Shown: piece after piece, positions 1-64,000 of the stretch
How positions within the stretch are numbered: position 1 is the first letter of the stretch
Layout: each line of letters begins with the position of its first letter
Source of the DNA: a virus
Virus record (IMG/VR): IMGVR_UViG_3300032245_001746
Location: 124,001 to 188,000 of that record
Reading direction: 5' to 3' (one strand)
Length of the DNA stretch: 64,000 nucleotides
The notes under the pieces: model-generated
The model's input: only the letters and a program-made list of their open reading frames with translations
The model's database searches: none
Told to the model about the DNA's origin: nothing
Translations under genes and position numbers: made by a program

Positions 1-2284
1 CAAGAGCAGTAGGTTTTCTTTGCAATGTCTTTTGACCAAACGCTATAAATCCTGTGTCTACGAATTGAATAATTGGATTGATAGCATTTCTGTTTCCATA
101 CATTGAATCTCTTTCTTCTAATGTAGGTCTGCTATAAACACCTGTTACTCCTGGCAATTGTCCTCTTGACATACCTGCTGGGGCAAACCAAGGTTCAGAT
201 AAAGCATCACTTCTTGCAATCATAGCCATTACAGATCCTGATGGTGGAACCCACACATCAATTCTGTTGAAATTATCACGAATCTTGACCCAGGGCCAAT
301 ACAATGCAGCAAAGTCACTATCAATCTTAGTCGAATTTAAAGGATGTGCTCCATTTTGCCATTTAATTATTTCATTTACGCCTAATCCAAATGGAGGATC
401 AATAATTGCCAAACAATCCATTCTATAGTTTTGACAAACATCAATTAATCCCAAAACAACACCTGTGCTAGAACGACCAGGAGCAGCAAGTAAGTCGATA
501 TCAATTTGTTCTGGATCGCTTAATGCGAACAAACCAGTTGAACCAACCACACTTCCGATAACTAAACTATCTTGAAGATCAGGATCAGATGGAATACCAT
601 CTGTTCCACCACTTAAAGAATAAGTTCCGTTTTTAGGTGGTGCAACTGCTAATGTATTATCAATTGCTGTTATGAAATCTGAATTTCTTATCAAATAAGT
701 TTCTACATAATATGTACTTGTTTGATCTTTAGTTAAATTACCATGACTTTCAACTTGAATACCATTGTTGTAGACTTCAATTTGAAAAGTTCCTTCTCTA
801 ACATCATTTTTTACTACAACTTGAGTTGTATTACCATCAATACCAGGACTATCAGCAGTAATTGTTAAACTATTGCTATCTGACACAGCAGAACCAGTTA
901 CAATTCCTAATTCTTGAATGTTTACATCACCAGTCACGCCTGAAGTTGTAGCTCCAGTAGATGTAGTTCCGTCAAAATCAAATATTTCAAATGCTGTAGA
1001 TTCTGATTTAACCAATATTTTAGCATCTTTTCCACTATGTAATGTGACTAAAGTTACATTATTTGCAGCATAAAGAGCGTGTGTTGTAAGGTTTACTGTT
1101 ACACCATTAATTACAGGTCCATTTGCAACTGATCCACCAACTGCGTAAAATCCGCCCATTATGGTTCCATCAGTGATTTGACTGTTAATTTCATTAACTA
1201 TGTCTGCAGTTGAGTTACTTAATCCTTCTAATGCTTCTAAATCAATTACTTGAACAGTATTATCAATTGCTGCATTTTCGCTACCATCTACTACAACTAA
1301 AAGTTGTAAATTTGAAGCACCAGTAAAATCCCAAGTTCCATCTACAGCATAACCAGTGCTGTATCCAGCAGCACCACTTGTTGTTTCTGCTTGAGTCATT
1401 TCTGTTCCTAAACTTATCATTCCAGAAAGTTTAGAATCTTTTTTAACTACGTGTGAATTACTCCAAGTTCTAGCTGCACCTAAAGTAATCGTATTTGTTG
1501 TGTAATTTACTGAAGTAATACTTGATGAAACGTTGTTTACAGTGATAGAATCGCCAGCGTAAAACATTGAAGCATCTGTAACTATCAAAGTTGTAGAGCT
1601 TGATCCTGAACCAACTGCAGTTGTACTAACTGTACCAGGAACTGCTTTTCCATATAATGAATTTTGAACACTGACTAATTCCAAAGAACTATCTGGTCCA
1701 TAAGAAAAAGTTGTTGAAACTTTTAATTTATTATCAGTTGAGCATGAAAATTCAATTCCGTCTACAGAAGATGATAATTGATCATTTAATTCTTCTACAA
1801 GTTCTGAACAAGTATATTTTCCAGCAGGAACTAACAATGTTTTAACAGATTCAATTCCGTTAAGTTTCCATTTAAAAAATGCATCAACATCAAAAACATA
1901 ACTTCCAGCAACGTTTGATTGTAAAACAATCGAAGCTCCAGCAACTGGAACATTCACAGATGCTGTTTTTGCAGCTTCATCATTTACAGAATTTGTTTCT
2001 GCAACTCTAACAATATAGAGTTCATTAGCAACAAGAAGATATTGTTCTGCAGCATATATCATGTATGGATCACCATTATCTGGGTGACCATAACCAAATA
2101 TTGTATGTAATTGTCTTGAAGATGCGATTGCAGTAGCTTTATTGATAGGTCCTTTGCTTGCAAATCCAACAAGTCCAGCACGATGAAAACTTTGTTGTGG
2201 ATTAACAAAACTTTCATCTTTTTCAATTATTCTAACTTGTGGTGATAATGTATTTGAAGGTGGAAAACCTTTTAGTATAGCCAT
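1..2284 (-). CDS. gp18: Contractile tail sheath protein, T4 gp18-like (3' end beyond window)
   Basis: Forms the contractile sheath around the tail tube. The reading frame runs open from an ATG at 2284 (good SD, AGGGAGA) to the left window edge, giving 761 codons, already longer than T4 gp18 (659 aa). Conserved C-terminal sheath signatures are visible: EPWFAPAGMSRG, then INPIIQF, then FGQKTLQRKPTAL just before the edge. The N-terminus (MAILKGFPPSNTLSPQVRI) is typical of the family. The middle holds a long Thr/Val/Gly-rich region, probably the variable surface-exposed insertion domains of larger sheaths. Downstream of gp13, gp14 and gp15 homologues on the same strand, as in T4. The missing C-terminus is a window artefact, not a truncation. 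Confidence 0.95.
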   Translation of the reverse strand, partial: MAILKGFPPSNTLSPQVRIIEKDESFVNPQQSFHRAGLVGFASKGPINKATAIASSRQLHTIFGYGHPDNGDPYMIYAAEQYLLVANELYIVRVAETNSVNDEAAKTASVNVPVAGASIVLQSNVAGSYVFDVDAFFKWKLNGIESVKTLLVPAGKYTCSELVEELNDQLSSSVDGIEFSCSTDNKLKVSTTFSYGPDSSLELVSVQNSLYGKAVPGTVSTTAVGSGSSSTTLIVTDASMFYAGDSITVNNVSSSITSVNYTTNTITLGAARTWSNSHVVKKDSKLSGMISLGTEMTQAETTSGAAGYSTGYAVDGTWDFTGASNLQLLVVVDGSENAAIDNTVQVIDLEALEGLSNSTADIVNEINSQITDGTIMGGFYAVGGSVANGPVINGVTVNLTTHALYAANNVTLVTLHSGKDAKILVKSESTAFEIFDFDGTTSTGATTSGVTGDVNIQELGIVTGSAVSDSNSLTITADSPGIDGNTTQVVVKNDVREGTFQIEVYNNGIQVESHGNLTKDQTSTYYVETYLIRNSDFITAIDNTLAVAPPKNGTYSLSGGTDGIPSDPDLQDSLVIGSVVGSTGLFALSDPEQIDIDLLAAPGRSSTGVVLGLIDVCQNYRMDCLAIIDPPFGLGVNEIIKWQNGAHPLNSTKIDSDFAALYWPWVKIRDNFNRIDVWVPPSGSVMAMIARSDALSEPWFAPAGMSRGQLPGVTGVYSRPTLEERDSMYGNRNAINPIIQFVDTGFIAFGQKTLQRKPTAL

Positions 2285-2296
2285 ATTTATTCTCCC

Positions 2297-2503
2297 TTAT
2301 TTGCCTTTAATAATTCTTTTTTGTTTAATAAAACCTGCTTTTTCAGCATTATCTACATGTTCTGTATGTCTTTCATCTTCAAGAAGATAAACATTTTTTC
2401 CAGCACCAATTCCTGGTATATTTAAAACAGTAAATTCTTTTCCAACTTTTTTTCTTATCAAAAGTTGAACTGGAGTTCTTGTTTTATTTGTTATTTCTAT
2501 CAT
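2297..2503 (-). CDS. Small conserved-looking protein between sheath and gp15
   Basis: A 68-residue protein ending 12 bp before the sheath start and starting 1 bp after the gp15-like stop, so it almost certainly shares their late transcript. It is basic, with a short beta-rich N-terminal part (MIEITNKTRTPVQLL) and a Lys-rich C-terminus. There are no membrane segments or cysteines. I do not recognise the family. Its position suggests a small tail or neck-associated structural component, but that is inference from neighbours only. Confidence 0.7.
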   Translation of the reverse strand: MIEITNKTRTPVQLLIRKKVGKEFTVLNIPGIGAGKNVYLLEDERHTEHVDNAEKAGFIKQKRIIKGK

Positions 2504-2504
2504 T

Positions 2505-3428
2505 TTATGTTTCTTGTCTATCGTAAGTTTGATTTATATCTAGTTCATTGGTACTGTTATGTATATCAGTTTTGATTTTCAAAACAGTTTTATTTCTTAT
2601 GATTGGTTGTGGTATATATGTTTTTGTTGTAAAATTAATTTGATATTTTACAACTCTTACTTCTTTATCACCAGGTTCATAATTAATATTGTTTGCAAAT
2701 GAATCTAAACTAACTGTTACTTCCCAAGGAACATTTTGTACTTTTATATATGCTTGAGGACTAAATTTTAAAATAATTTGTTCTAATATTTGGTTCATAT
2801 CTTCTACATACAAACTCCAAATATACATTGTATAAGATATATCTATTGGTATTCCGCGAGTAACTCCAAATATAGTGTCTTTATCTTTTAATTCACTTCT
2901 CATAGAATCTTTTACATAAAATTTTGCTTTATGATAAGTAAATCTTGACATATCAGGAGCCAAACCTGATGAATGTATTGCCATTAATGGTAATACAGGT
3001 CTATCTACAACCAAACTATTATCTTTTCTAACATTATTTGCTAATATATACGCAACTGCTTTTTCTTGATTTGCACCTATTATCGGAACAGGATGTGCTT
3101 TTCCATCTTCATCTAAAACTATTATGTCTTTAAATAAATCCTTCATGCCTTGATCACAACCTCTTAAAGCATTACTATAACGATTTATAACATTATTATT
3201 GACTGGTTTTGATATGTCGTTAATTATAGATCCAGATTGCATTGGATCTGTAGTTGCACTAATGCCTATTTTTTTCAATTTACCAAAATCTTTAAATAAT
3301 TTATTGTTGTCATTACCACAATGTAATGAAGCTTTTTCTTCATTTAAAGAATTTGTAACAAGATTTATTTCGCTACATTCTTTTGATGTATTACCATTAT
3401 GGTTGTTAATATTAAATATCTTAGGCAT
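2505..3428 (-). CDS. gp15: Tail completion/sheath stabiliser protein, T4 gp15-like
   Basis: In T4, gp15 caps the tail tube and sheath and forms the head-to-tail junction. Over its C-terminal two thirds this 307-aa protein follows gp15: a VPI segment around residue 113, a central LPLMAIHSSGLAPD stretch matching the gp15 'LPRINLHLVDFSYN' region, then YTMYIWSLYVEDMNQILEQI matching the gp15 'YELSIFTRYEDDMFQIVEQI' block, and a late beta-rich part ending in IPQPI. The first ~95 residues are a Ser/Asn-rich extension not obviously found in T4. Gene order (gp14-like upstream, sheath downstream) supports the call. Confidence 0.9.
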   Translation of the reverse strand: MPKIFNINNHNGNTSKECSEINLVTNSLNEEKASLHCGNDNNKLFKDFGKLKKIGISATTDPMQSGSIINDISKPVNNNVINRYSNALRGCDQGMKDLFKDIIVLDEDGKAHPVPIIGANQEKAVAYILANNVRKDNSLVVDRPVLPLMAIHSSGLAPDMSRFTYHKAKFYVKDSMRSELKDKDTIFGVTRGIPIDISYTMYIWSLYVEDMNQILEQIILKFSPQAYIKVQNVPWEVTVSLDSFANNINYEPGDKEVRVVKYQINFTTKTYIPQPIIRNKTVLKIKTDIHNSTNELDINQTYDRQET

Positions 3429-3491
3429 TTATTCCTCAAATTATTTATAATAGTAAACTTTAATTTATTTACTAATTACTATTTATCTATT

Positions 3492-3647
3492 ATGAAACAT
3501 TTTAAAATTAGAAAAAAAGAAGAAAGAAAAAAATATAAAATTATTGAAAATATACAAAGTCTTTCTAAGCCCAGAATACCTTTTTATTTTTTCAAAAAAG
3601 TAAGAAAAATACAAAGATATGTTGAGGAAAATTTTAATATTAATTAA
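3492..3647 (+). CDS. Small Lys-rich protein, opposite strand in the tail operon
   Basis: A 51-codon plus-strand frame (MKHFKIRKKEER...) lying in the 215-bp gap between the gp15-like and gp14-like genes and overlapping the 3' end of the latter by 4 bp. It is extremely basic (many Lys/Arg) with no recognisable domain. No strong Shine-Dalgarno is visible. It may be a small DNA- or RNA-binding peptide, or a chance frame in AT-rich DNA; the neat fit to the gap favours a real gene only slightly. Confidence 0.4.
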   Translation: MKHFKIRKKEERKKYKIIENIQSLSKPRIPFYFFKKVRKIQRYVEENFNIN

Positions 3648-4177
3648 AAAGGTTTAATGACTGGAGGACTTTTTTCTGTAACTTTGCCACTACTTGTTGT
3701 AATAGATTCTTGAAATTGTTTGCATATTAATATGGTTCTCATGTTTCCCCATAATTTAAATTCAGCATAATTTCTTTGAACAATTTCCCAATTTTCACCC
3801 AAATGTGGTGTATGAATTCTAGATCCTATTTTTGGCATGTGTCCAATTCTTTTAATTAAGTCATTAGTGTTGCACTCAATTGCAATTTCATTCATAGAAT
3901 CAAGACCAAATTGATTTAAAAAATTTTGCGATGCAACTGGATCATATAATCCCCAAAATTCAACAGGAAAATTAGAAAATATTTTTCCTCTAGCTTCATT
4001 ATAATCTGGATCTATTTCGCTATTAGCTATGAAAACTTCATAATAATAAATTGGACTACCAGATGACATTATAGTTTCTTGATCCCATAGATCAAACAAT
4101 TTTAATTGATTGTTTTTAGGATCAAATTGTCTTATACCCCCGCCAGCTTTGTATTCAGTTCCATCTGAATTTTTCAT
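3644..4177 (-). CDS. gp14: Neck protein, T4 gp14-like
   Basis: gp14 with gp13 makes the neck that joins head and tail. This 177-aa protein aligns with the middle of T4 gp14: PIYYYEVFIANSEIDPDYNE corresponds to the 'ECYYVPREYVSPD' region, QNFLNQFGLDSMNEIAIE to 'KSFFSNFGMQVQDEVTLS', and IGSRIHTPHLGENWEIVQ to 'EGDLIYFPMDNSLFEINW'. It is shorter than T4 gp14 (256 aa), mostly at the C-terminus. It overlaps the upstream tagged gene by 4 bp (ATGA), implying translational coupling. Confidence 0.88.
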   Translation of the reverse strand: MKNSDGTEYKAGGGIRQFDPKNNQLKLFDLWDQETIMSSGSPIYYYEVFIANSEIDPDYNEARGKIFSNFPVEFWGLYDPVASQNFLNQFGLDSMNEIAIECNTNDLIKRIGHMPKIGSRIHTPHLGENWEIVQRNYAEFKLWGNMRTILICKQFQESITTSSGKVTEKSPPVIKPF

Positions 4178-4698
4178 TTTTTAGGTCCTCGTTTTAGAGA
4201 AACTCCTTTTAATTTAGCAGAATGTCTGTCCGGTTCGTCTTTTAGAGAGAACATTAATTTTCTTGCTTCTGCTGTAATTTCTGCTGCCGAGTCACCAGAA
4301 CATTTTTTCTTATCTTGTAAAGATATTGTTTTTACATCTTTATTATAATATCCTTTTCCAATTATAAATGATCCACCACTATAATCAGGATGAAAATAAA
4401 TGATTCCAACCCATGTTCCATCTATCCAATTGTTTTTTGATACAATTATTCTTACAGGATCTTGTTCGTACACATGTTTAATGTGATATCCATTTTGTTT
4501 TAATGCTGCACCAACATAACCTAAAGAAATTTTAGCATATGCTTTTAAAATTTCTTTTAATTTACTTCTAAAATTCACTTCAATACTATAACGACCAGTT
4601 GTTTGTTCATTTAATATGTTGTTGTTAACACACCATTCATTTAAGGATGTGCTTTCATTAATTTTATTGAACATTGACCAATCTTTGTATGATTTCAT
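4174..4698 (-). CDS. Tagged protein of unknown function (capsid-targeting-like N-terminus)
   Basis: A 174-aa protein starting MKSYKDWSMFNKINES, one of the set in this window that resemble the T4 capsid-targeting sequence. A second Trp/Glu-rich helix (SLNEWCVNNNILNE) follows. The rest is mixed alpha/beta with GTWVGIIYFHPDYSGGSF in the middle and a basic end (SLKRGPKK). I recognise no enzyme family. It sits between the gp14 homologue and a tagged 2H phosphoesterase, all on the same strand, so late expression and packaging into the head are plausible but inferred. Confidence 0.8.
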   Translation of the reverse strand: MKSYKDWSMFNKINESTSLNEWCVNNNILNEQTTGRYSIEVNFRSKLKEILKAYAKISLGYVGAALKQNGYHIKHVYEQDPVRIIVSKNNWIDGTWVGIIYFHPDYSGGSFIIGKGYYNKDVKTISLQDKKKCSGDSAAEITAEARKLMFSLKDEPDRHSAKLKGVSLKRGPKK

Positions 4699-4711
4699 TA
4701 TTTGTTATATA

Positions 4712-5236
4712 TTATCTTAATTCAATTTTTTTAGATTCACCAGCACTTGGAGAAAACACTAATTCTTTAATTTTTATTTTTTTACCAAAAAATTCTTTGT
4801 TGCCCACTAATTCTTGGCATTTTCCTTTTTTTACGTATGCTAGAGTACAATGAGGCTTATATCCATTATAAGTTGATGTATATTTTAAAGATTTTAATTT
4901 ATCATTTAATTTTCTTAATTTGTCGCTTTCAACTTCTATTTTTACAACATCATAATCATCATTTTCAAATTTACTTATTTTTCCTAATTTTATTTCAAAT
5001 TCTTTTTCGTCTTTAATTATTTCTTTAATTTCATCAAATTCTGTTGTGTGTAATCCGTATAATACAGTAACATGAGGTTCTGTTTCATATCCTGATTTAT
5101 TTTCTTTATAATATAAATCATCTTTAGAAATATTTTTTTTAGCCCAACTTAATATTTTATCATATTCTACTGTTGCCATTACACATGAATAAGTGTATGA
5201 TTCGTTTAAAACAACCCAATTTTTAAAATCTAACAT
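4712..5236 (-). CDS. Tagged 2H phosphoesterase (2'-5' RNA ligase / cyclic phosphodiesterase fold)
   Basis: The protein carries both hallmark HxT motifs of the 2H superfamily: EPHVTVLYG (His55, Thr57) and KPHCTLAYV (His129, Thr131). Members hydrolyse 2'-5' or 2',3'-cyclic phosphodiester bonds; T4 57B (Acb1) is a phage member that degrades cyclic oligonucleotide messengers of CBASS defence. The first 12 residues (MLDFKNWVVLNE) form the window's capsid-targeting-like tag, and the enzyme domain starts right after it. Length (174 aa) fits tag plus one 2H domain. I see the fold with confidence; the substrate is unknown. Repair of RNA ends or nucleotide salvage are alternatives. Confidence 0.88.
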   Translation of the reverse strand: MLDFKNWVVLNESYTYSCVMATVEYDKILSWAKKNISKDDLYYKENKSGYETEPHVTVLYGLHTTEFDEIKEIIKDEKEFEIKLGKISKFENDDYDVVKIEVESDKLRKLNDKLKSLKYTSTYNGYKPHCTLAYVKKGKCQELVGNKEFFGKKIKIKELVFSPSAGESKKIELR

Positions 5237-5266
5237 GTTTTTATTTATTATTTAACAAGACAAAAT

Positions 5267-5506
5267 ATGCAAAAATTATCTGAAGAAAATAAAAAAATTA
5301 TTTTTCAATCAATTGTTGAATTGAAAAAAGTTTTAAATCAAAATCATTCTAAAATAAATAAAAAATCAAGAGGTGGAGCACAAGTTGGTTGTATTTGTGG
5401 AAATTCACAAACTTGTGTACCTTGTAGTGGTTTAGCATTTATTAAATCTGCTATCGTTTATAACGATAAAGAAATGCTTGAATTTATTGGAAAAACTTGT
5501 TTATGA
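5267..5506 (+). CDS. Small cysteine-rich protein
   Basis: A 79-aa protein with a central cluster GCICGNSQTCVPC that could bind zinc, flanked by helices. It lies head-on to the tail operon (plus strand) and its stop overlaps the start of the next gene as ATGA at 5503-5506, so it is translationally coupled to the homing endonuclease. It may have travelled with that mobile gene. No family recognised. Confidence 0.7.
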   Translation: MQKLSEENKKIIFQSIVELKKVLNQNHSKINKKSRGGAQVGCICGNSQTCVPCSGLAFIKSAIVYNDKEMLEFIGKTCL

Positions 5507-7137
5507 TTGATTTAGAAAAATTAGAAAAACCATATGAAAAATATACAATTAGATCAATAATTCCATTAATTTGTGATTATTGTGGTTGTTCATTTAGTAG
5601 AGTTAAAAAATCTATTGAAAGATTAAATGTTAATTGTAAAAAAGATAGTTGTGGCTCTAAAGAATGCACAAAATTAAAGAAAAATGATGTAAATGTTAAT
5701 TTATTTGGATCTGAAAATTACTTCACATCAGAGGTTTTTAAAGAAAAACAAAAAGAAACAAATTTAGAAAAATTTGGCACTGAAGAATATTTTGATTCTA
5801 ATGATTTTAAAAACAAGAGAAAAGAAACTTTAATCGAAAGATATGGAGTTGATTCCCCTCTTAAAGATGAATCAATTAAAGAAAAACAGAAAAATACAGT
5901 TTTAAGTTTGTATGGAAAAACAAATTATGCTCAAACTGATGAATATAAAGAAAAATTAAAATTAGTTGATATTAATTATGATGAACTCATAAAGAAAAGA
6001 GATCAAACATCTTTAAATAAATATGGTGTTACAAGTTATTGTAAAACTGACGAACATAAAAAAAGAAAAAAAGAAACATGTTTAAAAAAATATAGATTTG
6101 ATCACAGTTCTAAATCAGAATTAAATAGACAATTAGCAAAAGATACGTGTGTTAAAAAATATGATGAAATTAGTTATTCTAAAACAAATGAATTTAAAGA
6201 AAGATACAAAAACACATGTATGGAACGATATGGAGTGCCAACAGTTTTAATGTTGGCAAAAAATAGAATTTATGGCAAAACAGAAAATGAATTAAAAAAT
6301 TTTATTAACTCATTTGGTTTTGATTTTAAAAAAGATTTTTCTGTATTAAATGGAAAAGAATTAGATTTATATGATGAAACTAAAAAAATAGCAATTGAAT
6401 ATTGTGGATTATATTGGCACAATGAATTTTCTTCTCTTAAAAAAGATAAAAATTATCATTATAATAAATACAAAACATGTAAAGATCAAGGAATTCACTT
6501 AATTACCATATTTTCTGATGAATGGGATTATAAAAAAACTCAATGTAAAAATTTCATAAAATCTATTCTTGGAGTTTATGAAACAAAAATTTTCGCAAGA
6601 AAATGTGAAATTAAAGAAATTGATAAAAAAAACTGTTGCAATTTTTGTGATCTATATCATATACAAGGATCTGTTAAAAAACATAAAGTTAGTTATGGAA
6701 TTTTTTATCAAAATGAATTATTAGGAGTAATTTCACTTGGACAACACCATAGAAACACACGTGCAAATAACATTGTTTTAAATCGACTTTGTTTTAAAGA
6801 TGGTTTTCAAATTGTTGGTGGAGCAAGTAAATTATTTAAACATTGTATTAATTGGGCAAAATTAAATGGTTATGAAAGCATAATCTCTTGGAGCGATAAT
6901 AGATGGTCGGTTGGAAGTGTTTATAAAGCTTTAAATTTTCAATTAGATGAAGAGTTAAAACCAGATTATAGCTATGTAAATTTAAGAAATTGTAAAAAAA
7001 GATTATCAAAACAATCTCAAAAAAAATCATCATCAAACTGTCCTAAAAATAAAACAGAATATCAATGGGCAATAGAAAGAGGATTAGCAAGGATATGGGA
7101 TTGCGGAAAAATAAGATGGAAATATACTATCCCATAG
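5503..7137 (+). CDS. Vsr-like (EDxHD-type) homing endonuclease with repeated DNA-binding modules
   Basis: Predicted site-specific nuclease that spreads its own gene. A zinc-ribbon-like N-terminus (CDYCGC ... CKKDSC ... C) is followed by about seven ~30-residue repeats of the type 'YG-x-SYCKTDEHKKR-KET', likely DNA-recognition modules, to about residue 245. The nuclease core reads ELDLYDETKKIAIEYCGLYW then H, in the style of Vsr/PD-(D/E)XK homing enzymes, with ITIFSDEW further on. A C-terminal domain contains IFARKC, HIQGS and ISWSDNRWSVGSVYKAL. ATG 5503 is preferred over TTG 5497 because it couples to the upstream stop. It interrupts the neck gene block on the opposite strand and overlaps the gp13 3' end by 11 bp. 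Confidence 0.85.
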   Translation: MIDLEKLEKPYEKYTIRSIIPLICDYCGCSFSRVKKSIERLNVNCKKDSCGSKECTKLKKNDVNVNLFGSENYFTSEVFKEKQKETNLEKFGTEEYFDSNDFKNKRKETLIERYGVDSPLKDESIKEKQKNTVLSLYGKTNYAQTDEYKEKLKLVDINYDELIKKRDQTSLNKYGVTSYCKTDEHKKRKKETCLKKYRFDHSSKSELNRQLAKDTCVKKYDEISYSKTNEFKERYKNTCMERYGVPTVLMLAKNRIYGKTENELKNFINSFGFDFKKDFSVLNGKELDLYDETKKIAIEYCGLYWHNEFSSLKKDKNYHYNKYKTCKDQGIHLITIFSDEWDYKKTQCKNFIKSILGVYETKIFARKCEIKEIDKKNCCNFCDLYHIQGSVKKHKVSYGIFYQNELLGVISLGQHHRNTRANNIVLNRLCFKDGFQIVGGASKLFKHCINWAKLNGYESIISWSDNRWSVGSVYKALNFQLDEELKPDYSYVNLRNCKKRLSKQSQKKSSSNCPKNKTEYQWAIERGLARIWDCGKIRWKYTIP

Positions 7138-8005
7138 TAATTATACCTGGGTCTCCAAATTTATAAATTAAATCTTCCATCCATTGTTTTCTTTCTTCTT
7201 TTGCTTCTTGAATTAATTGATCTCCATCAAGTTGTATTCCACCATTAGGTCCAGGTAAATTTTTAATTCTTCCTCGAATACGTCCCAAAATTTCTTTGGC
7301 ATAGGATAACGCGCCTTCTGTCATTGCTTGTGTTACATTTTCCCAGTCTTTACATTTTTGTATATAATGAATAGCAACTTTGTTCATATTATATGGAACT
7401 GGATATAATTTAATGTGTTTATATCCACCTATAAATTCCCATCCACCTAAATTAGATGAAACTCTACTATACATAGTTTCATACGTTTTATATAATGTCC
7501 ACTCTCCCATTCGACCCCAAATTGGTTGTATTGGATCAATTAATCCGCCTTGTATAGAAGCATAATTTCCACCTGGGTAAAAATATTCAATAGGAATTGT
7601 TCCACCTAAATCTGTTGCTTGAAATGCAAAAGTTCCCATATTTTTATATTCTACACTTCTTACATAACCAATATCATCTGGCATTTCATAAATACTTTGT
7701 CCAGGTTTTGTGGTAAATGTATAATAAGAATAAAAATCTCTTGGAGCATAATCTTCTACTATTTTTAAAGCTTGATTGATACAAAAATCAATATTTTGTT
7801 CATCTAATTCTAATTGAATATTAGGAGCACCTAACATATTCAAGATATAATCTCTTATTTCTTCTCTAACTTTTTCTCTTTTAGGTCTAGGACCAACATT
7901 TTTACAACCACCAGATGGTCCAGAACATGATGTTGAACACATCACTGAATTAACACCTTGTGAGGTTGGTCTTCCTAAAGCTATAGTATTATTTCCGCAT
8001 GACAT
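7127..8005 (-). CDS. gp13: Neck protein, T4 gp13-like
   Basis: gp13 is the head-completion/neck protein that binds the portal side. The C-terminus matches T4 gp13 closely: YAKEILGRIRGRIKNLPGP, GGIQLDGDQLIQEAKEER and FGDPGIITMG correspond to the T4 '[21 protein letters not shown] / [35 protein letters not shown]' region. The N-terminal YILNMLGAPNIQLELDEQ likewise matches 'VILRRLGAPIINVELTPDQ'. A Cys/Gly/Ser-rich leader of about 38 residues precedes the conserved part. 292 aa against 309 in T4. Confidence 0.92.
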   Translation of the reverse strand: MSCGNNTIALGRPTSQGVNSVMCSTSCSGPSGGCKNVGPRPKREKVREEIRDYILNMLGAPNIQLELDEQNIDFCINQALKIVEDYAPRDFYSYYTFTTKPGQSIYEMPDDIGYVRSVEYKNMGTFAFQATDLGGTIPIEYFYPGGNYASIQGGLIDPIQPIWGRMGEWTLYKTYETMYSRVSSNLGGWEFIGGYKHIKLYPVPYNMNKVAIHYIQKCKDWENVTQAMTEGALSYAKEILGRIRGRIKNLPGPNGGIQLDGDQLIQEAKEERKQWMEDLIYKFGDPGIITMG

Positions 8006-8051
8006 AATCCTATATAGTTTTTAATTTTTATTTTAAATAAGAAAGTTTTTT

Positions 8052-8339
8052 ATGAGTAATTGGATGCAACATTTAAGTAATTTATACTATAGACCAATAA
8101 GAAAAATTGTTTTTGATTTAGTTAAAAATAATTATAATTATGATAAAATTTTAGAATCTGTATCTAAAAGCATACAGAATAATGAAGATTATGAAAATTT
8201 TGGAAAAATGTTGTTAGCAATATATGAAGCTGGATATTTTAGAGCGATTGATGATCATAAAAGTGAATTGGCAAAATTAGGTTTAAAAATCAATTTAAAA
8301 CAAGTAGAAGAACCAAAAAAAGATAGTCCAATTTTTTAA
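8052..8339 (+). CDS. Hypothetical protein
   Basis: A 95-aa, largely helical protein (MSNWMQHLSNLYYRPIRK...) with the stretch FGKMLLAIYEAGYFRAIDDH near the C-terminus. No signal peptide or cysteines. It diverges from the gp13 homologue and its stop overlaps the end of the convergent gene at 8336 by 4 bp. No function can be assigned. Confidence 0.7.
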   Translation: MSNWMQHLSNLYYRPIRKIVFDLVKNNYNYDKILESVSKSIQNNEDYENFGKMLLAIYEAGYFRAIDDHKSELAKLGLKINLKQVEEPKKDSPIF

Positions 8340-8980
8340 AAACTTCTTTGTTCATTCGTTATTTCTGCATAAATCAAATATTCATCATCTTGTTGTTTTA
8401 TGTTTTTAATTTTCCACCATCTAAGCATTTCAAGTTTTTGTCCATTTTTATATTTACTTGGAAATATAATTGATTTTAAAGTTAAATTTTGTTGTTTAGT
8501 ATAAATGCATATTTCAATATCGCTTGAATCTACAATAAATCCTTCAAACATGTGTTTTTTACCATAAAGAACATTTTCATTGCTATTTATTGCTGGATGG
8601 CAATGTATCAATACAATTTGATCTTTTGGTATATCATTATCATTTAACTCTGAAGTTAATTCAATGCGTTCTTCAAAATGTTGTTCAACTACAATTTTTT
8701 CTTCAATTTCAACTTTTGGAATTTCTTTATTTTCGATTTTTACTTCTTCAATTTTAGTTTTTGGAATAATTTCTTCAAATTGTTCTTCTATTTCTGCATT
8801 TATTTCTTTAATATCTTCAACAGATATATTATTAAATTCTTCTAAATCAAATAAAACTGATTTCCATTTAAAATTATGAAATTCAAGTTGTTTTTTTGGT
8901 AACACAACTTGATCTTTAACTAAAGGATTAGGTTCACTAAATAATTTATATGGTTTACCGTCTTTATTTAATAGTGGCAT
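8336..8980 (-). CDS. Probable virion-associated protein with acidic linker
   Basis: A 214-aa protein with three visible parts: a conserved-looking N-terminus (MPLLNKDGKPYKLFSEPNPL), an acidic Glu/Ile/Lys-rich middle (about residues 55-110) that looks like a coiled coil or flexible linker, and a beta-rich C-terminal domain (VLIHCHPAI ... WWKIKNI ... YLIYAEI). It lies upstream of gp13 on the same strand, so it could be a late structural protein. I do not recognise the family. Confidence 0.7.
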   Translation of the reverse strand: MPLLNKDGKPYKLFSEPNPLVKDQVVLPKKQLEFHNFKWKSVLFDLEEFNNISVEDIKEINAEIEEQFEEIIPKTKIEEVKIENKEIPKVEIEEKIVVEQHFEERIELTSELNDNDIPKDQIVLIHCHPAINSNENVLYGKKHMFEGFIVDSSDIEICIYTKQQNLTLKSIIFPSKYKNGQKLEMLRWWKIKNIKQQDDEYLIYAEITNEQRSF

Positions 8981-9107
8981 AGTGATATTTTAAACATGTA
9001 AAGAGTTTGTTATTAAATAAATCATAAAAAAATTAATTTCATTAACAAAAAATGGCTTATTGTTTTGTTCAATTAATGTTAATAATAAAAAATCAATTAA
9101 ATAATTT

Positions 9108-9428
9108 TTAATTTGTTGAAAATTTTGCATTAGCACTTCCTTTTAAAAATATGCATTTATTATATGTTTTTTTATTAACTATATTGGCTATACTTGCCTG
9201 AGAAACACTAAAAATTTTTGAAATTTCTTCTTGTGTTTTTCCATTATTATATAGATTTCTTATAATTTCTGCTTTTTTATGATTTAATTTGTTTGGTTGT
9301 TTTTTTATATTTGGTTGATACAATTCATATTTAATCAACCATCTTCTTATTGTTCTTTCACTTTTTTTAAAAAACAAAGATGCTTCTTTAATGTTATTCT
9401 TAAATTGTTCTAAATCTTTTTTTTCCAT
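9108..9428 (-). CDS. Small double helix-turn-helix protein
   Basis: A 106-aa basic protein with two HTH-like segments: ASLFFKKSERTIRRWLIKY and, after a Lys/Asn linker, TQEEISKIFSVSQASIANIV. The second resembles the DNA-binding module at the C-terminus of phage HNH homing endonucleases, but no nuclease domain is present. It is either a small transcription regulator or the remnant of a homing endonuclease. Confidence 0.75.
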   Translation of the reverse strand: MEKKDLEQFKNNIKEASLFFKKSERTIRRWLIKYELYQPNIKKQPNKLNHKKAEIIRNLYNNGKTQEEISKIFSVSQASIANIVNKKTYNKCIFLKGSANAKFSTN

Positions 9429-9466
9429 GTCAACATTATAAAATAGTTAATTTTTTTAAAAAAACC

Positions 9467-9478
9467 AATATATAATTT
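9467..9478 (+). promoter_or_regulatory. Candidate phage promoter element AATATATAATTT
   Basis: AATATATAATTT ends 25 bp before the start of the structural gene at 9504, which has a strong SD (AAAGGAG). The same 12-mer or a one-base variant occurs upstream of 12547, 22904 and the minus-strand gene at 48882. It is reminiscent of, but not identical to, the T4 late promoter TATAAATA. Assignment rests on recurrence only. Confidence 0.4.
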
Positions 9479-9503
9479 CAATTATTCTTAAAAGGAGATA
9501 AAA

Positions 9504-9905
9504 ATGGCATTACAAGCACCTACAGTTGGCGAAGTTGCATTATTGCAATATATTACAAATACAGTTGCACCAACACAATTAGTATTACATTTATATAATA
9601 ACGATCCTACAATTTCAGCATCAACAGTTATTACAAACATTACAGAAGTACCATCAGGTATTGGTTATGTTCCAATTACATTAGCTGGAACGAATTGGAC
9701 AACAACAACTCCTGGTGGGTTAGGTACAGCAGTACATTCTGAATGTACATTCTCATTTACAACAGCACACAGTGTTTACGGTTATTATATAACATCAACA
9801 TCTTCAACAAAATTGTTGTGGATGGAAAAATTCTCAGGAGCACCTTTCGTATTGCCAGCAGGCGGCGGAACAATTACAATTTCACCACGTGTTTCATTGC
9901 AGTAA
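9504..9905 (+). CDS. Small Thr/Ser-rich virion structural protein
   Basis: A 133-aa protein (MALQAPTVGEVALLQYITNT...) rich in Thr, Ser, Gly and beta-formers, ending in GGGTITISPRVSLQ. Single-domain proteins of this style are common as minor tail or fibre components in marine phages. It has the best ribosome binding site in this area (AAAGGAG, 6 bp spacing), a candidate promoter just upstream and a perfect terminator hairpin just downstream, so it is probably a highly expressed single-gene late unit. Exact virion position unknown. Confidence 0.8.
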   Translation: MALQAPTVGEVALLQYITNTVAPTQLVLHLYNNDPTISASTVITNITEVPSGIGYVPITLAGTNWTTTTPGGLGTAVHSECTFSFTTAHSVYGYYITSTSSTKLLWMEKFSGAPFVLPAGGGTITISPRVSLQ

Positions 9906-9930
9906 TGATTTGTACACTATTTTAAATTTC

Positions 9931-9964
9931 AAAAAACCCATAATTTTAAAATTATGGGTTTTTT
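9931..9964 (+). terminator. Rho-independent terminator (perfect 34-bp palindrome)
   Basis: Arms 9931-9947 and 9948-9964 are exact reverse complements around CCCATAATTTTAAAATTATGGG, flanked by A and T runs. It follows the structural gene at 9504-9905 by 26 bp. Confidence 0.85.
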
Positions 9965-10011
9965 ACTTTGTAGTTTTGCATAAGATAACTTTAATCAGAA
10001 AGAGTTTATTT

Positions 10012-10266
10012 ATGACAAAAGAAGAATTAGAAACATTGTATAAAAATTGTGACAGTGAAGATGATTTTGATTATGATAAATATGAAGAAACAATCAATGA
10101 TCGCAATGGAGCATGCTTTACATATAATAAAGAGGAAAGAAATGACACTTACGATCAAGCAATGATTGATTACATGGAAGAACAAGGATTTGTTATTTAT
10201 GATGATCCTTATTCTCAAAATATGTGTTGTAATGTTGGATGGGTAGTGTTTCCACCAATTAAATAA
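10012..10266 (+). CDS. Small acidic protein
   Basis: An 84-aa acidic protein (MTKEELETLYKNC...) with many Asp/Glu/Tyr residues and a C-terminal DDPYSQNMCCNVGWVVFPP. ATG 10012 is preferred over the open upstream extension because that extension runs through the terminator hairpin. Its stop directly abuts the end of the convergent gene at 10267. Acidic small phage proteins are often inhibitors or DNA mimics, but nothing here proves that. Confidence 0.65.
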   Translation: MTKEELETLYKNCDSEDDFDYDKYEETINDRNGACFTYNKEERNDTYDQAMIDYMEEQGFVIYDDPYSQNMCCNVGWVVFPPIK

Positions 10267-11148
10267 TTAAAATGGTGGGTCATCTGGATCATTCTTAAAA
10301 GGCTTACTAATTTGTGGTTTAATTTTCTTTTTTCTTTTGTTTTTTAATAGTTGTCCACCTAGCAAATCCCATTTAATTTCTTTTGGATCTTCTTCATAAT
10401 CTTCATAACCATAATAATCCATTTCTGATTTTCGCAATCTATCTGCATCTGCGTATGGATTTGATCCTGCCCATAATGGATCTATTAAGACTAAAGATCC
10501 ATCTTTTCTTTGCATATAATTATTTTTGTTAAGATCAATATTTCCATTGAGTCCTGCTGTGGATATTATATAAAAAGCTTCAAATAATGGATATAATTTA
10601 GGATATTTTTCAAATAGTTCTATTTCTCTTTTATATACTTTTTCTTTTACTATTTCCCATTTATAATCTTTTCCTCTTCCTATTCTAGTTTGCTTTTCGA
10701 TTTCTTTATTTTCTTGACCATATTGTTTTGCTTCGAAATAAGAAATTGAATAGTCTATATTGTTAACAATTTGTTTCATTAATTCTTGATCATCAATTGG
10801 GTATAACAATTCAATTCTAGCAAGATAAATCATTGACGATGATTTCATTCTTTTGTAGAATGGCACAATTCTTTGTGGTGGACCATAAATTTTAGGAAAT
10901 GCAGGATGTGGATTTTTATATGCAAATCTAGCAAATCTTAAATAATATGGATCATCTTTAAAAGTTTTTACAACATAATTCCATTTTGGATGATAAAACA
11001 CTTCTCCACAACTTCCATTTCCAATATATTTTCCGCCTTCTGCATAGAATTCTTCCAATATTTCTTCTAATGATTTGTTTTTATTTAATGGATTTAAAAA
11101 CAAATCGGTTGGAGTGTCAAATGATTCATAAAAAAGTTTAAAATTCAT
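10267..11148 (-). CDS. Tagged protein kinase-like protein
   Basis: The tag-like N-terminus MNFKLFYESF is followed by a protein-kinase-like fold: a Gly-loop YIGNGSCGEVFY with a strand containing VVKTF (candidate ATP-binding Lys), and late in the protein a catalytic-loop-like NIDLNKNN followed by LVLIDPLW in the place of DFG. The C-terminus is very basic (LLKNKRKKKIKP). 293 aa. It leads a minus-strand set of three tagged genes (10267-12495). Catalytic competence is uncertain because the HRD and DFG motifs are degenerate. Confidence 0.75.
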   Translation of the reverse strand: MNFKLFYESFDTPTDLFLNPLNKNKSLEEILEEFYAEGGKYIGNGSCGEVFYHPKWNYVVKTFKDDPYYLRFARFAYKNPHPAFPKIYGPPQRIVPFYKRMKSSSMIYLARIELLYPIDDQELMKQIVNNIDYSISYFEAKQYGQENKEIEKQTRIGRGKDYKWEIVKEKVYKREIELFEKYPKLYPLFEAFYIISTAGLNGNIDLNKNNYMQRKDGSLVLIDPLWAGSNPYADADRLRKSEMDYYGYEDYEEDPKEIKWDLLGGQLLKNKRKKKIKPQISKPFKNDPDDPPF

Positions 11149-11156
11149 GATATTTC

Positions 11157-11759
11157 CTAATAATAATGCACATTTGTGTTTTGATCTATATCATATGGAG
11201 TGTTCTTCAATATATTTATTGCCGTTCTAGTTTCAATTACTTTTGGGCTTATTAATGAAATAGGATTATCCCAATATACTTCTTCTACCGTTCCATGTTG
11301 TGGCATGTCAGTTGTTGTAAACATAATTGCAGAAATAGCTTCTGTCATATTTGCTTTTGTAAATCCTTTTGTTGTTAAATTTTTAAATTTTGGTTTTTCG
11401 AAATCTTTTGGATGAATTAGTTTATTAATATTTGATGCTTTATATATGCTAATGATATGATCAAATTGAACTTGAGGAACCCATTTTCCATACGTGCAAC
11501 TTATAGCAAAAACTCCTGCATTTCCGTAACCAAGTTTGTTTTCGTTAATAATTTTTTCAATATTTTCTTTTAAGGTAAAATGAATAAATTTATCTTTTTT
11601 TAATTCTAATTTGAAAAATTTTCTAGTATTATGTCTTTTCCAAAAATCTATTTGTTGAGAGTTATTTGGTTGTTTAGCCCAAATATTTTTACTAAATTCA
11701 CTTCCATGAAATTCTTCTTTGTCAAATTCTAAATTTTCAAACCACTTTTTAAAATTCAT
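11157..11759 (-). CDS. Tagged protein, possible ADP-ribosyltransferase-like fold
   Basis: Starts MNFKKWFENL (tag). Around residue 58 the sequence FIHFTLKENIEKIINENKL, followed by GVFAISCTYG, resembles the entry strand and helix of ADP-ribosyltransferase-like domains (pattern 'hHhT..NL..Il..gaL'). A late VEEVYWDNPISL could supply an acidic residue. The alignment is weak and catalytic residues cannot be assigned. T4 Alt is a capsid-targeted ADP-ribosyltransferase, which makes the idea attractive. Overlaps the upstream gene by 11 bp. Confidence 0.7.
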   Translation of the reverse strand: MNFKKWFENLEFDKEEFHGSEFSKNIWAKQPNNSQQIDFWKRHNTRKFFKLELKKDKFIHFTLKENIEKIINENKLGYGNAGVFAISCTYGKWVPQVQFDHIISIYKASNINKLIHPKDFEKPKFKNLTTKGFTKANMTEAISAIMFTTTDMPQHGTVEEVYWDNPISLISPKVIETRTAINILKNTPYDIDQNTNVHYY

Positions 11760-12495
11760 TTGTTTTCCTTGTTATTTCAAAATTATTTCCATTCATTTTT
11801 AAATCCCAATCTTTATTGAAAAATCTATTAAATAATTTTTCATATACTGATGATCTTCTGTTTTTAATCATTTCAATTCCATGTTTGTAAGATGTAATTG
11901 CATTTCTTAATTCATTTGTGTTGAAATAAAATTCAAACGAATCTTTTTGAAGTTTATTAAAAATTGTTAAAATTTTGCCAAAATAAATGTTTATTTGATT
12001 TAAAAAATCTAAACAACTTGTGTCAGATTTTAAATTTGAAACTAATTCTTTGAAATAATTTATTATAATCAAATCTTGATTGTCAGTTTCATTTGTAATT
12101 TCTTCAAGTGATGAAAAAACTTTATTTTTTATTGGGTTTAAATTTATATTAGATATAATTTTTGAATCATTTTTATCTTCATAAGATTGAAAATATATTT
12201 TTTTAATATTGATCTCATCAGCTTTTTCTTTTATTAAATACAAAACTCCAGGTAATATTTCTGGATCTCTTCCAAGAATTTCGTTTCGTTCTGTTTTTTC
12301 ATATGATTCATTTACATAAAAAGACACTTCGTAAACTTGATCTTGTTTTTTAAAAAAAGTAACTTTAACTTCATTTTTTAATGAAGTTACAAAACTTAAT
12401 TCAATTATGTTATTACGAAATGATTTTTTTATAGAACCATTTGGCTTTCTTAATTCTACAATTTCATTTAATATCCATTTTTTAAATTCCAACAT
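11749..12495 (-). CDS. Tagged protein of unknown function
   Basis: 248 aa, beginning MLEFKKWILNEI, the window's capsid-targeting-like tag ending in Glu. The first half is beta-rich (KNEVKVTFFKKQDQVYEVSF) and the second half helical. No catalytic motif is recognisable. First gene of the minus-strand run 12495 to 10267; overlaps the next gene by 11 bp, supporting co-translation. Confidence 0.75.
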   Translation of the reverse strand: MLEFKKWILNEIVELRKPNGSIKKSFRNNIIELSFVTSLKNEVKVTFFKKQDQVYEVSFYVNESYEKTERNEILGRDPEILPGVLYLIKEKADEINIKKIYFQSYEDKNDSKIISNINLNPIKNKVFSSLEEITNETDNQDLIIINYFKELVSNLKSDTSCLDFLNQINIYFGKILTIFNKLQKDSFEFYFNTNELRNAITSYKHGIEMIKNRRSSVYEKLFNRFFNKDWDLKMNGNNFEITRKTNEF

Positions 12496-12513
12496 GTAAT
12501 ATTTATTTGTTTT

Positions 12514-12525
12514 AATATATAAATT
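12514..12525 (+). promoter_or_regulatory. Candidate phage promoter element AATATATAAATT
   Basis: One-base variant of the element seen upstream of 9504 and 22904. It ends 21 bp before the ATG at 12547, with an SD (AAAGG) in between. Confidence 0.35.
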
Positions 12526-12546
12526 CTAAAGAAAGGTTATAAAAAT

Positions 12547-12846
12547 ATGTTAACATTTAATAAAGTTTTAGAAAAAATTGATGAATCTCATTCTAATAAT
12601 TCTGAAGAATTTAATGATAAAGCAATTGCTACCATTAAAACTGGATTAAATTTGGATGAAGATTTTTGGGATAATTTTAAAAATATATGTAATTCGCCTG
12701 GTTTGGGAGAGTTATTGGGAGTGAGTAAAAACGTAATTTCAACATGGTATTCCAAAATAGATAAACATCTAAATAAAGTTGAAGAAATGGAATTAAATTC
12801 TTCTAAAAGAAATAAAATGATAAAAACTGGATACGAAGATGAATAA
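12547..12846 (+). CDS. Small tagged helical protein
   Basis: A 99-aa protein starting MLTFNKVLEKIDES, a divergent version of the tag (Phe4 kept, Trp replaced). Helical throughout, with LGELLGVSKNVISTWYSKI resembling a helix-turn-helix. It overlaps the following GH130-like gene by 8 bp, so it heads the plus-strand glycan block. Function unknown. Confidence 0.7.
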   Translation: MLTFNKVLEKIDESHSNNSEEFNDKAIATIKTGLNLDEDFWDNFKNICNSPGLGELLGVSKNVISTWYSKIDKHLNKVEEMELNSSKRNKMIKTGYEDE

Positions 12847-13906
12847 AAATATTCAAACTGGACCTAAAATTGTTAAAGGGCTTTCTGTAGAACACATTAA
12901 TAAATTAAAGAATTTTAAAAACATGAAAGTTATAAATCAAAAAAATCAAAAAGTAGTTAAAAAACCATTAAAAACACAAGGGGTCACGCACCAATTTATA
13001 CCAAGACCAGACTCAAAATATCTTGTAAATCTAGCAGATAATGTTAAAAGAATTGAATTTCCAGAAAAAGGATCTTTTAATCCTGGATTGGTCAAGTTAC
13101 CAAACAGTAAAGATTACATTATGGTTTACAGACCAGATGAATATGGTTTTGTGGGATGTAAGTTGGATGAAAACTTAAATCCATATTCTGATTCATATTT
13201 CAAATTCAATGTAACAAATTGTGCAGATCCAAGAATAATATGGACTAATGATAATAAATTATTAATGGTTTATTCATCAACTACTGGAGTTGGATTAAAT
13301 TTAGAGTGCATTAGAGGCTCTATAATAATGGACTTAAATAAATCTGATTCTTTTATTAACACTGAACATTTTAGAATATCTCCTGAAGAATTAAACAGTA
13401 GACAAAAAAATTGGATACCTTTTTTGTTTAATGAAGAAATTTATTTAATCGCTTCAATATGTCCGCATATAATCTATAAATTTGATTTAGCTACTAAAAA
13501 ATGTACTAAAATATCTGAAGAGAAATGGTTTCATCCCTGGATTTATCCAGAACTCTTTTTAAGAGGAAACACGAATCCAGTTTTAATGGAAGATGGAAAT
13601 TTTTTATCAACTTTTCATACAGCAACTTGGTATGGAAAAACATGTTATTATGATAATGGTTGTTATGTCTTTGAAGGAAAGTTTCCTTTTAAGATACTTA
13701 GATGTTCCAATAGAACATATCTTCCTGCAGAAGGTGCTATAGAACCGCATTTTAGAAATTTGGGAAGAATTGCATGTACATTTCCTGTAGGAATGGTCTT
13801 GGAAAATAATGATTTATTAATCTCTTATGGAGATAATGATTCTGTTGTAAAAATAATGAGGGTTGATTTAAATAAGATGTTATCTTTAACTTTGGATATA
13901 TTTTAA
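12839..13906 (+). CDS. GH130-like five-bladed beta-propeller glycosidase/phosphorylase-like protein
   Basis: After a Lys-rich N-terminus (about 60 residues) the protein shows repeated propeller strands: FNPGLVKLPNSKDYIMVYR, DPRIIW, KNWIPFLFNEEIYLIAS, RGNTNPVL and a final CTFPVGMVLENNDLLISYG. These resemble the GH130 family, which acts on beta-mannosides or related glycans, including the C-terminal 'FPxG...YG..D' block. 355 aa is a usual length. It is followed 2 bp later by a glycosyltransferase, suggesting work on a virion or host-surface glycan. Active residues cannot be assigned with certainty. Confidence 0.7.
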   Translation: MNKNIQTGPKIVKGLSVEHINKLKNFKNMKVINQKNQKVVKKPLKTQGVTHQFIPRPDSKYLVNLADNVKRIEFPEKGSFNPGLVKLPNSKDYIMVYRPDEYGFVGCKLDENLNPYSDSYFKFNVTNCADPRIIWTNDNKLLMVYSSTTGVGLNLECIRGSIIMDLNKSDSFINTEHFRISPEELNSRQKNWIPFLFNEEIYLIASICPHIIYKFDLATKKCTKISEEKWFHPWIYPELFLRGNTNPVLMEDGNFLSTFHTATWYGKTCYYDNGCYVFEGKFPFKILRCSNRTYLPAEGAIEPHFRNLGRIACTFPVGMVLENNDLLISYGDNDSVVKIMRVDLNKMLSLTLDIF

Positions 13907-13908
13907 AA

Positions 13909-14883
13909 ATGATTACAATTACAATTCACACTGCATCTTTGGATAATTTTTTAATTTCTCAAGGAATACCAAGTTATTTTCAAGCCGTTGTAGATAATTT
14001 ATCACGTCAAACTTTTAAAAATTTTGAACTTGTATATATTGATACTTATTATGATGAAAATAAAGATAATTTTAGTCAAATTAAATCAAATTTTATAATT
14101 AAACATGTTCCAATACACAAAAATCACAGATACTGGTTTGATAAAGGACACGTTTATATTTCTGCTGCTAAAAATACAGGTATCATTTATGCAGACGGAG
14201 AGTTGATAATTTCATTTGATGATGGGGAATTCTTTCCAGAAACACTTTTATCAAATTATTGGGATCATTATAAAAATGGACATTTGATGCACGCATATCA
14301 TCATAGAATGAAATCTATAGATACCATTAATGGATTAGTTAAACATCCTGTTAATGGTGATATTTATATCAATGATAGTAGAAAATTTAATGCAGACTCT
14401 TGTTTTCACAGAAATGGTACATGGACATATGCAGGAACAAGTTTTTCTTTAGAGGATGCTTTAATATTAAATGGTTTTAATGAAAGATTAGATGGATATA
14501 AAAGTTTAGAAGATTGTGATTTTGGTCTAAGATTGGTGATGTTAAATAAAAAGTTTGTTATTGATAAGAAACTTGGATTTATCTACATTGTAGATCATCC
14601 TAGTTATGTTGATCAAAATAAAAAACAAATAAATGAATTTATAGCCATTGAAAATCATGGTTTATTAATGTGTGCAAAAGAATTATTTGAAATTGAAGCA
14701 AATAAATATCCTATTACAGATAAGCATTTAGAAATAATTAAAAGAGAAACGATTAAATACAGAAATTTCGATCCTTTAAGTAAAGGAAATGAAGATAAGT
14801 TAAAAGTTTGGTTAAAAACACCAACTTTTAATCTAAAACAGGAACGAGAAGAAATTAGAAAATCAAAAGATTGGAAATGGTAA
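13909..14883 (+). CDS. Family 2 glycosyltransferase
   Basis: GT-A fold transferase that moves a sugar from a nucleotide-sugar donor. Seen: the N-terminal strand ITITIHTASL, then DNLSRQTFKNFELVYID (typical GT2 'L.QT..n.EiiiiD'), AAKNTGIIYADGELIISFDD (nucleotide/metal-binding DxD-like FDDGE) and a second-half LEDCDFGLRLVM ('ED.dl..R' acceptor motif). 324 aa. Sits between the propeller gene (2 bp gap) and a methyltransferase, forming a three-gene glycan unit. Acceptor unknown. Confidence 0.88.
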   Translation: MITITIHTASLDNFLISQGIPSYFQAVVDNLSRQTFKNFELVYIDTYYDENKDNFSQIKSNFIIKHVPIHKNHRYWFDKGHVYISAAKNTGIIYADGELIISFDDGEFFPETLLSNYWDHYKNGHLMHAYHHRMKSIDTINGLVKHPVNGDIYINDSRKFNADSCFHRNGTWTYAGTSFSLEDALILNGFNERLDGYKSLEDCDFGLRLVMLNKKFVIDKKLGFIYIVDHPSYVDQNKKQINEFIAIENHGLLMCAKELFEIEANKYPITDKHLEIIKRETIKYRNFDPLSKGNEDKLKVWLKTPTFNLKQEREEIRKSKDWKW

Positions 14884-14885
14884 TT

Positions 14886-15506
14886 ATGTCAACTTTAAAT
14901 AAAATACAACAAATATTGCCAACTATTCATGGTTGGTGTACTTTTGAAAAAGCATCAAAATTTTACAATTTTATTATAGAAGAAAAGCCAAATATATGTG
15001 TTGAAATAGGAGTTTTTGGTGGCTCATCTTTAATTCCTCAAGCTATAGCTTTAAAGGAAAATGGATCTGGTACAATTTTTGGCATTGATCCTTGGTCAAC
15101 AGATGCTGCTTTAGAATGCATGATTGATGAAGATAATAAAAAATGGTGGGGGCAATTAGATTTAGAAGATATTTATAAACATTGTCAAAATAACGTTAAC
15201 AAATATGAGCTTCAAAATTATTGCACACTGATTAAAGATAAAGCTGAAAATGCAGTTACAAGATTTGCAGACGAATCAATTGATTTGCTTCATATTGATG
15301 GAAACCATTCAGAAGATTTATCATATAAGGATGCTGTTTTATACTTACCTAAAGTAAAATCTGGTGGTTACATATTTTTTGATGATATTTATTGGACTGA
15401 AGGAGATAATCATGCAACCACAAGAAAAGCAATAGGATATTTACTTAAATCTTGTGATAAAGTAGAAGTTGTAAACAATGATTGTTTAATATTAAAAAAG
15501 AATTAA
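14886..15506 (+). CDS. Class I SAM-dependent methyltransferase
   Basis: Motif I is VEIGVFGGSSLIPQAIAL, followed by FGIDPWSTDAA (acidic residue binding the ribose) and LLHIDGNHSEDLSYKDAVLY with YIFFDD, as in the methyltransferase family often fused or linked to glycan synthesis. About 206 aa. ATG 14886 is chosen; an in-frame ATG at 14871 inside the previous gene is possible. Likely methylates a sugar or small acceptor made with the neighbouring glycosyltransferase. Confidence 0.85.
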   Translation: MSTLNKIQQILPTIHGWCTFEKASKFYNFIIEEKPNICVEIGVFGGSSLIPQAIALKENGSGTIFGIDPWSTDAALECMIDEDNKKWWGQLDLEDIYKHCQNNVNKYELQNYCTLIKDKAENAVTRFADESIDLLHIDGNHSEDLSYKDAVLYLPKVKSGGYIFFDDIYWTEGDNHATTRKAIGYLLKSCDKVEVVNNDCLILKKN

Positions 15507-15510
15507 AAAC

Positions 15511-15870
15511 ATGAAAACATTTAAAGAATGGATGTTTAATGAAAATTTAAGTTTAATTCAAAGTTTTGCTCAACAAAATAATGTAGAATTAGATATTTAT
15601 GAATCATTTGATGACACAATAAAAATTTCAAGAATTTTTGTTCCTAAAGAATTGAGAAAACAAGGCTTGGGCACTAAAGTTCTCGAATTTGTTTGTAATT
15701 TTGCTGATTCTAATAATAAAATTATTTTATTGTCGCCATCAATTGATTTTGGTGCAACCTCGTTAAACAGATTATATTCTTTTTATTCAAAATTTGGATT
15801 TATTAAAAATAAAGGTAGAAAAAAGAATTATAAATACAGTGAAACTATGATTCGTTATCCAAATCGTTAA
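15511..15870 (+). CDS. Tagged GNAT-family acetyltransferase
   Basis: The first 11 residues, MKTFKEWMFNE, are nearly the consensus of the tag and very close to T4 MKTYQEFIAE. A compact GNAT domain follows: VPKELRKQGLGTKVLEFV contains the acetyl-CoA pyrophosphate loop RxxGxG (residues 49-54), and LNRLYSFYSKFGFIKNKG is the usual C-terminal 'Y.k.GF' motif. 119 aa is short but sufficient for a minimal GNAT. A packaged and injected acetyltransferase acting on a host protein is a reasonable inference; the target is unknown. Confidence 0.85.
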   Translation: MKTFKEWMFNENLSLIQSFAQQNNVELDIYESFDDTIKISRIFVPKELRKQGLGTKVLEFVCNFADSNNKIILLSPSIDFGATSLNRLYSFYSKFGFIKNKGRKKNYKYSETMIRYPNR

Positions 15871-15952
15871 ATTAAGAAAGTTTAAAGAACTGGATGGGTA
15901 GTTTTTCCTAAACCTAATTAATAAAAATATATTTGAATTAAATATATAAGTA

Positions 15953-16243
15953 ATGGAATATGTTTCACAAGGAATTTTAAATCTTAAATCTAGTGCTTCT
16001 TATTGTTTTTCAATAAAAAGGTTCTTTAAATATTCCATTAATGATTTTGTGTTTATTAAAGAAAAAGCTAAAATTGGCGTTTTAGATAGAGTATGTATTA
16101 AAAAATATTTTACTAATTTAGAATTAAATAAATATAAAGATACATTTAATAGAATTTGGTTTGAAGAAGAGTTAATTCCACATCAAGAAGCTATTAATTT
16201 ATCTATTGCGTTTTATGAAAGAAAAATTTTTGAAATTAATTAA
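15953..16243 (+). CDS. Hypothetical protein
   Basis: 96 aa, mixed charge, with TFNRIWFEEELIPHQEAIN near the C-terminus. No Shine-Dalgarno is visible; the AT-rich element AATATATAAG lies only 3 bp before the ATG, so a leaderless message is possible. No family recognised. Confidence 0.6.
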   Translation: MEYVSQGILNLKSSASYCFSIKRFFKYSINDFVFIKEKAKIGVLDRVCIKKYFTNLELNKYKDTFNRIWFEEELIPHQEAINLSIAFYERKIFEIN

Positions 16244-16247
16244 TAAC

Positions 16248-16613
16248 TTATTTATTAACAGGCATAATTTTCTTTAACTTATTAAGTTTAAAAATCATAT
16301 CACTATAATGTTTATATTTTTTAATTTCTTCATCTGTTAATCCACACTCAGAGTCATCAACAAATTCATTTGTACTTATAAAAGTATTTACATTTTTCAA
16401 TTTGTTTAATGATTGATAATAATCATCAAGAAGTTTTAATTTATCATCTTTAGTGCATTGGCTCGAAACATTAACAAAATGTCCATCTATATTTTTGATA
16501 TAATCGCCAGTTATTATAAAACAACCAGAAGAAATATATGTAAAAATATATTTTTTTATAAAATAATGATTTCCAAAATATTTAGATTTAAAATATGAAG
16601 ATTGAAAATGCAT
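16248..16613 (-). CDS. Small aromatic-rich protein, probably virion-associated
   Basis: 121 aa from ATG 16613 (SD AAAGG), preferred over GTG 16619. The N-terminus MHFQSSYFKSKYFGNHYF has the alternating 'FQSxxFxSxYF' pattern often seen in small phage tail proteins. The rest is helical and Lys-rich. It follows, by 9 bp, a structural protein on the same strand. Precise role unknown. Confidence 0.65.
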   Translation of the reverse strand: MHFQSSYFKSKYFGNHYFIKKYIFTYISSGCFIITGDYIKNIDGHFVNVSSQCTKDDKLKLLDDYYQSLNKLKNVNTFISTNEFVDDSECGLTDEEIKKYKHYSDMIFKLNKLKKIMPVNK

Positions 16614-16622
16614 AATCACCTT

Positions 16623-17069
16623 TTATAAATTAATATCAACAGCTATTCTTTCTCCTAAAGGAGTAGTGTCGGATTCAACCCTTGTAATAGATGGATTATT
16701 TATTGCTTTAAATCTTACAATATTGCCATCTATAGCAACCTCGCCTGCTAAAATTGATGCAATGATTTTAAGAGTGTCTTTTATGGATAAATTCCCTTCT
16801 ATTTCAATGTTATCAAGACCATTAGGCGATAATTGAGAAAGATTTACAGAAGTAAATGCTAAAACTTCATCATTTGAAGAATCGATAAATTTTATGCAAC
16901 CTTCAAAATCATTATTTAAATTATAATTCCATATATAAAATCCGCTTCCAATTTCTGTAAATCCTGTTGTAATCACAGAATCAACATTGTTTCCATCAAT
17001 ATCTGTTTTCTGAGCATTTAGGGTAATACCAGTTTTGCCTTTTCCTAAAGATAAAGAAAATACAGACAT
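16623..17069 (-). CDS. Phage minor structural protein (beta-sandwich followed by short helical tail)
   Basis: 148 aa. The first ~80 residues look like a beta-sandwich (LSLGKGKTGITLNAQKTDID, GFTEIGSGFYIWNY), the next part has SIKDTLKIIASILAGEV and the end reads ITRVESDTTPLGERIAVDI. Such proteins typically accompany tail fibres or baseplate spikes. It diverges from the giant fibre gene at 17143. No enzyme motif. Confidence 0.7.
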   Translation of the reverse strand: MSVFSLSLGKGKTGITLNAQKTDIDGNNVDSVITTGFTEIGSGFYIWNYNLNNDFEGCIKFIDSSNDEVLAFTSVNLSQLSPNGLDNIEIEGNLSIKDTLKIIASILAGEVAIDGNIVRFKAINNPSITRVESDTTPLGERIAVDINL

Positions 17070-17142
17070 TAAAATATTCCTTAATAAAAATTAATATATA
17101 CTATATAGTTATTTACATTAAATTTTAATTTGAAACTAAAAT

Positions 17143-20100
17143 ATGAATCAAGTATTTAGGGTGGTAACAAGATTACAAGATTTAGATGATTTTTATGGAT
17201 CATTAACTGATGATCAGTATTTATCATTTGATTCTTCGTTAGATAAATTTACATTAAAATCCTTCAATTTTATTCCAATAAGTGGTTATAACAATCCTAT
17301 TTCGCTAGGAAATTTGGGAGATTCTAATTCTGTTGATCCCTTACTCACAATATCCAGAACTATTTCATCTGGATCAACAAATGCTCATGCTTTTTCAGAT
17401 TCTTCAAATTTTATTCGTAATGGTTATGCCTATAATTCTTTTGATGCTAGAATTAATGCTGGATTTAGTGGTCATACATACGATCATTATGCAGCATTTC
17501 AATCTTTGCCAAATATAAATAATGGATCATGGTCTGATGTTTATGGATTTTATTCCTCAGCTACAGTAAATGGCAACATTACAAGATTCAATCATGCTTG
17601 GGTTGATGATTGTATTGGAACTGGAAGTATTACTACACAATATGGTTATTATTGTGCTTCATTAGCAAAAGCTACAAATAATTGGGCTTTTTATTCTGCT
17701 GGCAGTACGCCAAGTAGAATTGGGGAGCTATCTGTTGGTGATAAATTTTGGATTACTCCAACTAATACTTCTGTTGAAATTGGATATAATATACGTTATA
17801 AAAATGGAGATTGGTATCCTACAGAAACAAGTTCTTATTATTGTTTATTAGAACCTCATTATCCAAGCACAAATTCATTTGCTATATTTACTGGTACAAC
17901 ACCATCAGATGCAAACGCTCCAATTTCTGATTGGCATGTTAGTTTAAGATGTGCAAATGATTCTACAGCAATAGGACCATCTGGTCCATTTATATTTGGT
18001 ACTATATCTAATATGGTTCAAATTGGTGGAGTGTCATCATCATTCCCAGCAATTAAACGTAACGGCGCAGCAATTAATTTCAGAGTTGCTAACGACTCAG
18101 CAGATGCAGATATTACATCTAAAGGTCTTACAGCAAGTGGTCCTATATTATCTACTAACACATATACGTCTGCTACAAATTTTGAACAGCTTAGAATACG
18201 CTCTAATAGCACTCAATATGAAGTCAGTTCTATTGTTGGTTCTGCTGGTGGTAGCCCTAGACCTATTCAGATTGGACATACTAATGCTGCAGGAATTTTT
18301 AGTTCTGCTTTGAGTATTGCTATTGATGGTGGAGTTTTGGCTAGTGGCACTGTATCATCTGTCGGTTCCGTAGCGACAAGGTTCACCGCCGAACGAACAG
18401 CAACAGCAAACGCTCTAATCGAATTAAAGACATCTGCCGGTTCGATTTTTGTTGGTCAAGGTGCGTCCGGTATCTTCGGAGTCAGTAATGCACCAGATCT
18501 GACAGCCGCAGCGTTTAAAGTGACAACTTCAACAGGTGATGTGTCTGCCGGAGCTATCACAGCGAGCGGTAAAATAACTACCGGAACCTCAACCACATCC
18601 CAACAGGGACTGTTGACAAATCGAATTGACCCTATCGATCAGGGCGGAGTGCTGATAGGTTTTGGCAGCGGAAGTATCGGGACGATGATCGTTAATCAGT
18701 TCAATGTGGTATACCAGTCCACGACGCGGAAAGTTTTCTCCAGCACCACGAATTTGAATTCAACTGCTGACCTGTCCTACGGTCGGGACTCTGCGGGAGT
18801 GTTCGGGATTTATACGACTGCGGCGGGGTCAACAAAGGCGGCGTTGACTTGCGGGGCGATCACCGCATCATCTTTCAACTGGGTTCAAGCAGACTCTAGC
18901 GGGGGAAGAAACCGACTTATTGCGGGTGCGGCGAGTGGTATCGACATTCAAGCAAACGAAAACACGAATCCTTTATTTCGCATTACGTATGCTGGTACAG
19001 AATATCCTTTATCTATTACGCGAGCAGCAATTACTGCTAATGTGCCGATATTAGTTACAAATGTATATACATCTACGACGAATTTTGAACAACTTAGAAT
19101 TAGATCTAATAGCACGCAATACGAAATTAGCTCTATTATAGGGTCTGCTGGTGGTAGTAATCGCGATATAGTAATTGGTCATGTTGATGCTGCTGGTACA
19201 ATGACTGCCGCATTAACTGGTGTAACTATTTATGCTAGTGGACTTGTTGAATCCAGACGAGTGTATTTGTGGGAATCATTTCAAGGGCATTATTCGTTTG
19301 GGCGAAATGCGATTCTTGGTGCATCAAGTGCCGCAGGAGTTGTAGGTGGTGATTTTGGTATTACTGCAGCTACTAACGCTGCTGGCACAGTTGATACACG
19401 ACTTAGAAGACTTGGTAGCGGATCGCTTGGTCTTATTAGTGGGGATGCGAATTCTACGACATATGGAAGTTTTACTGCTGGAGCGATCACTGCTAATGGC
19501 TTAATAACAACCTCTGGGTCTGCTAACACTTACAGTGTAACATTACCAAACACTGTTGGTATTGCTGCTAGAAATTCAGGAAATACGGCGTGGAATCGCA
19601 TTCTCAACTACACTGCTGCGAATCAATGTGCCGTTGGCGATTTTGACGGCGGTGGCGGCGGCTTAGGGTTGTATGGATCTGGGGCTAATTTATGGACAAT
19701 CTCATCAGCCGGTCATCTAGCAGCAAGTGGCGCATTTAATATAACAACTACTGGCACTGTCACGGCACCAGTAGTTTCGTTCCCAAATACGACGACACCG
19801 GCATTCCCAGCTAGTGGCATTATAGCCTTCTGTCCGGGGTCTTCAGACCTATGGTTTCGATCTGCGTACGGAAGTAGTTACATCCAAATCGGCGGGGGCA
19901 GCACCACCACATTTGCATCTGCCGGAAATATGACGGTCTCTGGTGCTGGTGGGGTACGCCTGCAAAGCAATCCATTGTCGTCTGGACCGACAGTTTTTGC
20001 AAAAGTGCCATCAACAACAGCAATCAACTTCCGCAATAATGCAGATTCAGCGGACATCGATTTAACTGCGGGTGCGATCACAGTGAGTGGTCCTATACTT

Positions 20101-22128
20101 TCTACAAATCTTTATGTATCATCAACTAATTTTGAACGATTAAGTATAAAGTCAAATAGTACACAGTATGAAATAAGCTCTATAGTAGGTTCTGTTGGCG
20201 GAAGTAATAGAGCTATTCATATTGGACACACTAATGCTGCTGGAGCGTTTACTTCGACATTAACAGTTGCAACTAATGGAAATATTAGTGTCAATGTCGA
20301 TTCTGCTTCGTTCACATTTGGAAAAGTTGGTACTAATAGTTTAGTAGGACAAAATGGCGATCTTTCTGTATTGTCTGGAGGAAATAGAATTCTTTTATTA
20401 GGAGATAATGGAAGTGGGTTAGCATTAGCTAGTTCAGTTGGAATTAATTGGTCTTCCTCAACTTCAGATGCTTATTCTCCTATTGATTATAGATTGCGTA
20501 GAAATGCTGCTGGCCAACTTGATGCTAGGGGTGATGGTGGATTACGAATTCGTAATTTGGCAAACTCAGCAGATGCTCCATTAACCGTTGGCGCAATCAC
20601 GGCGAGTGGCGACATTACTTCAACAGGATTCAAAAGTGGAAATGGCGGGTTATTTTTTCCTGCTGGATATACTGTATTAAGAGATTATTCTGGAAATAAT
20701 GTTTTTGGGGTTAACGCTACAGCGAATATACCTGTATGTTCAACAAATGGATATGGGATAGGAGTCAATTATTATACTCCAGATGTTATCTTAACAAGAG
20801 ATAATGCAAATATTCTTGCTTTACGTAATACGACTAATGCACAAACATTAAGACTATATAATACATATACTTCATCTACTAACAATGAATTTTTACAAAT
20901 CAGAGCAGTAGCTGGAGCTAATTTTGAAATAGGACCACAAAATAGATCTATTGGCGGATCGCTTAGAGGATTAACTATTGGAGGATATGTTGCAGGTAGT
21001 AACACAATTACTCCTTGGATGAAATTTGAAGATGGATATAATTACTCTCATCAGCATTTAAATATGCAAGATAAAAGTATCTTCAATGTTTATCGCCTTG
21101 AAAATTCATCTCAAATGCTTATTAATAGCCCAGAAGTATTTTTCGAAACATCAAATATTAGATTCAAAAATAATTGTTTAAGAACAGATGCAACTTCATC
21201 AGATCCATTCATCTTATATATGGTTGGAAAAACTTATGATGAAAGTGATGATGAATTTATTTCAATTAAAACTGCGTCAACTAGTGATTTTGAGTTTGGA
21301 GTTGGTCACAATAGTGTTGGGTCTTCTGTACAAAGAGGGCTTATAATTGGTAGTTATGATTCCACAATTAATGATACAATTAATCCTTGGCTTAAATTTT
21401 CTACTACTGGTTCTGCTGAATTTTTTGATGCATCAGAATCAATAGTTAAAATAAGTTCTGGCGGTTTGTGTATACAATCAAATCAACTTTTAAAAATGTA
21501 TGATAATGTTGAAAATTCTTATATGTACATAACAGCATTAGACAATACGTTTTATATAAGAAATTTTGATAATGATAAAAATATAGATTTAGAAGCTAAA
21601 GAATTACGTGCTGGGTCAATTTGTACTTATAACACACTCACGCCAATGCCTATAGGGAATTTAACCGAAATCACCAGATTTTATGTTGATGGTGGAATAT
21701 CTGAATTTAATGGTGGAACTGCATTAAACGAAATTAAACATGCTAGAATTTGTCCTCCGACATATTCTAACAGCGTTTCATCTACAATAACTTCTGCTTC
21801 TTCTTTATGTATAGATGGACCGCCAATAGCGGGCACTAATGTGTCAATAACTAATAGTTATGCATTAAAAATTGAATCTGGAAATATATGCTTTTTTAAT
21901 GGTGTTAATATAGTTACAGATATAACTGTTGGTACAAAAATTGGAACAAGTTCTACTCAAAAATTAGGATTTTGGAATGCAACTCCAGTTACACAACCAA
22001 CTACATCGGTTGCTGCTGCAACTCGTGTTGGTAATGCTGGAACTACAATTACAACAGCCGATACTTTTGACGGATACACTATAGCCCAAGTAATTAAAGC
22101 TCTTAGATCTGTTGGGGTTTTAGCTTAA
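17143..22128 (+). CDS. Giant modular tail fibre / adhesin protein (1661 aa)
   Basis: Largest gene of the window. Ser/Thr/Gly/Asn-rich, beta-helical in style, with many short repeats of 'GAITASG' (for example near residues 470, 570, 780, 975, 1148) acting as linkers. A larger module starting 'ILSTNTYTSATNFEQLRIRS' and continuing 'NSTQYE.SSI.GSAGG' recurs five times. The C-terminal block TVGTKIGTSSTQKLGFWNAT and the end IAQVIKALRSVGVLA are typical distal ends of phage fibres. No intramolecular chaperone or protease motif seen. Function: adsorption to the host surface. Codon 405-608 and 806-985 are clearly richer in G and C than the rest, pointing to mosaic acquisition. Confidence 0.88.
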   Translation: MNQVFRVVTRLQDLDDFYGSLTDDQYLSFDSSLDKFTLKSFNFIPISGYNNPISLGNLGDSNSVDPLLTISRTISSGSTNAHAFSDSSNFIRNGYAYNSFDARINAGFSGHTYDHYAAFQSLPNINNGSWSDVYGFYSSATVNGNITRFNHAWVDDCIGTGSITTQYGYYCASLAKATNNWAFYSAGSTPSRIGELSVGDKFWITPTNTSVEIGYNIRYKNGDWYPTETSSYYCLLEPHYPSTNSFAIFTGTTPSDANAPISDWHVSLRCANDSTAIGPSGPFIFGTISNMVQIGGVSSSFPAIKRNGAAINFRVANDSADADITSKGLTASGPILSTNTYTSATNFEQLRIRSNSTQYEVSSIVGSAGGSPRPIQIGHTNAAGIFSSALSIAIDGGVLASGTVSSVGSVATRFTAERTATANALIELKTSAGSIFVGQGASGIFGVSNAPDLTAAAFKVTTSTGDVSAGAITASGKITTGTSTTSQQGLLTNRIDPIDQGGVLIGFGSGSIGTMIVNQFNVVYQSTTRKVFSSTTNLNSTADLSYGRDSAGVFGIYTTAAGSTKAALTCGAITASSFNWVQADSSGGRNRLIAGAASGIDIQANENTNPLFRITYAGTEYPLSITRAAITANVPILVTNVYTSTTNFEQLRIRSNSTQYEISSIIGSAGGSNRDIVIGHVDAAGTMTAALTGVTIYASGLVESRRVYLWESFQGHYSFGRNAILGASSAAGVVGGDFGITAATNAAGTVDTRLRRLGSGSLGLISGDANSTTYGSFTAGAITANGLITTSGSANTYSVTLPNTVGIAARNSGNTAWNRILNYTAANQCAVGDFDGGGGGLGLYGSGANLWTISSAGHLAASGAFNITTTGTVTAPVVSFPNTTTPAFPASGIIAFCPGSSDLWFRSAYGSSYIQIGGGSTTTFASAGNMTVSGAGGVRLQSNPLSSGPTVFAKVPSTTAINFRNNADSADIDLTAGAITVSGPILSTNLYVSSTNFERLSIKSNSTQYEISSIVGSVGGSNRAIHIGHTNAAGAFTSTLTVATNGNISVNVDSASFTFGKVGTNSLVGQNGDLSVLSGGNRILLLGDNGSGLALASSVGINWSSSTSDAYSPIDYRLRRNAAGQLDARGDGGLRIRNLANSADAPLTVGAITASGDITSTGFKSGNGGLFFPAGYTVLRDYSGNNVFGVNATANIPVCSTNGYGIGVNYYTPDVILTRDNANILALRNTTNAQTLRLYNTYTSSTNNEFLQIRAVAGANFEIGPQNRSIGGSLRGLTIGGYVAGSNTITPWMKFEDGYNYSHQHLNMQDKSIFNVYRLENSSQMLINSPEVFFETSNIRFKNNCLRTDATSSDPFILYMVGKTYDESDDEFISIKTASTSDFEFGVGHNSVGSSVQRGLIIGSYDSTINDTINPWLKFSTTGSAEFFDASESIVKISSGGLCIQSNQLLKMYDNVENSYMYITALDNTFYIRNFDNDKNIDLEAKELRAGSICTYNTLTPMPIGNLTEITRFYVDGGISEFNGGTALNEIKHARICPPTYSNSVSSTITSASSLCIDGPPIAGTNVSITNSYALKIESGNICFFNGVNIVTDITVGTKIGTSSTQKLGFWNATPVTQPTTSVAAATRVGNAGTTITTADTFDGYTIAQVIKALRSVGVLA
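18355..18965 (+). other. GC-rich patch inside the fibre gene (first)
   Basis: Base composition changes abruptly near 18355 (GTCGGTTCCGTAGCGACAAGG) and returns to AT-rich near 18965. Codons such as GCG, GGG, CGG, ACG and TCC are frequent here and rare elsewhere. The frame is unbroken. Confidence 0.75.
19560..20095 (+). other. GC-rich patch inside the fibre gene (second)
   Basis: Same kind of shift as the first patch, with runs such as GGCGGTGGCGGCGGCTTAGG. It ends right where the third copy of the large module begins (20095), so the composition border coincides with a module border. Confidence 0.7.
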
Positions 22129-22131
22129 AAC

Positions 22132-22169
22132 TATTTTTCAAAATTAAAATTATTTTTCAAAATTAAAAT
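22132..22169 (+). repeat. Tandem duplication of a 19-bp unit
   Basis: TATTTTTCAAAATTAAAAT occurs at 22132-22150 and again immediately at 22151-22169, between the fibre stop and the next gene. Probably replication slippage; no role apparent. Confidence 0.8.
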
Positions 22170-22216
22170 TTAAGCCAAACTATATTAATTACACTCTTTT
22201 ATATAAGGTAAATAAA

Positions 22217-22570
22217 ATGGCATTAAGTTTAAAAGAAAATGAAAAATTAACAATTCCTGCAACTCAAGAGAAAATATTAGATAAATTATGGATTAGACAA
22301 ATAATTATTCAAACACCATCTCCTCTCGTAGAAGGAAGTGTTAAGATGGAATATGGACCTTGGTCTGGAAATATGGCAGAAGATGCTGTCTGGAGAGATG
22401 TAGACGGTAATGATATTACTAAGTTTATCAGCATTAATAATTTATATTCAACTATGATAGAATGTCCAGAATTAAAATTTGCTTTTGATGCAATTTTATC
22501 TGCAATTTTGCCTTTACAGGCATTTTTAGACGCAAAAGAATCAGAAGTTGAAGAATCAGAAGTTGTTTAA
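22217..22570 (+). CDS. Small fibre-linked structural protein
   Basis: 117 aa (MALSLKENEKLTIPATQEKI...) with KMEYGPWSGNM in the middle and an acidic tail (ESEVEESEVV). SD AAGGTAAA upstream. It follows the fibre gene on the same strand by 88 bp and is followed by a 62-aa gene and a terminator. Likely an accessory of the fibre, but the family is not recognised. Confidence 0.7.
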   Translation: MALSLKENEKLTIPATQEKILDKLWIRQIIIQTPSPLVEGSVKMEYGPWSGNMAEDAVWRDVDGNDITKFISINNLYSTMIECPELKFAFDAILSAILPLQAFLDAKESEVEESEVV

Positions 22571-22610
22571 TTTGTAAAATTTTAAATATGTTAAAAAAGA
22601 AAGGTAAATT

Positions 22611-22799
22611 ATGGAATTATTAATTAATAAAGAAGAACAACAACAATTGTTGTCATGTCTTGATGTTGCAATTAAGTCTGCTCAAAATAGTCTTCAAACA
22701 GCAAGTGTTTTGTTGCCTTTGGCAAGTAAAATTAGTCTTTTGAAAGATGATGAAGAAGAAGAAAAAAAATCTGATGGTAAAAATCCTAGAAAAAAATAA
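22611..22799 (+). CDS. Small helical protein
   Basis: 62 aa: a Gln/Leu-rich helix (EEQQQLLSCLDVAIKSAQNS) followed by an acidic then basic tail (DDEEEEKKSDGKNPRKK). SD AAAGG. Last gene before the terminator at 22819. Function unknown. Confidence 0.65.
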   Translation: MELLINKEEQQQLLSCLDVAIKSAQNSLQTASVLLPLASKISLLKDDEEEEKKSDGKNPRKK

Positions 22800-22818
22800 T
22801 CAAATTAATTAAAATATA

Positions 22819-22858
22819 AAAAACCCTAATAAAAACCCTAATTTTTATTAGGGTTTTT
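22819..22858 (+). terminator. Rho-independent terminator
   Basis: Perfect 17-bp arms AAAAACCCTAATAAAAA (22819-22835) and its complement (22842-22858) with a 6-nt loop and T-run. Ends the fibre transcription unit. Confidence 0.88.
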
Positions 22859-22876
22859 ATTTTTTAAAATGTTCTT

Positions 22877-22888
22877 AATATATAATTT
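22877..22888 (+). promoter_or_regulatory. Candidate phage promoter element AATATATAATTT
   Basis: Identical 12-mer to that at 9467. It lies between the terminator at 22819 and the SD/ATG of the next gene (AAAGGAG, 22904), where a new promoter is expected. Confidence 0.45.
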
Positions 22889-22903
22889 AAAAGGAGACGA
22901 TAT

Positions 22904-23350
22904 ATGAAAGTAGAAGCATTAGAAGTAAATGAATTTGTTAATTCTTTAAGCTTGGAAGTTCCAGCACCTGTTGGAACCGTTGTAGTTAATAATTTAAGTA
23001 TTAATTCTGTTATGGATAGCTTAAAATTAAAATGGGATGAATTTAAGAAAACAGCAAAAGAAAATGGTACATTTTCATCACAATCTGCAGTTAAATTTCT
23101 ATTTTTATCTCTTGATGCTTTAATTTTAGTTGTTGAAAAATTAATTCCTGGTGAAAAGGGTTCAGATAAAAAAGCTACTGTTTTATTGGCTATAAGTGGT
23201 TTGTATGATTATGTGATTAAACAATTTATGCCAGTATGGTTGAAACCTTTTTCTGGATATATTAAAAACTTTTTCGTTACAGTAGTATGTTCTATAGCTA
23301 TAGATTGGATTGTATCAAAATATAATAAAGGTACATGGTCATTGTCTTAA
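22904..23350 (+). CDS. Probable membrane-associated protein
   Basis: 148 aa with two hydrophobic stretches, FLFLSLDALILVVEKLI (about residues 65-81) and FFVTVVCSIAIDWIV near the C-terminus. Strong SD (AAAGGAG). It directly precedes a subtilisin gene 32 bp downstream, so they probably form one unit. Holin-like roles are conceivable from the size and hydrophobicity, but no family was recognised. Confidence 0.7.
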   Translation: MKVEALEVNEFVNSLSLEVPAPVGTVVVNNLSINSVMDSLKLKWDEFKKTAKENGTFSSQSAVKFLFLSLDALILVVEKLIPGEKGSDKKATVLLAISGLYDYVIKQFMPVWLKPFSGYIKNFFVTVVCSIAIDWIVSKYNKGTWSLS

Positions 23351-23382
23351 TTGAAATTTAATTCATGTTGAAAGGAGTCAAT

Positions 23383-24324
23383 ATGTCAAAAAAAATAAAA
23401 TTTAAATTACCAAAAGTAATAAGAGAAGATATTTTACAATTGTCTTCAACTCAACAAATTGGTTGGAGTATTTCAGCATTTGGGGTCCCAGATGTTTGGA
23501 AACACACACAAGGAGAAGGTGTTAAAATTGCAATTTTAGATTCTGGATGTGATTTAGACCATCCAGATTTGAAAGATAATTTGCTTACTGGTATAAATTT
23601 TATAAATTTAAACAAATCTCCTGAAGATGATAATGGTCATGGTTCTCATACAACTGGCATTATTGTTGCATCTAATAATGAAATTGGCATGATTGGTGTT
23701 GCACCTAGAGCTAAAGTTATTCCAGTAAAAGTTTTAGATTCTAAAGGTTCTGGAGATTTAGAACATGTAGTTAAAGGAATTCGTTGGGCTGTAGACAACG
23801 GAGTAGATATCATTTCAATGTCTTTAGGCTGTCCATTTCCTATACAAAATGTAAGAAAAGCCATTCAATATGCAGATAAAAATGGAATTCCTGTTTTTTG
23901 TGCTGCAGGAAATGCTGGTAAAACAAAAGAACTTTTTTATCCATCAAATTATCCAGAAACTATAGCTGTTGGTTCTATTGATGAAACTTTAAGTAGATCA
24001 TCATTTTCCAACACTGGTGAGAATTTAGATTTCATGGCACCAGGTGGAAAAATATTTTCAACAATACCTGATAATTGGTATGGATATATGTCTGGAACAA
24101 GCATGGCATGTCCTTTTGTCGTCGGTCTGTCTGCACTTTGTTTATCATATCAAAGAATTAAATATCCTGATAAAAAATTATCAGGATCAAAAGATTTTAT
24201 TAACTTATTGAAAAAACATGTTGTTAACACAATAGATGTTGATGCAAACAACAAACAATTTTATCAAGGTTATGGAATAATTGATGTGAAAGCTTTAAAA
24301 GAAGAATTTTTAAAAAATAATTGA
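23383..24324 (+). CDS. Subtilisin-like serine protease (S8 family)
   Basis: The complete catalytic triad is visible: Asp53 in AILDSGCDLDHPDL, His86 in NGHGSHTTG and Ser240 in GTSMACPF, plus the oxyanion-hole Asn in CAAGNAG. 313 aa from ATG 23383, chosen because AAAGGAG lies 6 bp upstream (an upstream in-frame ATG has no SD). There is no signal peptide and only a short (~30 aa) N-terminal segment, so it looks intracellular or virion-bound and lacks a classical prodomain. Possible roles are processing of virion proteins, host takeover or lysis. It overlaps the convergent gene by 15 bp. Confidence 0.93.
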   Translation: MSKKIKFKLPKVIREDILQLSSTQQIGWSISAFGVPDVWKHTQGEGVKIAILDSGCDLDHPDLKDNLLTGINFINLNKSPEDDNGHGSHTTGIIVASNNEIGMIGVAPRAKVIPVKVLDSKGSGDLEHVVKGIRWAVDNGVDIISMSLGCPFPIQNVRKAIQYADKNGIPVFCAAGNAGKTKELFYPSNYPETIAVGSIDETLSRSSFSNTGENLDFMAPGGKIFSTIPDNWYGYMSGTSMACPFVVGLSALCLSYQRIKYPDKKLSGSKDFINLLKKHVVNTIDVDANNKQFYQGYGIIDVKALKEEFLKNN

Positions 24325-24918
24325 TTCATATTCTTTTAAAATTTTAGAAATAACATTGTTTATTTGTTTGATTTCATCAGGGTCAGATGAGTCTTTTAAG
24401 TCTAATTTAAGTTTTCTTAAAGCAATAATATCTTTTTTTAAGTTAAACATTAAAGATTGTTTTTTTTGTATTTCTTTTTCGTTATTTTCTATATAATCAT
24501 TTTTTATATCTGATTTTAATTTATTTAAAAATAACTTCAAATCTCTTAAAGTTATTTTTTTTGTTTTTTTAAATTTAATTTTTGAAAAAATTTTATTAAA
24601 GAATTTTTTCAATTTAAATATCCAATTTTCTTCCTCTTTCAGATCTTCATCTTCTAGAGATAGAACATTTACATTGTCAACGTTGATAGGCTTTATCAAA
24701 ATAGGAATTTGATTGATTAAATTTTGTTTTTTTGCAATTTCTTCATCATTTTTCTTTAACATTTCATGCACTTCATCCTTTGTTTCAGGAGTAACTGCAT
24801 ATTCCAATGCACATAATTTACAACAATAAAATTGTTCTTCTTGTTTATTTATTATTTCTGTAATAGAACAATTTTTTAATTCATTACATGGTTTTTTTGT
24901 AAATGGACAATTTGACAT
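24310..24918 (-). CDS. Cys-rich N-terminus plus coiled-coil protein
   Basis: 202 aa. The N-terminus CPFTKKPCNELKNC then CCKLC could bind zinc. The remainder is Lys/Leu/Ile-rich helix, with a basic stretch (KIFSKIKFKKTKKI) in the middle and a coiled-coil C-terminus. I recognise no domain. Downstream of a structural gene on the same strand by 13 bp, so possibly co-expressed. Confidence 0.7.
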   Translation of the reverse strand: MSNCPFTKKPCNELKNCSITEIINKQEEQFYCCKLCALEYAVTPETKDEVHEMLKKNDEEIAKKQNLINQIPILIKPINVDNVNVLSLEDEDLKEEENWIFKLKKFFNKIFSKIKFKKTKKITLRDLKLFLNKLKSDIKNDYIENNEKEIQKKQSLMFNLKKDIIALRKLKLDLKDSSDPDEIKQINNVISKILKEYESIIF

Positions 24919-24931
24919 TTTTTTCCTAATT

Positions 24932-25774
24932 TTAAGTGGTTGAAGGATTTGGACTGCCTAAAATTTTTAATTTAAAACCCTCACCAGCAACTGATTCAGA
25001 GCTTGGCGGGACGGTTCTTTTTATCCATAGAGGAAATCCTTCTTCTGGATATAAATTTCCAATTGAAATAGTTGTTAAATTACTAGTTTCAAAGAAATTA
25101 ACATTATATGGTATGGTTGTGTCTACATCTAGTAAAGTTGGAATTGAATTAATTGGAGAACCAATTGAAGATTTTGTTACAGATGCCGTAATTGCTCCAA
25201 TCAAATTTGTTTTATCAATATTAAATAAATCATGACTTCTTTTATCATCTAATCCATCAAAATTAATTTTAAATTGAATATTATTAATTCCTAAATTAAA
25301 ATTAACAGTTACATTTTCAAGACTTTCGATAGATCTTAAAGCAGTTTGTAAATTTTCTGTCCAAATAACAGGATTTAAATCAAAATTTACATTTCTGTAT
25401 TCAATTTCTGTTTTTCCTAAAGGTTTGTAAGATATGGTAAAATAACCATTCGATATAACTCCTGTAATTATTACATCTTGTATTTCTTTTTCTGATCTTA
25501 TTCCTAATTCAATTGTAGAAATTGTATTTGCAATATTTAATGTATATAATTGCAAATTATAAATTGTATCAACAGAGTTATTGTTAAATATATAAATACA
25601 TCTGTAGCTCGTAGAACCTACAGACGCTTCTTCTCTTGCAACATTATCAAATAAGTTATTTAATTGACCTGTCACAGGATATGATGAAGGATCACCACCA
25701 ATGGATAAATTTGGATTAGAATTACTAGAACCTCCAGTTAAAGTAACGACTAAATCTGTTGATTTTGCAGCCAT
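24932..25774 (-). CDS. Virion structural protein (tail/baseplate-associated)
   Basis: 280 aa, beta-rich: LVVTLTGGSSNSNPNLSIGG, then LFDNVAREEASVGSTSYRCI and a C-terminal FPLWIKRTVPPSSESVAGEG. This '...TGGSSN.....LFDNV...E...G...YRCIYI.N' pattern belongs to a family of structural proteins widespread in contractile-tailed marine phages. Its exact position in the virion is not known. No catalytic motif. Confidence 0.75.
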   Translation of the reverse strand: MAAKSTDLVVTLTGGSSNSNPNLSIGGDPSSYPVTGQLNNLFDNVAREEASVGSTSYRCIYIFNNNSVDTIYNLQLYTLNIANTISTIELGIRSEKEIQDVIITGVISNGYFTISYKPLGKTEIEYRNVNFDLNPVIWTENLQTALRSIESLENVTVNFNLGINNIQFKINFDGLDDKRSHDLFNIDKTNLIGAITASVTKSSIGSPINSIPTLLDVDTTIPYNVNFFETSNLTTISIGNLYPEEGFPLWIKRTVPPSSESVAGEGFKLKILGSPNPSTT

Positions 25775-25860
25775 TTATTGTTTTTCCTTTTAAGTAATGA
25801 TTTATTTATTTTTTTTACACTATTTTTGCATAGTCTATTACAATATTAGAGGAATATTTG

Positions 25861-26622
25861 ATGTTATTTGAAGATAAAAAAATAATTTGGATAGAAGATA
25901 AACAAAAATTAAGACAAGCTTTTACAACTGGTGTCGAATATGCTTTTGTAAATTCTAAAAATTACCAAGCATGTCCTTTTGTATTTTGTAAAGATTTTCT
26001 GCAAGACGCACTCCATGCCAGAATTGTAAATGAAAAACGAGGAATACATGGTTTTTATTATGATCCATCTCAAAATAAAACTATAAATCTAAACAAAACA
26101 TTAATTTTAGTTACAAATTCTGAAGATGTATTGCTAGAGCAACGAATGGAAAGTTGTTTAGATTTTATACATCAATTAGAAGATAAATTTTCATTTAATA
26201 CTAAAACTAAAATATTAAAATGTCTGTCTCCTCCATTGAAATATATTAGATCTGGGGTTTTTTGTTTTGAAGCATCTAAAAGATGGATAATTGCTCCACC
26301 AATGATTTCTATGTATACGCTATTAATTAGAGTTGGTTTAGGTCATATAATTGGGCAAAAATTCAATAAAACTCTTGAAAAAATAGAATTGAAAGAGCAA
26401 AAGCCATATCAACATGTTGATGGACACAGAATACAACATGCCATAAAATCTATAAATTATATTATTTCTAAAGGAGATAAAAAAATATTTGGGAGTAAAA
26501 TTAAAGATAATTATCCAAAACATATTAAAACTTCTGTAATGCACAATGATCTTGGAATTATTGGATTTAGTAGAAAATTAACAAAAAATAAAATGCCTCA
26601 ATGGTTTAAGGAAAAAATATGA
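25861..26622 (+). CDS. Partner of phage amidoligase, function unknown
   Basis: 253 aa from ATG 25861. Contains CPFVFCKDFLQDALHAR in the first third and KPYQHVDGHRIQHAIKSIN and VMHNDLGIIGFSRKL in the last. No family recognised. It overlaps the amidoligase gene by 4 bp (ATGA), so the two are translationally coupled and probably act together. Confidence 0.75.
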   Translation: MLFEDKKIIWIEDKQKLRQAFTTGVEYAFVNSKNYQACPFVFCKDFLQDALHARIVNEKRGIHGFYYDPSQNKTINLNKTLILVTNSEDVLLEQRMESCLDFIHQLEDKFSFNTKTKILKCLSPPLKYIRSGVFCFEASKRWIIAPPMISMYTLLIRVGLGHIIGQKFNKTLEKIELKEQKPYQHVDGHRIQHAIKSINYIISKGDKKIFGSKIKDNYPKHIKTSVMHNDLGIIGFSRKLTKNKMPQWFKEKI

Positions 26623-27545
26623 CAAAAATAGGCACAGATCCAGAATTTATGTTAGAAAAAGATGGAAAGATTTATTCTGCCATTCCGATTTTAAATAAAA
26701 AGAAAAAAATAAATTATTCTTCTTTTTATCATGATAATGTTTTGGCAGAGTGTACAGTCAAGCCTTCTTCTAATAAAGAAGAATTTTTAAATAATATTAA
26801 AGAATCTTTATGTAACTTTTCAAAACTAGTTCATCCTTATAAGTTAATTTCAAAATCTGCTCATTATTATGATAAATCAGAATTATCTTCAGAAAAATCG
26901 TTTGAAATATCATGCGATGCAGAAAAATGCGTTTATGACTTAAAAGTCATACATCAAGATGAACAGATTTTAAGATCTACTAATTTAAGAACAGCCGGTG
27001 GACACATTCATATTGGAGACAATATCTTAAAAGATAAATATAAATCTTTATCTTGTGTTAAAATGATGGATTTATTTGTTGGATTTACTTCAATTTATTT
27101 AGATAAAAATAAAGATGCTGTAGTCAGAAAAAAACTATTTGGCAAAGCTGGTAGATTCAGAGATAAAAATTATGGTATAGAATATAGAAGTATAAGTAAT
27201 TTTTGGCTTAACAATCCATATTATGCTGCATTTATATTTGATTTAAGTTGTTTTGTAGTTGATTTTATTAAAAGCAACAAAGATGAAGAATTGTGGAGTG
27301 TGAATATTTCAAAAATTGAAAATCCTAATAGTTGGCGTGATTTGTCTTTTAATGAAAAAGATTGTTATCAATGTAAAGGGTATGATCTACCATTATTGAT
27401 TGAATGTATTAATAATCATAAAAAGTGTAAAAAAATATTTAATTTTATTAAAAATATATTGCCTGCTAATCTGTTTGATAGATATCAAAATTTAATAAAC
27501 AACAAATTTTCTGATGATTTAATGTATAATTGGAATATTTATTAA
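26619..27545 (+). CDS. Phage COOH-NH2 ligase (amidoligase, phiEco32 type 2)
   Basis: Glutamine-synthetase-fold ligases of this family join a carboxyl to an amine using ATP; they were described in phiEco32-like phages as possible peptide-tagging or wall-modifying enzymes. Seen here: the N-terminal IGTDPEFMLEKDGKIYSA, then NVLAECTVKPS (conserved Glu), RTAGGHIHIG (His residues of the active site) and later GRFRDKNYGIEYRSIS with a conserved Arg/Glu pair. 308 aa is a normal length. Coupled to the unknown gene upstream. The substrate cannot be read from sequence. Confidence 0.88.
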   Translation: MTKIGTDPEFMLEKDGKIYSAIPILNKKKKINYSSFYHDNVLAECTVKPSSNKEEFLNNIKESLCNFSKLVHPYKLISKSAHYYDKSELSSEKSFEISCDAEKCVYDLKVIHQDEQILRSTNLRTAGGHIHIGDNILKDKYKSLSCVKMMDLFVGFTSIYLDKNKDAVVRKKLFGKAGRFRDKNYGIEYRSISNFWLNNPYYAAFIFDLSCFVVDFIKSNKDEELWSVNISKIENPNSWRDLSFNEKDCYQCKGYDLPLLIECINNHKKCKKIFNFIKNILPANLFDRYQNLINNKFSDDLMYNWNIY

Positions 27546-27602
27546 TAGTAATTCTGTTAAATTACTATTAATAAATAGTATTAAATCATTTTGGATATTA
27601 AC

Positions 27603-28496
27603 ATGAATATATTTGTAACTGGTGGTACTGGATTTATTGGAAATGCAATAGTGCAATGTCTGTCTAAAAATGCAAATAATAAAATATTTGTTTTAGGAAC
27701 TAATAATGAATTAAAATTACCAGTCAATTGTTTTTATTATGATTATAAAAATTTCAATTTAAATAATTTTTTAATTAAAAATAAAATAGATATTTTATAT
27801 CATCAAGCAGCAAATAATAATACTCAAGATAAAAATAAAAAACAAATGTTATTTGATAATTATTATTATTTTTGTGATTTTTTTGATAAATTTTACGAAA
27901 ATGGTTGTAAAAAATATGTTTACGCAAGTTCATGCGCAGTTTATGGAAACTCTAAATCTCCATATATTGAAAATTCAACAGAATTAAATCCTTTAACTTA
28001 TTATGGATTATCTAAAAAATTATTTGATGAATTTGCTATGAACTTCTATTCAGATGCCTCTGTTGTTGGTTTAAGATATTCAAACGTATATGGATTTAAT
28101 GAAAGCCATAAATCTCATAGAGCAAGTATGATTTATCAAATGATAAATAATTTAAGAAAAAATAAAAATCAAAAATTATTTAAAGATGGAAGCCAAAGTA
28201 GAGATTGGATTTTTATAGATGATGTTGTTTTAGCTAATTTATTAGCATTAAATTATAATGGTACTGCAATTTTTAATTGTGGTTCTGGAATTTCTACTTC
28301 ATTTTTAGAAATATTTAATTTTTTAAAAGAAGAATTAAATTCAAATTCTGAAATAGAATTTATATCAAATGATATTGAATCAACATATCAAAATTTTACA
28401 TGTTGTAATATTGATTTAATTAAATCGGCATTAGGATTTCAACCTAAATTTTCAATTTGGAATGGAATGAAAAAAGTCATATCAAATTTGATATGA
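27603..28496 (+). CDS. NAD-dependent sugar epimerase/dehydratase (extended SDR)
   Basis: Rossmann-fold enzyme acting on nucleotide sugars. Seen: the N-terminal dinucleotide-binding TGGTGFIG, YASSCAVYGN, the catalytic YYGLSK (YxxxK) and RYSNVYG, then DGSQSRDWIFIDDVV, the substrate-domain motif seen in ADP-heptose-6-epimerase and UDP-glucose-4-epimerase relatives. 297 aa from ATG 27603; a TTG at 27591 is possible. It could supply sugar donors for the phage glycosyltransferases at 13909, 30994, 32516 and 55423. Confidence 0.9.
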   Translation: MNIFVTGGTGFIGNAIVQCLSKNANNKIFVLGTNNELKLPVNCFYYDYKNFNLNNFLIKNKIDILYHQAANNNTQDKNKKQMLFDNYYYFCDFFDKFYENGCKKYVYASSCAVYGNSKSPYIENSTELNPLTYYGLSKKLFDEFAMNFYSDASVVGLRYSNVYGFNESHKSHRASMIYQMINNLRKNKNQKLFKDGSQSRDWIFIDDVVLANLLALNYNGTAIFNCGSGISTSFLEIFNFLKEELNSNSEIEFISNDIESTYQNFTCCNIDLIKSALGFQPKFSIWNGMKKVISNLI

Positions 28497-28502
28497 CTTT
28501 TT
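28471..28502. terminator. Bidirectional terminator (perfect 32-bp palindrome)
   Basis: Arms 28471-28486 and 28487-28502 are exact complements (AAAAAGTCATATCAAA). It includes the stop of the epimerase gene and lies between two convergent genes, so it can serve both. Confidence 0.8.
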
Positions 28503-28525
28503 AGAATTTTAAGTTTTTTTATAAT

Positions 28526-29131
28526 TTATTTAATCACGTATCCAGTAATTGGATCGATTTTTGGAAGTTCTTCCAAGTTTTCATAATTGTAACTTTTTGG
28601 CAATTCCATCATTTTGCTTAAAGATTGTAAAAATTCAACATCTTCTTTTTTAACTTTTTTATCGTCACACTTTTCGTCTTTTTTGTCTTTTTCTTCTTTC
28701 TTTTCTTTTTTGTCTTTTTTATCGTCACACTTTTCGTCTTTTTTCATTTTCTTTTTCATGAAAAGTTTTTTATCACTTGATTCATCAGATTCATCTGAAT
28801 CTTCATCATCCATTTTATCTCTTAATTCATCATCTGACGATTCTTCGTCTTCTGGTGATTCTTCATTTCCTTTTTCATCATCTTTTTTAGGTAAATCTTT
28901 TTCAGATTTAGGTTTTACTGTTTCTCCGTCGCCTGTTGAATCTAATGGTTTTTCATCTTCTAATTCTTCACCACCATCTAATTCCATTTTCTTTTTCATT
29001 GCTTTCTTTTTTGCTTCTAAAATATCATAAAAAGCAGAAAGATTTGGATTAACAACGCTTTGGGCACTTTTTACACCTAATGATTGATCATAAGATTCAT
29101 TTATTTTTTGCCATTCTCTAAATGTTATCAT
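28526..29131 (-). CDS. Tagged, highly charged low-complexity protein
   Basis: Starts MITFREWQKINES (capsid-targeting-like tag). After about residue 50 the protein is dominated by Lys, Glu, Asp and Ser, with an acidic Ser-rich block (SPEDEESSDDELRDKMDDED) and a Lys block in which KKDEKCDDKK occurs twice. It ends in a more ordinary segment (LPKIDPITGYVIK). Such composition suits a DNA-condensing or space-filling internal head protein, comparable in style to T4 internal proteins. No enzyme domain. Confidence 0.8.
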   Translation of the reverse strand: MITFREWQKINESYDQSLGVKSAQSVVNPNLSAFYDILEAKKKAMKKKMELDGGEELEDEKPLDSTGDGETVKPKSEKDLPKKDDEKGNEESPEDEESSDDELRDKMDDEDSDESDESSDKKLFMKKKMKKDEKCDDKKDKKEKKEEKDKKDEKCDDKKVKKEDVEFLQSLSKMMELPKSYNYENLEELPKIDPITGYVIK

Positions 29132-29179
29132 ATATTTTTTACCTTTAAATAAAATGTTTCTTTAACTATATATTTTATC

Positions 29180-30019
29180 ATGATTAAAAATGATTATTTA
29201 ATATTAATATTTTTTTCGTTTTTGATTTGTGCAAGTTTTTTATACAAAAAAAATACACAAATACACAAACCAGAATTGTTGGATATATCAAAACTTAATC
29301 AAAAAATAAGTGATAATATAAACAATATTGATTTTAATAAAGATTTAATTACTTCTTACAATATTAAAAAAAATAATATTAATTCTATTTATTATGAAAA
29401 CATTTCTTCAACAATTAATGGAATCAATATAAACTCAGAACTTATATATGAAAAGCCTTTAAATTTTAGAATGATTTCTAAATCTATTTTTGGAATAGAA
29501 ACAGATGTTGGTTCAAATGACAATTTTTTTTGGTTTTGGTCTAAAAGAATTGAAAACAAACCTCTTTATTATTCTGATCATAAAAACTTAAAAAAAACTT
29601 ATTTAAGAACAATTTTTAATCCATCTTGGATGAGTGAAATTTTAGGTATAAATGAAATAACAAGTGGAAAATTATTGTCATATAACACAAATTATTTAGC
29701 AAATATACAAGAAGATGTTAACAATACAGGAAGAAAAATAATTAAAGTTAAATTAATTGATTTGCATAAAAACGCATTATTTGGAAGTTATATTTATAAT
29801 ATGTATGATGAAATCATGATTTCAGCAGAAATCGTAGAATATCATTTAATTGAAGATAATTATTATCCTAAGAAAATTGTTATTAATTGGTTTGAAGAAA
29901 ACATTCAAATGAATTGGAATATGTCTATTCCTAAAATAAATCAAAAATTTAACAAAAATAATTTTTTAATACCAAATATAAAAAACAAAATTGATTTAAA
30001 AGATTATAAATTAAGATAA
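29180..30019 (+). CDS. Membrane-anchored protein resembling planctomycete lipid-carrier-like proteins
   Basis: 279 aa with an N-terminal hydrophobic segment (LILIFFSFLICASFLY, residues 7-22), so anchored or exported. Residues about 95-150 read FRMISKSIFGIETDVGSNDN, then FFWFWSKR, LYYSDH and FNPSWMSEILG. This order resembles a family of LolA-like envelope proteins common in Planctomycetota ('GSNDE.FWFW......LYYCRHD......P.WL.EaLG'). That match is from memory and moderate. Its presence hints at host-derived envelope functions. Confidence 0.65.
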   Translation: MIKNDYLILIFFSFLICASFLYKKNTQIHKPELLDISKLNQKISDNINNIDFNKDLITSYNIKKNNINSIYYENISSTINGININSELIYEKPLNFRMISKSIFGIETDVGSNDNFFWFWSKRIENKPLYYSDHKNLKKTYLRTIFNPSWMSEILGINEITSGKLLSYNTNYLANIQEDVNNTGRKIIKVKLIDLHKNALFGSYIYNMYDEIMISAEIVEYHLIEDNYYPKKIVINWFEENIQMNWNMSIPKINQKFNKNNFLIPNIKNKIDLKDYKLR

Positions 30020-30669
30020 ATTTTTCCATCTATAATTTTTAGGTCTTTAATAACTTGATTTTCTATCATTCTTTTTAAACAAGAAATTGCTGAATTTAAA
30101 GTTTTATAATGATGAGGAACTGTTTTTAATATTTCTTTAAGACTTAAACCTGGATTTAATTTTACATATTCTATAATAGCATATGATGTTTTTTTAAATA
30201 ATGTCCACTGCCTGCCACCAACCTGACCCGCCTCAGCATAATTTTCAGCTTTTGGATCTAATAATTTATCTATTTTATCATAACGTCTTGTTGTAAATTC
30301 TGGATTTGAATAACAACTAACCATATGATGGTTATAATTAAACAATTTGTGTTTAACTAAAAATGTTCCAATATTAAATTTTTGTGCAACTTGTAGTCCG
30401 AAATTCTGATTTTTATTTCTAATATCTGGAATTCCTATATAGATTCCATCTACTAAATAACTTTTTTCATACGCTTGTGATAAAACTGTCAAATTAAATT
30501 GTTTTTTACATTCAATTCCAATAATTTTTAATTTACTTTTTGAAGTTTCTTCTTGTTTAGTGGCTACAATATCTATATCACATATTTCTGGATAAACCTT
30601 CCAGCCATTATTTTTTAAATATTTTACAATTTCTGTAGCTAATTCTTTTTCTGATTGCCATTTATTCAT
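30004..30669 (-). CDS. PD-(D/E)XK nuclease-like protein with winged-helix C-terminus
   Basis: N-terminal 100 residues show a restriction-endonuclease-like core: Glu in KELATEIVKYLKNNGWKVYP, then the catalytic CDIDIVA and IIGIECKKQF (D...ExK). The C-terminal third (TSYAIIEYVKLNPGLSLKEI) looks like a winged helix. 221 aa. It could be a defence or anti-competitor nuclease or a homing-type enzyme. It overlaps the convergent membrane-protein gene by 16 bp. Confidence 0.78.
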   Translation of the reverse strand: MNKWQSEKELATEIVKYLKNNGWKVYPEICDIDIVATKQEETSKSKLKIIGIECKKQFNLTVLSQAYEKSYLVDGIYIGIPDIRNKNQNFGLQVAQKFNIGTFLVKHKLFNYNHHMVSCYSNPEFTTRRYDKIDKLLDPKAENYAEAGQVGGRQWTLFKKTSYAIIEYVKLNPGLSLKEILKTVPHHYKTLNSAISCLKRMIENQVIKDLKIIDGKIYLNL

Positions 30670-30681
30670 GATTTAAATTAG

Positions 30682-30909
30682 TTAAATTCTACCTAGTTTT
30701 TTGAGCAAAATTTCTCTTCTTTGTTTTTCTCTTGCTCTGTCAGCACTAGACAATCCTGATATATTCTGCGAAGATAAAGATTGAACTGTATTAGAAGAAT
30801 TGTTTGTTCCACTAACATTTGTGCTGCTAATATTGATTCTATTAGAATTTCTAGAAATTCTATTTTGAATTACGTTTTTAACTTTGTTTCCACCACATCC
30901 ACATCCCAT
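30682..30909 (-). CDS. Small Gly/Cys-start, Ser/Asn-rich protein
   Basis: 75 aa: MGCGCGGNKV, then an Asn/Ser-rich middle and a basic helix (AREKQRREILLKKLGRI). SD AGGAGG just upstream. The Cys/Gly cap plus basic end is seen in small phage proteins of unknown role, perhaps virion-associated. Confidence 0.7.
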   Translation of the reverse strand: MGCGCGGNKVKNVIQNRISRNSNRINISSTNVSGTNNSSNTVQSLSSQNISGLSSADRAREKQRREILLKKLGRI

Positions 30910-30993
30910 AAAGCCTCCTGATTATATCTATTTAATCAAGCCGTTTTAGTTTTTTTTAATACAAAATACTATTTTAATTTAAGAAAGGTAATT

Positions 30994-32523
30994 ATGGTAA
31001 AATTAAATGAATTAGCATTACAATCATTAGATGTAAATACAGTTATCAATAACGCAGTAGACAAAGCTGAAGAGTTGATTAGAGGAGGACATATTCCTGA
31101 AACTGAACTTGTTGTTAATCAATTGTTAATAGTTGATCCTAAAAACATTAAAGGATTACAACTTAAAGGATTAATTGAATATAAAAAAGGAAATTATCAA
31201 GATTCAATTAGTTATGTAAATAAAGTAATAAAACTAGATCCTGATAATTCAGAAAACTATAATAATATAGCATTAGCTTATTTACATAGTGGACAACAAT
31301 TAAAAGCTTTTGAATGTTGCTCTAAAGCGTTAGAATTAAATGATAATAACTTTAATTACATTTGTAACTTAGCGTTAATTTTAAGATCACTTAATAAAAA
31401 TGAAGATGCTTTAAAATATTATAATAAAGCTTTATCTTTAGATTCAAATAATCCTATGGTTTGGGAGTCTATTGGATCTATTTATGGTCAGGAAAAAAAA
31501 TATGACTTGGCTATTGAGTGTTTTCTGAAAGCAATTGAGAAAAATTCTTCTTTTTTAGATTCTAGAATTGACTTGGCATATGCATATCATTTAACAGGAC
31601 AGTGGGAAAAAGCCTGGGATGAATACGAATATAGAATTCCTTATTGGAGAGAGCAAGGCAGAGGTCCTGGTGCATTTTTAAATTTTTACAAAGCAGAAAA
31701 AGCGTGGAATGGAAAAGATGATCTAAACAACAAGGTTGTAGTTGTTTTTTGTGAACAAGGTCATGGGGATTTAATTCAGTTTTTACGTTTTATACCTGAA
31801 TTAAAAGCTAAAGGATGCAAAGTAATTGTAGAAACATCAGAAAATACATTTAGTATTGTAAACAAATTTGCAGATGAAGTCAGAACTTATTTCAATACTG
31901 TTGAATATGATTATCATTGTTCTATTTTAAGTTTACCATATTTGTTGAATTTAAAAACGCCAGATAAGTTTAAATCTGATAAACCATATATTTTAGTTGA
32001 TGAAATATATGATATGTCAAATTATAAAGATACATTTAATATTGGAATTTGCTGGGCTGGTAATCCTGGACATCCAAATGATGCTTTAAGATCATGTCAT
32101 TTATCTAATTTTAGAGAATTATCTAAAATTCCAAAAGTTAAATTGTTTTCATTACAAAAAGATCTTTCAAAAAGAATTTATGCAAATATGCCAAATTTAG
32201 AAATAGATCTGGCAGATAATTGTCAGGATTTGAATGTTGTGGATACATCTGAATTGATGTCTGATTTTGAATCCACTGCAAAATTAATTAAATCTCTTGA
32301 TTTAATCATTACTGTAGATACTTCTGTATTGCATTTATCAGGAGCAGTTGGAGCAAAAACATTTGGTTTAATAGCACTTAATCCAGATTGGAGATGGACA
32401 AGTCAAGGTAGTACTAATGTTTGGTATGATTCTGTTGAATTAATCAGACAAAAAGATTTTAATAATTGGGATTCTGTTTTTGAAGAAATTTGTGAAAAAG
32501 TCAGAAAGTTAATTAATGAATAA
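30994..32523 (+). CDS. TPR-repeat glycosyltransferase (GT9/GT41-like)
   Basis: Residues ~20-215 form about five TPR units (for example KKGNYQDSISYVNKVIKLDP, NEDALKYYNKALSLDSNNP). The C-terminal half is a GT-B-like transferase: VVVFCEQGHGDLIQFLRFIP, NIGICWAGNPGHPND and LIITVDTSVLHLSGAVGAKT, motifs shared by heptosyltransferase-like and TPR-linked transferases. 509 aa. It overlaps a GT2-like gene by 8 bp. Likely glycosylates a virion protein or host surface; acceptor unknown. Confidence 0.85.
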   Translation: MVKLNELALQSLDVNTVINNAVDKAEELIRGGHIPETELVVNQLLIVDPKNIKGLQLKGLIEYKKGNYQDSISYVNKVIKLDPDNSENYNNIALAYLHSGQQLKAFECCSKALELNDNNFNYICNLALILRSLNKNEDALKYYNKALSLDSNNPMVWESIGSIYGQEKKYDLAIECFLKAIEKNSSFLDSRIDLAYAYHLTGQWEKAWDEYEYRIPYWREQGRGPGAFLNFYKAEKAWNGKDDLNNKVVVVFCEQGHGDLIQFLRFIPELKAKGCKVIVETSENTFSIVNKFADEVRTYFNTVEYDYHCSILSLPYLLNLKTPDKFKSDKPYILVDEIYDMSNYKDTFNIGICWAGNPGHPNDALRSCHLSNFRELSKIPKVKLFSLQKDLSKRIYANMPNLEIDLADNCQDLNVVDTSELMSDFESTAKLIKSLDLIITVDTSVLHLSGAVGAKTFGLIALNPDWRWTSQGSTNVWYDSVELIRQKDFNNWDSVFEEICEKVRKLINE

Positions 32524-33331
32524 AGTTTATTACAGAATAAGTGATAATAGTTATAAAAAAATAAAAATTCCTGGTACAAATAAACAGATATGTTTAATAA
32601 ATTTTTTATCTAATTTTCAAAATTTTGAAATTAACATTATTGCCGATAATGTTAATGATAATACTTTTGATTTTATTAAAAATTTATCTTTACAATATCA
32701 AAATGTAAATATTGAAAGAACTAATTACAGTAATGCTGGATCTTTTAATTATTGTTTAGATTTAGCTTTAATGAATGATTTTGAAACTGTTAATTATTTT
32801 GTTGAAGATGATTATATTCATAGAGAAAATTCTGAATTGTGTATTTTAGAGGGTTTAGAAAAATCTGATTATGTCACTTTGTTTGACCATCCAGATAAAT
32901 ATCAATCTGAATATCAATATGGAGAAACTTGTAAAGTTTTTAAAAGTAAAAATTATATTTGGAAAACTACAATTTCTACATGTATGACTTTTGCTGTTAA
33001 AACTAAAACTTTAAAAAAAGATTATGCTATTTTTAAACATTATTTGCATAATCAACAACATCCTAATGATCATTTGATCTTTTGTGATTTAAAATCAAAA
33101 GGAAGAACGCTTTCGCTCCCTTTACCAGGATTTGCATATCATACTGATTTAACTTATTTTAAGGATAAAAAGATATCAGATGATTTAATAGATTCTTGGG
33201 TTTTAAAAGAATCGCAAAATTTTTGTTTAATCTATCTAAATAAATATAAAAATTTAGATTTAGAAATTGAAAAAAATGAAAATTATAAGCAAAATTTATC
33301 AATGTTAGATATTGTTTTGTCTAATTATTAA
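32516..33331 (+). CDS. Glycosyltransferase (GT-A, GT2-like)
   Basis: 271 aa. The first part resembles a nucleotide-sugar-binding domain (QICLINFLSNFQNFEINIIA) and YFVEDDYIHRENSE supplies a DxD-like acidic metal site. Later DHPDKY and HPNDHLIFCDL are compatible with acceptor binding. Coupled by 8 bp overlap to the TPR-glycosyltransferase. Donor and acceptor unknown. Confidence 0.75.
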   Translation: MNKVYYRISDNSYKKIKIPGTNKQICLINFLSNFQNFEINIIADNVNDNTFDFIKNLSLQYQNVNIERTNYSNAGSFNYCLDLALMNDFETVNYFVEDDYIHRENSELCILEGLEKSDYVTLFDHPDKYQSEYQYGETCKVFKSKNYIWKTTISTCMTFAVKTKTLKKDYAIFKHYLHNQQHPNDHLIFCDLKSKGRTLSLPLPGFAYHTDLTYFKDKKISDDLIDSWVLKESQNFCLIYLNKYKNLDLEIEKNENYKQNLSMLDIVLSNY

Positions 33332-33403
33332 ATAAATTTGTTCTAAATTTATTTGTTTATTTACTATATATCAATATAGTTTCTTTGTAAAGAGGGAAAA
33401 ATA

Positions 33404-33661
33404 ATGAGAACATTTACTAAATGGTTAGAAGATCACAAATTAGAGTTACCAACATTTTCTGATGTTGAACAAAATTCTGGTAAAGATATAAGTGAAAAAG
33501 CATCTAAAAACTTTGGATTTAACTATCCTGCTGCATACAAACGTGGTCAATATATGGATGACGAAAATTCTCCATCACCTTACTTTATGTCAAAAACAGC
33601 AGACGCACTTTATAAAATGACAGCAAAACCAAGAAAAGAAAAAGATACTGCTGCAAACTGA
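33404..33661 (+). CDS. Small tagged protein
   Basis: 85 aa, starting MRTFTKWLEDHKLE (tag). The remainder is hydrophilic (FGFNYPAAYKRGQYMDDENS) and ends in a basic tail. A strong SD (GAGGG) and its own terminator at 33683 suggest a well-expressed monocistronic gene, as expected for an abundant internal head protein. Confidence 0.78.
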   Translation: MRTFTKWLEDHKLELPTFSDVEQNSGKDISEKASKNFGFNYPAAYKRGQYMDDENSPSPYFMSKTADALYKMTAKPRKEKDTAAN

Positions 33662-33682
33662 TTAAAAATAAATTTTTATTAA

Positions 33683-33720
33683 AAAAATAAAAGCGATTAA
33701 TTATAATCGCTTTTATTTTT
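33683..33720. terminator. Rho-independent terminator, likely bidirectional
   Basis: Perfect 17-bp arms (AAAAATAAAAGCGATTA at 33683-33699, complement at 33704-33720) with a 4-nt loop, between convergent genes. Confidence 0.85.
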
Positions 33721-33722
33721 TA

Positions 33723-34052
33723 CTAATTTTTCTTATCTATTCTTTTGTTTTGATCTATTTTTGATATAGATTTTGGTTTTTTTGGCACTAATTCTGGAAC
33801 TCTTTCCCAATATGCAAATTGATCTTCTACTTTAGGATTTTGAAAAATCATTCCTTTATTATAATATTTTTGAATTATTTGCTCTGTTCTTACAATTGAT
33901 AAATTTGATTCTTTAGATAAAGCTGAAACGGATCTCCAAATATATTTGGGATGTCTAGCCAATGCAATAAAGAATCTTTGTTCTTCATCACCTTCTGTGG
34001 TTCCTTGAAGATAAACATCTATCCATTTCTTTGGAGAATAGTTATTATTCAT
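33723..34052 (-). CDS. Winged-helix protein
   Basis: 109 aa. RFFIALARHPKYIWRSVSAL and SNLSIVRTEQIIQKYYNKGM form a winged-helix pattern, followed by a basic tail. It is likely a small DNA-binding regulator. Family not identified. Confidence 0.7.
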   Translation of the reverse strand: MNNNYSPKKWIDVYLQGTTEGDEEQRFFIALARHPKYIWRSVSALSKESNLSIVRTEQIIQKYYNKGMIFQNPKVEDQFAYWERVPELVPKKPKSISKIDQNKRIDKKN

Positions 34053-34121
34053 ATTTGTCCTTTATAAAAGTTTTCTCTTTACTATGATATTTATATTTAT
34101 CATTTTAGTCAAGGAAAAAAC

Positions 34122-34589
34122 ATGAAACCTGTTATAAAAAGAAAACAAAATAAATCAGTAAGAGATAAATCTTCTACTTTTAAAGAAAATTCATTTAAAG
34201 GAAGTGGTTTGTATTTATTTAAAAATCACAAAAAATCAGAATTAATATTGCCAAAGCCAACTAAAGATGGCATAAATAATATACAAAGTGGACAAACTTG
34301 GGAAGGAGATGATTATTACTTTTGTTTAGTAAGATCAAATTTAGCTCAATTGGTAAGACAAGTTAAATCGCCCGAAGAACTCGAAAAAATTAAAGAGGAA
34401 AATATTATGGAAGAAAAATTAATTTTAGAACAAGATCCTTTTGTTACCGAAGAAGGTACAATTGAACACGTAGTCGTAAATCAAGAAACACAACTTCAAG
34501 AAACAAATGTGAAAAAAGGTGGAAGACCAAAGAAAGATAAAAAAGTTTTAATTACAGATAAAATTGATTCTGGAATTGAAATTTTCTAA
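34122..34589 (+). CDS. Hypothetical protein with basic ends
   Basis: 155 aa: a basic N-terminus (MKPVIKRKQNKSVRDKSSTF), a beta-like middle (GLYLFKNHKKSELILPKPTK, GDDYYFCLVR), an acidic stretch, and a basic C-terminal KKGGRPKKDKK that resembles an AT-hook (GRPKK). Perhaps DNA-binding. Followed by a terminator. Confidence 0.68.
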   Translation: MKPVIKRKQNKSVRDKSSTFKENSFKGSGLYLFKNHKKSELILPKPTKDGINNIQSGQTWEGDDYYFCLVRSNLAQLVRQVKSPEELEKIKEENIMEEKLILEQDPFVTEEGTIEHVVVNQETQLQETNVKKGGRPKKDKKVLITDKIDSGIEIF

Positions 34590-34613
34590 AAAAAATCAAG
34601 TTTACAAAAAAAT

Positions 34614-34645
34614 AGATTGAGAATACAATTTGAGGTTCTCAATCT
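34614..34645 (+). terminator. Rho-independent terminator
   Basis: AGATTGAGAA (34614-34623) pairs with TTCTCAATCT (34636-34645), followed by T8. Separates 34589 from the RNA ligase start. Confidence 0.85.
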
Positions 34646-34663
34646 TTTTTTTTGGACTTACCA

Positions 34664-35980
34664 ATGAGCAAATTAGTAGTTGAAGTTTGTCAAATTTCAA
34701 AAGTTTCTTCTCACCCTAATGCAGATAAACTTGATGTAATTCAAGTTAAAGGCTGGGATACAATTGTTTCAAAGGGTACGTTTAAAGAAGGTGATAAATG
34801 CATATTTTTCCCTCCAGATTCTGTACTTCAACCAGAACTTTATAATTCCCCAAATGATCCTATCACACCTGGAAGATTAAATAATTCAAATTATTTAAAA
34901 ACATTACCAACTGATTTTGAGGGAAATAAACCTAGTGGCAAAAGAGTTACTGCTTGTCGTCTAAGAGGCTCTGTGTCTTATGGATTGGCAATTCCTCTAG
35001 ATTTAAATTATGGCGATTTAGATTGGGATGTAGGCACTGATGTTTCTGAATTTTTTAAAGTAACTAAATACGAGCCACCAGTTGAATCTGTAATGGGCGA
35101 ATGTGAAAAGTTTAATTCAAGATTTTATCCATATAAAAGCATCGAACATTATGCTAATTTTACAGATCTATTTCAAGATGAAGAAGAAGTAATTTTTACC
35201 GAAAAGGTGCATGGAACCAATTCTAGAGTTGGATTAATTTTAGAACCAGACTCAACAGGAAATTCACAATGGACCTATGCCGCAGGTTCTCATTCTGTTA
35301 GAAGAAAAGAGTTTTCCAACATTGAAACCAGAGTTTTAGCTTCAAAACTTGAAGAAAAAAACATTAAAATTCTTAAAAAAGATGACGTTTCTTATTTTAA
35401 AGATGAAAATGGTATTTTTTGGATGATAAATCAAGAGATAATATCAGATATTGGTATGAAATATCAAGTCGTTCAAGTCAATTCAGATTTTGAATTGATT
35501 AAACGTAAATCTGATTATTGGTTACCATTAACAGAAAATATGAAAAATTTATTGAATTATTTAAAAGATAATTTTAAAACTGAAGAAACAATGCACTCTA
35601 TAATGATTTATGGAGAAATATACGGATTTGGAGTTCAAGATATGTGTTATGGTTTAAATCGTAAATCATACAAAGCTTTTGATATTGCTATTAATAATAT
35701 TTATCTTGATTATGATTATCAAATTGAATTATTTAATAAGTTTAACATTGAAGTTGTTCCTGTATTATATAGAGGACCATTTAGTCAAGAAAAAGTTAAA
35801 GAGTTTACTACTGGACCTACAACCATTTGTGATACAAAAAATGCTGGAAAATTTAAAGGAAGAGAAGGAATTGTGATTAAATCTGTTATTGAAAATAAAA
35901 TGTTTAACAAACCTAGAAAAATAGCAAAATCTGTTTCTGCTGATTATTTGTCAAGAGAAAATGGAACAGAGTTTCACTAA
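34664..35980 (+). CDS. RNA ligase, Rnl5/DraRnl-like (OB domain plus nucleotidyltransferase)
   Basis: ATP-dependent ligase that seals RNA ends. The N-terminal ~110 residues are an OB-fold like that of Deinococcus RNA ligase (VCQISKVSSHPNADKLDVIQ, EGDKCIFFPPDSVL). Motif I with the adenylated lysine is TEKVHGTNSRVG (Lys181). Motif IV-like REGIVIKS and a later KIAKSVS motif V complete the core. 438 aa. ATG 34664 is used rather than the TTG at 34652. First gene of the tight unit with Nudix (9 bp gap) and Thg1-like polymerase (4 bp gap), which suggests RNA end repair. Confidence 0.9.
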   Translation: MSKLVVEVCQISKVSSHPNADKLDVIQVKGWDTIVSKGTFKEGDKCIFFPPDSVLQPELYNSPNDPITPGRLNNSNYLKTLPTDFEGNKPSGKRVTACRLRGSVSYGLAIPLDLNYGDLDWDVGTDVSEFFKVTKYEPPVESVMGECEKFNSRFYPYKSIEHYANFTDLFQDEEEVIFTEKVHGTNSRVGLILEPDSTGNSQWTYAAGSHSVRRKEFSNIETRVLASKLEEKNIKILKKDDVSYFKDENGIFWMINQEIISDIGMKYQVVQVNSDFELIKRKSDYWLPLTENMKNLLNYLKDNFKTEETMHSIMIYGEIYGFGVQDMCYGLNRKSYKAFDIAINNIYLDYDYQIELFNKFNIEVVPVLYRGPFSQEKVKEFTTGPTTICDTKNAGKFKGREGIVIKSVIENKMFNKPRKIAKSVSADYLSRENGTEFH

Positions 35981-35989
35981 AGGAAAAAT

Positions 35990-36391
35990 ATGAAATTAGA
36001 ATCTTTTGGAACTTTACTTTATAGAAAAATTAATTCAAAAATAGAAGTTTTACTTGTACACCCATCAGGAAAGTCAGATCAAGCATGGTCTATTCCAAAA
36101 GGAAATAAAAATGATGGTGAAAAAGGAATCGAAGCAGCAGTAAGAGAAACTTTGGAAGAAACTGGAGTTTCAATCAACATTGAAGATTTACATTCATTTG
36201 GTTATGTTGTATATAAATCAAAGAAAGTCGTTCATTGTTATGCGGCTGAAGTGGGTCCAGAAATAAAACCAATTTGTAATTCTTGGGAAGTTGATAAAGC
36301 AGAATTTGTTGAAATAAATAAAACTTTAACAATTATTCATAAAAAACAAGCAGAATTTATTTCTAAATTAATACAACAATTGAAAGTTTAA
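35990..36391 (+). CDS. Nudix hydrolase
   Basis: A complete Nudix box spans residues 38-60: G38, E44, R52-E53, E56-E57, G59 in the pattern Gx5Ex7REUxEExGU. The N-terminus (FGTLLYRKINSKIEVLLVHP) and IPKGNK resemble diadenosine-polyphosphate hydrolases. 133 aa is usual. The placement between RNA ligase and Thg1-like genes suggests clean-up of adenylated, capped or dinucleotide intermediates; ADP-ribose or NAD derivatives are also possible substrates in this NAD-rich cluster. Confidence 0.92.
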   Translation: MKLESFGTLLYRKINSKIEVLLVHPSGKSDQAWSIPKGNKNDGEKGIEAAVRETLEETGVSINIEDLHSFGYVVYKSKKVVHCYAAEVGPEIKPICNSWEVDKAEFVEINKTLTIIHKKQAEFISKLIQQLKV

Positions 36392-36395
36392 AATC

Positions 36396-37400
36396 ATGAA
36401 AATCAAAAAAGATTCTCTCGGAGACAGAATCAAATATTATGAGTCGTTTTGTACAAACACAAGATTATATCATACTATTCCAATTATTATAAGACTTGAT
36501 GGGTGCTCGTTTCATGTCTTTACGAAAGGTTTAAATAGACCATTTGATGAAAGACTTTCTCATTGTATGTTAGAAACAACAAAATTTCTTTGCAAAGAAG
36601 TTAATGCAACTATTGGATATACTCAATCTGACGAAATAACTCTTGTTTTAGGTACTCAAAATTTTGATAGTAAAGTATACTTTGATGCTAAACTTTTTAA
36701 ATTAACTTCTGTTTTAGCTTCTAAGGCAACAGTTAAATTTAACGAGTTGATACGTCAAAATTTACCAGAAAAAGCAAGTAAAAATCCAGTATTTGATTGC
36801 AGGATTTTTAACGTTCCTTCAGAAGAAGAGGCTATTAATTGTTTAATTTGGCGTCAAAATGATGCTAAAAGAAATGCTATTTCAATGGCAGCACAAGCAA
36901 AATTTTCTCACAAAGAATTGCATGGTAAATCTTCTAAGCAAATGTTGGAGATGTTAGAAGCTAAAAATGTTGATTTTAAAAAGTATCCAGGATTTTTCAA
37001 AAATGGAGTTTTTGTTAAAAAGAAAACTTTAACATTCTTAAAAGAATGTTTTGTTAAAATAAATCCAGACAACCTTGTTGTATCCAATAATAGTTTAACT
37101 TCTATTAAAGATTATAGATGGTATATTGAGGAAATTAATTCTAAAAAGTCTATAATTAGATACTCAGATGGATCAATTAATTTAAGTTCTGTAGCTGTAA
37201 CTTATTTAAAATCAGAACAAGAAGCTGAAGATTTAAAAAACTTTATATCTAATGTTTGTGCTAAATTTAGTTTAGAGGATTCTCCAGAATCTTTTACAAG
37301 AAATAATTGGGAAAATGTTTTTGAAGATTTAGAATTATCAAATCTTGAAAACAGAGTTGATTTTGTTTACCGAAACACTGATCCAATTTTTAAAAAGTGA
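36396..37400 (+). CDS. Thg1-like 3'-5' RNA polymerase (tRNA-His guanylyltransferase family)
   Basis: Adds nucleotides in the 3'-5' direction to tRNA 5' ends; bacterial and phage Thg1-like proteins repair truncated tRNAs. Seen: IIIRLDGCSFHVFTKGLNRP (metal-binding Asp35), GYTQSDEITLV (residues 74-83, second metal site Asp79/Glu80) and NAISMAAQAKFSHKELHGKS, all classic Thg1 motifs. 334 aa is slightly longer than typical. It sits 4 bp after Nudix and in the same unit as the RNA ligase, followed by a terminator. Confidence 0.93.
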   Translation: MKIKKDSLGDRIKYYESFCTNTRLYHTIPIIIRLDGCSFHVFTKGLNRPFDERLSHCMLETTKFLCKEVNATIGYTQSDEITLVLGTQNFDSKVYFDAKLFKLTSVLASKATVKFNELIRQNLPEKASKNPVFDCRIFNVPSEEEAINCLIWRQNDAKRNAISMAAQAKFSHKELHGKSSKQMLEMLEAKNVDFKKYPGFFKNGVFVKKKTLTFLKECFVKINPDNLVVSNNSLTSIKDYRWYIEEINSKKSIIRYSDGSINLSSVAVTYLKSEQEAEDLKNFISNVCAKFSLEDSPESFTRNNWENVFEDLELSNLENRVDFVYRNTDPIFKK

Positions 37401-37410
37401 TTTACAATTG

Positions 37411-37446
37411 ACACTGATTGCAAATAGAGTAGTTTGCAATCAGTGT
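37411..37446 (+). terminator. Rho-independent terminator after the RNA-repair unit
   Basis: Perfect 14-bp arms, ACACTGATTGCAAA (37411-37424) and its complement (37433-37446), followed by T-rich sequence. Separates the Thg1-like gene from the nicotinamidase gene. Confidence 0.85.
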
Positions 37447-37470
37447 TTTGTTTTTATTAAAGGGTTTAAA

Positions 37471-38346
37471 ATGAGAAAAATAGATTTGGTAATTATTGAT
37501 CCGCAAAATTCATTTTGCAAAGTTGTTCCACAAGCAGATCAACAAGTTATCCATGATGGAGAACTCTGTGTTCCTGGTGCGTGGGAAAGTATGGCAGTTA
37601 GATTGCCAAAAATGATTGAAAAATCAAAAAAAATGTTTAAGTCAATTAGTGTTACTTTGGATAGCCATAATCCATTCCATATTGCACACCCTTGCTTATA
37701 TAAAGATTCAAAGGGAAATCAACCATCACCATTTACCATCATGCGACAAGAAAATGGTTCAATTATTGGTAGCGTGTTTAATGCATCAACCAATCAATTT
37801 GTTGATGTGGGAGAATATTTTGGTATTAAACCAAGTCTTCACAAAATAATTGTTGAATATTTGATTAAGCTTAAAGCTTTAAACAAATTTCCACATTGTA
37901 TTTGGCCACCACACTGTTTAATTGGAACTTCTGGTCATAATGTTGTACAACCTCTTGCACAAGCTTTGTTTGACTGGACCCAAAGAACAATTGCAAATGT
38001 TGATTATGTTACAAAAGGATCAAATCCTTTCGTTGAACATTTTTCTGCTGTTAAAGCAGAAGTAGAAGATCCGGGAGATCTATCAACACAATTGAATACA
38101 GATTTCATTAAGAAACTCGATGAATCTGACGAGATTGTGTTTGCTGGTGAGGCAAGAAGTCACTGTTTAAATAACACGGTTCGAGATATTGTAGATTCGT
38201 TTTCTGATGATTCTTTCGTTAAGAAATGCGTGTTGCTTCTTGACGCTTGTGATGACGTGCCTGGATTTGAATCATACGGAGAATCTTTTGTTAAAGATAT
38301 GACGGCACGTGGTATGAGAGTTGCTCAAACTACTGATTATGTATAA
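37471..38346 (+). CDS. pncA: Nicotinamidase / isochorismatase-like hydrolase
   Basis: Nicotinamidase converts nicotinamide to nicotinate for NAD+ salvage. Seen: catalytic Asp10 in VIIDPQNSF, metal-binding histidines in LDSHNPFHIAHP, PPHCLIGTSGHNV and the nucleophile Cys232 in GEARSHCLNNTV. 291 aa is longer than typical PncA (about 200), with extra loops. ATG 37471 is chosen because the open upstream extension runs through the terminator and the previous gene. NadE and NadD in the same cluster strongly support the NAD reading; generic isochorismatase activity is the alternative. Confidence 0.82.
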   Translation: MRKIDLVIIDPQNSFCKVVPQADQQVIHDGELCVPGAWESMAVRLPKMIEKSKKMFKSISVTLDSHNPFHIAHPCLYKDSKGNQPSPFTIMRQENGSIIGSVFNASTNQFVDVGEYFGIKPSLHKIIVEYLIKLKALNKFPHCIWPPHCLIGTSGHNVVQPLAQALFDWTQRTIANVDYVTKGSNPFVEHFSAVKAEVEDPGDLSTQLNTDFIKKLDESDEIVFAGEARSHCLNNTVRDIVDSFSDDSFVKKCVLLLDACDDVPGFESYGESFVKDMTARGMRVAQTTDYV

Positions 38347-38365
38347 TTTATAGAAAGGCATAGAA

Positions 38366-39091
38366 ATGTCTAGTGAAAATTTAAGTTCAGGTTTAGATTT
38401 AAATAAAGGTAAAACTTTTAATTTTTCTTCCACAAATATTAATGATCTAGGAGCAGACAGTTATACGCTTGTAACAATAGCTGTCGATACAAGCGGAAGC
38501 ACTTCTTGTTTCATTGATAAAATGGAAAAATTACTTAAAGAAATTGTAAGAGCATGCTCTTTAGATCCAAGAGCAGACAATTTAATGATAAGAATTGTCA
38601 CATTTGATTCACAAGTTTCTGAATTGCATGGCTTTAAACTTTTATCCTCTATCAATCAAGACGATTATCAAGGATCTTTAAGATCAGGCGGAATGACAGC
38701 ATTAAATGATGCTTCTGTCAATTCGATTGAAGGTATCAATAAATATGGAAGAGATTTGCTCGAAAAAGAATTTGGAGTAAACGGATTTTTTATCTGTATA
38801 ACAGATGGTCAAGATAATCAATCGGCTTTACCAGCCTCACGAGTTGCATCTTCTTTAAAAGAATCTGTCAATGGAGAAAACTTGGAATCAATGCTTTCAA
38901 TTTTAATTGAACTTGGTGATTCGACTGAATTGGACAGATTCTACAACGAAGTAGGATTTGATCAACATGTTAAAATTGAAGATGTAACCGAGTCTTCTTT
39001 TGCAAAACTTGCTGGATTTATTAGTAAATCAATCAGTAGTCAAAGCCAAGCCTTAAACAGTGGAGGACCAAGTAAGCCTCTTACATTTTAA
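38366..39091 (+). CDS. TerY-like von Willebrand factor A domain protein
   Basis: The metal-ion-dependent adhesion site is complete: DTSGS (residues 41-45), Thr111 in SGGMTALND and Asp147 in ITDGQDN. 241 aa, essentially one vWA domain, no signal peptide. It starts 19 bp after the nicotinamidase gene with an SD (AAAGG). The same unit contains a PP2C phosphatase and a kinase, giving the three components of the TerY-P triad described by Anantharaman, Iyer and Aravind. Likely a signalling scaffold; partners unproven. Confidence 0.87.
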   Translation: MSSENLSSGLDLNKGKTFNFSSTNINDLGADSYTLVTIAVDTSGSTSCFIDKMEKLLKEIVRACSLDPRADNLMIRIVTFDSQVSELHGFKLLSSINQDDYQGSLRSGGMTALNDASVNSIEGINKYGRDLLEKEFGVNGFFICITDGQDNQSALPASRVASSLKESVNGENLESMLSILIELGDSTELDRFYNEVGFDQHVKIEDVTESSFAKLAGFISKSISSQSQALNSGGPSKPLTF

Positions 39092-39175
39092 TTTTTGTAA
39101 ATAATAAATGTTATTACTCAGATATCTTATCAGATTCAACTATATAAAATTATATAATTTGATAAGGAGTTTAAT

Positions 39176-39923
39176 TTGATTAATTATAGATTTGGTGATT
39201 GGACGGTAATAAAAAAAGTAACAAATATTGAAAAAACAAAAAATTGTAAAACTTATTGGATTTGTCGTTGTAAGTGTGGTTTTGAAAGAAATTTCACTAC
39301 TTCTTACATTAATACAAATCAAGCAACATGTTGTGATCAATGTAAATTTGAAATTAAATTGTCTAAAGATAAAGAAATTCGCGAAAAATATTTAAATACC
39401 AAACATGGAACTTGGGAAGTAATTTCATATTGTGGTAAAAATAAGCATGGTAGTCGCATTTGGATGTGCAGATGCGAGTGTGGAAAAGAAAGAACTTTTT
39501 TAACATCTTATCTTTCTGGAAACGGAAAAAGATCTGCACAAATATGCAAAAATTGTGAATTGAAAAATTTAGAATTAGAAAATAGAATTTTTTTATATAC
39601 CTGATAGATTTTGGTATAAATTTACAAATTCATCACAACGCAGGAACAAATCTGTAGAGATAACAAAAGAACAAGCTAATGATATTTATTTGAAACAAAA
39701 TAAAAAATGTGCATATACGAATATAGATTTATATTTTACTAAATTTAATACTAATTTTAACAGATATACAAATGCATCAATTGATAGAATTGATTCTAGT
39801 AAACCATATACGCTGGAAAATATTCAGTGGGTTGATAAAAAAATTAATATTATGAAAAGTTCTTATAAATCAGAAGAATTTATTAAACTGTGCTGTTTGG
39901 TATCGAAAAAATTTACATTTTGA
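39176..39923 (+). pseudogene. HNH homing endonuclease broken by a frameshift
   Basis: The first frame (39176-39604, TTG start with SD AAGGAG 8 bp upstream) encodes two Cys-rich zinc modules (WICRCKCG ... CDQC and WMCRCECG ... CKNC). It stops just after a T7 run at 39588-39594. One base over, the frame continues without a gap: DRFWYKF, EITKEQANDIYLKQNKKCAY and the HNH-type SIDRIDSSKPYTLENIQWVD, ending at 39923. A one-base change in the T7 run restores a single protein of about 250 residues. Either a pseudogene, a sequencing error or, less likely, programmed slippage. It sits between the vWA gene and nadE. Confidence 0.82.
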
Positions 39924-39942
39924 TTTTTCAATCAATTGAAAC

Positions 39943-39984
39943 AAAGCCGTTCGAATGAGATTTACTTTTCATTCGAACGGCTTT
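39943..39984 (+). terminator. Rho-independent terminator-like hairpin before nadE
   Basis: Perfect 16-bp arms AAAGCCGTTCGAATGA (39943-39958) and its complement (39969-39984) with a 10-nt loop. No long T-run follows, so termination may be partial, or it may act as a processing site. Confidence 0.7.
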
Positions 39985-40031
39985 ATCATTTGGTGTCTGC
40001 TTTATTTGTTGAATTTTTAAGGAAATTGAAA

Positions 40032-42068
40032 ATGGAAGATCTTATTAGAGTTGCATGTTGTTCACCCGAAGTTTTTGTTTCTAATCCTGTTAAAAACAGA
40101 ATTGAAATATTGAAGGCAATAAATAAACATGCAAAAAATGCTGATGTTATCGTGTTTCCAGAATTATCTATTACAGGATATACTTGTAAAGATTTATTTC
40201 TTAAAGAAGAATTGTTAAATTCAAGTTTGAAAGAAGTTATAAATTTAGCAAAGGAAATTCCAAGAAACAAATTAGTATTTGTTGGTTGCCCATTACAATT
40301 AAGTAATGGCAAAATAGCTAATTGTGCATTTGGACTTAATGATGGAGTTATTAAAGGCATTGTTCCAAAACAATATTTGCCAAATTATAAAGAATTTGAA
40401 GAAAAAAGATGGTTCACTCAGGATTTAACGGAAGAAATTGATATTGTTTTAGAAAACAATTGTCATGTTCCTTTTGGTTCTAATATTATTTTTCTTTTTG
40501 GAAAAGCAAGAATGGCTGCAGAGGTATGTGAAGATTTATTTGCTCCAATTCCACCATCTACATTTACCGCTATGGCTGGAGCAAATATAATTGTAAATTT
40601 GAGTGCTTCAAATGAACTTATTGGAAAAGCAGAATATAGAAGAAAGTTGGTCGAACAACAAAGTGCCAGAACTCTATCTGCATATATTTATTGTTCTGCT
40701 GGTCCAACTGAATCAACCACCGATTTAGTTTTTGGTGGTCATAATATTATTTCAGAAAATGGTTCTATTTTAAAACAAAGTGAAAGATTTAAAGATTTTT
40801 CATATATCGAATATGATATTGATGTCCAGAAACTTAATCTTGAAAGAAGTGGTAATCCAACTTTTTCTGATTGTCAAAAAAGATTTGTTAAACCTGAAAA
40901 TTTCACATGGGTTCCTATTAATTTGAATCCAAATTTAAAACAAGATATTTTAAGACCAAAAGTTAAAAATCCATTTTTGTCTAATGACCCACAGGTGATG
41001 GAATCAGTATGTGATGAAATTATAAATATTCAAATATGTGCTTTAAAGAAAAGACTAAGTAGACTATCAAGTAGTAAAACTGTAATTGCGGTTTCTGGAG
41101 GATCTGATTCTACTGTAGCTTTATTGTCACTATGTGCAGCATATGATTCAATTGGATTTTCAAGAAAAGACATTTTGGGTATTACCATGCCAGGTTTTGG
41201 AACAAGTAACAGAACCAAAAATAATTCAGATGCTTTAATGGCGAGTCTTGGAATTACTCAAAAAGTAATTGATATTAAGCCAACAGCAACACAAACTTTC
41301 ATTGATATGAATCATATTCCATTCAAAGATTATAATATAACTATAGATGGAATAGAAATGAGCGTTGAAGAATATTTCAGAGGCAAACCTTCTAATTTAA
41401 CAGTTGAAGAAATTAGTAAAGTTCTAAATTATTTGCCTTCAAACGCTAAAGATTTAACGTTTGAAAATGTTCAAGCTAGACTTCGCACATTTTATGCAAT
41501 GAGTAGCGGATTTACTGTTGGAACTGGGGATTTATCAGAAGCAGCACTTGGTTGGTGTACATATAATGGTGATCATATGTCTATGTATAATCCTAATTGT
41601 ACTATTCCAAAAACATTGATTAAGTCATTAATTTTACATTTTGCTAATAATTATTCAAATTATTTCACTCAAGAACTTGGTGGAGATTTAAGTAAAATAT
41701 TAAATTCAATTTATGAAACTGTCATATCTCCAGAACTTTTGCCTTTAAAAGATGGCGAGATTGTTCAGTCTTCTGAAGAAAGTGTTGGATCTTACAACTT
41801 AAATGATTTTTTCTTATATAACTTTATCAGAAACAATTTTTGTTTTTCTAAAATATTAGATTATGCTGTACACTCATATGAAGATGAATATACTAAAGAA
41901 GAAATTGAAAAGTGGTTGAAGTTATTTTTTAAGAGATTTTTTCAGGCACAGTTTAAACGTTCTTGCTGTCCAGATGGACCAAAAGTAGGATCAGTAGGAT
42001 TATCACCAAGAGGTGATTGGAGAATGCCATCAGATGCAGATTTTGATTTATGGTGCAACAATGAATGA
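40032..42068 (+). CDS. nadE: Glutamine-dependent NAD+ synthetase
   Basis: Makes NAD+ from nicotinate adenine dinucleotide, ATP and glutamine. The N-terminal nitrilase-type glutaminase has its triad Glu44 (VFPELS), Lys113 (VPKQYLPNY) and Cys166 (AAEVCEDLF). The C-terminal synthetase has the ATP pyrophosphatase loop SGGSDS (355-360) and GTGDLSEAALGWCTYNGDH. 678 aa, full length. ATG 40032 (SD AAGGAAA) is chosen; the frame's upstream extension crosses the hairpin. It overlaps the next gene by 8 bp and so leads the NadE/PP2C/NadD/kinase unit. Confidence 0.96.
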   Translation: MEDLIRVACCSPEVFVSNPVKNRIEILKAINKHAKNADVIVFPELSITGYTCKDLFLKEELLNSSLKEVINLAKEIPRNKLVFVGCPLQLSNGKIANCAFGLNDGVIKGIVPKQYLPNYKEFEEKRWFTQDLTEEIDIVLENNCHVPFGSNIIFLFGKARMAAEVCEDLFAPIPPSTFTAMAGANIIVNLSASNELIGKAEYRRKLVEQQSARTLSAYIYCSAGPTESTTDLVFGGHNIISENGSILKQSERFKDFSYIEYDIDVQKLNLERSGNPTFSDCQKRFVKPENFTWVPINLNPNLKQDILRPKVKNPFLSNDPQVMESVCDEIINIQICALKKRLSRLSSSKTVIAVSGGSDSTVALLSLCAAYDSIGFSRKDILGITMPGFGTSNRTKNNSDALMASLGITQKVIDIKPTATQTFIDMNHIPFKDYNITIDGIEMSVEEYFRGKPSNLTVEEISKVLNYLPSNAKDLTFENVQARLRTFYAMSSGFTVGTGDLSEAALGWCTYNGDHMSMYNPNCTIPKTLIKSLILHFANNYSNYFTQELGGDLSKILNSIYETVISPELLPLKDGEIVQSSEESVGSYNLNDFFLYNFIRNNFCFSKILDYAVHSYEDEYTKEEIEKWLKLFFKRFFQAQFKRSCCPDGPKVGSVGLSPRGDWRMPSDADFDLWCNNE

Positions 42069-42312
42069 ATATGAAGACGAATCTTATTATCAAACTTATA
42101 TTGGATTGATAGAATATTTAAAACTTCATGATTATAAAAGAATCTATTTAGCTAACATGATGTCTCTCCACAAAGATGATATTAAAAAAATGAATTTGTT
42201 TATGTCATTTGATGAAATTCTTGTATCATCAAATGACCAAATAAATTTAACTATAGAAAAAATACAAAAAGCTTTTAATATTAATTTGAAAAAAGGAAAT
42301 GTTCAAATATGA
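42061..42312 (+). CDS. Small protein embedded in the NAD/signalling unit
   Basis: 83 aa (MNEYEDESYYQTYIGLIEYL...), overlapping NadE by 8 bp and the PP2C gene by 4 bp (ATGA), so clearly translated with them. KRIYLANMMSLHKDDIKKMN and a Lys-rich end suggest an alpha/beta fold. No family recognised; may be an accessory of NadE or PP2C. Confidence 0.72.
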   Translation: MNEYEDESYYQTYIGLIEYLKLHDYKRIYLANMMSLHKDDIKKMNLFMSFDEILVSSNDQINLTIEKIQKAFNINLKKGNVQI

Positions 42313-43109
42313 TTTTTAATCAAGATAATTTTTTATCAATTGGAAGTACGCATGAAATATGTCAAGATTATTCATTGCTTAATGATAAATTTATTGCCGT
42401 ATCAGATGGTTGTTCCGGAAGTAATTTAAGTGATTATGGATCTAGAATTATAACAAAATCTTCTTTAAATAATCAAAACAATTTTGAAGATAAAGAAGCT
42501 TTTGTTAAAACAACAATTAATTCTTCAAAAGAAATTATAAATCATCTTGAACTTCAAGAAGATTGTCTTTGTGCAACATTATTGGCTTGTAAGGCAAATG
42601 AAGATTTTTTTGATGTTTTAATTTGTGGTGATGGAACCATAGTTTGTGAAGATAAATCAAATAATTTGCATGTTTATGAATATTCATATGAATCAGGTGC
42701 TCCTTTTTACCCATTATATCTTCAAAATAAAGATTTAATAAAATTATATTTAGAAAAATTTGGATCATATCACACTTTGAATTATTATAAATATAATTTA
42801 ATAAATTTTGATTTGATTGAGTTTACAACTAGTAAAATTCCCATTAATGAAAATTTAAATACACATAAGTTTCCAACATCTGAATTTATTAGTGTTGCTT
42901 TATTTTCTGATGGTTTGAATTCATTTCAAGTGAAATCAAATAAAACGATTTATTCAAGCAAAAAAGTTCTACAGGATTTGTATGATTTTAAAGGATACAC
43001 TGGTAGATTCTTACTGAGAAGATGCAGAAAGCAGTTCTCTATTTTTGAACAAAATGGTATATCTCATTACGATGATTTTTCTATGGCTATGATAAGGACA
43101 TTAAATTGA
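42309..43109 (+). CDS. PP2C-type serine/threonine phosphatase
   Basis: Metal-dependent phosphatase. Seen: FIAVSDGCSGSNLSDYGSRI (first Asp/Gly metal motif), VLICGDGTIVC, ALFSDGLNSF (motif with SDG) and HYDDFSMAMI (final Asp of the site). 266 aa. It is coupled to NadD downstream (ATGA overlap at 43106) and precedes a kinase in the same unit, so kinase and phosphatase probably act on the same target, with the vWA protein as the third partner. Confidence 0.88.
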   Translation: MIFNQDNFLSIGSTHEICQDYSLLNDKFIAVSDGCSGSNLSDYGSRIITKSSLNNQNNFEDKEAFVKTTINSSKEIINHLELQEDCLCATLLACKANEDFFDVLICGDGTIVCEDKSNNLHVYEYSYESGAPFYPLYLQNKDLIKLYLEKFGSYHTLNYYKYNLINFDLIEFTTSKIPINENLNTHKFPTSEFISVALFSDGLNSFQVKSNKTIYSSKKVLQDLYDFKGYTGRFLLRRCRKQFSIFEQNGISHYDDFSMAMIRTLN

Positions 43110-43666
43110 AAAAAGTTGTTATCTTTGGAACATCTGGAAACCCAATCCATATTGGACATGAATTAATAATTAAAGAAATTTCTAAACATTTTGATGAAGT
43201 GTGGGTTTGTCCTTCTTATAAATCATCAATTAAAAATTTAATTGATTCAAAACACAGATTGAAAATGACTGAAATTTCGGTTAATTCGTTAAATAACGAT
43301 AAAGTTAAAATTTTTGACCATGAAATAAAAAATAAAATTTCCGTAAACACATATGATTTTTTAAAATATTTAAAATCCACTTTCTCAGATAAACAATTTT
43401 ACTTTGGTATAGGTGCAGATAACACTAAAGATATATTAAATTGGAAAAATTCAAATGATCTTATAAATGAAAACAACTTTTTAATCTTTAAAAGAAAAGG
43501 TTATGATTTAAATGTAAATATTTTTAAATCATATGAGACAATTGATGTTGAATTTATTGATGTGAGTTCTACTTATATAAGAAATAATATTAGAAATGAA
43601 AATGTTAAAAGTCTTCTGAATCCAGAAGTTTACAATTACATTGTTGAAAACAATCTCTATTTTTAG
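43106..43666 (+). CDS. nadD: Nicotinate/nicotinamide mononucleotide adenylyltransferase
   Basis: Transfers AMP to nicotinate mononucleotide, the step before NadE. Seen: FGTSGNPIHIGH (residues 7-18, nucleotidyltransferase HxGH with His15 and His18) and VSSTYIRNNIR (the ISSTxxR motif). 186 aa is standard for NadD. It overlaps PP2C by 4 bp and is 7 bp from the kinase gene. Together with nicotinamidase and NadE it covers all but one step (nicotinate phosphoribosyltransferase) of the Preiss-Handler route. Confidence 0.93.
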   Translation: MKKVVIFGTSGNPIHIGHELIIKEISKHFDEVWVCPSYKSSIKNLIDSKHRLKMTEISVNSLNNDKVKIFDHEIKNKISVNTYDFLKYLKSTFSDKQFYFGIGADNTKDILNWKNSNDLINENNFLIFKRKGYDLNVNIFKSYETIDVEFIDVSSTYIRNNIRNENVKSLLNPEVYNYIVENNLYF

Positions 43667-43673
43667 GTGAATC

Positions 43674-45392
43674 ATGAAGTATTTTATAAAAGGTGGCGAC
43701 TCAGTAGATCTTTCTCAAAAAGATTTTATTGCATCTGGTGGTTTTGGCAAAGTTTATAAAAAAAATAATTTTGCATACAAAATATATGATAATCCATCCA
43801 ATATGCTTCCAATTGAAAAAATATCAGAATTAGCAGTATTAAAAGATCAAGATATAATAAAGCCAGAGAGAATAATTACAAATTCATCTAAAGAATTTGT
43901 AGGTTACACAATGCGTTACGTAAAAGGTTCTCCTATATGCAAAATGTTTACACACACTTTCAAAAAGAACAATAAAATAACAGACAAAATTTGTTTATCG
44001 CTTTTGAGCAAATTTTATACAAAAATAGAACATGTACATTCTAACAATATTTTGTTGGTAGACGTAAACGAACTTAATTTTTTAGTAAATGATTCGTTTA
44101 ACGAAATTTATTTTATAGATACAGATGGCTATCAAACTAAATCATTTAAAGCCACTGGCATAATGGATAGTATTAGAGATCGACATTGTCAAAATAATGA
44201 CTTTAATGAAAATACTGATTGGTTTTCTTGGGGAATACTTGCTTGTCAATTAATTACTGGACTCCACCCTTATCGTGGAGGGCATCCTGATTTTGACAAT
44301 ATTGATCTTGCTAAAAGAATGGATGCAAGAATGATTAAAAATATTTCTATTTTTAATTCAAAAACCAAACTTCCTCCTTTTATTAAAAATTTTGATAATA
44401 TTCCATCTGCACTTAAACAATGGTTTATTTCAGTTTTTGAAAATGGCAAAAGGATTAAACCTCCAAAAGACTTTGACTCAGTAATTATATTGACTCCAAT
44501 TAATGTAAAGGAAATAACAGGAACAAACTTATTTGATATATCTTTACTTTATTCTTTCAAACAAGAATTAATTAAATATAAAGAAATAAATGGAGATAAA
44601 TTTGCATTGTTGAATGATAAATTAATTTTTAACGATAAGTCTTACAATATTCCAAATGTAAAATCTGAATTGTTTTTTAATGTTCCATCTTCTTTAAATA
44701 AACCATTTGTTTATTACATAGAAAATGAAACATTAAAATGTTTTGATTGCATTTATCAAACAGAAATTGAATGTTCTTTAAAATCTACTGATATTTTTCA
44801 AGTTGATGATAGAATTTATTATGTAAATAAAGATAAATTTTATGAAATTGAAATTATTAAATTATCAAATAAAGTAATTGTTGAATCTAATTCTGTAGGA
44901 AATGCATTAGATATTCCTAATGCAACCAAATCATTTGATGGAACATTAATGCAAAACATGTTGGGAAGACATTATTTTTCAATTAATCCTAAATCTAGAT
45001 TCAGCTATCAAATAGGAATTAAAGAATTAGATTCTTATACAGTTATTGATGCGAAATATGAAAAAAATGTTTTAATAGTTTCTGCAATTACCAGAAAAGG
45101 TATTAATGAAAAATTTGTAATTAGATTTAATTCTAATTATACTTCTTATTCTTTAAGAAAGATATCTAATGTTCAAAATTCTGATGTTAATTTTACAGTA
45201 AATCAATCTGGAATTTGCATATTCCTAGTTGATGACTCAAATATAGAAATATTTTCTAATAATTCTGAGACAACTTCTGTTAAATCATTTAATGATCAAA
45301 GTATAGATACTAGTATGATCCTAACATCCAATGCATCAAAAGTAATGTTTGTAAAAGATAAATCAGTTTATTCTATATCTGTTAAAAACTAA
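43674..45392 (+). CDS. Serine/threonine kinase-like protein of the vWA-PP2C-kinase triad
   Basis: Residues 18-38 form the Gly loop and ATP-binding Lys (IASGGFGKVYKKNNF, AYKIY, Lys36). The catalytic region reads VHSNNILLVDVNELNFLV with YFIDTDGYQT for the metal motif. This 'D(V/L)N..NfLv ... IDTDsyQ' form, without HRD, is characteristic of kinases in TerY-P triads. DWFSWGILACQLITGLHPYR is a normal kinase C-lobe. From about residue 290 to 572 a beta-rich, possibly propeller, domain follows. It closes the unit started by NadE. Confidence 0.86.
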   Translation: MKYFIKGGDSVDLSQKDFIASGGFGKVYKKNNFAYKIYDNPSNMLPIEKISELAVLKDQDIIKPERIITNSSKEFVGYTMRYVKGSPICKMFTHTFKKNNKITDKICLSLLSKFYTKIEHVHSNNILLVDVNELNFLVNDSFNEIYFIDTDGYQTKSFKATGIMDSIRDRHCQNNDFNENTDWFSWGILACQLITGLHPYRGGHPDFDNIDLAKRMDARMIKNISIFNSKTKLPPFIKNFDNIPSALKQWFISVFENGKRIKPPKDFDSVIILTPINVKEITGTNLFDISLLYSFKQELIKYKEINGDKFALLNDKLIFNDKSYNIPNVKSELFFNVPSSLNKPFVYYIENETLKCFDCIYQTEIECSLKSTDIFQVDDRIYYVNKDKFYEIEIIKLSNKVIVESNSVGNALDIPNATKSFDGTLMQNMLGRHYFSINPKSRFSYQIGIKELDSYTVIDAKYEKNVLIVSAITRKGINEKFVIRFNSNYTSYSLRKISNVQNSDVNFTVNQSGICIFLVDDSNIEIFSNNSETTSVKSFNDQSIDTSMILTSNASKVMFVKDKSVYSISVKN

Positions 45393-45393
45393 T

Positions 45394-45777
45394 TTATTTT
45401 AAGTTTTTCAATTTATAAACTGTTTTATAACTTAAAGCTATCATTTCGTCAAGAATATTTTGCAAATGACTATCTTCTAGAGATTTACTGTAATTCTTTG
45501 TTGTTTCAATAAATTTTTGTAAGTATGATACTACATCAGTAGCTTCTACATCTTTTATTTTATATGTTTTAATAATTCCATATTGACCTTGGTAGGTTTC
45601 AATAAAGTCATCTGTTAAATCTAAAATCTTTTCATAAAATTCATTTAGAGCCTTGTGTTCTGAATATGAATTTGTTTGCAAATGTTTAATGTGAATTTGA
45701 TTTCTTGCACTAAAAAGTAACGAAGCAAATTCTGTTATGTTAATTTTTTCTGATTTAAATTCATTAATTGTTTTCAT
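45394..45777 (-). CDS. Tagged helical protein, ferritin-like bundle candidate
   Basis: 127 aa. It begins MKTINEFKSEKINI, a weaker tag. The rest is four-helix-like: FASLLFSARNQIHIKHLQTN, SEHKALNEFYEKILDLTDDF, a third helix and a Tyr/Lys-rich fourth. The His/Glu pattern (H, EH, E) recalls Dps-like or DUF5856-type phage proteins, though I cannot confirm this. Last gene of the minus-strand block reading from 47308. Confidence 0.72.
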   Translation of the reverse strand: MKTINEFKSEKINITEFASLLFSARNQIHIKHLQTNSYSEHKALNEFYEKILDLTDDFIETYQGQYGIIKTYKIKDVEATDVVSYLQKFIETTKNYSKSLEDSHLQNILDEMIALSYKTVYKLKNLK

Positions 45778-45785
45778 ATTTTTTC

Positions 45786-46592
45786 CTAGTAGTTAATCCA
45801 TAAGCATTCAACTTTTTGTTGCTTAACTTTACTTTGAGACGCATGGTTTGGTACAGTTTTCTTTACGCACTTCCATCCCTTATATAATCGTTTATATAAT
45901 GCAGATTGATAACCACTTAAAACAACTTTTCCTTTAAAGTTGTTTAAAACATGTGCAAGTTTAATATGTTGGTCAGTATCTAGCTCAAATTCATAGCATT
46001 CTTTTGCAACACGTGTATCTGGAAGATATGGTGGGTCTACATAGCAAAGTGTTTCTTTTTCATCAAATGCTTTAATTGCATCAAATGCATTTTTATTTAA
46101 TAAAAATGTTTCTTTTAATCTCTTTGAAATAATTGGTAGTTCTTCTAAAATTGTAATCCAAGCATTAACTTCTCCAGGATTGCCTCCTCTTGTGCGATCT
46201 GACCAAGAAAATGCTTTTTTTAATCCGCCTCTTGACATTCTTCTAATTACAAATTCATTTATTGCATAATCCAGATCGGAATTTTTAGAAGTTTTTTCAT
46301 ACAATGATTTTTCAAATGATTCTTTGCAATATTCTATTTTTTTTAATTTCTTTATAAAAACATTGTTTTCATCTCTCAAGGCTCTAAGTATTTGCACTAC
46401 GCCTGGATCTAAATCATTTAAGATTTCTGTTTTTGATGGCTTTTTATTCAAAAAAACACTTGCAGCACCACAAAATGGCTCTAAATAATTTAATTGTTCA
46501 TAATTTTCTGGGAAATTATCAATTATCCAACCGTGGAGATAATTTTTACCACCATGAATTTTAAAAGGTGGTCTAATTTTTTCTTTTGTCAT
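45786..46592 (-). CDS. dam: DNA adenine N6-methyltransferase (D12 class)
   Basis: Methylates adenine in a specific site, typically GATC. Seen: PPFKIHGGKNYLHGW near the N-terminus, LEPFCGAASVFLNKKP (SAM-binding motif I) and TLCYVDPPYLPDTR (catalytic DPPY). 268 aa from ATG 46592, chosen over an upstream extension, with a 20-bp overlap to the previous gene. Likely protects phage DNA from restriction. Recognition sequence cannot be read here. Confidence 0.92.
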   Translation of the reverse strand: MTKEKIRPPFKIHGGKNYLHGWIIDNFPENYEQLNYLEPFCGAASVFLNKKPSKTEILNDLDPGVVQILRALRDENNVFIKKLKKIEYCKESFEKSLYEKTSKNSDLDYAINEFVIRRMSRGGLKKAFSWSDRTRGGNPGEVNAWITILEELPIISKRLKETFLLNKNAFDAIKAFDEKETLCYVDPPYLPDTRVAKECYEFELDTDQHIKLAHVLNNFKGKVVLSGYQSALYKRLYKGWKCVKKTVPNHASQSKVKQQKVECLWINY

Positions 46593-46797
46593 TGCGTGCT
46601 TTCTGATCAAAATTGTGAATTGCACAATTGCAAATATGGCAATTTATATCAAAATTGCCATATTTATCTTGCCAGAACCAAGCGTTTTTTAATTGTTTAG
46701 AATTTTGACAACTTTCGCATATCGCAACTACAACTTGCTCTTCAAAAGGCACAGAATTGTCTATCCAAAAATAACATGGTTTATTGTGCATAAACAA
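46573..46797 (-). CDS. Small zinc-binding protein
   Basis: 74 aa with CESCQNS ... CHICNCAIHN, a two-CxxC zinc pattern. Its end overlaps the Dam start by 20 bp. Probably co-expressed with Dam and the thioredoxin gene 10 bp upstream. No family recognised. Confidence 0.7.
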   Translation of the reverse strand: MFMHNKPCYFWIDNSVPFEEQVVVAICESCQNSKQLKNAWFWQDKYGNFDINCHICNCAIHNFDQKARNDKRKN

Positions 46798-46807
46798 ATA
46801 ATAGTAA

Positions 46808-47308
46808 TTACTTTGCAGAAATCCACTTTAAAAATTCAGATTCTGATCTATTTCCTACTATAGTTTTTCCAATTTGAGTTCCATCACTTTTCAAATGAAT
46901 GAAAGTTGGTATAGCTTGAATTTTAAATTGAGTAGTTAATTCACGATTATTATCAGTGTTAATAACAACATAGTGATAATTCTTCAATTCTTTTTTTACA
47001 TTTTCTTTTGAAAGAGTATTGGATTTCATTTGTTTACAAGAAGAACACCATTCAGCAGTAAAAAATAAAATTATTTCTTTTTGATCTTTTTTTGCTTTTT
47101 CCAATACTTGTGAATACTCCTCGCCAGAATATTCTCTCCATTCTTCACTTTCTTCAGGTTTAATTGGATCTGTTTCTTTAGGTGGTTGTGATTCTTGCTC
47201 TTGATGATGCTGCGGCTCTTGTATCGGCAAATTATTCTTTAAATCATCCATTTGCATCTTGGTATTATAAGAAATCATAGTACCAATGACTAATATTGCA
47301 AGCGACAT
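46808..47308 (-). CDS. Membrane-anchored thioredoxin-like protein
   Basis: 166 aa from ATG 47308 (SD AAAGGAG); an upstream TTG frame is not needed. A short hydrophobic segment (SLAILVIGTMISYN) may anchor or export it. Then comes a Pro/Glu/Gln-rich linker and a thioredoxin domain with FFTAEWCSSCKQM (CxxC), VINTDNN and QAIPTFIHLKSDG (cis-Pro). Resembles DsbD C-terminal or thioredoxin-like reductants. Likely maintains thiols in the periplasm or at the membrane. Confidence 0.88.
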   Translation of the reverse strand: MSLAILVIGTMISYNTKMQMDDLKNNLPIQEPQHHQEQESQPPKETDPIKPEESEEWREYSGEEYSQVLEKAKKDQKEIILFFTAEWCSSCKQMKSNTLSKENVKKELKNYHYVVINTDNNRELTTQFKIQAIPTFIHLKSDGTQIGKTIVGNRSESEFLKWISAK

Positions 47309-47433
47309 GTTGTGTGTACTCCTTTTCACGATCAAATCCTCCTGTCAAACCGATTCTACAACAATATTTATGATTTTGAAGTAAAAAAAACTCTTTTTAT
47401 AATAAATAAAATAAGTTTTAAAGCGGAGCAACA

Positions 47434-48309
47434 ATGAAAACATTTAGTAAATATATAGAAAATCAAAATATTGAAGGTAAAATTGTACAAATAGCTACAA
47501 TATTGTCAGAATCTAATTTAGAGCCAAATATCTTTTTAAAAACATGGTTTGACAAAAATGATCCTGATTTATCCTTAGTATTAACTGAAGCTGGAATGTG
47601 GGATGGTATAAAACAAGGAATAGGCGCAGTTGGTGCTGGTCTCAAACAAGGATTTCAAAATTTTAAAAATAATGCTTTCGGACCAGAAACACATTATACA
47701 AATGCGGTCACATCATTAAATAAACTTCTTAATTTCATTGAAGCAGATCCAAATTTAAAACAAAATTATTCAAGATTTACAAATAACATTAGCGGAATAT
47801 TAAATGATTTAAAAGCAAATCAAGGTGATGTTCCAATGAGCAATAATGGTCAATGGACATCAAGAAATCAAAATTCTTTCAATAATGTTAATCCTCAACA
47901 ACCAGTTCAGCCACAGCCTAATGTTCAACAACAATCACAACCTCAACAACCTGCTCCTGTGCAACAACAATCTAATTCGATGTATGATGTGAACGCAAGA
48001 GCAAAAGCTAAAAGAGCAGGACAAAATCAACCTCAGTTTCAATCACAATCACAACAAGTGAATCAACAACTTCCACAGTCTCACCAACAACAAAATCAAT
48101 TGCCACCTGGACTACAACCAGTTAGTGGCTTAACAAGTGGATCGCATCCAGATAATTATGCTTGGAACCCAAATTCTAATACTTATATGTTTAAAAAATG
48201 GAATCCAAAAACAAAAAGTTATTCTTGGGAACGCACCAATAGAATAATGGGTAATAATCATAATAACAACAAAGTTCAGAGCGATATTGAATGGCTTAGA
48301 AATCAATAA
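47434..48309 (+). CDS. Tagged Gln/Pro-rich low-complexity protein
   Basis: 291 aa. Starts MKTFSKYIENQNIE (tag). Residues ~60-140 are helical (WDGIKQGIGAVGAGLKQGF), then a long Gln/Pro/Asn-rich linker (QQPVQPQPNVQQQSQ). The C-terminus (YAWNPNSNTYMFKKWNPKTK) is aromatic and basic. SD GGAG. A likely internal head or scaffold-type protein. No enzyme motif. It is followed 8 bp later by the next tagged gene. Confidence 0.78.
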   Translation: MKTFSKYIENQNIEGKIVQIATILSESNLEPNIFLKTWFDKNDPDLSLVLTEAGMWDGIKQGIGAVGAGLKQGFQNFKNNAFGPETHYTNAVTSLNKLLNFIEADPNLKQNYSRFTNNISGILNDLKANQGDVPMSNNGQWTSRNQNSFNNVNPQQPVQPQPNVQQQSQPQQPAPVQQQSNSMYDVNARAKAKRAGQNQPQFQSQSQQVNQQLPQSHQQQNQLPPGLQPVSGLTSGSHPDNYAWNPNSNTYMFKKWNPKTKSYSWERTNRIMGNNHNNNKVQSDIEWLRNQ

Positions 48310-48317
48310 AGGAAAAC

Positions 48318-48491
48318 ATGTTATTAACATATAAACAATGGTGCGAAAATATGTGGGGAAACACTCCATCTAACATGAGAAAACCTTCTGATGGTTGGGC
48401 ATGTAAACAGAGTTATTCTTCGAATAGTTCTTCAGCAGGTAGTGGTAGTCAACCAATGCAAAAAAGTATGAAAAAGAAAATGAAGAAATAA
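48318..48491 (+). CDS. Very small tagged protein (57 aa)
   Basis: Begins MLLTYKQWCENMWG (tag) and ends in a Lys-rich tail (MKKKMKK). SD GGAAAA just upstream, and a perfect terminator palindrome starts at its stop codon. Ser/Gly/Gln-rich middle. Probably a small internal head protein co-transcribed with the previous gene. Confidence 0.75.
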   Translation: MLLTYKQWCENMWGNTPSNMRKPSDGWACKQSYSSNSSSAGSGSQPMQKSMKKKMKK

Positions 48492-48520
48492 AAAAAGCCA
48501 CAGTTAACTGTGGCTTTTTT
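48491..48520. terminator. Bidirectional terminator (perfect 30-bp palindrome)
   Basis: AAAAAAGCCACAGTT at 48491-48505 pairs exactly with 48506-48520. Lies between convergent genes. Confidence 0.88.
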
Positions 48521-48543
48521 GTTTAGTTTGATTTCAAATAAAA

Positions 48544-48882
48544 TTATTCAACAAAAGGTACACCTGTTGAAACAACGATATAGTTGTGAACAACATTACC
48601 ACCAGTAATTGTGAAAGAAACGAAATTTGAATCAGAATTGTTTGTTTTAGCAACAACAGGAAGTGTTGAGCCAGAAGCAGCAGTTACAACAACTGCATAC
48701 TTAGTATGATCGCCAGTCAAAGGTGCTGGAAATGTTACAGTTGCTGTTCCACCGCTAAGTGTAACAACGCCTGCTGTAATAACACGTGGACTCAAAAGAG
48801 GTACGAAATTGTTTCTTCCATTTTTTGGACCTTTGTGTTTAGCTGCTCCTAAACCTTTTCCTGTTACAGATGTAGCACTCAT
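48544..48882 (-). CDS. Small virion decoration-type protein
   Basis: 112 aa, Gly/Thr/Val-rich and beta-sandwich in style (VVTLSGGTATVTFPAPLTGD, KYAVVVTAASGSTLPVV). It has the strongest minus-strand SD in this area (AGGAGAT) and a candidate late promoter 24 bp upstream, so it should be abundant. A capsid decoration or fibre-associated role is likely but unproven. Confidence 0.75.
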   Translation of the reverse strand: MSATSVTGKGLGAAKHKGPKNGRNNFVPLLSPRVITAGVVTLSGGTATVTFPAPLTGDHTKYAVVVTAASGSTLPVVAKTNNSDSNFVSFTITGGNVVHNYIVVSTGVPFVE

Positions 48883-48906
48883 ATTATAAATCTCCTATAA
48901 AAAGTT

Positions 48907-48918
48907 AAATTATATATC
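48907..48918 (-). promoter_or_regulatory. Candidate phage promoter element GATATATAATTT
   Basis: Read on the minus strand, this matches AATATATAATTT at 11 of 12 positions and precedes the structural gene at 48882 by 24 bp. Confidence 0.38.
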
Positions 48919-48937
48919 ATTATCTTTTTTATTTTTA

Positions 48938-49525
48938 TTGTTTTTGGAAAAAATTTTTTCCAATCTATATAAATATATGCATTTAATAAATCCCCAAATA
49001 AATACAAGAATTTGTCAGATAATAAAAGGTACAATATTAGGCGGCTCATCTTTGATTTATTCTAAAAATTCAAATTGTCCTTACTTATCAATGAGATCAA
49101 AAAATTATTCATGGCTTTATTACAAAGCTTCAGAATTATCTATATTATCATCTAATAAGTGTATAATTGAAGATAAAACAAATAGATGGCATTCAATGTG
49201 CTACCCAATTTTTAAAGAAATTCATAATATATTTTATTCAAATAAATTAAAATTACTTAAAAATAATGCGTTAGATGATTTGCATGATATAGCTTATATG
49301 ATTTGGTTTGGAGATTCTGGATCATTAAAAAATAACATTTTAAATTTAAATATTATGAATTGGAAACAGTCTTCTGATATTATTTGTAAATATTTCAAAG
49401 AAAGTGGATTTAATTTCACTTTAAATAAAAATTATAAATTAACTTTTGATGAAAAATCTTCTTTAAAAATAATGAACATAATTTCACCTCATTTTCCTTC
49501 ATTTTTTAAGTTGAAAAAAATTTGA
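48938..49525 (+). CDS. LAGLIDADG-type homing endonuclease-like protein, degenerate motifs
   Basis: 195 aa. IIKGTILGGSSLIYSK matches the first LAGLIDADG-2 helix ('iiGtLLGDgsl') but with Gly-Ser in place of the catalytic Asp-Gly. IAYMIWFGDSGSLKNN matches the second ('iWyMDDGs') with one Asp lost. The intervening fold is right. Start TTG 48938 or ATG 48977 is uncertain. A decaying homing enzyme is likely. Confidence 0.7.
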   Translation: MFLEKIFSNLYKYMHLINPQINTRICQIIKGTILGGSSLIYSKNSNCPYLSMRSKNYSWLYYKASELSILSSNKCIIEDKTNRWHSMCYPIFKEIHNIFYSNKLKLLKNNALDDLHDIAYMIWFGDSGSLKNNILNLNIMNWKQSSDIICKYFKESGFNFTLNKNYKLTFDEKSSLKIMNIISPHFPSFFKLKKI

Positions 49526-49629
49526 AAAACTTCTTTACTTTATTGAAGTAATTACTAATATAAAATCGAACTTGAATCACAGTGATCTAGTTCAAAACTA
49601 TATTTTTTCAAAATAGTAAAGGAGATTTT

Positions 49630-50145
49630 ATGAGTAATGAATTAAAGCCGTTTTCTGCAAATCCGCTATTTTCAAATAGCGACATTTCTTTATTTAGAAA
49701 TGACATGTTTGATGTGTTCACAAATCATTTTAACAGTTATTTTGATAATTTGAGAACGCAGCTATCTTCTTCTGATTCTTTTGGAAAACTTTTATCCAAA
49801 TCATCTTATCCTAAAATGGATATTTTCAAAAGTGATGGTAAATTAACTATGAAAGCTGCTGTACCAGGAGTTAAGCCTGAAGATGTAAAGGTAGAAATTT
49901 CTTCTGATGGTATAGTTAAAGTTAGTGGATCTTCTTCTGAAGAAAATCATAAACAAGAAGGTGCATCTTATATTTCAAAAGAATTAAAAATGTCTCAATT
50001 TTCAAGATCTTTTCAGTTGCCTTCAAACTTAAAAGATCAAAATCCAGTTGCTGAAATTAAAGATGGAATTTTAACTTTAACTTGGGATCAAGTTGATGTT
50101 AAATCTAAAGAAAATGTTCGTGTTATTGAAGTTAAAAAAACTTAA
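49630..50145 (+). CDS. hsp20: Small heat-shock protein, Hsp20 family
   Basis: 171 aa with a typical alpha-crystallin domain: YPKMDIFKSDGKLTMKAAVP, GVKPEDVKVEISSDGIVKVS, and later FQLPSNLKDQNPVAEIKDGI and LTLTW. SD AAAGGAG. A chaperone that holds unfolding proteins, possibly to aid capsid assembly or keep a host stress response in check. Phage sHSPs occur in several jumbo and cyanophages. Ends before a bidirectional terminator. Confidence 0.93.
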   Translation: MSNELKPFSANPLFSNSDISLFRNDMFDVFTNHFNSYFDNLRTQLSSSDSFGKLLSKSSYPKMDIFKSDGKLTMKAAVPGVKPEDVKVEISSDGIVKVSGSSSEENHKQEGASYISKELKMSQFSRSFQLPSNLKDQNPVAEIKDGILTLTWDQVDVKSKENVRVIEVKKT

Positions 50146-50166
50146 ATAGATTAATGTTTGAATTTT

Positions 50167-50203
50167 GAAAATGCATGATGAAAATTTTTCATCATGCATT
50201 TTC
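50167..50203. terminator. Bidirectional terminator
   Basis: GAAAATGCATGATGAAAA (50167-50184) pairs with 50186-50203, loop of 1 nt. Its right arm includes the 3' end of the minus-strand gene that stops at 50192. Confidence 0.85.
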
Positions 50204-50548
50204 GTTATAATGAAATAAAATTTGATTAGCTATTTTTTTACTAGAATTGTTTTTTATTTTTAGCAACAAATTGTATAATTCTTTATAATTCTTTTTATCT
50301 AAGTATCTTAAACAAGCTGCTGTTAAAGATCCAATTGGAGACTTTTCTGTTATTCTACTACCAGTCATTACTTTAATTTTTTCAATTGATAATGGAAATT
50401 TAAATAAAAATAACTCCCCAGACAGATCTTGCATGTGCTGTGCAGAAATAGGATTTCGCAATATTTTTTGCATTAAACTTTCATCAGGAGAATCATACCA
50501 ATCTTCTGATTCCTCTTTGTAAAACCAAGATTTAAATGAAACAATCAT
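50192..50548 (-). CDS. Tagged protein of unknown function
   Basis: 118 aa, starting MIVSFKSWFYKEES (tag). Mostly helical, with MTGSRITEKSPIGSLTAACL in the middle. No known domain. Its ATG lies inside the left arm of the palindrome at 50541-50591, and no Shine-Dalgarno is visible. Ends at the Hsp20 terminator. Confidence 0.75.
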   Translation of the reverse strand: MIVSFKSWFYKEESEDWYDSPDESLMQKILRNPISAQHMQDLSGELFLFKFPLSIEKIKVMTGSRITEKSPIGSLTAACLRYLDKKNYKELYNLLLKIKNNSSKKIANQILFHYNENA

Positions 50549-50591
50549 AGTTTTTTATATATTGTTTTAATATATAAAAAACTATGATTGT
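50541..50591. repeat. Perfect inverted repeat carrying two divergent start codons
   Basis: Arms of 23 bp (50541-50563 and 50569-50591) are exact complements with a 5-nt loop. Each arm contains the ATG and first codons (ATGATTGT) of the gene that runs outward from it. AATATATAAAAAACT precedes each ATG. No SD lies between. Confidence 0.88.
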
Positions 50592-51600
50592 TCTTGATTT
50601 TAAATTATTTATAGAAAACGAAAAAATGGAAAATATACCTAAAGGAAAACTTTTTGGTTTAGACGCGAAACGTGTATCTACTCAAGAATTAGAATTGGTG
50701 GTACAAGAATTAAGAAAATTAATTGGAAGTAATTTTTCTTATTTTGAAAGAGTTGATTCGTTAAAAGAAAAACATGATCATGGAGATATAGATATTTTGG
50801 TAATTCCTCCATTGAATATTAAACAATTATTAAATGATTCAATTCCCGAAAAAGTTTTAAAATTTTCTAAAAATGATTGCGTAAATTCATTTTTGTTTCA
50901 ATCTGAATATGTGAACAAAAATGTTCATGTTGATTTAATAACTTGTGAAAATAAAGAAAAATTACAATCTAAGAAATATTATTATGGATTAAACGATTTT
51001 TCAGCTTTGGTTGGAGTTTTATCTAAAAAATTAAACTTTAAATATGGAACTGAAGGGTTTTTCAAAAGGTTTAAAGATAAAAAAGGAAATTGGCATGATG
51101 TTTTTATTACTTTTAATTTATTAAAAGGACTAGAAATATTGGGATTTGATATATCTTTATATAATAAAATTAAAAATTATAATGATATAGCAGAATTTGT
51201 GCTTACAAGTCCATTGTTTGATTATAGATTTTTTACACAAGATGCTTTATTAGCTAGAGATAGAGTCTCACTTGGAAGGCGTCCTAATTTAGAACAAATG
51301 ATTAATTTTGTAATTAAATCAAATAAAACCGCAACTATTACTGATGAAGATCATTTCTTTAAGAAATTAATGCCAGAACAATATAAAAAATGTCAAGAAG
51401 AAATGAAAGAAATAAATAATAAAACTTATGAAATTGCAAATAAATACAATGGATCTTGGTTAATGTTAAATTTTGGCTTAAAGCCAGGTCCAGATGTCGG
51501 CAAAATCTTGAAATTAATGAATGATAAATTTAAAGAAAATTTACCAAATGCTGATGAGCAAGAAGTAGTTAATTTCGTAAAATTAAATTTAAACAAATAA
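50584..51600 (+). CDS. Tagged nucleotidyltransferase (pol-beta fold, CCA-enzyme-like tail)
   Basis: Starts MIVLDFKLFIENEK (tag). HGDIDILVIPP is the pol-beta-type DxD metal site and VHVDLIT supplies the third acidic residue. The C-terminal GPDVGKILKLMNDKFKENL resembles the tail of bacterial CCA-adding tRNA nucleotidyltransferases. 338 aa. A packaged enzyme that adds nucleotides to RNA, possibly host or phage tRNA, is a plausible reading but not proven. The ATG lies in the palindrome described above. Confidence 0.82.
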   Translation: MIVLDFKLFIENEKMENIPKGKLFGLDAKRVSTQELELVVQELRKLIGSNFSYFERVDSLKEKHDHGDIDILVIPPLNIKQLLNDSIPEKVLKFSKNDCVNSFLFQSEYVNKNVHVDLITCENKEKLQSKKYYYGLNDFSALVGVLSKKLNFKYGTEGFFKRFKDKKGNWHDVFITFNLLKGLEILGFDISLYNKIKNYNDIAEFVLTSPLFDYRFFTQDALLARDRVSLGRRPNLEQMINFVIKSNKTATITDEDHFFKKLMPEQYKKCQEEMKEINNKTYEIANKYNGSWLMLNFGLKPGPDVGKILKLMNDKFKENLPNADEQEVVNFVKLNLNK

Positions 51601-51627
51601 TTATTTTAATAAAGGATATAATTATAC

Positions 51628-51984
51628 ATGAAAAGTTTTTCAAAATGGGTTAAAGACAATTTTAATGAATCTATAAATGATTTATCTTATTCTGATGATA
51701 AGAGAGTGAACCAAAGAAGTGTTGATTTCACAAATGATGATAATTCGGATCATTATGCTAAAGATATTAATTTAGCAAAAGAAATTATAAAAGATTTAAA
51801 ATATCAAATAATTGATGTTAATGAAGCTACTTCTAAATTAATTAATGCAGTTAAAAATTCTATTAACCCATCAGTGGTTTATTCAAACATAGTAGATGAT
51901 TTGAGGTTTGAATATAAAGAAATTTTAAGAACTATAGCACTTAATGTTCCTTCTGTAAGAAACATTTGGGCAAATGTTTCTTAA
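51628..51984 (+). CDS. Tagged helical protein
   Basis: 118 aa, starting MKSFSKWVKDNFNES (tag). The remainder is helical (INLAKEIIKDLKYQIIDVNE, SNIVDDLRFEYKEILRTI). No cysteines or catalytic motif. Placed 27 bp after the tagged nucleotidyltransferase and 33 bp before the tagged ankyrin protein, so they likely form one unit. Confidence 0.75.
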   Translation: MKSFSKWVKDNFNESINDLSYSDDKRVNQRSVDFTNDDNSDHYAKDINLAKEIIKDLKYQIIDVNEATSKLINAVKNSINPSVVYSNIVDDLRFEYKEILRTIALNVPSVRNIWANVS

Positions 51985-52017
51985 TATTTTATTCCACTAT
52001 CAATTTATGGTACATAA

Positions 52018-54153
52018 ATGAAATTGCTTTTTTTCAAAGAATGGTTTAATTTATATGAAGGTAAATTCGAAGATCAATCTTTATCAATATTGAATAAAGA
52101 TGAAGAGTTGTTTAATTTATTAGCTTCAAAAGCACCAGAACCTAAATATTTACCAATTATTTCTTATTTTTATAAACAATCAGGCAATTTAAATGTTTTG
52201 AAAGATTTAATAAATAAATATAAAGAATTTGTTGATAAGAAAAAGCTGTCAATGATTCAAATAACAAACAAAGGAGCTTTTTTAAATAATCAAGAAATTA
52301 ATTATGTTAAATTTGCTGAAATTATACACGCCGCAGAATCAAATAATCGAATTGTTAAAACAAACATAGATACAAACGCATCTGGATTGAAACCTATTTT
52401 TACTATTAAAGATAAAATAGAAATTTATAAAGCTAAAGATTCTAGAGAATGTGTCCTTTTAGGAAAAGGATATACCTTCTGTATAAGTAATCCTAATGCC
52501 GGTCTAAATATGTGGAATACATATAGAAATTCATATGAATCAACTTTTTACTTTGTTTTTGAAAAAACAAGAAGACAAGATGATCCATTAAGAATTGTTG
52601 TTGTAGATGCTCGAAGAGATGGCGATTTTGCACTTACTGATGCTAATAATAAAACTGGAACAATTAGTGAATTTAACCATTTTGATGAGTATTTTGGATA
52701 TCTTAATTCTGTTTATAAAATAAATTCTGATTCTTTATTTATCAATGAGCCACTAACACAGCAAGAAAGAAAAGATAATGCAATAGTAGATCAAAAAATA
52801 ATGACATTAGATAATTTTAAAAAATTGACATTATCACAAAAAGAAAAATATATTGGGAATGGACACGAACTCACCAATGAACAATTTAATTACATTTTTG
52901 ATAACAATATGGTTAATTTTATTATTCAATATATAAACACTGGAATTAAATTGGATAATGATCAATTAAAAAAAATATTTAAAAATCCATCTTATAAAAA
53001 AACTTATTTAAGACAAAGACTTGAAGTTCAAAGACATCTCCATAGACCAGATATTGGAAGATTTGAATATTTAAATTTGGATGATAATTCTAAAAGACAA
53101 ATTGATTTAAACAAAGTTGATAAAAAACAATGGTTTTTAGAAGCTGCGTATTTGGGAGATGAAGAGTATGTTTCGAATACAATTCAAAACTTAAAAGGAA
53201 ATCCTGATGACGATGGCACATTAACATCAGCATATTTGGAAGCTGTAAAATCTAAAAATTTAAATATTGTTAAAATGATAGATGAAAAATTTGATAAATC
53301 TCATGCATTAAGTAAAACTGCCATTGGATGGATATTTGATGATATTACAAAATATAGTACAATTGAAATTTTAGATTATTTTGTTAAAAAATATCATAAA
53401 CATTATAATATTGGATTTGGATTTCAAAACGTTGCAAAAAGAAATGAAGTTGCAATGGTTAAATATTTTATTGATAATTTTGAAATGAAAGATTATGAAT
53501 ATAGTTTAGCATTATATTCATCTGTTAAAAATAATGCTATTGATTCTTTAAATATTATTTTAGACAGCCCAGAATTAGAAAACGAACATACTGTATTAAA
53601 CACCGCTATGAGTATAGCTGCAGAACATGGAAATCTTAAAGTTGCAAAATTAATTTTAGACAAACATAAAATTAATTTTTATGATGCAACTTTAAATGCA
53701 ATAGAACATAAACAATATCAATTTTTAGAATTTATCTTTAAAGCCAGAAAAGATTTTCCTGAAAAATGGCTAGTGGATTTTTTGAAAACTGCAATTAAAG
53801 CTAAAAGCTTACCAATTTTCAAATTGATATTAAGCCAATCATCTGATTCTGAAAAACTACTTAGAAATAATTTGTTAGATTATATTGAAAATTATAAAGA
53901 AGATAATGATGAATTATATAACTTCATTAAAAAGAAAGATTTTGAATTTTATTTTAATTCAGGAATTAATTTAGCAAAATCTTCTGACATAAATTCAAAA
54001 TCAAAAAATGAAATTAAATATTTTTTTAATATGATTAGAGATAATGGAATTAAAGATTTTTCAGAAATTAAAAAGGCTGCAAAAGAAGCTGGAAATATCC
54101 ATACATATAATGTTTTAAATGATATTCCATTTTTGAGAAGTAATTATGAATAA
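52018..54153 (+). CDS. Tagged ankyrin-repeat protein (711 aa)
   Basis: Begins MKLLFFKEWFNLYEG (tag). Residues ~100-240 hold a domain of unknown type (ECVLLGKGYTFCISNP, STFYFVFEKTRRQDDPLRIV and TGTISEFN). From about residue 360 on, ankyrin-like helical pairs repeat (WFLEAAYLGDEEYV, AYLEAVKSKNLNIVKMI, SIAAEHGNLKVAKLIL, NAIEHKQYQFLEFIFK). An injected ankyrin protein could bind host targets. No other tagged protein here is as large. Function otherwise unknown. Confidence 0.8.
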   Translation: MKLLFFKEWFNLYEGKFEDQSLSILNKDEELFNLLASKAPEPKYLPIISYFYKQSGNLNVLKDLINKYKEFVDKKKLSMIQITNKGAFLNNQEINYVKFAEIIHAAESNNRIVKTNIDTNASGLKPIFTIKDKIEIYKAKDSRECVLLGKGYTFCISNPNAGLNMWNTYRNSYESTFYFVFEKTRRQDDPLRIVVVDARRDGDFALTDANNKTGTISEFNHFDEYFGYLNSVYKINSDSLFINEPLTQQERKDNAIVDQKIMTLDNFKKLTLSQKEKYIGNGHELTNEQFNYIFDNNMVNFIIQYINTGIKLDNDQLKKIFKNPSYKKTYLRQRLEVQRHLHRPDIGRFEYLNLDDNSKRQIDLNKVDKKQWFLEAAYLGDEEYVSNTIQNLKGNPDDDGTLTSAYLEAVKSKNLNIVKMIDEKFDKSHALSKTAIGWIFDDITKYSTIEILDYFVKKYHKHYNIGFGFQNVAKRNEVAMVKYFIDNFEMKDYEYSLALYSSVKNNAIDSLNIILDSPELENEHTVLNTAMSIAAEHGNLKVAKLILDKHKINFYDATLNAIEHKQYQFLEFIFKARKDFPEKWLVDFLKTAIKAKSLPIFKLILSQSSDSEKLLRNNLLDYIENYKEDNDELYNFIKKKDFEFYFNSGINLAKSSDINSKSKNEIKYFFNMIRDNGIKDFSEIKKAAKEAGNIHTYNVLNDIPFLRSNYE

Positions 54154-54672
54154 TTAGCAAACAGATTTACAAAAATCATACATTACTATTCCACTAGCAG
54201 TGCCAACATTAAGTGAACGAACAGATCCATATTGTTTTATGTAAAGAAATTCATGACATATTGCTTTCAATTCATCTGTTAATCCAACATTTTCTTCTCC
54301 AAACACAAACAAAATATGTTTGTCACTTGGATAAACATATTTTTCTATTGGTTTTGATTCTTGAATGTTATCAATTCCTATTATATAATAATTTTCTGGA
54401 AAAATAAGTTGTTCAACTTCTTTTACATGCTTTATGTTTTCGTAATTATACGTTCCAACAGTTCCTCTTTTATCATATTGCCTGTGCCCATAGATTATCA
54501 CTTCTTTTGCTAAGAATGCATTAGAATTTCTTATGACGACACCTAAATTAAAATCCCTTATTACGTTTTGAACTAATACCGAGAAGTTATTTCTTTTTTG
54601 ATCTAAATTGGTTTTTATTGCTTCTATATCCCAGTATTTGTAATAATCTATTACATTTCTATTGTCAGTCAT
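54154..54672 (-). CDS. SPOUT (TrmH/SpoU) RNA 2'-O-methyltransferase
   Basis: Methylates ribose 2'-OH of tRNA or rRNA. The three SPOUT motifs are present: FNLGVVIRNSNAF (motif 1), HILFVFGEENVGLTDEL (motif 2) and QYGSVRSLNVGTASGIVMY (motif 3, trefoil knot). 172 aa, a single catalytic domain. Overlaps the metallophosphatase gene by 8 bp. May protect tRNA from cleavage or tune translation. Confidence 0.92.
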   Translation of the reverse strand: MTDNRNVIDYYKYWDIEAIKTNLDQKRNNFSVLVQNVIRDFNLGVVIRNSNAFLAKEVIIYGHRQYDKRGTVGTYNYENIKHVKEVEQLIFPENYYIIGIDNIQESKPIEKYVYPSDKHILFVFGEENVGLTDELKAICHEFLYIKQYGSVRSLNVGTASGIVMYDFCKSVC

Positions 54673-55423
54673 TGACTAAACTTTCATTTTTTGGAAATAT
54701 CAATTTTAATTCACCACTATAATCTTCAATTATTGCAGAACAGGATTCAACCCAATCTCCACAATTGTAATAATTTATTTCATCTATTTTTTTAATTACT
54801 GGTGTGTGTATATGACCACATATTATTCCAGAACACTCTTTGTTTAAAGTATATTGGACAACAGATTGTTCAAAGTCATTCACAAAATTTACTGCTTTTT
54901 TTACACTTTGTTTTAATTTTGAACTTAATGAATAATATTCATATCCAAACAATTTTCTTATTTTGTTGAAAAGTAAATTTGTCCACATTGCAAATGAATA
55001 TGCTTTGTCTCCTAGATAATACAACCACTTGGATTTAACAGTGATATTATCAAATATATCTCCATGAATAATAAGTAATTTTTCTTTATTTAAAGTCTCA
55101 TAAACATATTCATTTAATATTTCTACATTTCCAAAGTTAACTCCAGAATATTTTCTCATAAATTCATCATGGTTTCCAGTTATGTAATAAACCTTGGTTC
55201 CATGTTTAATCATTCCTAATATTCTTTTGAATATCATTGTATATTCATCAGTCCAATATATTTTGTTTTTCATTTTCCAACCATCAATTATATCTCCAAC
55301 TAAAAATAAATTTTCTGGTTCAACAGATTTGAGAAAATTTAAAAGATGATCTGATTTTGCATGACTACATCCTAAATGGGAATCTGATATAAATAAAGAT
55401 TTAACTTTTAATCGGTTTTTCAT
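54665..55423 (-). CDS. LpxH-like metallophosphoesterase (UDP-2,3-diacylglucosamine hydrolase family)
   Basis: Calcineurin-like fold with the standard motifs: FISDSHLGC (DxH), LVGDIIDGW (GDxxD), ITGNHDEFM (GNHD), IIHGDIFD and CGHIHTPVI (GHxH). 252 aa. LpxH-type members cleave UDP-diacylglucosamine in lipid A synthesis; others in this branch act on glycolipids. Its stop overlaps the SPOUT start, and it overlaps the glycosyltransferase by 1 bp, so the three genes form one unit. Likely acts in envelope lipid or glycan metabolism. Confidence 0.88.
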   Translation of the reverse strand: MKNRLKVKSLFISDSHLGCSHAKSDHLLNFLKSVEPENLFLVGDIIDGWKMKNKIYWTDEYTMIFKRILGMIKHGTKVYYITGNHDEFMRKYSGVNFGNVEILNEYVYETLNKEKLLIIHGDIFDNITVKSKWLYYLGDKAYSFAMWTNLLFNKIRKLFGYEYYSLSSKLKQSVKKAVNFVNDFEQSVVQYTLNKECSGIICGHIHTPVIKKIDEINYYNCGDWVESCSAIIEDYSGELKLIFPKNESLVND

Positions 55424-56487
55424 TAATTCTCCAATAAATAACTATTTATTAAAGTAACAGCTTGATCTGCCCCGTTAATTTTTGATGAATTTTTAGTTTT
55501 AAATTCATTTAAAAAATCTTGAATTAATTCAAAATTTAGATCTTTTAAATAACAAAAAGTGCCAGCATTCATTTTTTGAATAAAAAATGCATTAATATAT
55601 TGCTCTGCTTGATTGTGTTCTGGAATTGTAAATATTGGTTTTCCACAATAAATTCCTTCTCCTATAAGCTGATTGCCAGATGCACAAAATAAATAAGAAC
55701 AATTAGCCAAATCATTTAAGAAATTATAATTTGATATATCATTATATTCAATATTTGAATACATTCTTTTTTCTTTTGGACATCCATATACTTTGATTTT
55801 ATATTTTGATGATATCTTATTTAATTGTTCTAAAATCTGATCACCACTAGATTTTTTATAATACACTAAAATAAAATTATTATCTTTAATTTCCATCTTT
55901 TCTAAAGAAGATCTTATAAAACAATTTGCTAAAAAAGTTGATTTTGATTTCTTTTTTATTTTAGAATGATAAAAAGTTGAAATAAGAATTCCACTTGGAT
56001 TTGGAACTAATAATTCTGTATACAATCCCATTATCCAAGAATAAAATTTTAATTTTAAACTCAAATCTTCTGTATAACATCTACTAAATTTATGTTGATT
56101 ATCAATACTTAAATATTTAATATTTAGTTTTTTTGCAATCCTTGGAAGAATCGGTTCAAAATCAGAAATTATTAAATCCGGATTTAGATCTATAATAATA
56201 TTTTTAATATCATTAAAGCTTTTTTTATATTTTTTTATAAAGTGAAAAAAATTATTAATAGTTTTAGGAATACTGATGGTTCCAGATTTACTTCTTCCAA
56301 ATGGTAATTCTGCTTCTATTTTATAAAGATGAGGATAATTTTGTTCTTTAAAAAAATTGTAAGCCTCACCCCAAGTGAATATATGAACTTTAATTGAAGG
56401 ATCTAGTTTTTCCAAAACAGAATAAGTTCTTGTCGCGTGACCTAAACCCTCGCCAGGTAAACTATAACATATTGTTTTTTCAATCAT
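55423..56487 (-). CDS. Glycosyltransferase, MurG/MJ1255-like (GT-B)
   Basis: 354 aa. The N-terminus YSLPGEGLGHATRTYSVLEK resembles the acceptor-binding loop of GT28-type transferases, and LFCASGNQLIGEGIYCGKPI, then FTIPEHNQAEQYINA, the donor-binding C-terminal motif. Bacterial relatives often lie next to LpxH-like phosphatases, as here. Probably transfers a sugar to a lipid or diacylglycerol acceptor. The exact acceptor is unknown. Confidence 0.85.
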   Translation of the reverse strand: MIEKTICYSLPGEGLGHATRTYSVLEKLDPSIKVHIFTWGEAYNFFKEQNYPHLYKIEAELPFGRSKSGTISIPKTINNFFHFIKKYKKSFNDIKNIIIDLNPDLIISDFEPILPRIAKKLNIKYLSIDNQHKFSRCYTEDLSLKLKFYSWIMGLYTELLVPNPSGILISTFYHSKIKKKSKSTFLANCFIRSSLEKMEIKDNNFILVYYKKSSGDQILEQLNKISSKYKIKVYGCPKEKRMYSNIEYNDISNYNFLNDLANCSYLFCASGNQLIGEGIYCGKPIFTIPEHNQAEQYINAFFIQKMNAGTFCYLKDLNFELIQDFLNEFKTKNSSKINGADQAVTLINSYLLEN

Positions 56488-56489
56488 TT

Positions 56490-56801
56490 TTAAACTTTCT
56501 TAACAGTAAATACAAATTGTGCTGGATAATCTGAATGTGACTCATAATATGCTGGCTTTTGATAAGTGACTTTCCATCCACTTTCTTCATAAAATGGTTC
56601 TATATCAAGATATTTGTTTTTATACACATCATCTTCACTTATGTTCATAACTTTTTTTATCTCGCAAACAACTTTATCTTGATAAACAATAGATTTATTA
56701 TTGTTAAAATTTTTAGCAATTTCTTTATTGAAAATTTCAATTATTCTTTCATCAATAAATTTATTTTCAATAACTTCTTTTGGAGTAATTGGTTTAATCA
56801 T
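56490..56801 (-). CDS. Hypothetical phage protein
   Basis: 103 aa. An N-terminal helix (IIEIFNKEIAKNFNNNKSIV) and a C-terminal beta-rich part (YEESGWKVTYQKPAYYESHS, FVFTVKK). The pattern is familiar from large phage genomes, but I can give no function. Its start overlaps the preceding tagged gene by 8 bp. Confidence 0.7.
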   Translation of the reverse strand: MIKPITPKEVIENKFIDERIIEIFNKEIAKNFNNNKSIVYQDKVVCEIKKVMNISEDDVYKNKYLDIEPFYEESGWKVTYQKPAYYESHSDYPAQFVFTVKKV

Positions 56802-57804
56802 GACTAATCAATTCTAACTTTTCAAAAGGACAATTTTTTGTTGTTTGATAATATTTAATTCTACCGTCTAAAGTTTGAACTAAATACTTGCTATTTATTC
56901 GAACTTTCCAAATATCTCTTTTTTCAGATGAAGAAAGATCTGATGCCAACCCTTCAACATGATTGAAATCGTTTGCTAAAAATATATTTGCTGGTAATTC
57001 TTTAGTGTTTAAATAAAAATTTCTATCTTGTTTAGGTCTAGCTGTATAAAGAGTAAGTGTTTTTGATTTCGATGCCGTTGGATTTCTAAGCTTTTCAATT
57101 AAACTAAAATAATCAGATTGAATTTTTGCATCTTTGAAAAAATCTTCATCGCCACCTTCCAATATATCATCTATTTCTATTTCGTTATTTTTAATAAAAA
57201 TTGTAAAACTTGTATTCCTAGAACGATCTAAAATAATTTCTGCTGTAGTTGATGCATCTAAACTTAAAGAATTAAATTCATTTTTCCCAAGATATGGTCT
57301 TATAATTATCTCAGACAAATTCCAATTTTCTATTAAATTTATAGCATTTATTATTTTTGTCTTTAATGCTTCCATTATTAATTTTGTTTCATTCATTGCT
57401 AATGCAGCTTTATTTTTTGCTTCTGTAAGCTCATTTTCTAATCCAGAACTTGTAGATAAAGTATCCATGTAAACAAATATTTGGTTGCTTATTTCACGCA
57501 ATTTGCTTGATATTTTATAATCTTGAGATAAGATCCAATCTCTCAATTGTTTTTGTTGATCAAAAATATAATTTATATTTTTAGATTTTATACTATTTAA
57601 TAAATTGTTTAATTTTGGATAATTAAACAATTTAGAATTTATTGTATTAATGAAATTTTCAAAATTAAAATTTTTAATTTTTTCATAATAATCTTCTATG
57701 CGATTTAAATATTCTTCTAAAGCTTGATTGATAGAAGTCTCATATTGTTTGTAATCAATGATTATTTTATTATCAAACGATTCTATCCAAATTTTAAAAT
57801 TCAT
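56794..57804 (-). CDS. Tagged protein, possible C-terminal ADP-ribosyltransferase-like domain
   Basis: 336 aa, starting MNFKIWIESFD (tag). The first 200 residues are coiled-coil-like (DYYEKIKNFNFENFINTINS). The C-terminal ~100 contain LTLYTARPKQDRNFYLNT, then ANIFLANDFNHVEGLA and IWKVRI, a layout that recalls ART-type domains (Arg-containing first strand, then F.a.d..hA). Catalytic residues cannot be confirmed. Helical front plus toxin-like tail would suit an injected effector. Confidence 0.68.
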   Translation of the reverse strand: MNFKIWIESFDNKIIIDYKQYETSINQALEEYLNRIEDYYEKIKNFNFENFINTINSKLFNYPKLNNLLNSIKSKNINYIFDQQKQLRDWILSQDYKISSKLREISNQIFVYMDTLSTSSGLENELTEAKNKAALAMNETKLIMEALKTKIINAINLIENWNLSEIIIRPYLGKNEFNSLSLDASTTAEIILDRSRNTSFTIFIKNNEIEIDDILEGGDEDFFKDAKIQSDYFSLIEKLRNPTASKSKTLTLYTARPKQDRNFYLNTKELPANIFLANDFNHVEGLASDLSSSEKRDIWKVRINSKYLVQTLDGRIKYYQTTKNCPFEKLELISHD

Positions 57805-57805
57805 T

Positions 57806-57952
57806 TTAATCTCTACATGTTAAATTAATTAAAACATAAGGACCTGTTAATAAACATTTCATAACATGAAACGGTGTTATCTCAATTTTATTGAAAATAC
57901 TATATAATATTGAAAAAAGTCCAATTATTATCCATAAAATAAAAATTTCCAT
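57806..57952 (-). CDS. Tiny membrane peptide with perfect Shine-Dalgarno
   Basis: 48 codons: MEIFILWIIIGLFSILYSIF is one hydrophobic helix, followed by a polar tail with two Cys. AAGGAGG lies just upstream of its ATG. The stop at 57806 is 1 nt from the next ATG (57804), so it is coupled to the tagged gene downstream. Could be a small membrane-active peptide (holin, superinfection or signalling), but no family is recognised. Confidence 0.6.
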   Translation of the reverse strand: MEIFILWIIIGLFSILYSIFNKIEITPFHVMKCLLTGPYVLINLTCRD

Positions 57953-57980
57953 AAAAACCTCCTTGGTTTTATTTTTACTT

Positions 57981-58006
57981 TATTTATTAATCTAATGATG
58001 GAATTT
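57981..58006. repeat. 26-bp direct repeat, left copy
   Basis: TATTTATTAATCTAATGATG followed by GAATTT, identical to 59522-59547. The right copy contains the 3' end of the gene at 59528; this left copy is non-coding, so it looks like a fragment of that 3' end. Confidence 0.85.
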
Positions 58007-58024
58007 TTATTGTTTAAAATTTAA

Positions 58025-59491
58025 TTAAGACTTATTTTTTATTCCAATTTTAATGTTATTTATTTCTGTTTCTGTCCATGTACTAGATGTATTTGGATTT
58101 ACATTAAATATTTCTGTATGATATGGAGTAGTTGATTGCAAAGTCCCATTCACAGTTTTATTTGATCCAACTTCGTTGTTATTAATTACAAATTTTGTAA
58201 TTCCATCAACAGCAGCTTGAGACTCAGCAAATAATGAATTTAATTGAATTCCTTTAATATTATTAATTGTTGATAAATTTTTTATATTAAATTGAGATAC
58301 ATCGCCGTTAACACTTGATGTAATAAATTTAGTTATATTACTATGTACTTGTGACATTTCTCTAGCATTTAAAGAATTAGTGTAATCAAGTGACCAATCA
58401 TCCATGTAAATTGCTGCTGTATGTGGTCCAAATTTAATCGTACTTGGAGAAGTTAAATTAAAAGTAAATTGCTGATATGTAGTTGTAACATTAATCGTTG
58501 ATTGAACATTATTTATTGTGATTGGATATGAAGTTGATGGCTGTCCAACACCAACTCTAGCCCAAAATGAAAAAATACTTGCATTTGTATCAAATTGAAA
58601 CCAACAAGAAGTATTTATAATAGACAATCCTGCCGGAGTAGTTCTGACAACCGAACCAGAAGTTTCTCTTATAATACCTCTATTACCAGAAGTAATTTCA
58701 TTTAAATAACTAATATTTGTACATCCAAGTGGAATTAAAAATTCATGCGGGTCAGTAAATGATGTAGTAAACGATGTTGATAATACGGTTCCATTAGCGT
58801 TACCAAAATTTGAAGTATCATCAGTTATTGGTATTAATGTTTCTATTCTTGGAATATACAATTCAGTTCCAATTTTAACGTTATTTGCTGCACCAGTGTC
58901 ATCAAGAATATAAAAATCATCAATTAAATATGTTGAATATAAACCAACAGCCAAAGTAAAAGTTCCATCATAACTCATTGATGTGGCACTTGTTGCTCGC
59001 TCCGTGCCATTAATGTAAAGACGAATTGGATTTCCAACCGAAGGAGTAATTGGAATTAACATTTCAATATGTGCCCAATTATTGAACATGACTGAACTTG
59101 GTTGTGTATACAAAAGAACATTATTTAAATAAATTATATGATTTCCACTCGAATTATTATAAAGTATTTTAAGTCCTTTGGTATTATCGTTAGCACCATT
59201 TGATAATCTAATTTCAAAATTTAAAGCTGATGTAACTTTAATGTTAAATCCCAATATAAAATGAGAAATACCTGTTGCAGATATTGCTTTTTTTAAAAAA
59301 CCAGCATTTTTAGGACTTGTTATTTGAACAGCACTACCACTAAATCTTCCAGGTTTAGCAATCCACGATCCAGATACAGTTGTCCAATTCCTAGCCAATC
59401 CTGTTGTGACATTATCCGTTGGATCATTTGATGATGTGTTTAATTGAAAATTTCCATAATTATCAAATCCCTCTAAAAATCTAATTGCCAT
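58025..59491 (-). CDS. Lectin-like tail fibre/spike protein
   Basis: 488 aa with a concanavalin/LamG-type beta-sandwich in the first 200 residues (MAIRFLEGFDNYGNF, HFILGFNIKVTSALNFEIRL, WAHIEMLIPITPSVGNPIRL, IDDFYILDD). The second part is also beta-rich, and it ends in a typical fibre tail (WTETEINNIKIGIKNKS). Likely binds a surface glycan. It sits between two 26-bp direct repeats, suggesting insertion as a cassette. Confidence 0.8.
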   Translation of the reverse strand: MAIRFLEGFDNYGNFQLNTSSNDPTDNVTTGLARNWTTVSGSWIAKPGRFSGSAVQITSPKNAGFLKKAISATGISHFILGFNIKVTSALNFEIRLSNGANDNTKGLKILYNNSSGNHIIYLNNVLLYTQPSSVMFNNWAHIEMLIPITPSVGNPIRLYINGTERATSATSMSYDGTFTLAVGLYSTYLIDDFYILDDTGAANNVKIGTELYIPRIETLIPITDDTSNFGNANGTVLSTSFTTSFTDPHEFLIPLGCTNISYLNEITSGNRGIIRETSGSVVRTTPAGLSIINTSCWFQFDTNASIFSFWARVGVGQPSTSYPITINNVQSTINVTTTYQQFTFNLTSPSTIKFGPHTAAIYMDDWSLDYTNSLNAREMSQVHSNITKFITSSVNGDVSQFNIKNLSTINNIKGIQLNSLFAESQAAVDGITKFVINNNEVGSNKTVNGTLQSTTPYHTEIFNVNPNTSSTWTETEINNIKIGIKNKS

Positions 59492-59521
59492 TTATACTCC
59501 AATTAATTTGTATAATAAATA

Positions 59522-59547
59522 TATTTATTAATCTAATGATGGAATTT
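59522..59547. repeat. 26-bp direct repeat, right copy
   Basis: Identical to 57981-58006 and includes the last codons and stop of the tagged kinase-like gene (59528). Confidence 0.85.
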
Positions 59548-60292
59548 CTGATTGTTTTACATCTCTTCCATACTTTCTTGAGTGTCCAAAATCAAAAGAT
59601 TGTAATTTATTTTTATTATTTAATCCCAAATTGTCAGGAGACCAATCATGTCCTATGGAATATCCAGTTTTTTTAAACACCTTTTCCATTAATTTTATAA
59701 TTTGATTTGCAAAATCCAAAACCATTGGATCTTCTGGGCGTCCAGCCATCCAATAATTAAATTCTTTTATGTTAAATTTGGTTGGAACTTTAGTTTTATC
59801 TTTGTTTTCATCTTCTAAATCAGAAATAAATTGATAAACTAAATAAGTTGCATCATGTATTTCAATATCTATTTTTTTAAAATCAGTATTTAACTCTTTC
59901 ATTGCAATTAAATACATTCCCTGATATGTAATAACATCAACAACCGGAAAGCTTGCATCTCCTTTCATTAAATAAGCTATATTTGCCTCATCTACTCCTT
60001 TTGTAAATTTAACTACATATTTATTTCCTAAAAACAATACGCATCCTTCCATTCCACACTTGGTTTTATTATGTGATCCAGGAATAAATTTTGAATTAAA
60101 TTTTCTAATCCAATTACATAAGGTTCCACAAGAATTTCCATCCATTAATTCTTGTGGAACCTTAGATATTACATTATCTTCATTAAAAACATCTGAAGAA
60201 TAGAGTTTTTTCAAACCAAACACCACCCTCTCAGCAGTTTGCATTAAAAAACTTGTTTGTCTTTCTGTTATTAACCATTCTTTGAAATTCAT
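59528..60292 (-). CDS. Tagged protein kinase-like protein
   Basis: 254 aa. Starts MNFKEWLITERQ (tag ending in Glu). A kinase-like core follows: GMEGCVLFLGNKYVVKF (Gly-loop and candidate ATP-binding Lys), VVDVITYQGMYLIAMKEL and, near the C-terminus, the catalytic loop GHDWSPDNLGL with SFDFGHS (complete DFG). A paralogue lies at 62319. T4-type packaged kinases are not well known, so this would be an unusual injected effector. Confidence 0.8.
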   Translation of the reverse strand: MNFKEWLITERQTSFLMQTAERVVFGLKKLYSSDVFNEDNVISKVPQELMDGNSCGTLCNWIRKFNSKFIPGSHNKTKCGMEGCVLFLGNKYVVKFTKGVDEANIAYLMKGDASFPVVDVITYQGMYLIAMKELNTDFKKIDIEIHDATYLVYQFISDLEDENKDKTKVPTKFNIKEFNYWMAGRPEDPMVLDFANQIIKLMEKVFKKTGYSIGHDWSPDNLGLNNKNKLQSFDFGHSRKYGRDVKQSEIPSLD

Positions 60293-60302
60293 AATTTATA
60301 TA

Positions 60303-64000: not shown

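Follow-up and report, generated by a model that had tools for sequence, protein, structure and literature searches.

What kind of genetic unit is formed where genes for RNA repair, NAD+ synthesis and a vWA-PP2C-kinase triad stand together in a phage genome? The window, the whole 64,000-nucleotide stretch analysed here, belongs to a 320-kb virus record, and an initial annotation had read one 10.7-kb block of it as a single island for counter-defence or metabolic takeover. Profile matches and coordinates bear out that annotation in the identity and order of the genes, all of which the record carries on the + strand where they had been placed:

34652..37400, + strand: RNA-repair trio of Rnl5-type ligase, Nudix and Thg1-like genes, a neighbour outside the module
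37411..37446, + strand: terminator-like hairpin in the gap between Thg1 and PncA
37471..38346, + strand: PncA-like nicotinamidase, quartet gene 1 (profile match to 2h0r, invariant residues)
38366..39091, + strand: TerY-like vWA protein with MIDAS and an invariant serine-rich C-terminal tail
39176..39923, + strand: frame-broken HNH endonuclease element (PHROG matches), at the site of the relatives' NAPRTase (PncB)
about 39943..39984, + strand: strong stem-loop just 5' of NadE (folding energy)
40032..42068, + strand: NadE, glutamine-dependent NAD+ synthetase with a glutaminase domain (NF002730)
42058..42312, + strand: 84-aa protein (p83) in the NadE/PP2C interval, function not assigned (sub-threshold matches only)
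42309..43109, + strand: PP2C phosphatase, quartet gene 3 (PF13672)
43106..43666, + strand: NadD nicotinate-nucleotide adenylyltransferase (TIGR00482)
43674..45392, + strand: Ser/Thr-type kinase with a predicted C-terminal beta-propeller, quartet gene 4 (PF00069, AlphaFold2)

The overlaps of 4-8 bp described from NadE to NadD were nearly right: p83/PP2C and PP2C/NadD overlap by 4 bp each, but NadE/p83 by 11 bp. The HNH gene is broken as described, its two pieces in different frames both matching HNH/endonuclease PHROGs.

The 10.7-kb block is two things, an RNA-repair trio and a conserved quartet (PncA, vWA, PP2C and kinase) with NAD+ genes. In the trio, the Rnl5-type ligase matches TIGR02306 with 157.8 bits against a cut-off of 151.15 and PF09414 with an E-value of 3e-18, the Nudix gene matches PF00293, and the Thg1-like protein, with relatives in 125 phage records, matches PF04446 (E 1e-30, 106.6 bits against a cut-off of 29.2). 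A single counter-defence unit of RNA repair, NAD+ synthesis and triad would fit the one strand that all the genes share and the presence of the Rnl5 family upstream in 6 of the 8 closest contigs. However, the terminator-like hairpin splits Thg1 from PncA, the Rnl5 ligase family is found in few of the quartet-related loci (6/64), and elsewhere Rnl5 and Thg1 occur near the quartet only sporadically. Both genes recur across L002-L009, but this close clade is syntenic over the entire region anyway, so their adjacency in it carries little weight. Together with the stem-loop before NadE (-33.6 kcal/mol for 39924-40010, z -7.9), the hairpin also argues against a single transcript; sigma-70-like promoter sites were no commoner than in shuffled sequence, and the window contains no Rfam RNA family, intron or tRNA. 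We therefore reject RNA repair as a member of the module and regard the single island as very improbable. What stands of the earlier interpretation is the pairing of NAD+ genes with the triad, and a putative counter-defence role is plausible.

The PncA-vWA-PP2C-kinase quartet is a conserved unit in many huge uncultured phages. Single-sequence scans with Thg1 or the kinase found no viral relatives; a kinase alignment was needed, and two short patterns yielded 63 viral loci that with the window make 64 non-redundant kinase loci. The quartet is complete on one strand in 61 of the 64, and 58 keep the order PncA-vWA-PP2C-kinase. In the window itself the quartet genes are interrupted by NadE, p83 and NadD. 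Because the order is conserved across diverged phages (median kinase identity 34%), the association is beyond chance, and the 41 kinase clusters and the GC range of 27-65% among the loci led us to reject an explanation of the quartet by one narrow phage clade. Matches to the PncA-type protein are limited to 4 of 50,697 phage records and kinase matches to those very 4, all uncultured and each with a contiguous quartet; nothing in the phage collection closely matches the window DNA. Only uncultured phages carry the quartet among the named records that were searched, which may explain why it has been overlooked.

The four proteins retain the residues expected of their families. The Pfam match of the PncA-like protein is weak and below cut-off (E 0.003); its family profile matches the yeast nicotinamidase 2h0r (E 1.6e-11), and catalytic D10, K182 and C232 and metal-binding D64, H66 and H148 are invariant in 61 loci. 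As judged from sequence, the PncA component of Preiss-Handler salvage is present. A PncA tree separates quartet from non-quartet proteins weakly (59/61 versus 3/32, support 0.52), and for this reason we give it no weight. The vWA protein has no Pfam hit, the MIDAS residues D, S, T and D are invariant in 62 loci, and its profile matches the vWA of one bacterial vWA-PP2C-kinase triad (E 2e-5). The phosphatase matches PF13672 (E 1e-11) with metal-binding aspartates invariant in 63 loci, and the kinase matches PF00069 (34.0 bits against a cut-off of 31.7) with catalytic K, D, N and D conserved in 64 loci. In the AlphaFold2 model of the kinase (pLDDT 87) the C-terminal half is all-beta and propeller-like.

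Is the quartet then a phage-borne form of a known defence system? TerY-P triads consist of a TerY-like vWA protein, a PP2C phosphatase and a Ser/Thr kinase (PMC11090510; Anantharaman et al. 2012 cited therein), and the phage loci place the same three protein types side by side, the vWA with an intact MIDAS, the PP2C and kinase with their catalytic residues, and the genes together on one strand in 61/64 loci, PncA included. The bacterial genomes matching the kinase profile hold vWA-PP2C-kinase triads of the TerY-P type, and the PP2C and kinase profiles match both proteins in 4/4 of these. The quartet might accordingly serve defence or superinfection exclusion, with the triad sensing a rival phage or nucleic acid, the nicotinamidase acting as effector or relieving nicotinamide inhibition of an NAD+-using effector, and the closeness of salvage genes being secondary. 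Consistent with this, TerY-P-like modules with an OB-fold kinase are stand-alone antiphage systems (PMC11090510), and the phage kinase weakly matches the PADLOC PD-T4-6 kinase models. At an E-value of 0.01, the PADLOC TerY-P models gave no match to any of the three triad proteins. The kinase C-terminus, however, is a predicted propeller instead of the TerY-P zinc ribbon or the OB-fold of the defence type, and an unbiased count of neighbours tied neither nucleases nor toxins nor any other killing gene to the quartet, the linked genes being ones that make or repair NAD+. We consider a defence function unlikely. Further differences from TerY-P are the nicotinamidase gene that almost always precedes the phage triad and the NAD+ synthesis genes nearby. 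The near-obligate PncA and the propeller also led us to reject a chance copy of a host TerY-P triad.

The association of NAD+ genes with the triad extends far beyond the window phage. After the quartet itself, the commonest neighbours in the unbiased count are NadE, NAPRTase, Nudix and NadD. L003-L006, L185 and L188 have PncB-NadE-NadD interspersed among the quartet genes, and in 15 of 26 NAPRTase-bearing records the NAPRTase gene lies within 10 kb of the kinase, where uniform placement predicts 2.5. In about 40% of quartet loci none of NAPRTase, NadE or NadD is nearby, the 485-kb record LR745208 has no NAPRTase-family gene at all, and PncB/NadE clusters also occur in many huge phages that lack the triad. 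Identities of quartet and NAD+ genes correlate moderately (0.25-0.57), indicating that the two are joined loosely. Could salvage simply maintain a high NAD+ level so that the phage can replicate in poor hosts, with the kinase and phosphatase a general takeover regulator that happens to neighbour it in an auxiliary-gene region? Jumbo phages often carry NAD+ salvage genes (PMC9503650), which are also listed as auxiliary metabolic genes (PMC13384950), and an NAD-dependent DNA ligase lies near the quartet in 8 loci. But a nicotinamidase with the triad in 61/64 loci is too strict an association for chance, and NAPRTase shows a sixfold excess near the kinase over the uniform-placement expectation; we doubt that plain metabolic support is the explanation.

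The window phage has three of the four Preiss-Handler components, PncA, NadD (TIGR00482, 126 bits against a cut-off of 112) and NadE (NF002730, 729 bits), the last being of the approximately 680-aa glutamine-dependent type with relatives at 42-48% identity in 8 viral contigs. PncB is missing: the NAPRTase/NAMPT family (PF04095) of NARP2 or NadV-NadR type systems was not found anywhere in its virus record, nor was an NAD-dependent DNA ligase, and the two 20-kb flanks of the window hold no additional quartet or NAD+ genes. In relatives L002, L003, L005, L006, L007 and L009, PncB occupies the site of the window's HNH element, so that the route is complete there and the window phage has lost one step of it; no PncB remnant was detected at the HNH site. 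The middle step would then be supplied by the host. The p83 protein has no counterpart at its site in L003-L006.

The presence, order and conservation of the quartet, its intact catalytic residues and its enrichment near NAD+ genes, all read from sequence, fit best with a four-gene module for phosphorylation-controlled NAD+ salvage, often accompanied by PncB, NadD and NadE, a reading to which we give about an even chance. Nicotinamide would be released by NAD+-destroying immune effectors or by the phage's own NAD+ use, and PncA, with nicotinamide as its putative substrate, would convert it to nicotinate, from which PncB, NadD and NadE would make NaMN, NaAD and NAD+ in turn. The propeller-bearing kinase and the phosphatase may be opposing writers of a phospho-switch, with the vWA protein a metal-dependent scaffold whose invariant serine-rich tail is a likely substrate. 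During infection this switch could set the activity of PncA or of salvage, or act on host targets. The position of the quartet, often amid NAD+-rebuilding genes, suggests that these phages own a phosphorylation switch over NAD+ repair, and we infer that the module probably acts against NAD+-depleting defences.

How does this compare with known phage NAD+ restoration? NARP1 consists of Adps and Namat (PMC12774641), and NadV acts with NadM/NadR (PMC9503650); in these too, phage-encoded enzymes turn the products of NAD+ cleavage back into NAD+, whereas quartet phages use the deamidating Preiss-Handler route (PncA, PncB, NadD, NadE) beside a kinase-phosphatase set. By family annotation, no gene of the block is Adps or Namat. 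Xanthomonas phage X1 encodes pncB, nadM, nadD, nadE and NAMPT (PMC13384950), and pncB is annotated in phages Atu_ph07 and Phosso. Such isolates resemble quartet phages in their pncB, nadD and nadE genes and suggested role against NAD+ depletion, but in the phage collection Atu_ph07 and Phosso gave no match to the PncA, vWA or kinase of the quartet. The pairing of a kinase with an opposing PP2C is reminiscent, by description, of E. coli YegI, which is reversed by the adjoining-gene phosphatase PphC (YegK), although the study reports no association with a nicotinamidase or NAD+ (PMC13232886). The initial impression of an undescribed mix is supported for NAD+ genes with the triad, a combination for which we found no description in the literature searched.

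More tentatively, the kinase-propeller, phosphatase and vWA scaffold might control the nicotinamidase such that a regulated Preiss-Handler rescue starts when NAD+-destroying immunity releases nicotinamide. Huge phages, together with one or more bacterial megaplasmids, would then have a dedicated signalling module, and phage NAD+ restoration a further class regulated by phosphorylation. If so, phage NAD+ restoration would be regulated and not purely enzymatic, and TerY-P-type phosphosignalling would gain a metabolic partner in the nicotinamidase, near-constant with the phage triad. The megaplasmid, from Variovorax, repeats the quartet set with pncB, nadE and NADAR, and its copies offer a cultured route for testing the module.

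What belongs together in the block that the initial annotation presented as one island of RNA repair, NAD+ synthesis and a vWA-PP2C-kinase triad? The IMG/VR source record is 319,857 bp long, the window being its bases 124001-188000, and every block gene claimed for one strand was found on the + strand:

34652-37400, +, Rnl5-type ligase, Nudix, Thg1-like polymerase
37471-38346, +, PncA-like hydrolase
38366-39091, +, vWA protein
39176-39923, +, HNH element, split across two frames
40032-42068, +, NadE
between NadE and PP2C, +, 84-aa protein
42309-43109, +, PP2C
43106-43666, +, NadD
43674-45392, +, kinase, 572 aa

Genes in the block overlap by 11, 4 and 4 bp, and the gene directly after the kinase lies on the opposite strand.

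Kinase alignment found 74 viral loci, which component profiles reduced to 64 non-redundant loci, window included. PncA, vWA, PP2C and kinase all lie on one strand in 61 of these, in the order PncA-vWA-PP2C-kinase in 58, with a median span of 3.9 kb between outer gene midpoints; the three exceptions to the full quartet are two loci cut by contig ends (L204, L207) and one partial kinase match only (L243). Pairwise identity between the kinases is 34% at the median, and grouping at >50% identity gives 41 clusters; local GC ranges from 27 to 65%. In an independent check of 50,697 phage records, the kinase matched four and PncA the same four, all with the quartet in the same order, which independently upholds it as a unit. 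All four are uncultured, with 595-, 485- and 462-kb genomes among them; in LR756500 the quartet genes abut or overlap.

RNA repair does not survive as a member of the unit. A terminator-like hairpin (37411-37446) closes the ligase-Nudix-Thg1 trio, and members of the ligase family neighbour the quartet in 6/64 loci. The ligase does turn up again in the close clade, but the entire region is syntenic there; we therefore exclude the trio. A second strong stem-loop stands upstream of NadE, so the window quartet itself may come from two transcripts.

When all predicted neighbours were clustered without prior choice and identified by Pfam, the commonest after the quartet were NadE (28 loci), NAPRTase (27), Nudix (19) and NadD (16), followed by an ORF family without Pfam match (10), NADAR (9) and NAD-dependent DNA ligase (8). 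By profile, at least one of NAPRTase, NadE and NadD occurs in 37/64 loci. NAD+ salvage is common in jumbo phages (PMC9503650), and it is thus closeness rather than mere presence that counts: an NAPRTase-family gene occurs anywhere in 26 of 42 kinase-bearing records, and in 15 of the 26 it lies within 10 kb of the kinase versus 2.5 expected under uniform placement (P about 5e-10, phage relatedness ignored). Plain metabolic support, one of the two main rival readings, is one we consider improbable. Pairwise identities correlate at 0.52-0.77 within the quartet and 0.73 between NAPRTase and NadE but only 0.25-0.57 between quartet and NAD+ genes, indicating two modules that often meet. Many viral contigs (NAPRTase loci L090-L169) carry NAPRTase, NadE and PncA-like clusters with the triad absent; deamidating NAD+ salvage clusters in phages thus seem commoner than one would expect from the papers found.

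NadE relatives (42-48% identity) occur in eight viral contigs with gene order largely as in the window. In six, a ~400-aa gene lies directly upstream of NadE or of a small gene preceding it; both contigs tested by Pfam identify it as NAPRTase (PF04095, E 5e-67 and 3e-65), and all six genes align to one Pfam-confirmed NAPRTase at 49-58% identity. Relatives such as L003-L006 thus read PncA-vWA-PncB-NadE-PP2C-NadD-kinase, an arrangement in which the triad genes alternate with those of a predicted complete Preiss-Handler route. In the window the broken HNH element occupies the NAPRTase place; we found no NAPRTase remnant within the window and no NAPRTase or NAMPT anywhere in the whole virus record. 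PncB was either lost from this phage or kept in an unassembled part, and host-supplied NaMN could still be the input for its NadD and NadE. Two relatives (L006:4656-5792, L007:3006-4223) share a ~380-400-aa protein before PncA, in other relatives' Thg1 place, which has no Pfam match and bears a weak resemblance to a portion of NadE (for L006, E 8e-4).

The quartet proteins retain their key residues. In PncA, the nicotinamidase triad of D10, K182 and C232 is present in 61/61 loci, as are the metal ligands D64, H66 and H148, and its profile matches yeast nicotinamidase. The MIDAS of the vWA protein is intact, and its serine-rich tail is strikingly conserved; catalytic residues are likewise retained in PP2C and kinase. 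A confident AlphaFold2 kinase model (pLDDT 87) has a kinase domain and an all-beta C-terminal half, which we read as a beta-propeller; its best solved-structure matches are LRRK2 (kinase, then WD40 repeats), while P22 gp10-type proteins account for several of the viral ones.

In a sample of 594 bacterial genomes, drawn from two phyla, the kinase profile has only four matches, to the kinase domain alone, all in vWA-PP2C-kinase triads, making the phage triad TerY-P-like; no PncA or NAD+ synthesis genes occur in the flanks examined. TerY-P, with like protein types, comprises vWA, PP2C and a zinc-ribbon kinase, and its OB-fold versions act as antiphage systems (PMC11090510). The other main rival reading, a phage-borne TerY-P-like defence with nicotinamidase as effector, seems unlikely to us. 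Phosphorylation-controlled NAD+ salvage is the best supported reading, held with even confidence; the phospho-control step, nicotinamide as substrate and an anti-defence use are what we infer. Phage NAD+ pathways found in the literature are NARP1 and NadV/NadM/NadR, and a 2026 report (PMC13384950) counts pncB, nadD, nadE and NAMPT among auxiliary genes and suggests that they act against depletion. No description of the nicotinamidase-vWA-PP2C-kinase set was found in the literature searched, most subscription journals lying outside it, and the quartet is undescribed only in that sense.

Only one cultured carrier came to light, Variovorax sp. SRS16, on a megaplasmid of 801 kb; strains PBL-E5 and PBL-H6 show similar matches. 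On one strand the SRS16 megaplasmid carries PncA-vWA and, ~20 kb on, PP2C-kinase-pncB, then NADAR and nadE; NAD kinase, Nudix and macro-domain genes are near. Many metabolic genes of a huge-phage-like kind (pncB, NADAR, NAD+ synthase, macro domain, AlkB, Nudix, quartet) lie at about 560-677 kb of the 801-kb Variovorax megaplasmid NZ_LR594667.1 (loci L256, L259, L260), adjoined by plasmid and IS genes.

Elsewhere in the window, GC reaches 46% at 18001-20000 versus 25-30% around, inside a 1661-aa ORF (17143-22128) with no PHROG match. Long perfect hairpins (stems 13-24 bp), mostly at gene ends or between genes, seem to serve this phage as gene-end signals:

9931-9964, 22819-22858, 28471-28502, 33682-33721, 46632-46665, 48491-48520, 50167-50203, 50540-50592

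Fifteen of 80 predicted window proteins (internal-methionine control, 7/212) begin with a common leader like MxxFKxWxxxxE, reminiscent of T4 capsid-targeting leaders on internal proteins; the bearer at 10267-11148 is kinase-like in appearance:

4712-5236, 10267-11148, 11157-11759, 11749-12495, 15511-15870, 28526-29131, 33404-33661, 47434-48309
50192-50548, 50584-51600, 51628-51984, 52018-54153, 56794-57804, 59528-60292, 62319-63101

Follow-up and report, generated by a model that had tools for sequence, protein, structure and literature searches.

An ATP-dependent RNA ligase and a Thg1-like protein (TLP) of the 3'-5' RNA polymerase family form a real, lineage-specific gene pair in phages, and the linkage of the two genes has outlasted large divergence between the phages that carry them. 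The pair was analysed in a window of 64,000 nucleotides, corresponding to positions 124001-188000 of the 319,857-base record of a giant bacterial virus. Coordinates refer to this window unless marked as genome coordinates. We lean, with modest confidence, towards a repair function of the pair, which would keep translation going by restoring and resealing RNAs that host nucleases have damaged.

Organisation of the gene cluster

The RNA ligase (34664-35980), a Nudix hydrolase (35990-36391) and the TLP (36396-37400) are encoded on the + strand by intact open reading frames separated by successive gaps of 9 and 4 bp, exactly as an earlier note on this DNA had claimed. The trio is bracketed by terminator-like hairpins on both sides. 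Downstream, the strong terminator previously placed at 37411 was recovered as an intrinsic terminator at 37410-37455 on the + strand, with a 16-pair stem and a T-tract at 37410-37447 (dG -24 kcal/mol, z -5.7, 0/200 shuffles). Upstream, a terminator-like hairpin that had been overlooked was found at 34615-34653 on the + strand (GATTGAGAA..TTCTCAATC plus T-tract; fold dG -19.7, z -5.3). It ends about 10 nt ahead of the ligase ATG. No promoter stood out at the trio in a scan of the region, which returned 26 promoter-like matches for 22.8 expected by chance. The ligase and Thg1-like polymerase genes probably belong to a single transcription unit; co-transcription of the trio is uncertain because of the upstream terminator and the lack of a clear promoter.

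The RNA ligase

The ligase (438 aa) was characterised using Pfam, NCBIfam and an AF2 model. It matched PF09414 (RNA_ligase, 3e-18) and PF21189 (PHA02142 OB, 2e-13), and scored 157.8 bits against the NCBIfam equivalog TIGR02306 (DraRnl), above the cutoff of 151.15; among the trio proteins, a match to phrog_968 was obtained at 6e-50. The nucleotidyl motif EKVHGTN contains K181, motifs I (KxxG), III, IV and V are present, and K181, E318, E401 and K422 are invariant in an alignment of 26 sequences. The best fold match of the AF2 model (pLDDT 90) was NgrRnl (6vtf), with a Z of 30.8 over residues 2-436 (324 aligned). Lower values were obtained with T4 Rnl2 (Z 19) and with T4 Rnl1 (Z 13.5, catalytic domain only). 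The protein aligns end to end with NgrRnl and is not of the Rnl1 type.

Judging from sequence and model, the ligase of the unit is a member of the Rnl5 clade (DraRnl/NgrRnl). It shares with these enzymes the PHA02142 OB module, motifs I/III/IV/V, the TIGR02306 score and the whole-protein fold of NgrRnl, but exceeds them in length by about 100 aa and carries internal insertions. The Rnl5 members studied so far seal 3'-OH/5'-PO4 nicks in duplex RNA, and nick sealing is predicted for the phage ligase from its membership of this family.

The Thg1-like protein

The TLP (334 aa) matched the Pfam family PF04446 (Thg1, 1e-30) and phrog_4717 (1e-81). It is 37% identical to the Bacillus thuringiensis TLP, BtTLP (4kgk, phmmer 4e-43), on whose structure (4kgm_B) its AF2 model superimposes with a Z of 26.4 and an rmsd of 1.8 for 225 aligned residues (VIA-align). 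The catalytic residues are the same: D35 lies in an RLDG motif, D79 and E80 in a QSDE motif, and the three are invariant among relatives. K44 and M164, counted on the BtTLP alignment, are the equivalents of the activation-site residues K43 and M158 of BtTLP, the latter being the position that corresponds to N161 in true yeast Thg1. The phage protein differs from BtTLP by a C-terminal insert of about 65 aa near residues 246-314, which has low AF2 confidence and is absent from relatives. On the strength of these comparisons, the phage Thg1 protein, which has the Thg1 palm fold, is classified as a BtTLP-type TLP. Characterised TLPs extend opposite a base-paired template, and template-dependent 3'-5' addition would be expected of the phage enzyme from family knowledge. 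The active-site assignments of the earlier note (Lys181 of the ligase, Asp35 and Asp79/Glu80 of the Thg1-like protein, and the Nudix box) were correct to the residue.

Linkage of the ligase and Thg1 genes in other phages

Large phages often carry Thg1-like genes, which were counted in 125 GenBank phage records and at least 548 IMG/VR stretches. A single-protein viral scan with the Thg1 of the window returned no close relatives, and the relatives considered here came from profile scans. When 92 Thg1 loci were searched for any nearby RNA repair gene (RlaP, Rnl1, RtcB or PNK), the frequency was not above expectation according to a rough estimate. Since this general co-location matched what is expected of large phages with multiple repair genes, only tight ligase-Thg1 linkage was taken as evidence.

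Thg1 is encoded downstream of the orthologous ligase, on the same strand and at 0-1.4 kb, in 6 other phage contigs. The gaps are -1 bp in L064, 1 bp in L036, ~40 bp in L033, 724 bp in L108, ~900-1100 bp in L117 and 1407 bp in L052, and the proteins of these phages are 34-44% (ligase) and 43-51% (Thg1) identical to those of the window. As the genes are adjacent in these six divergent phages but 14-128 kb apart at the closest in 16 other Thg1 phages with a PF09414 ligase, the linkage was considered a trait of this phage lineage. No Thg1 was found on the contigs of three ligase-bearing relatives (L112/L116, L113 and L115), which counts against a joint function, although these contigs may be fragments. 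From the repair unit that had been put forward for the three genes, the ligase-Thg1 pair is thus retained, its conserved linkage showing that the two belong together, but not the Nudix hydrolase as a core member.

The Nudix hydrolase

The Nudix gene (+ strand, product of 133 aa) is preceded by a good SD (AAGGA), and its product matched PF00293 (1e-14). The Nudix box (GX5EX7REUXEEXGU) is present as G38-x5-E and R52-E-T-L-E-E-T-G through V60, the first U position being occupied by Thr. The nearest PDB sequences are the Ap4A hydrolases 3i7u (4e-8) and 1ktg (2e-7), the nearest phage proteins are NudE-like, and the match to RppH models (4e-5) is far under the cutoff.

A fully conserved trio was rejected, as no relative has a Nudix gene between ligase and Thg1. 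L113 encodes a 45% identical Nudix 0.4 kb past its ligase, on a contig with no Thg1. Bacterial homologues from Melainabacteria and Myxococcales are 46-54% identical, and none was found to have RNA-repair neighbours at 28 loci with the queries used (4 low-GC loci were inspected gene by gene). Because of these three observations we regard the Nudix hydrolase as an accessory of the pair, its absence from the pair in relatives speaking against obligate membership.

The TLP and the ligase both pass through adenylylated RNA, and App- and Gpp-tRNA intermediates accumulate with BtTLP in vitro (PMC6471195; PMC8131947), so that a Nudix clearing App-, Gpp- and ppp-RNA would be chemically sensible. App- and Gpp-tRNA may plausibly be targets for a Nudix of the Ap4A type.

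The adjacent NAD+ island

The trio is followed on the + strand by an island beginning with a nicotinamidase-like gene (PncA, 37471-38346). The match of its product to NCBIfam PRK11609 (4e-5) is under the cutoff; its catalytic triad D10/K182/C232 is intact and invariant in 5 phages. Next comes a vWA-like protein (38366-39091, no Pfam match, phrog_7371 of unknown function at 3e-7), a name taken only from the look of the sequence and from synteny: the gene adjoins PncA in L100, L103, L112 and L115 and is also present in L052. The island continues with a glutamine-dependent NAD+ synthase (NadE, 39936-42068, NCBIfam NF002730, 725 bits for a cutoff of 473), a PP2C-type phosphatase (42309-43109, PF13672, 1e-11), a nicotinate-nucleotide adenylyltransferase (NadD, 43106-43666, TIGR00482, 126 bits for a cutoff of 112) and a protein kinase-like protein (43674-45392, PF00069, 3e-8). 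Subsets of these genes together with a nicotinate phosphoribosyltransferase (PncB) follow the ligase, or the ligase and Thg1, in L033, L036, L052, L112 and L115. In the window phage, no PF04095 or PF17767 match to a nicotinate or nicotinamide phosphoribosyltransferase was obtained in the possibly incomplete record. A survey of phage NAD+ salvage describes the NadV-NadM/NadR route (PMC9503650); the present island differs from it in encoding deamido NAD+ salvage with PncA, NadD and NadE, with no NadV-like match.

This neighbourhood bears on the main rival to a joint function, according to which the genes are neighbours since all of them counter host defence, without sharing a common RNA. They would then be independent tools of a counter-defence or nucleotide island, the ligase acting on nicks, the TLP on acceptor-stem 5' ends, and the Nudix on ADP-ribose, Ap4A or NAD-derived nucleotides for NAD+ salvage. 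We consider this possible, though rather doubtful. It agrees with the continuation of the island by PncA, NadE, PP2C, NadD and the kinase, with relatives in which the ligase keeps its place close to NAD genes although Thg1 is missing (L112, L115), and with a Nudix that resembles Ap4A hydrolases and phage NudE and is decoupled from Thg1 in L113. However, the recurrent adjacency of ligase and Thg1, which are spaced by 1 nt in L036 and by -1 nt in L064, is tighter than loose co-location needs. The NAD+ genes beside the pair suggest that RNA-repair and NAD+-restoring counter-defences are kept together.

Other RNA repair genes and tRNAs of the phage

We looked for healing enzymes in the rest of the record, as the earlier note had advised. 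A PNK-like P-loop kinase is encoded at genome 73481-74203 (phrog polynucleotide kinase, 3e-11), with no obvious phosphatase domain in the encoded protein. Its gene is overlapped by a Macro-domain gene (genome 74196-74621), a combination known beside bacterial Thg1 (PMC2904730) that counts in favour of the repair pair. A 2H phosphoesterase (4712-5236, - strand; PF13563 1e-11, TIGR02258 8e-8) is a candidate 2',3'-cyclic phosphate healing enzyme. A CCA-adding enzyme is encoded from genome 246550 onwards, and genome 1951-3279 holds the gene for another ligase, which is Rnl1-like. RtcB, RlaP and KptA were not found in the record, which may be incomplete. The kinase, Macro and CCA genes are about 86 kb from the trio, and the 2H gene is unlinked at about 30 kb. 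A PNK-like kinase, a 2H enzyme and a CCA enzyme are thus available, but the genes are distant and the island has no bifunctional Pnkp.

About 20 tRNAs, including three tRNA-Lys(UUU), and a tmRNA were predicted in the record. These tRNAs could be the substrates of the TLP, either for addition of G-1 to tRNA-His or for 5' editing of mismatched acceptor stems, with no connection to the ligase. TLPs do edit the 5' ends of protist mitochondrial tRNAs, and the number of phage tRNAs would suit such a role. Yet there is no tRNA-His gene among the predicted tRNAs, and the linkage to the ligase would be left unexplained, making this a disfavoured and very improbable reading. Editing of the phage tRNAs was rejected as a need for the TLP, because the acceptor stems shown in the ARAGORN output (tRNAs 11-13 of the cluster excepted) are paired at positions 1-3.

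The earlier note had instead proposed a solution to tRNA cleavage that restores lost 5' nucleotides before sealing. Applied to T4-style cleavage in the anticodon loop, this model would have the TLP put back the nucleotide lost at the break, after which the ligase seals. The target of PrrC in T4 is tRNA-Lys, and the three tRNA-Lys(UUU) genes count in favour of the model; moreover, as no RlaP 3'-end nucleotidyltransferase was found in the record, an enzyme acting on the 5' side could substitute for it. The restoration of lost 5' nucleotides before sealing is doubtful at such breaks, because TLPs need a paired template, which a loop break does not offer. In T4, anticodon-loop breaks are sealed by Rnl1, whereas the ligase of the unit belongs to the duplex nick sealers of Rnl5 type and the Rnl1-like ligase is encoded separately. 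With no bifunctional Pnkp in the island either, we regard this model as the least probable of those considered.

Proposed function of the ligase-Thg1 pair

In the repair function that we favour, the damaged RNAs would most likely be tRNAs, of host or phage origin. Their ends would be cleaned by the distant PNK-like kinase and 2H phosphoesterase. From family knowledge, the TLP would activate the 5'-phosphate with ATP or GTP and add the missing nucleotides in the 3'->5' direction opposite a paired template, and the Rnl5 ligase would close the resulting 3'-OH/5'-PO4 nicks in the duplex. The Nudix, in what is the weakest step, would most likely reset 5' ends: it would hydrolyse App-, Gpp- or ppp-RNA that remains after the TLP and the ligase have acted, to give a ligatable 5'-phosphate. 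We infer the joint action, its substrate and the Nudix role; the gene identities, active sites, fold classes and linkage are observed. Both enzymes are better suited to truncated acceptor stems or to gaps in duplex RNA than to anticodon breaks. The TLP and the ligase could, however, act on different RNAs.

A narrower form of this repair, which we hold to be unlikely, would be dedicated to gaps in duplex RNA: the TLP would fill 3'->5', the Nudix would turn the 5'-triphosphate so formed, or a stalled App or Gpp end, into a 5'-monophosphate and the ligase would seal, all in one island with deamido NAD+ salvage. If true, the trio would be the RNA counterpart of short-patch DNA repair, deployed as a counter-defence.

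Relation to known systems

Bacterial Thg1 genes located beside PNK, Macro and RNA ligase genes have been proposed to act in RNA repair, and the Thg1 of phage 201phi2-1 was suggested to be an anti-defence RNA repair enzyme (Anantharaman, Iyer, Aravind 2010, PMC2904730). The window phage resembles these neighbourhoods in combining Thg1 with an RNA ligase and in having the kinase and Macro pair in its genome. It differs in that the genes belong to a phage and make up a probable operon, where the TLP follows an Rnl5 ligase and a Nudix is inserted, in that the kinase and Macro genes are 86 kb off, and in that an NAD island follows. Section 3.4.9 of a later survey lists ATP-grasp RNA ligases, PNK, 2H, the CCA enzyme and, sporadically, Thg1 in jumbo phages, and proposes Thg1 for the restoration of 5' nucleotides (Iyer et al. 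2021, PMC7824862). All of these components occur in the window phage; that section describes no Thg1-ligase linkage, and the usual partner, RlaP, was not found here. As in T4 Pnkp/Rnl1, RNA sealing is encoded by the phage, but the ligase of the unit is of another family, has no linked Pnkp and is joined by a 3'-5' polymerase.

The earlier claim of a non-T4 solution is accordingly not new, since repair by Thg1 with RNA ligase, PNK and Macro proteins was proposed in 2010 and for jumbo phages in 2021 (PMC2904730; PMC7824862). As far as the literature consulted shows, the novelty lies in the lineage-specific ligase-TLP operon, in its Rnl5 and BtTLP classes and in its link to an NAD+ island.

The role of bacterial and phage TLPs in RNA repair has been assigned mostly by gene context, and the conserved linkage now names a nick-sealing ligase as partner. 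Its maintenance across divergence offers a concrete biochemical test, the sealing of gapped or 5'-truncated RNA. At the level of gene sequences, the persistence of the pair in distantly related phages supports the long-suspected view that phages may repair host-damaged RNA by reverse polymerisation.

Thg1-like protein and unlinked kinase-Macro pair

The Thg1-like protein (window 36396-37400) carries in its C-terminal region a low-confidence insert, at residues about 246-314, which is missing in the aligned relatives. Elsewhere in the genome (record 73481-74621, L006:13481-14621), a Macro-domain gene is overlapped by a gene encoding a PNK-like P-loop kinase. In bacteria, a PNK and Macro pair was reported adjoining Thg1 (PMC2904730), whereas in this phage the same pair is unlinked from Thg1.

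Other genes in the window

PncA-like, NadE and NadD genes of deamido NAD+ salvage were observed at 37471-45392, with vWA-like, PP2C and kinase genes in between. Subsets of this island, together with PncB, were found again in the other phages L033, L036, L052, L100, L103, L112 and L115. The deamido route differs from the NadV-based phage route described in the literature (PMC9503650). Upstream of the ligase, TPR-glycosyltransferase and GT genes (30994-33331) follow the same order in L033, L036 and L052. A protein encoded at 60303-61583 (-) resembles, as judged by eye, a planctomycete-like DUF1501-type sulfatase-like protein; this would be uncommon for a phage and may hint at the host.

Translation genes and capsid-targeting-like motif

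A phage-encoded tmRNA with the tag GETVRLAA was predicted at L004:9678-10043 (-). Thirteen tRNA genes, each Leu, Ser, Tyr or Phe, are clustered at L007:2602-4880, and three tRNA-Lys(UUU) genes lie separately from them (stretches L013, L015 and L016).

Of 451 ORFs, 38 encode proteins that begin with the T4-like capsid-targeting-like motif MxxFKxWxxxE; shuffling yielded 15, with a maximum of 28. These ORFs include window 4174-4698, 4712-5236, 11157-11759, 15511-15870, 28526-29131, 59528-60292 and 62319-63101, among others. The 2H phosphoesterase (4712-5236) is one of this set and may thus be packaged.
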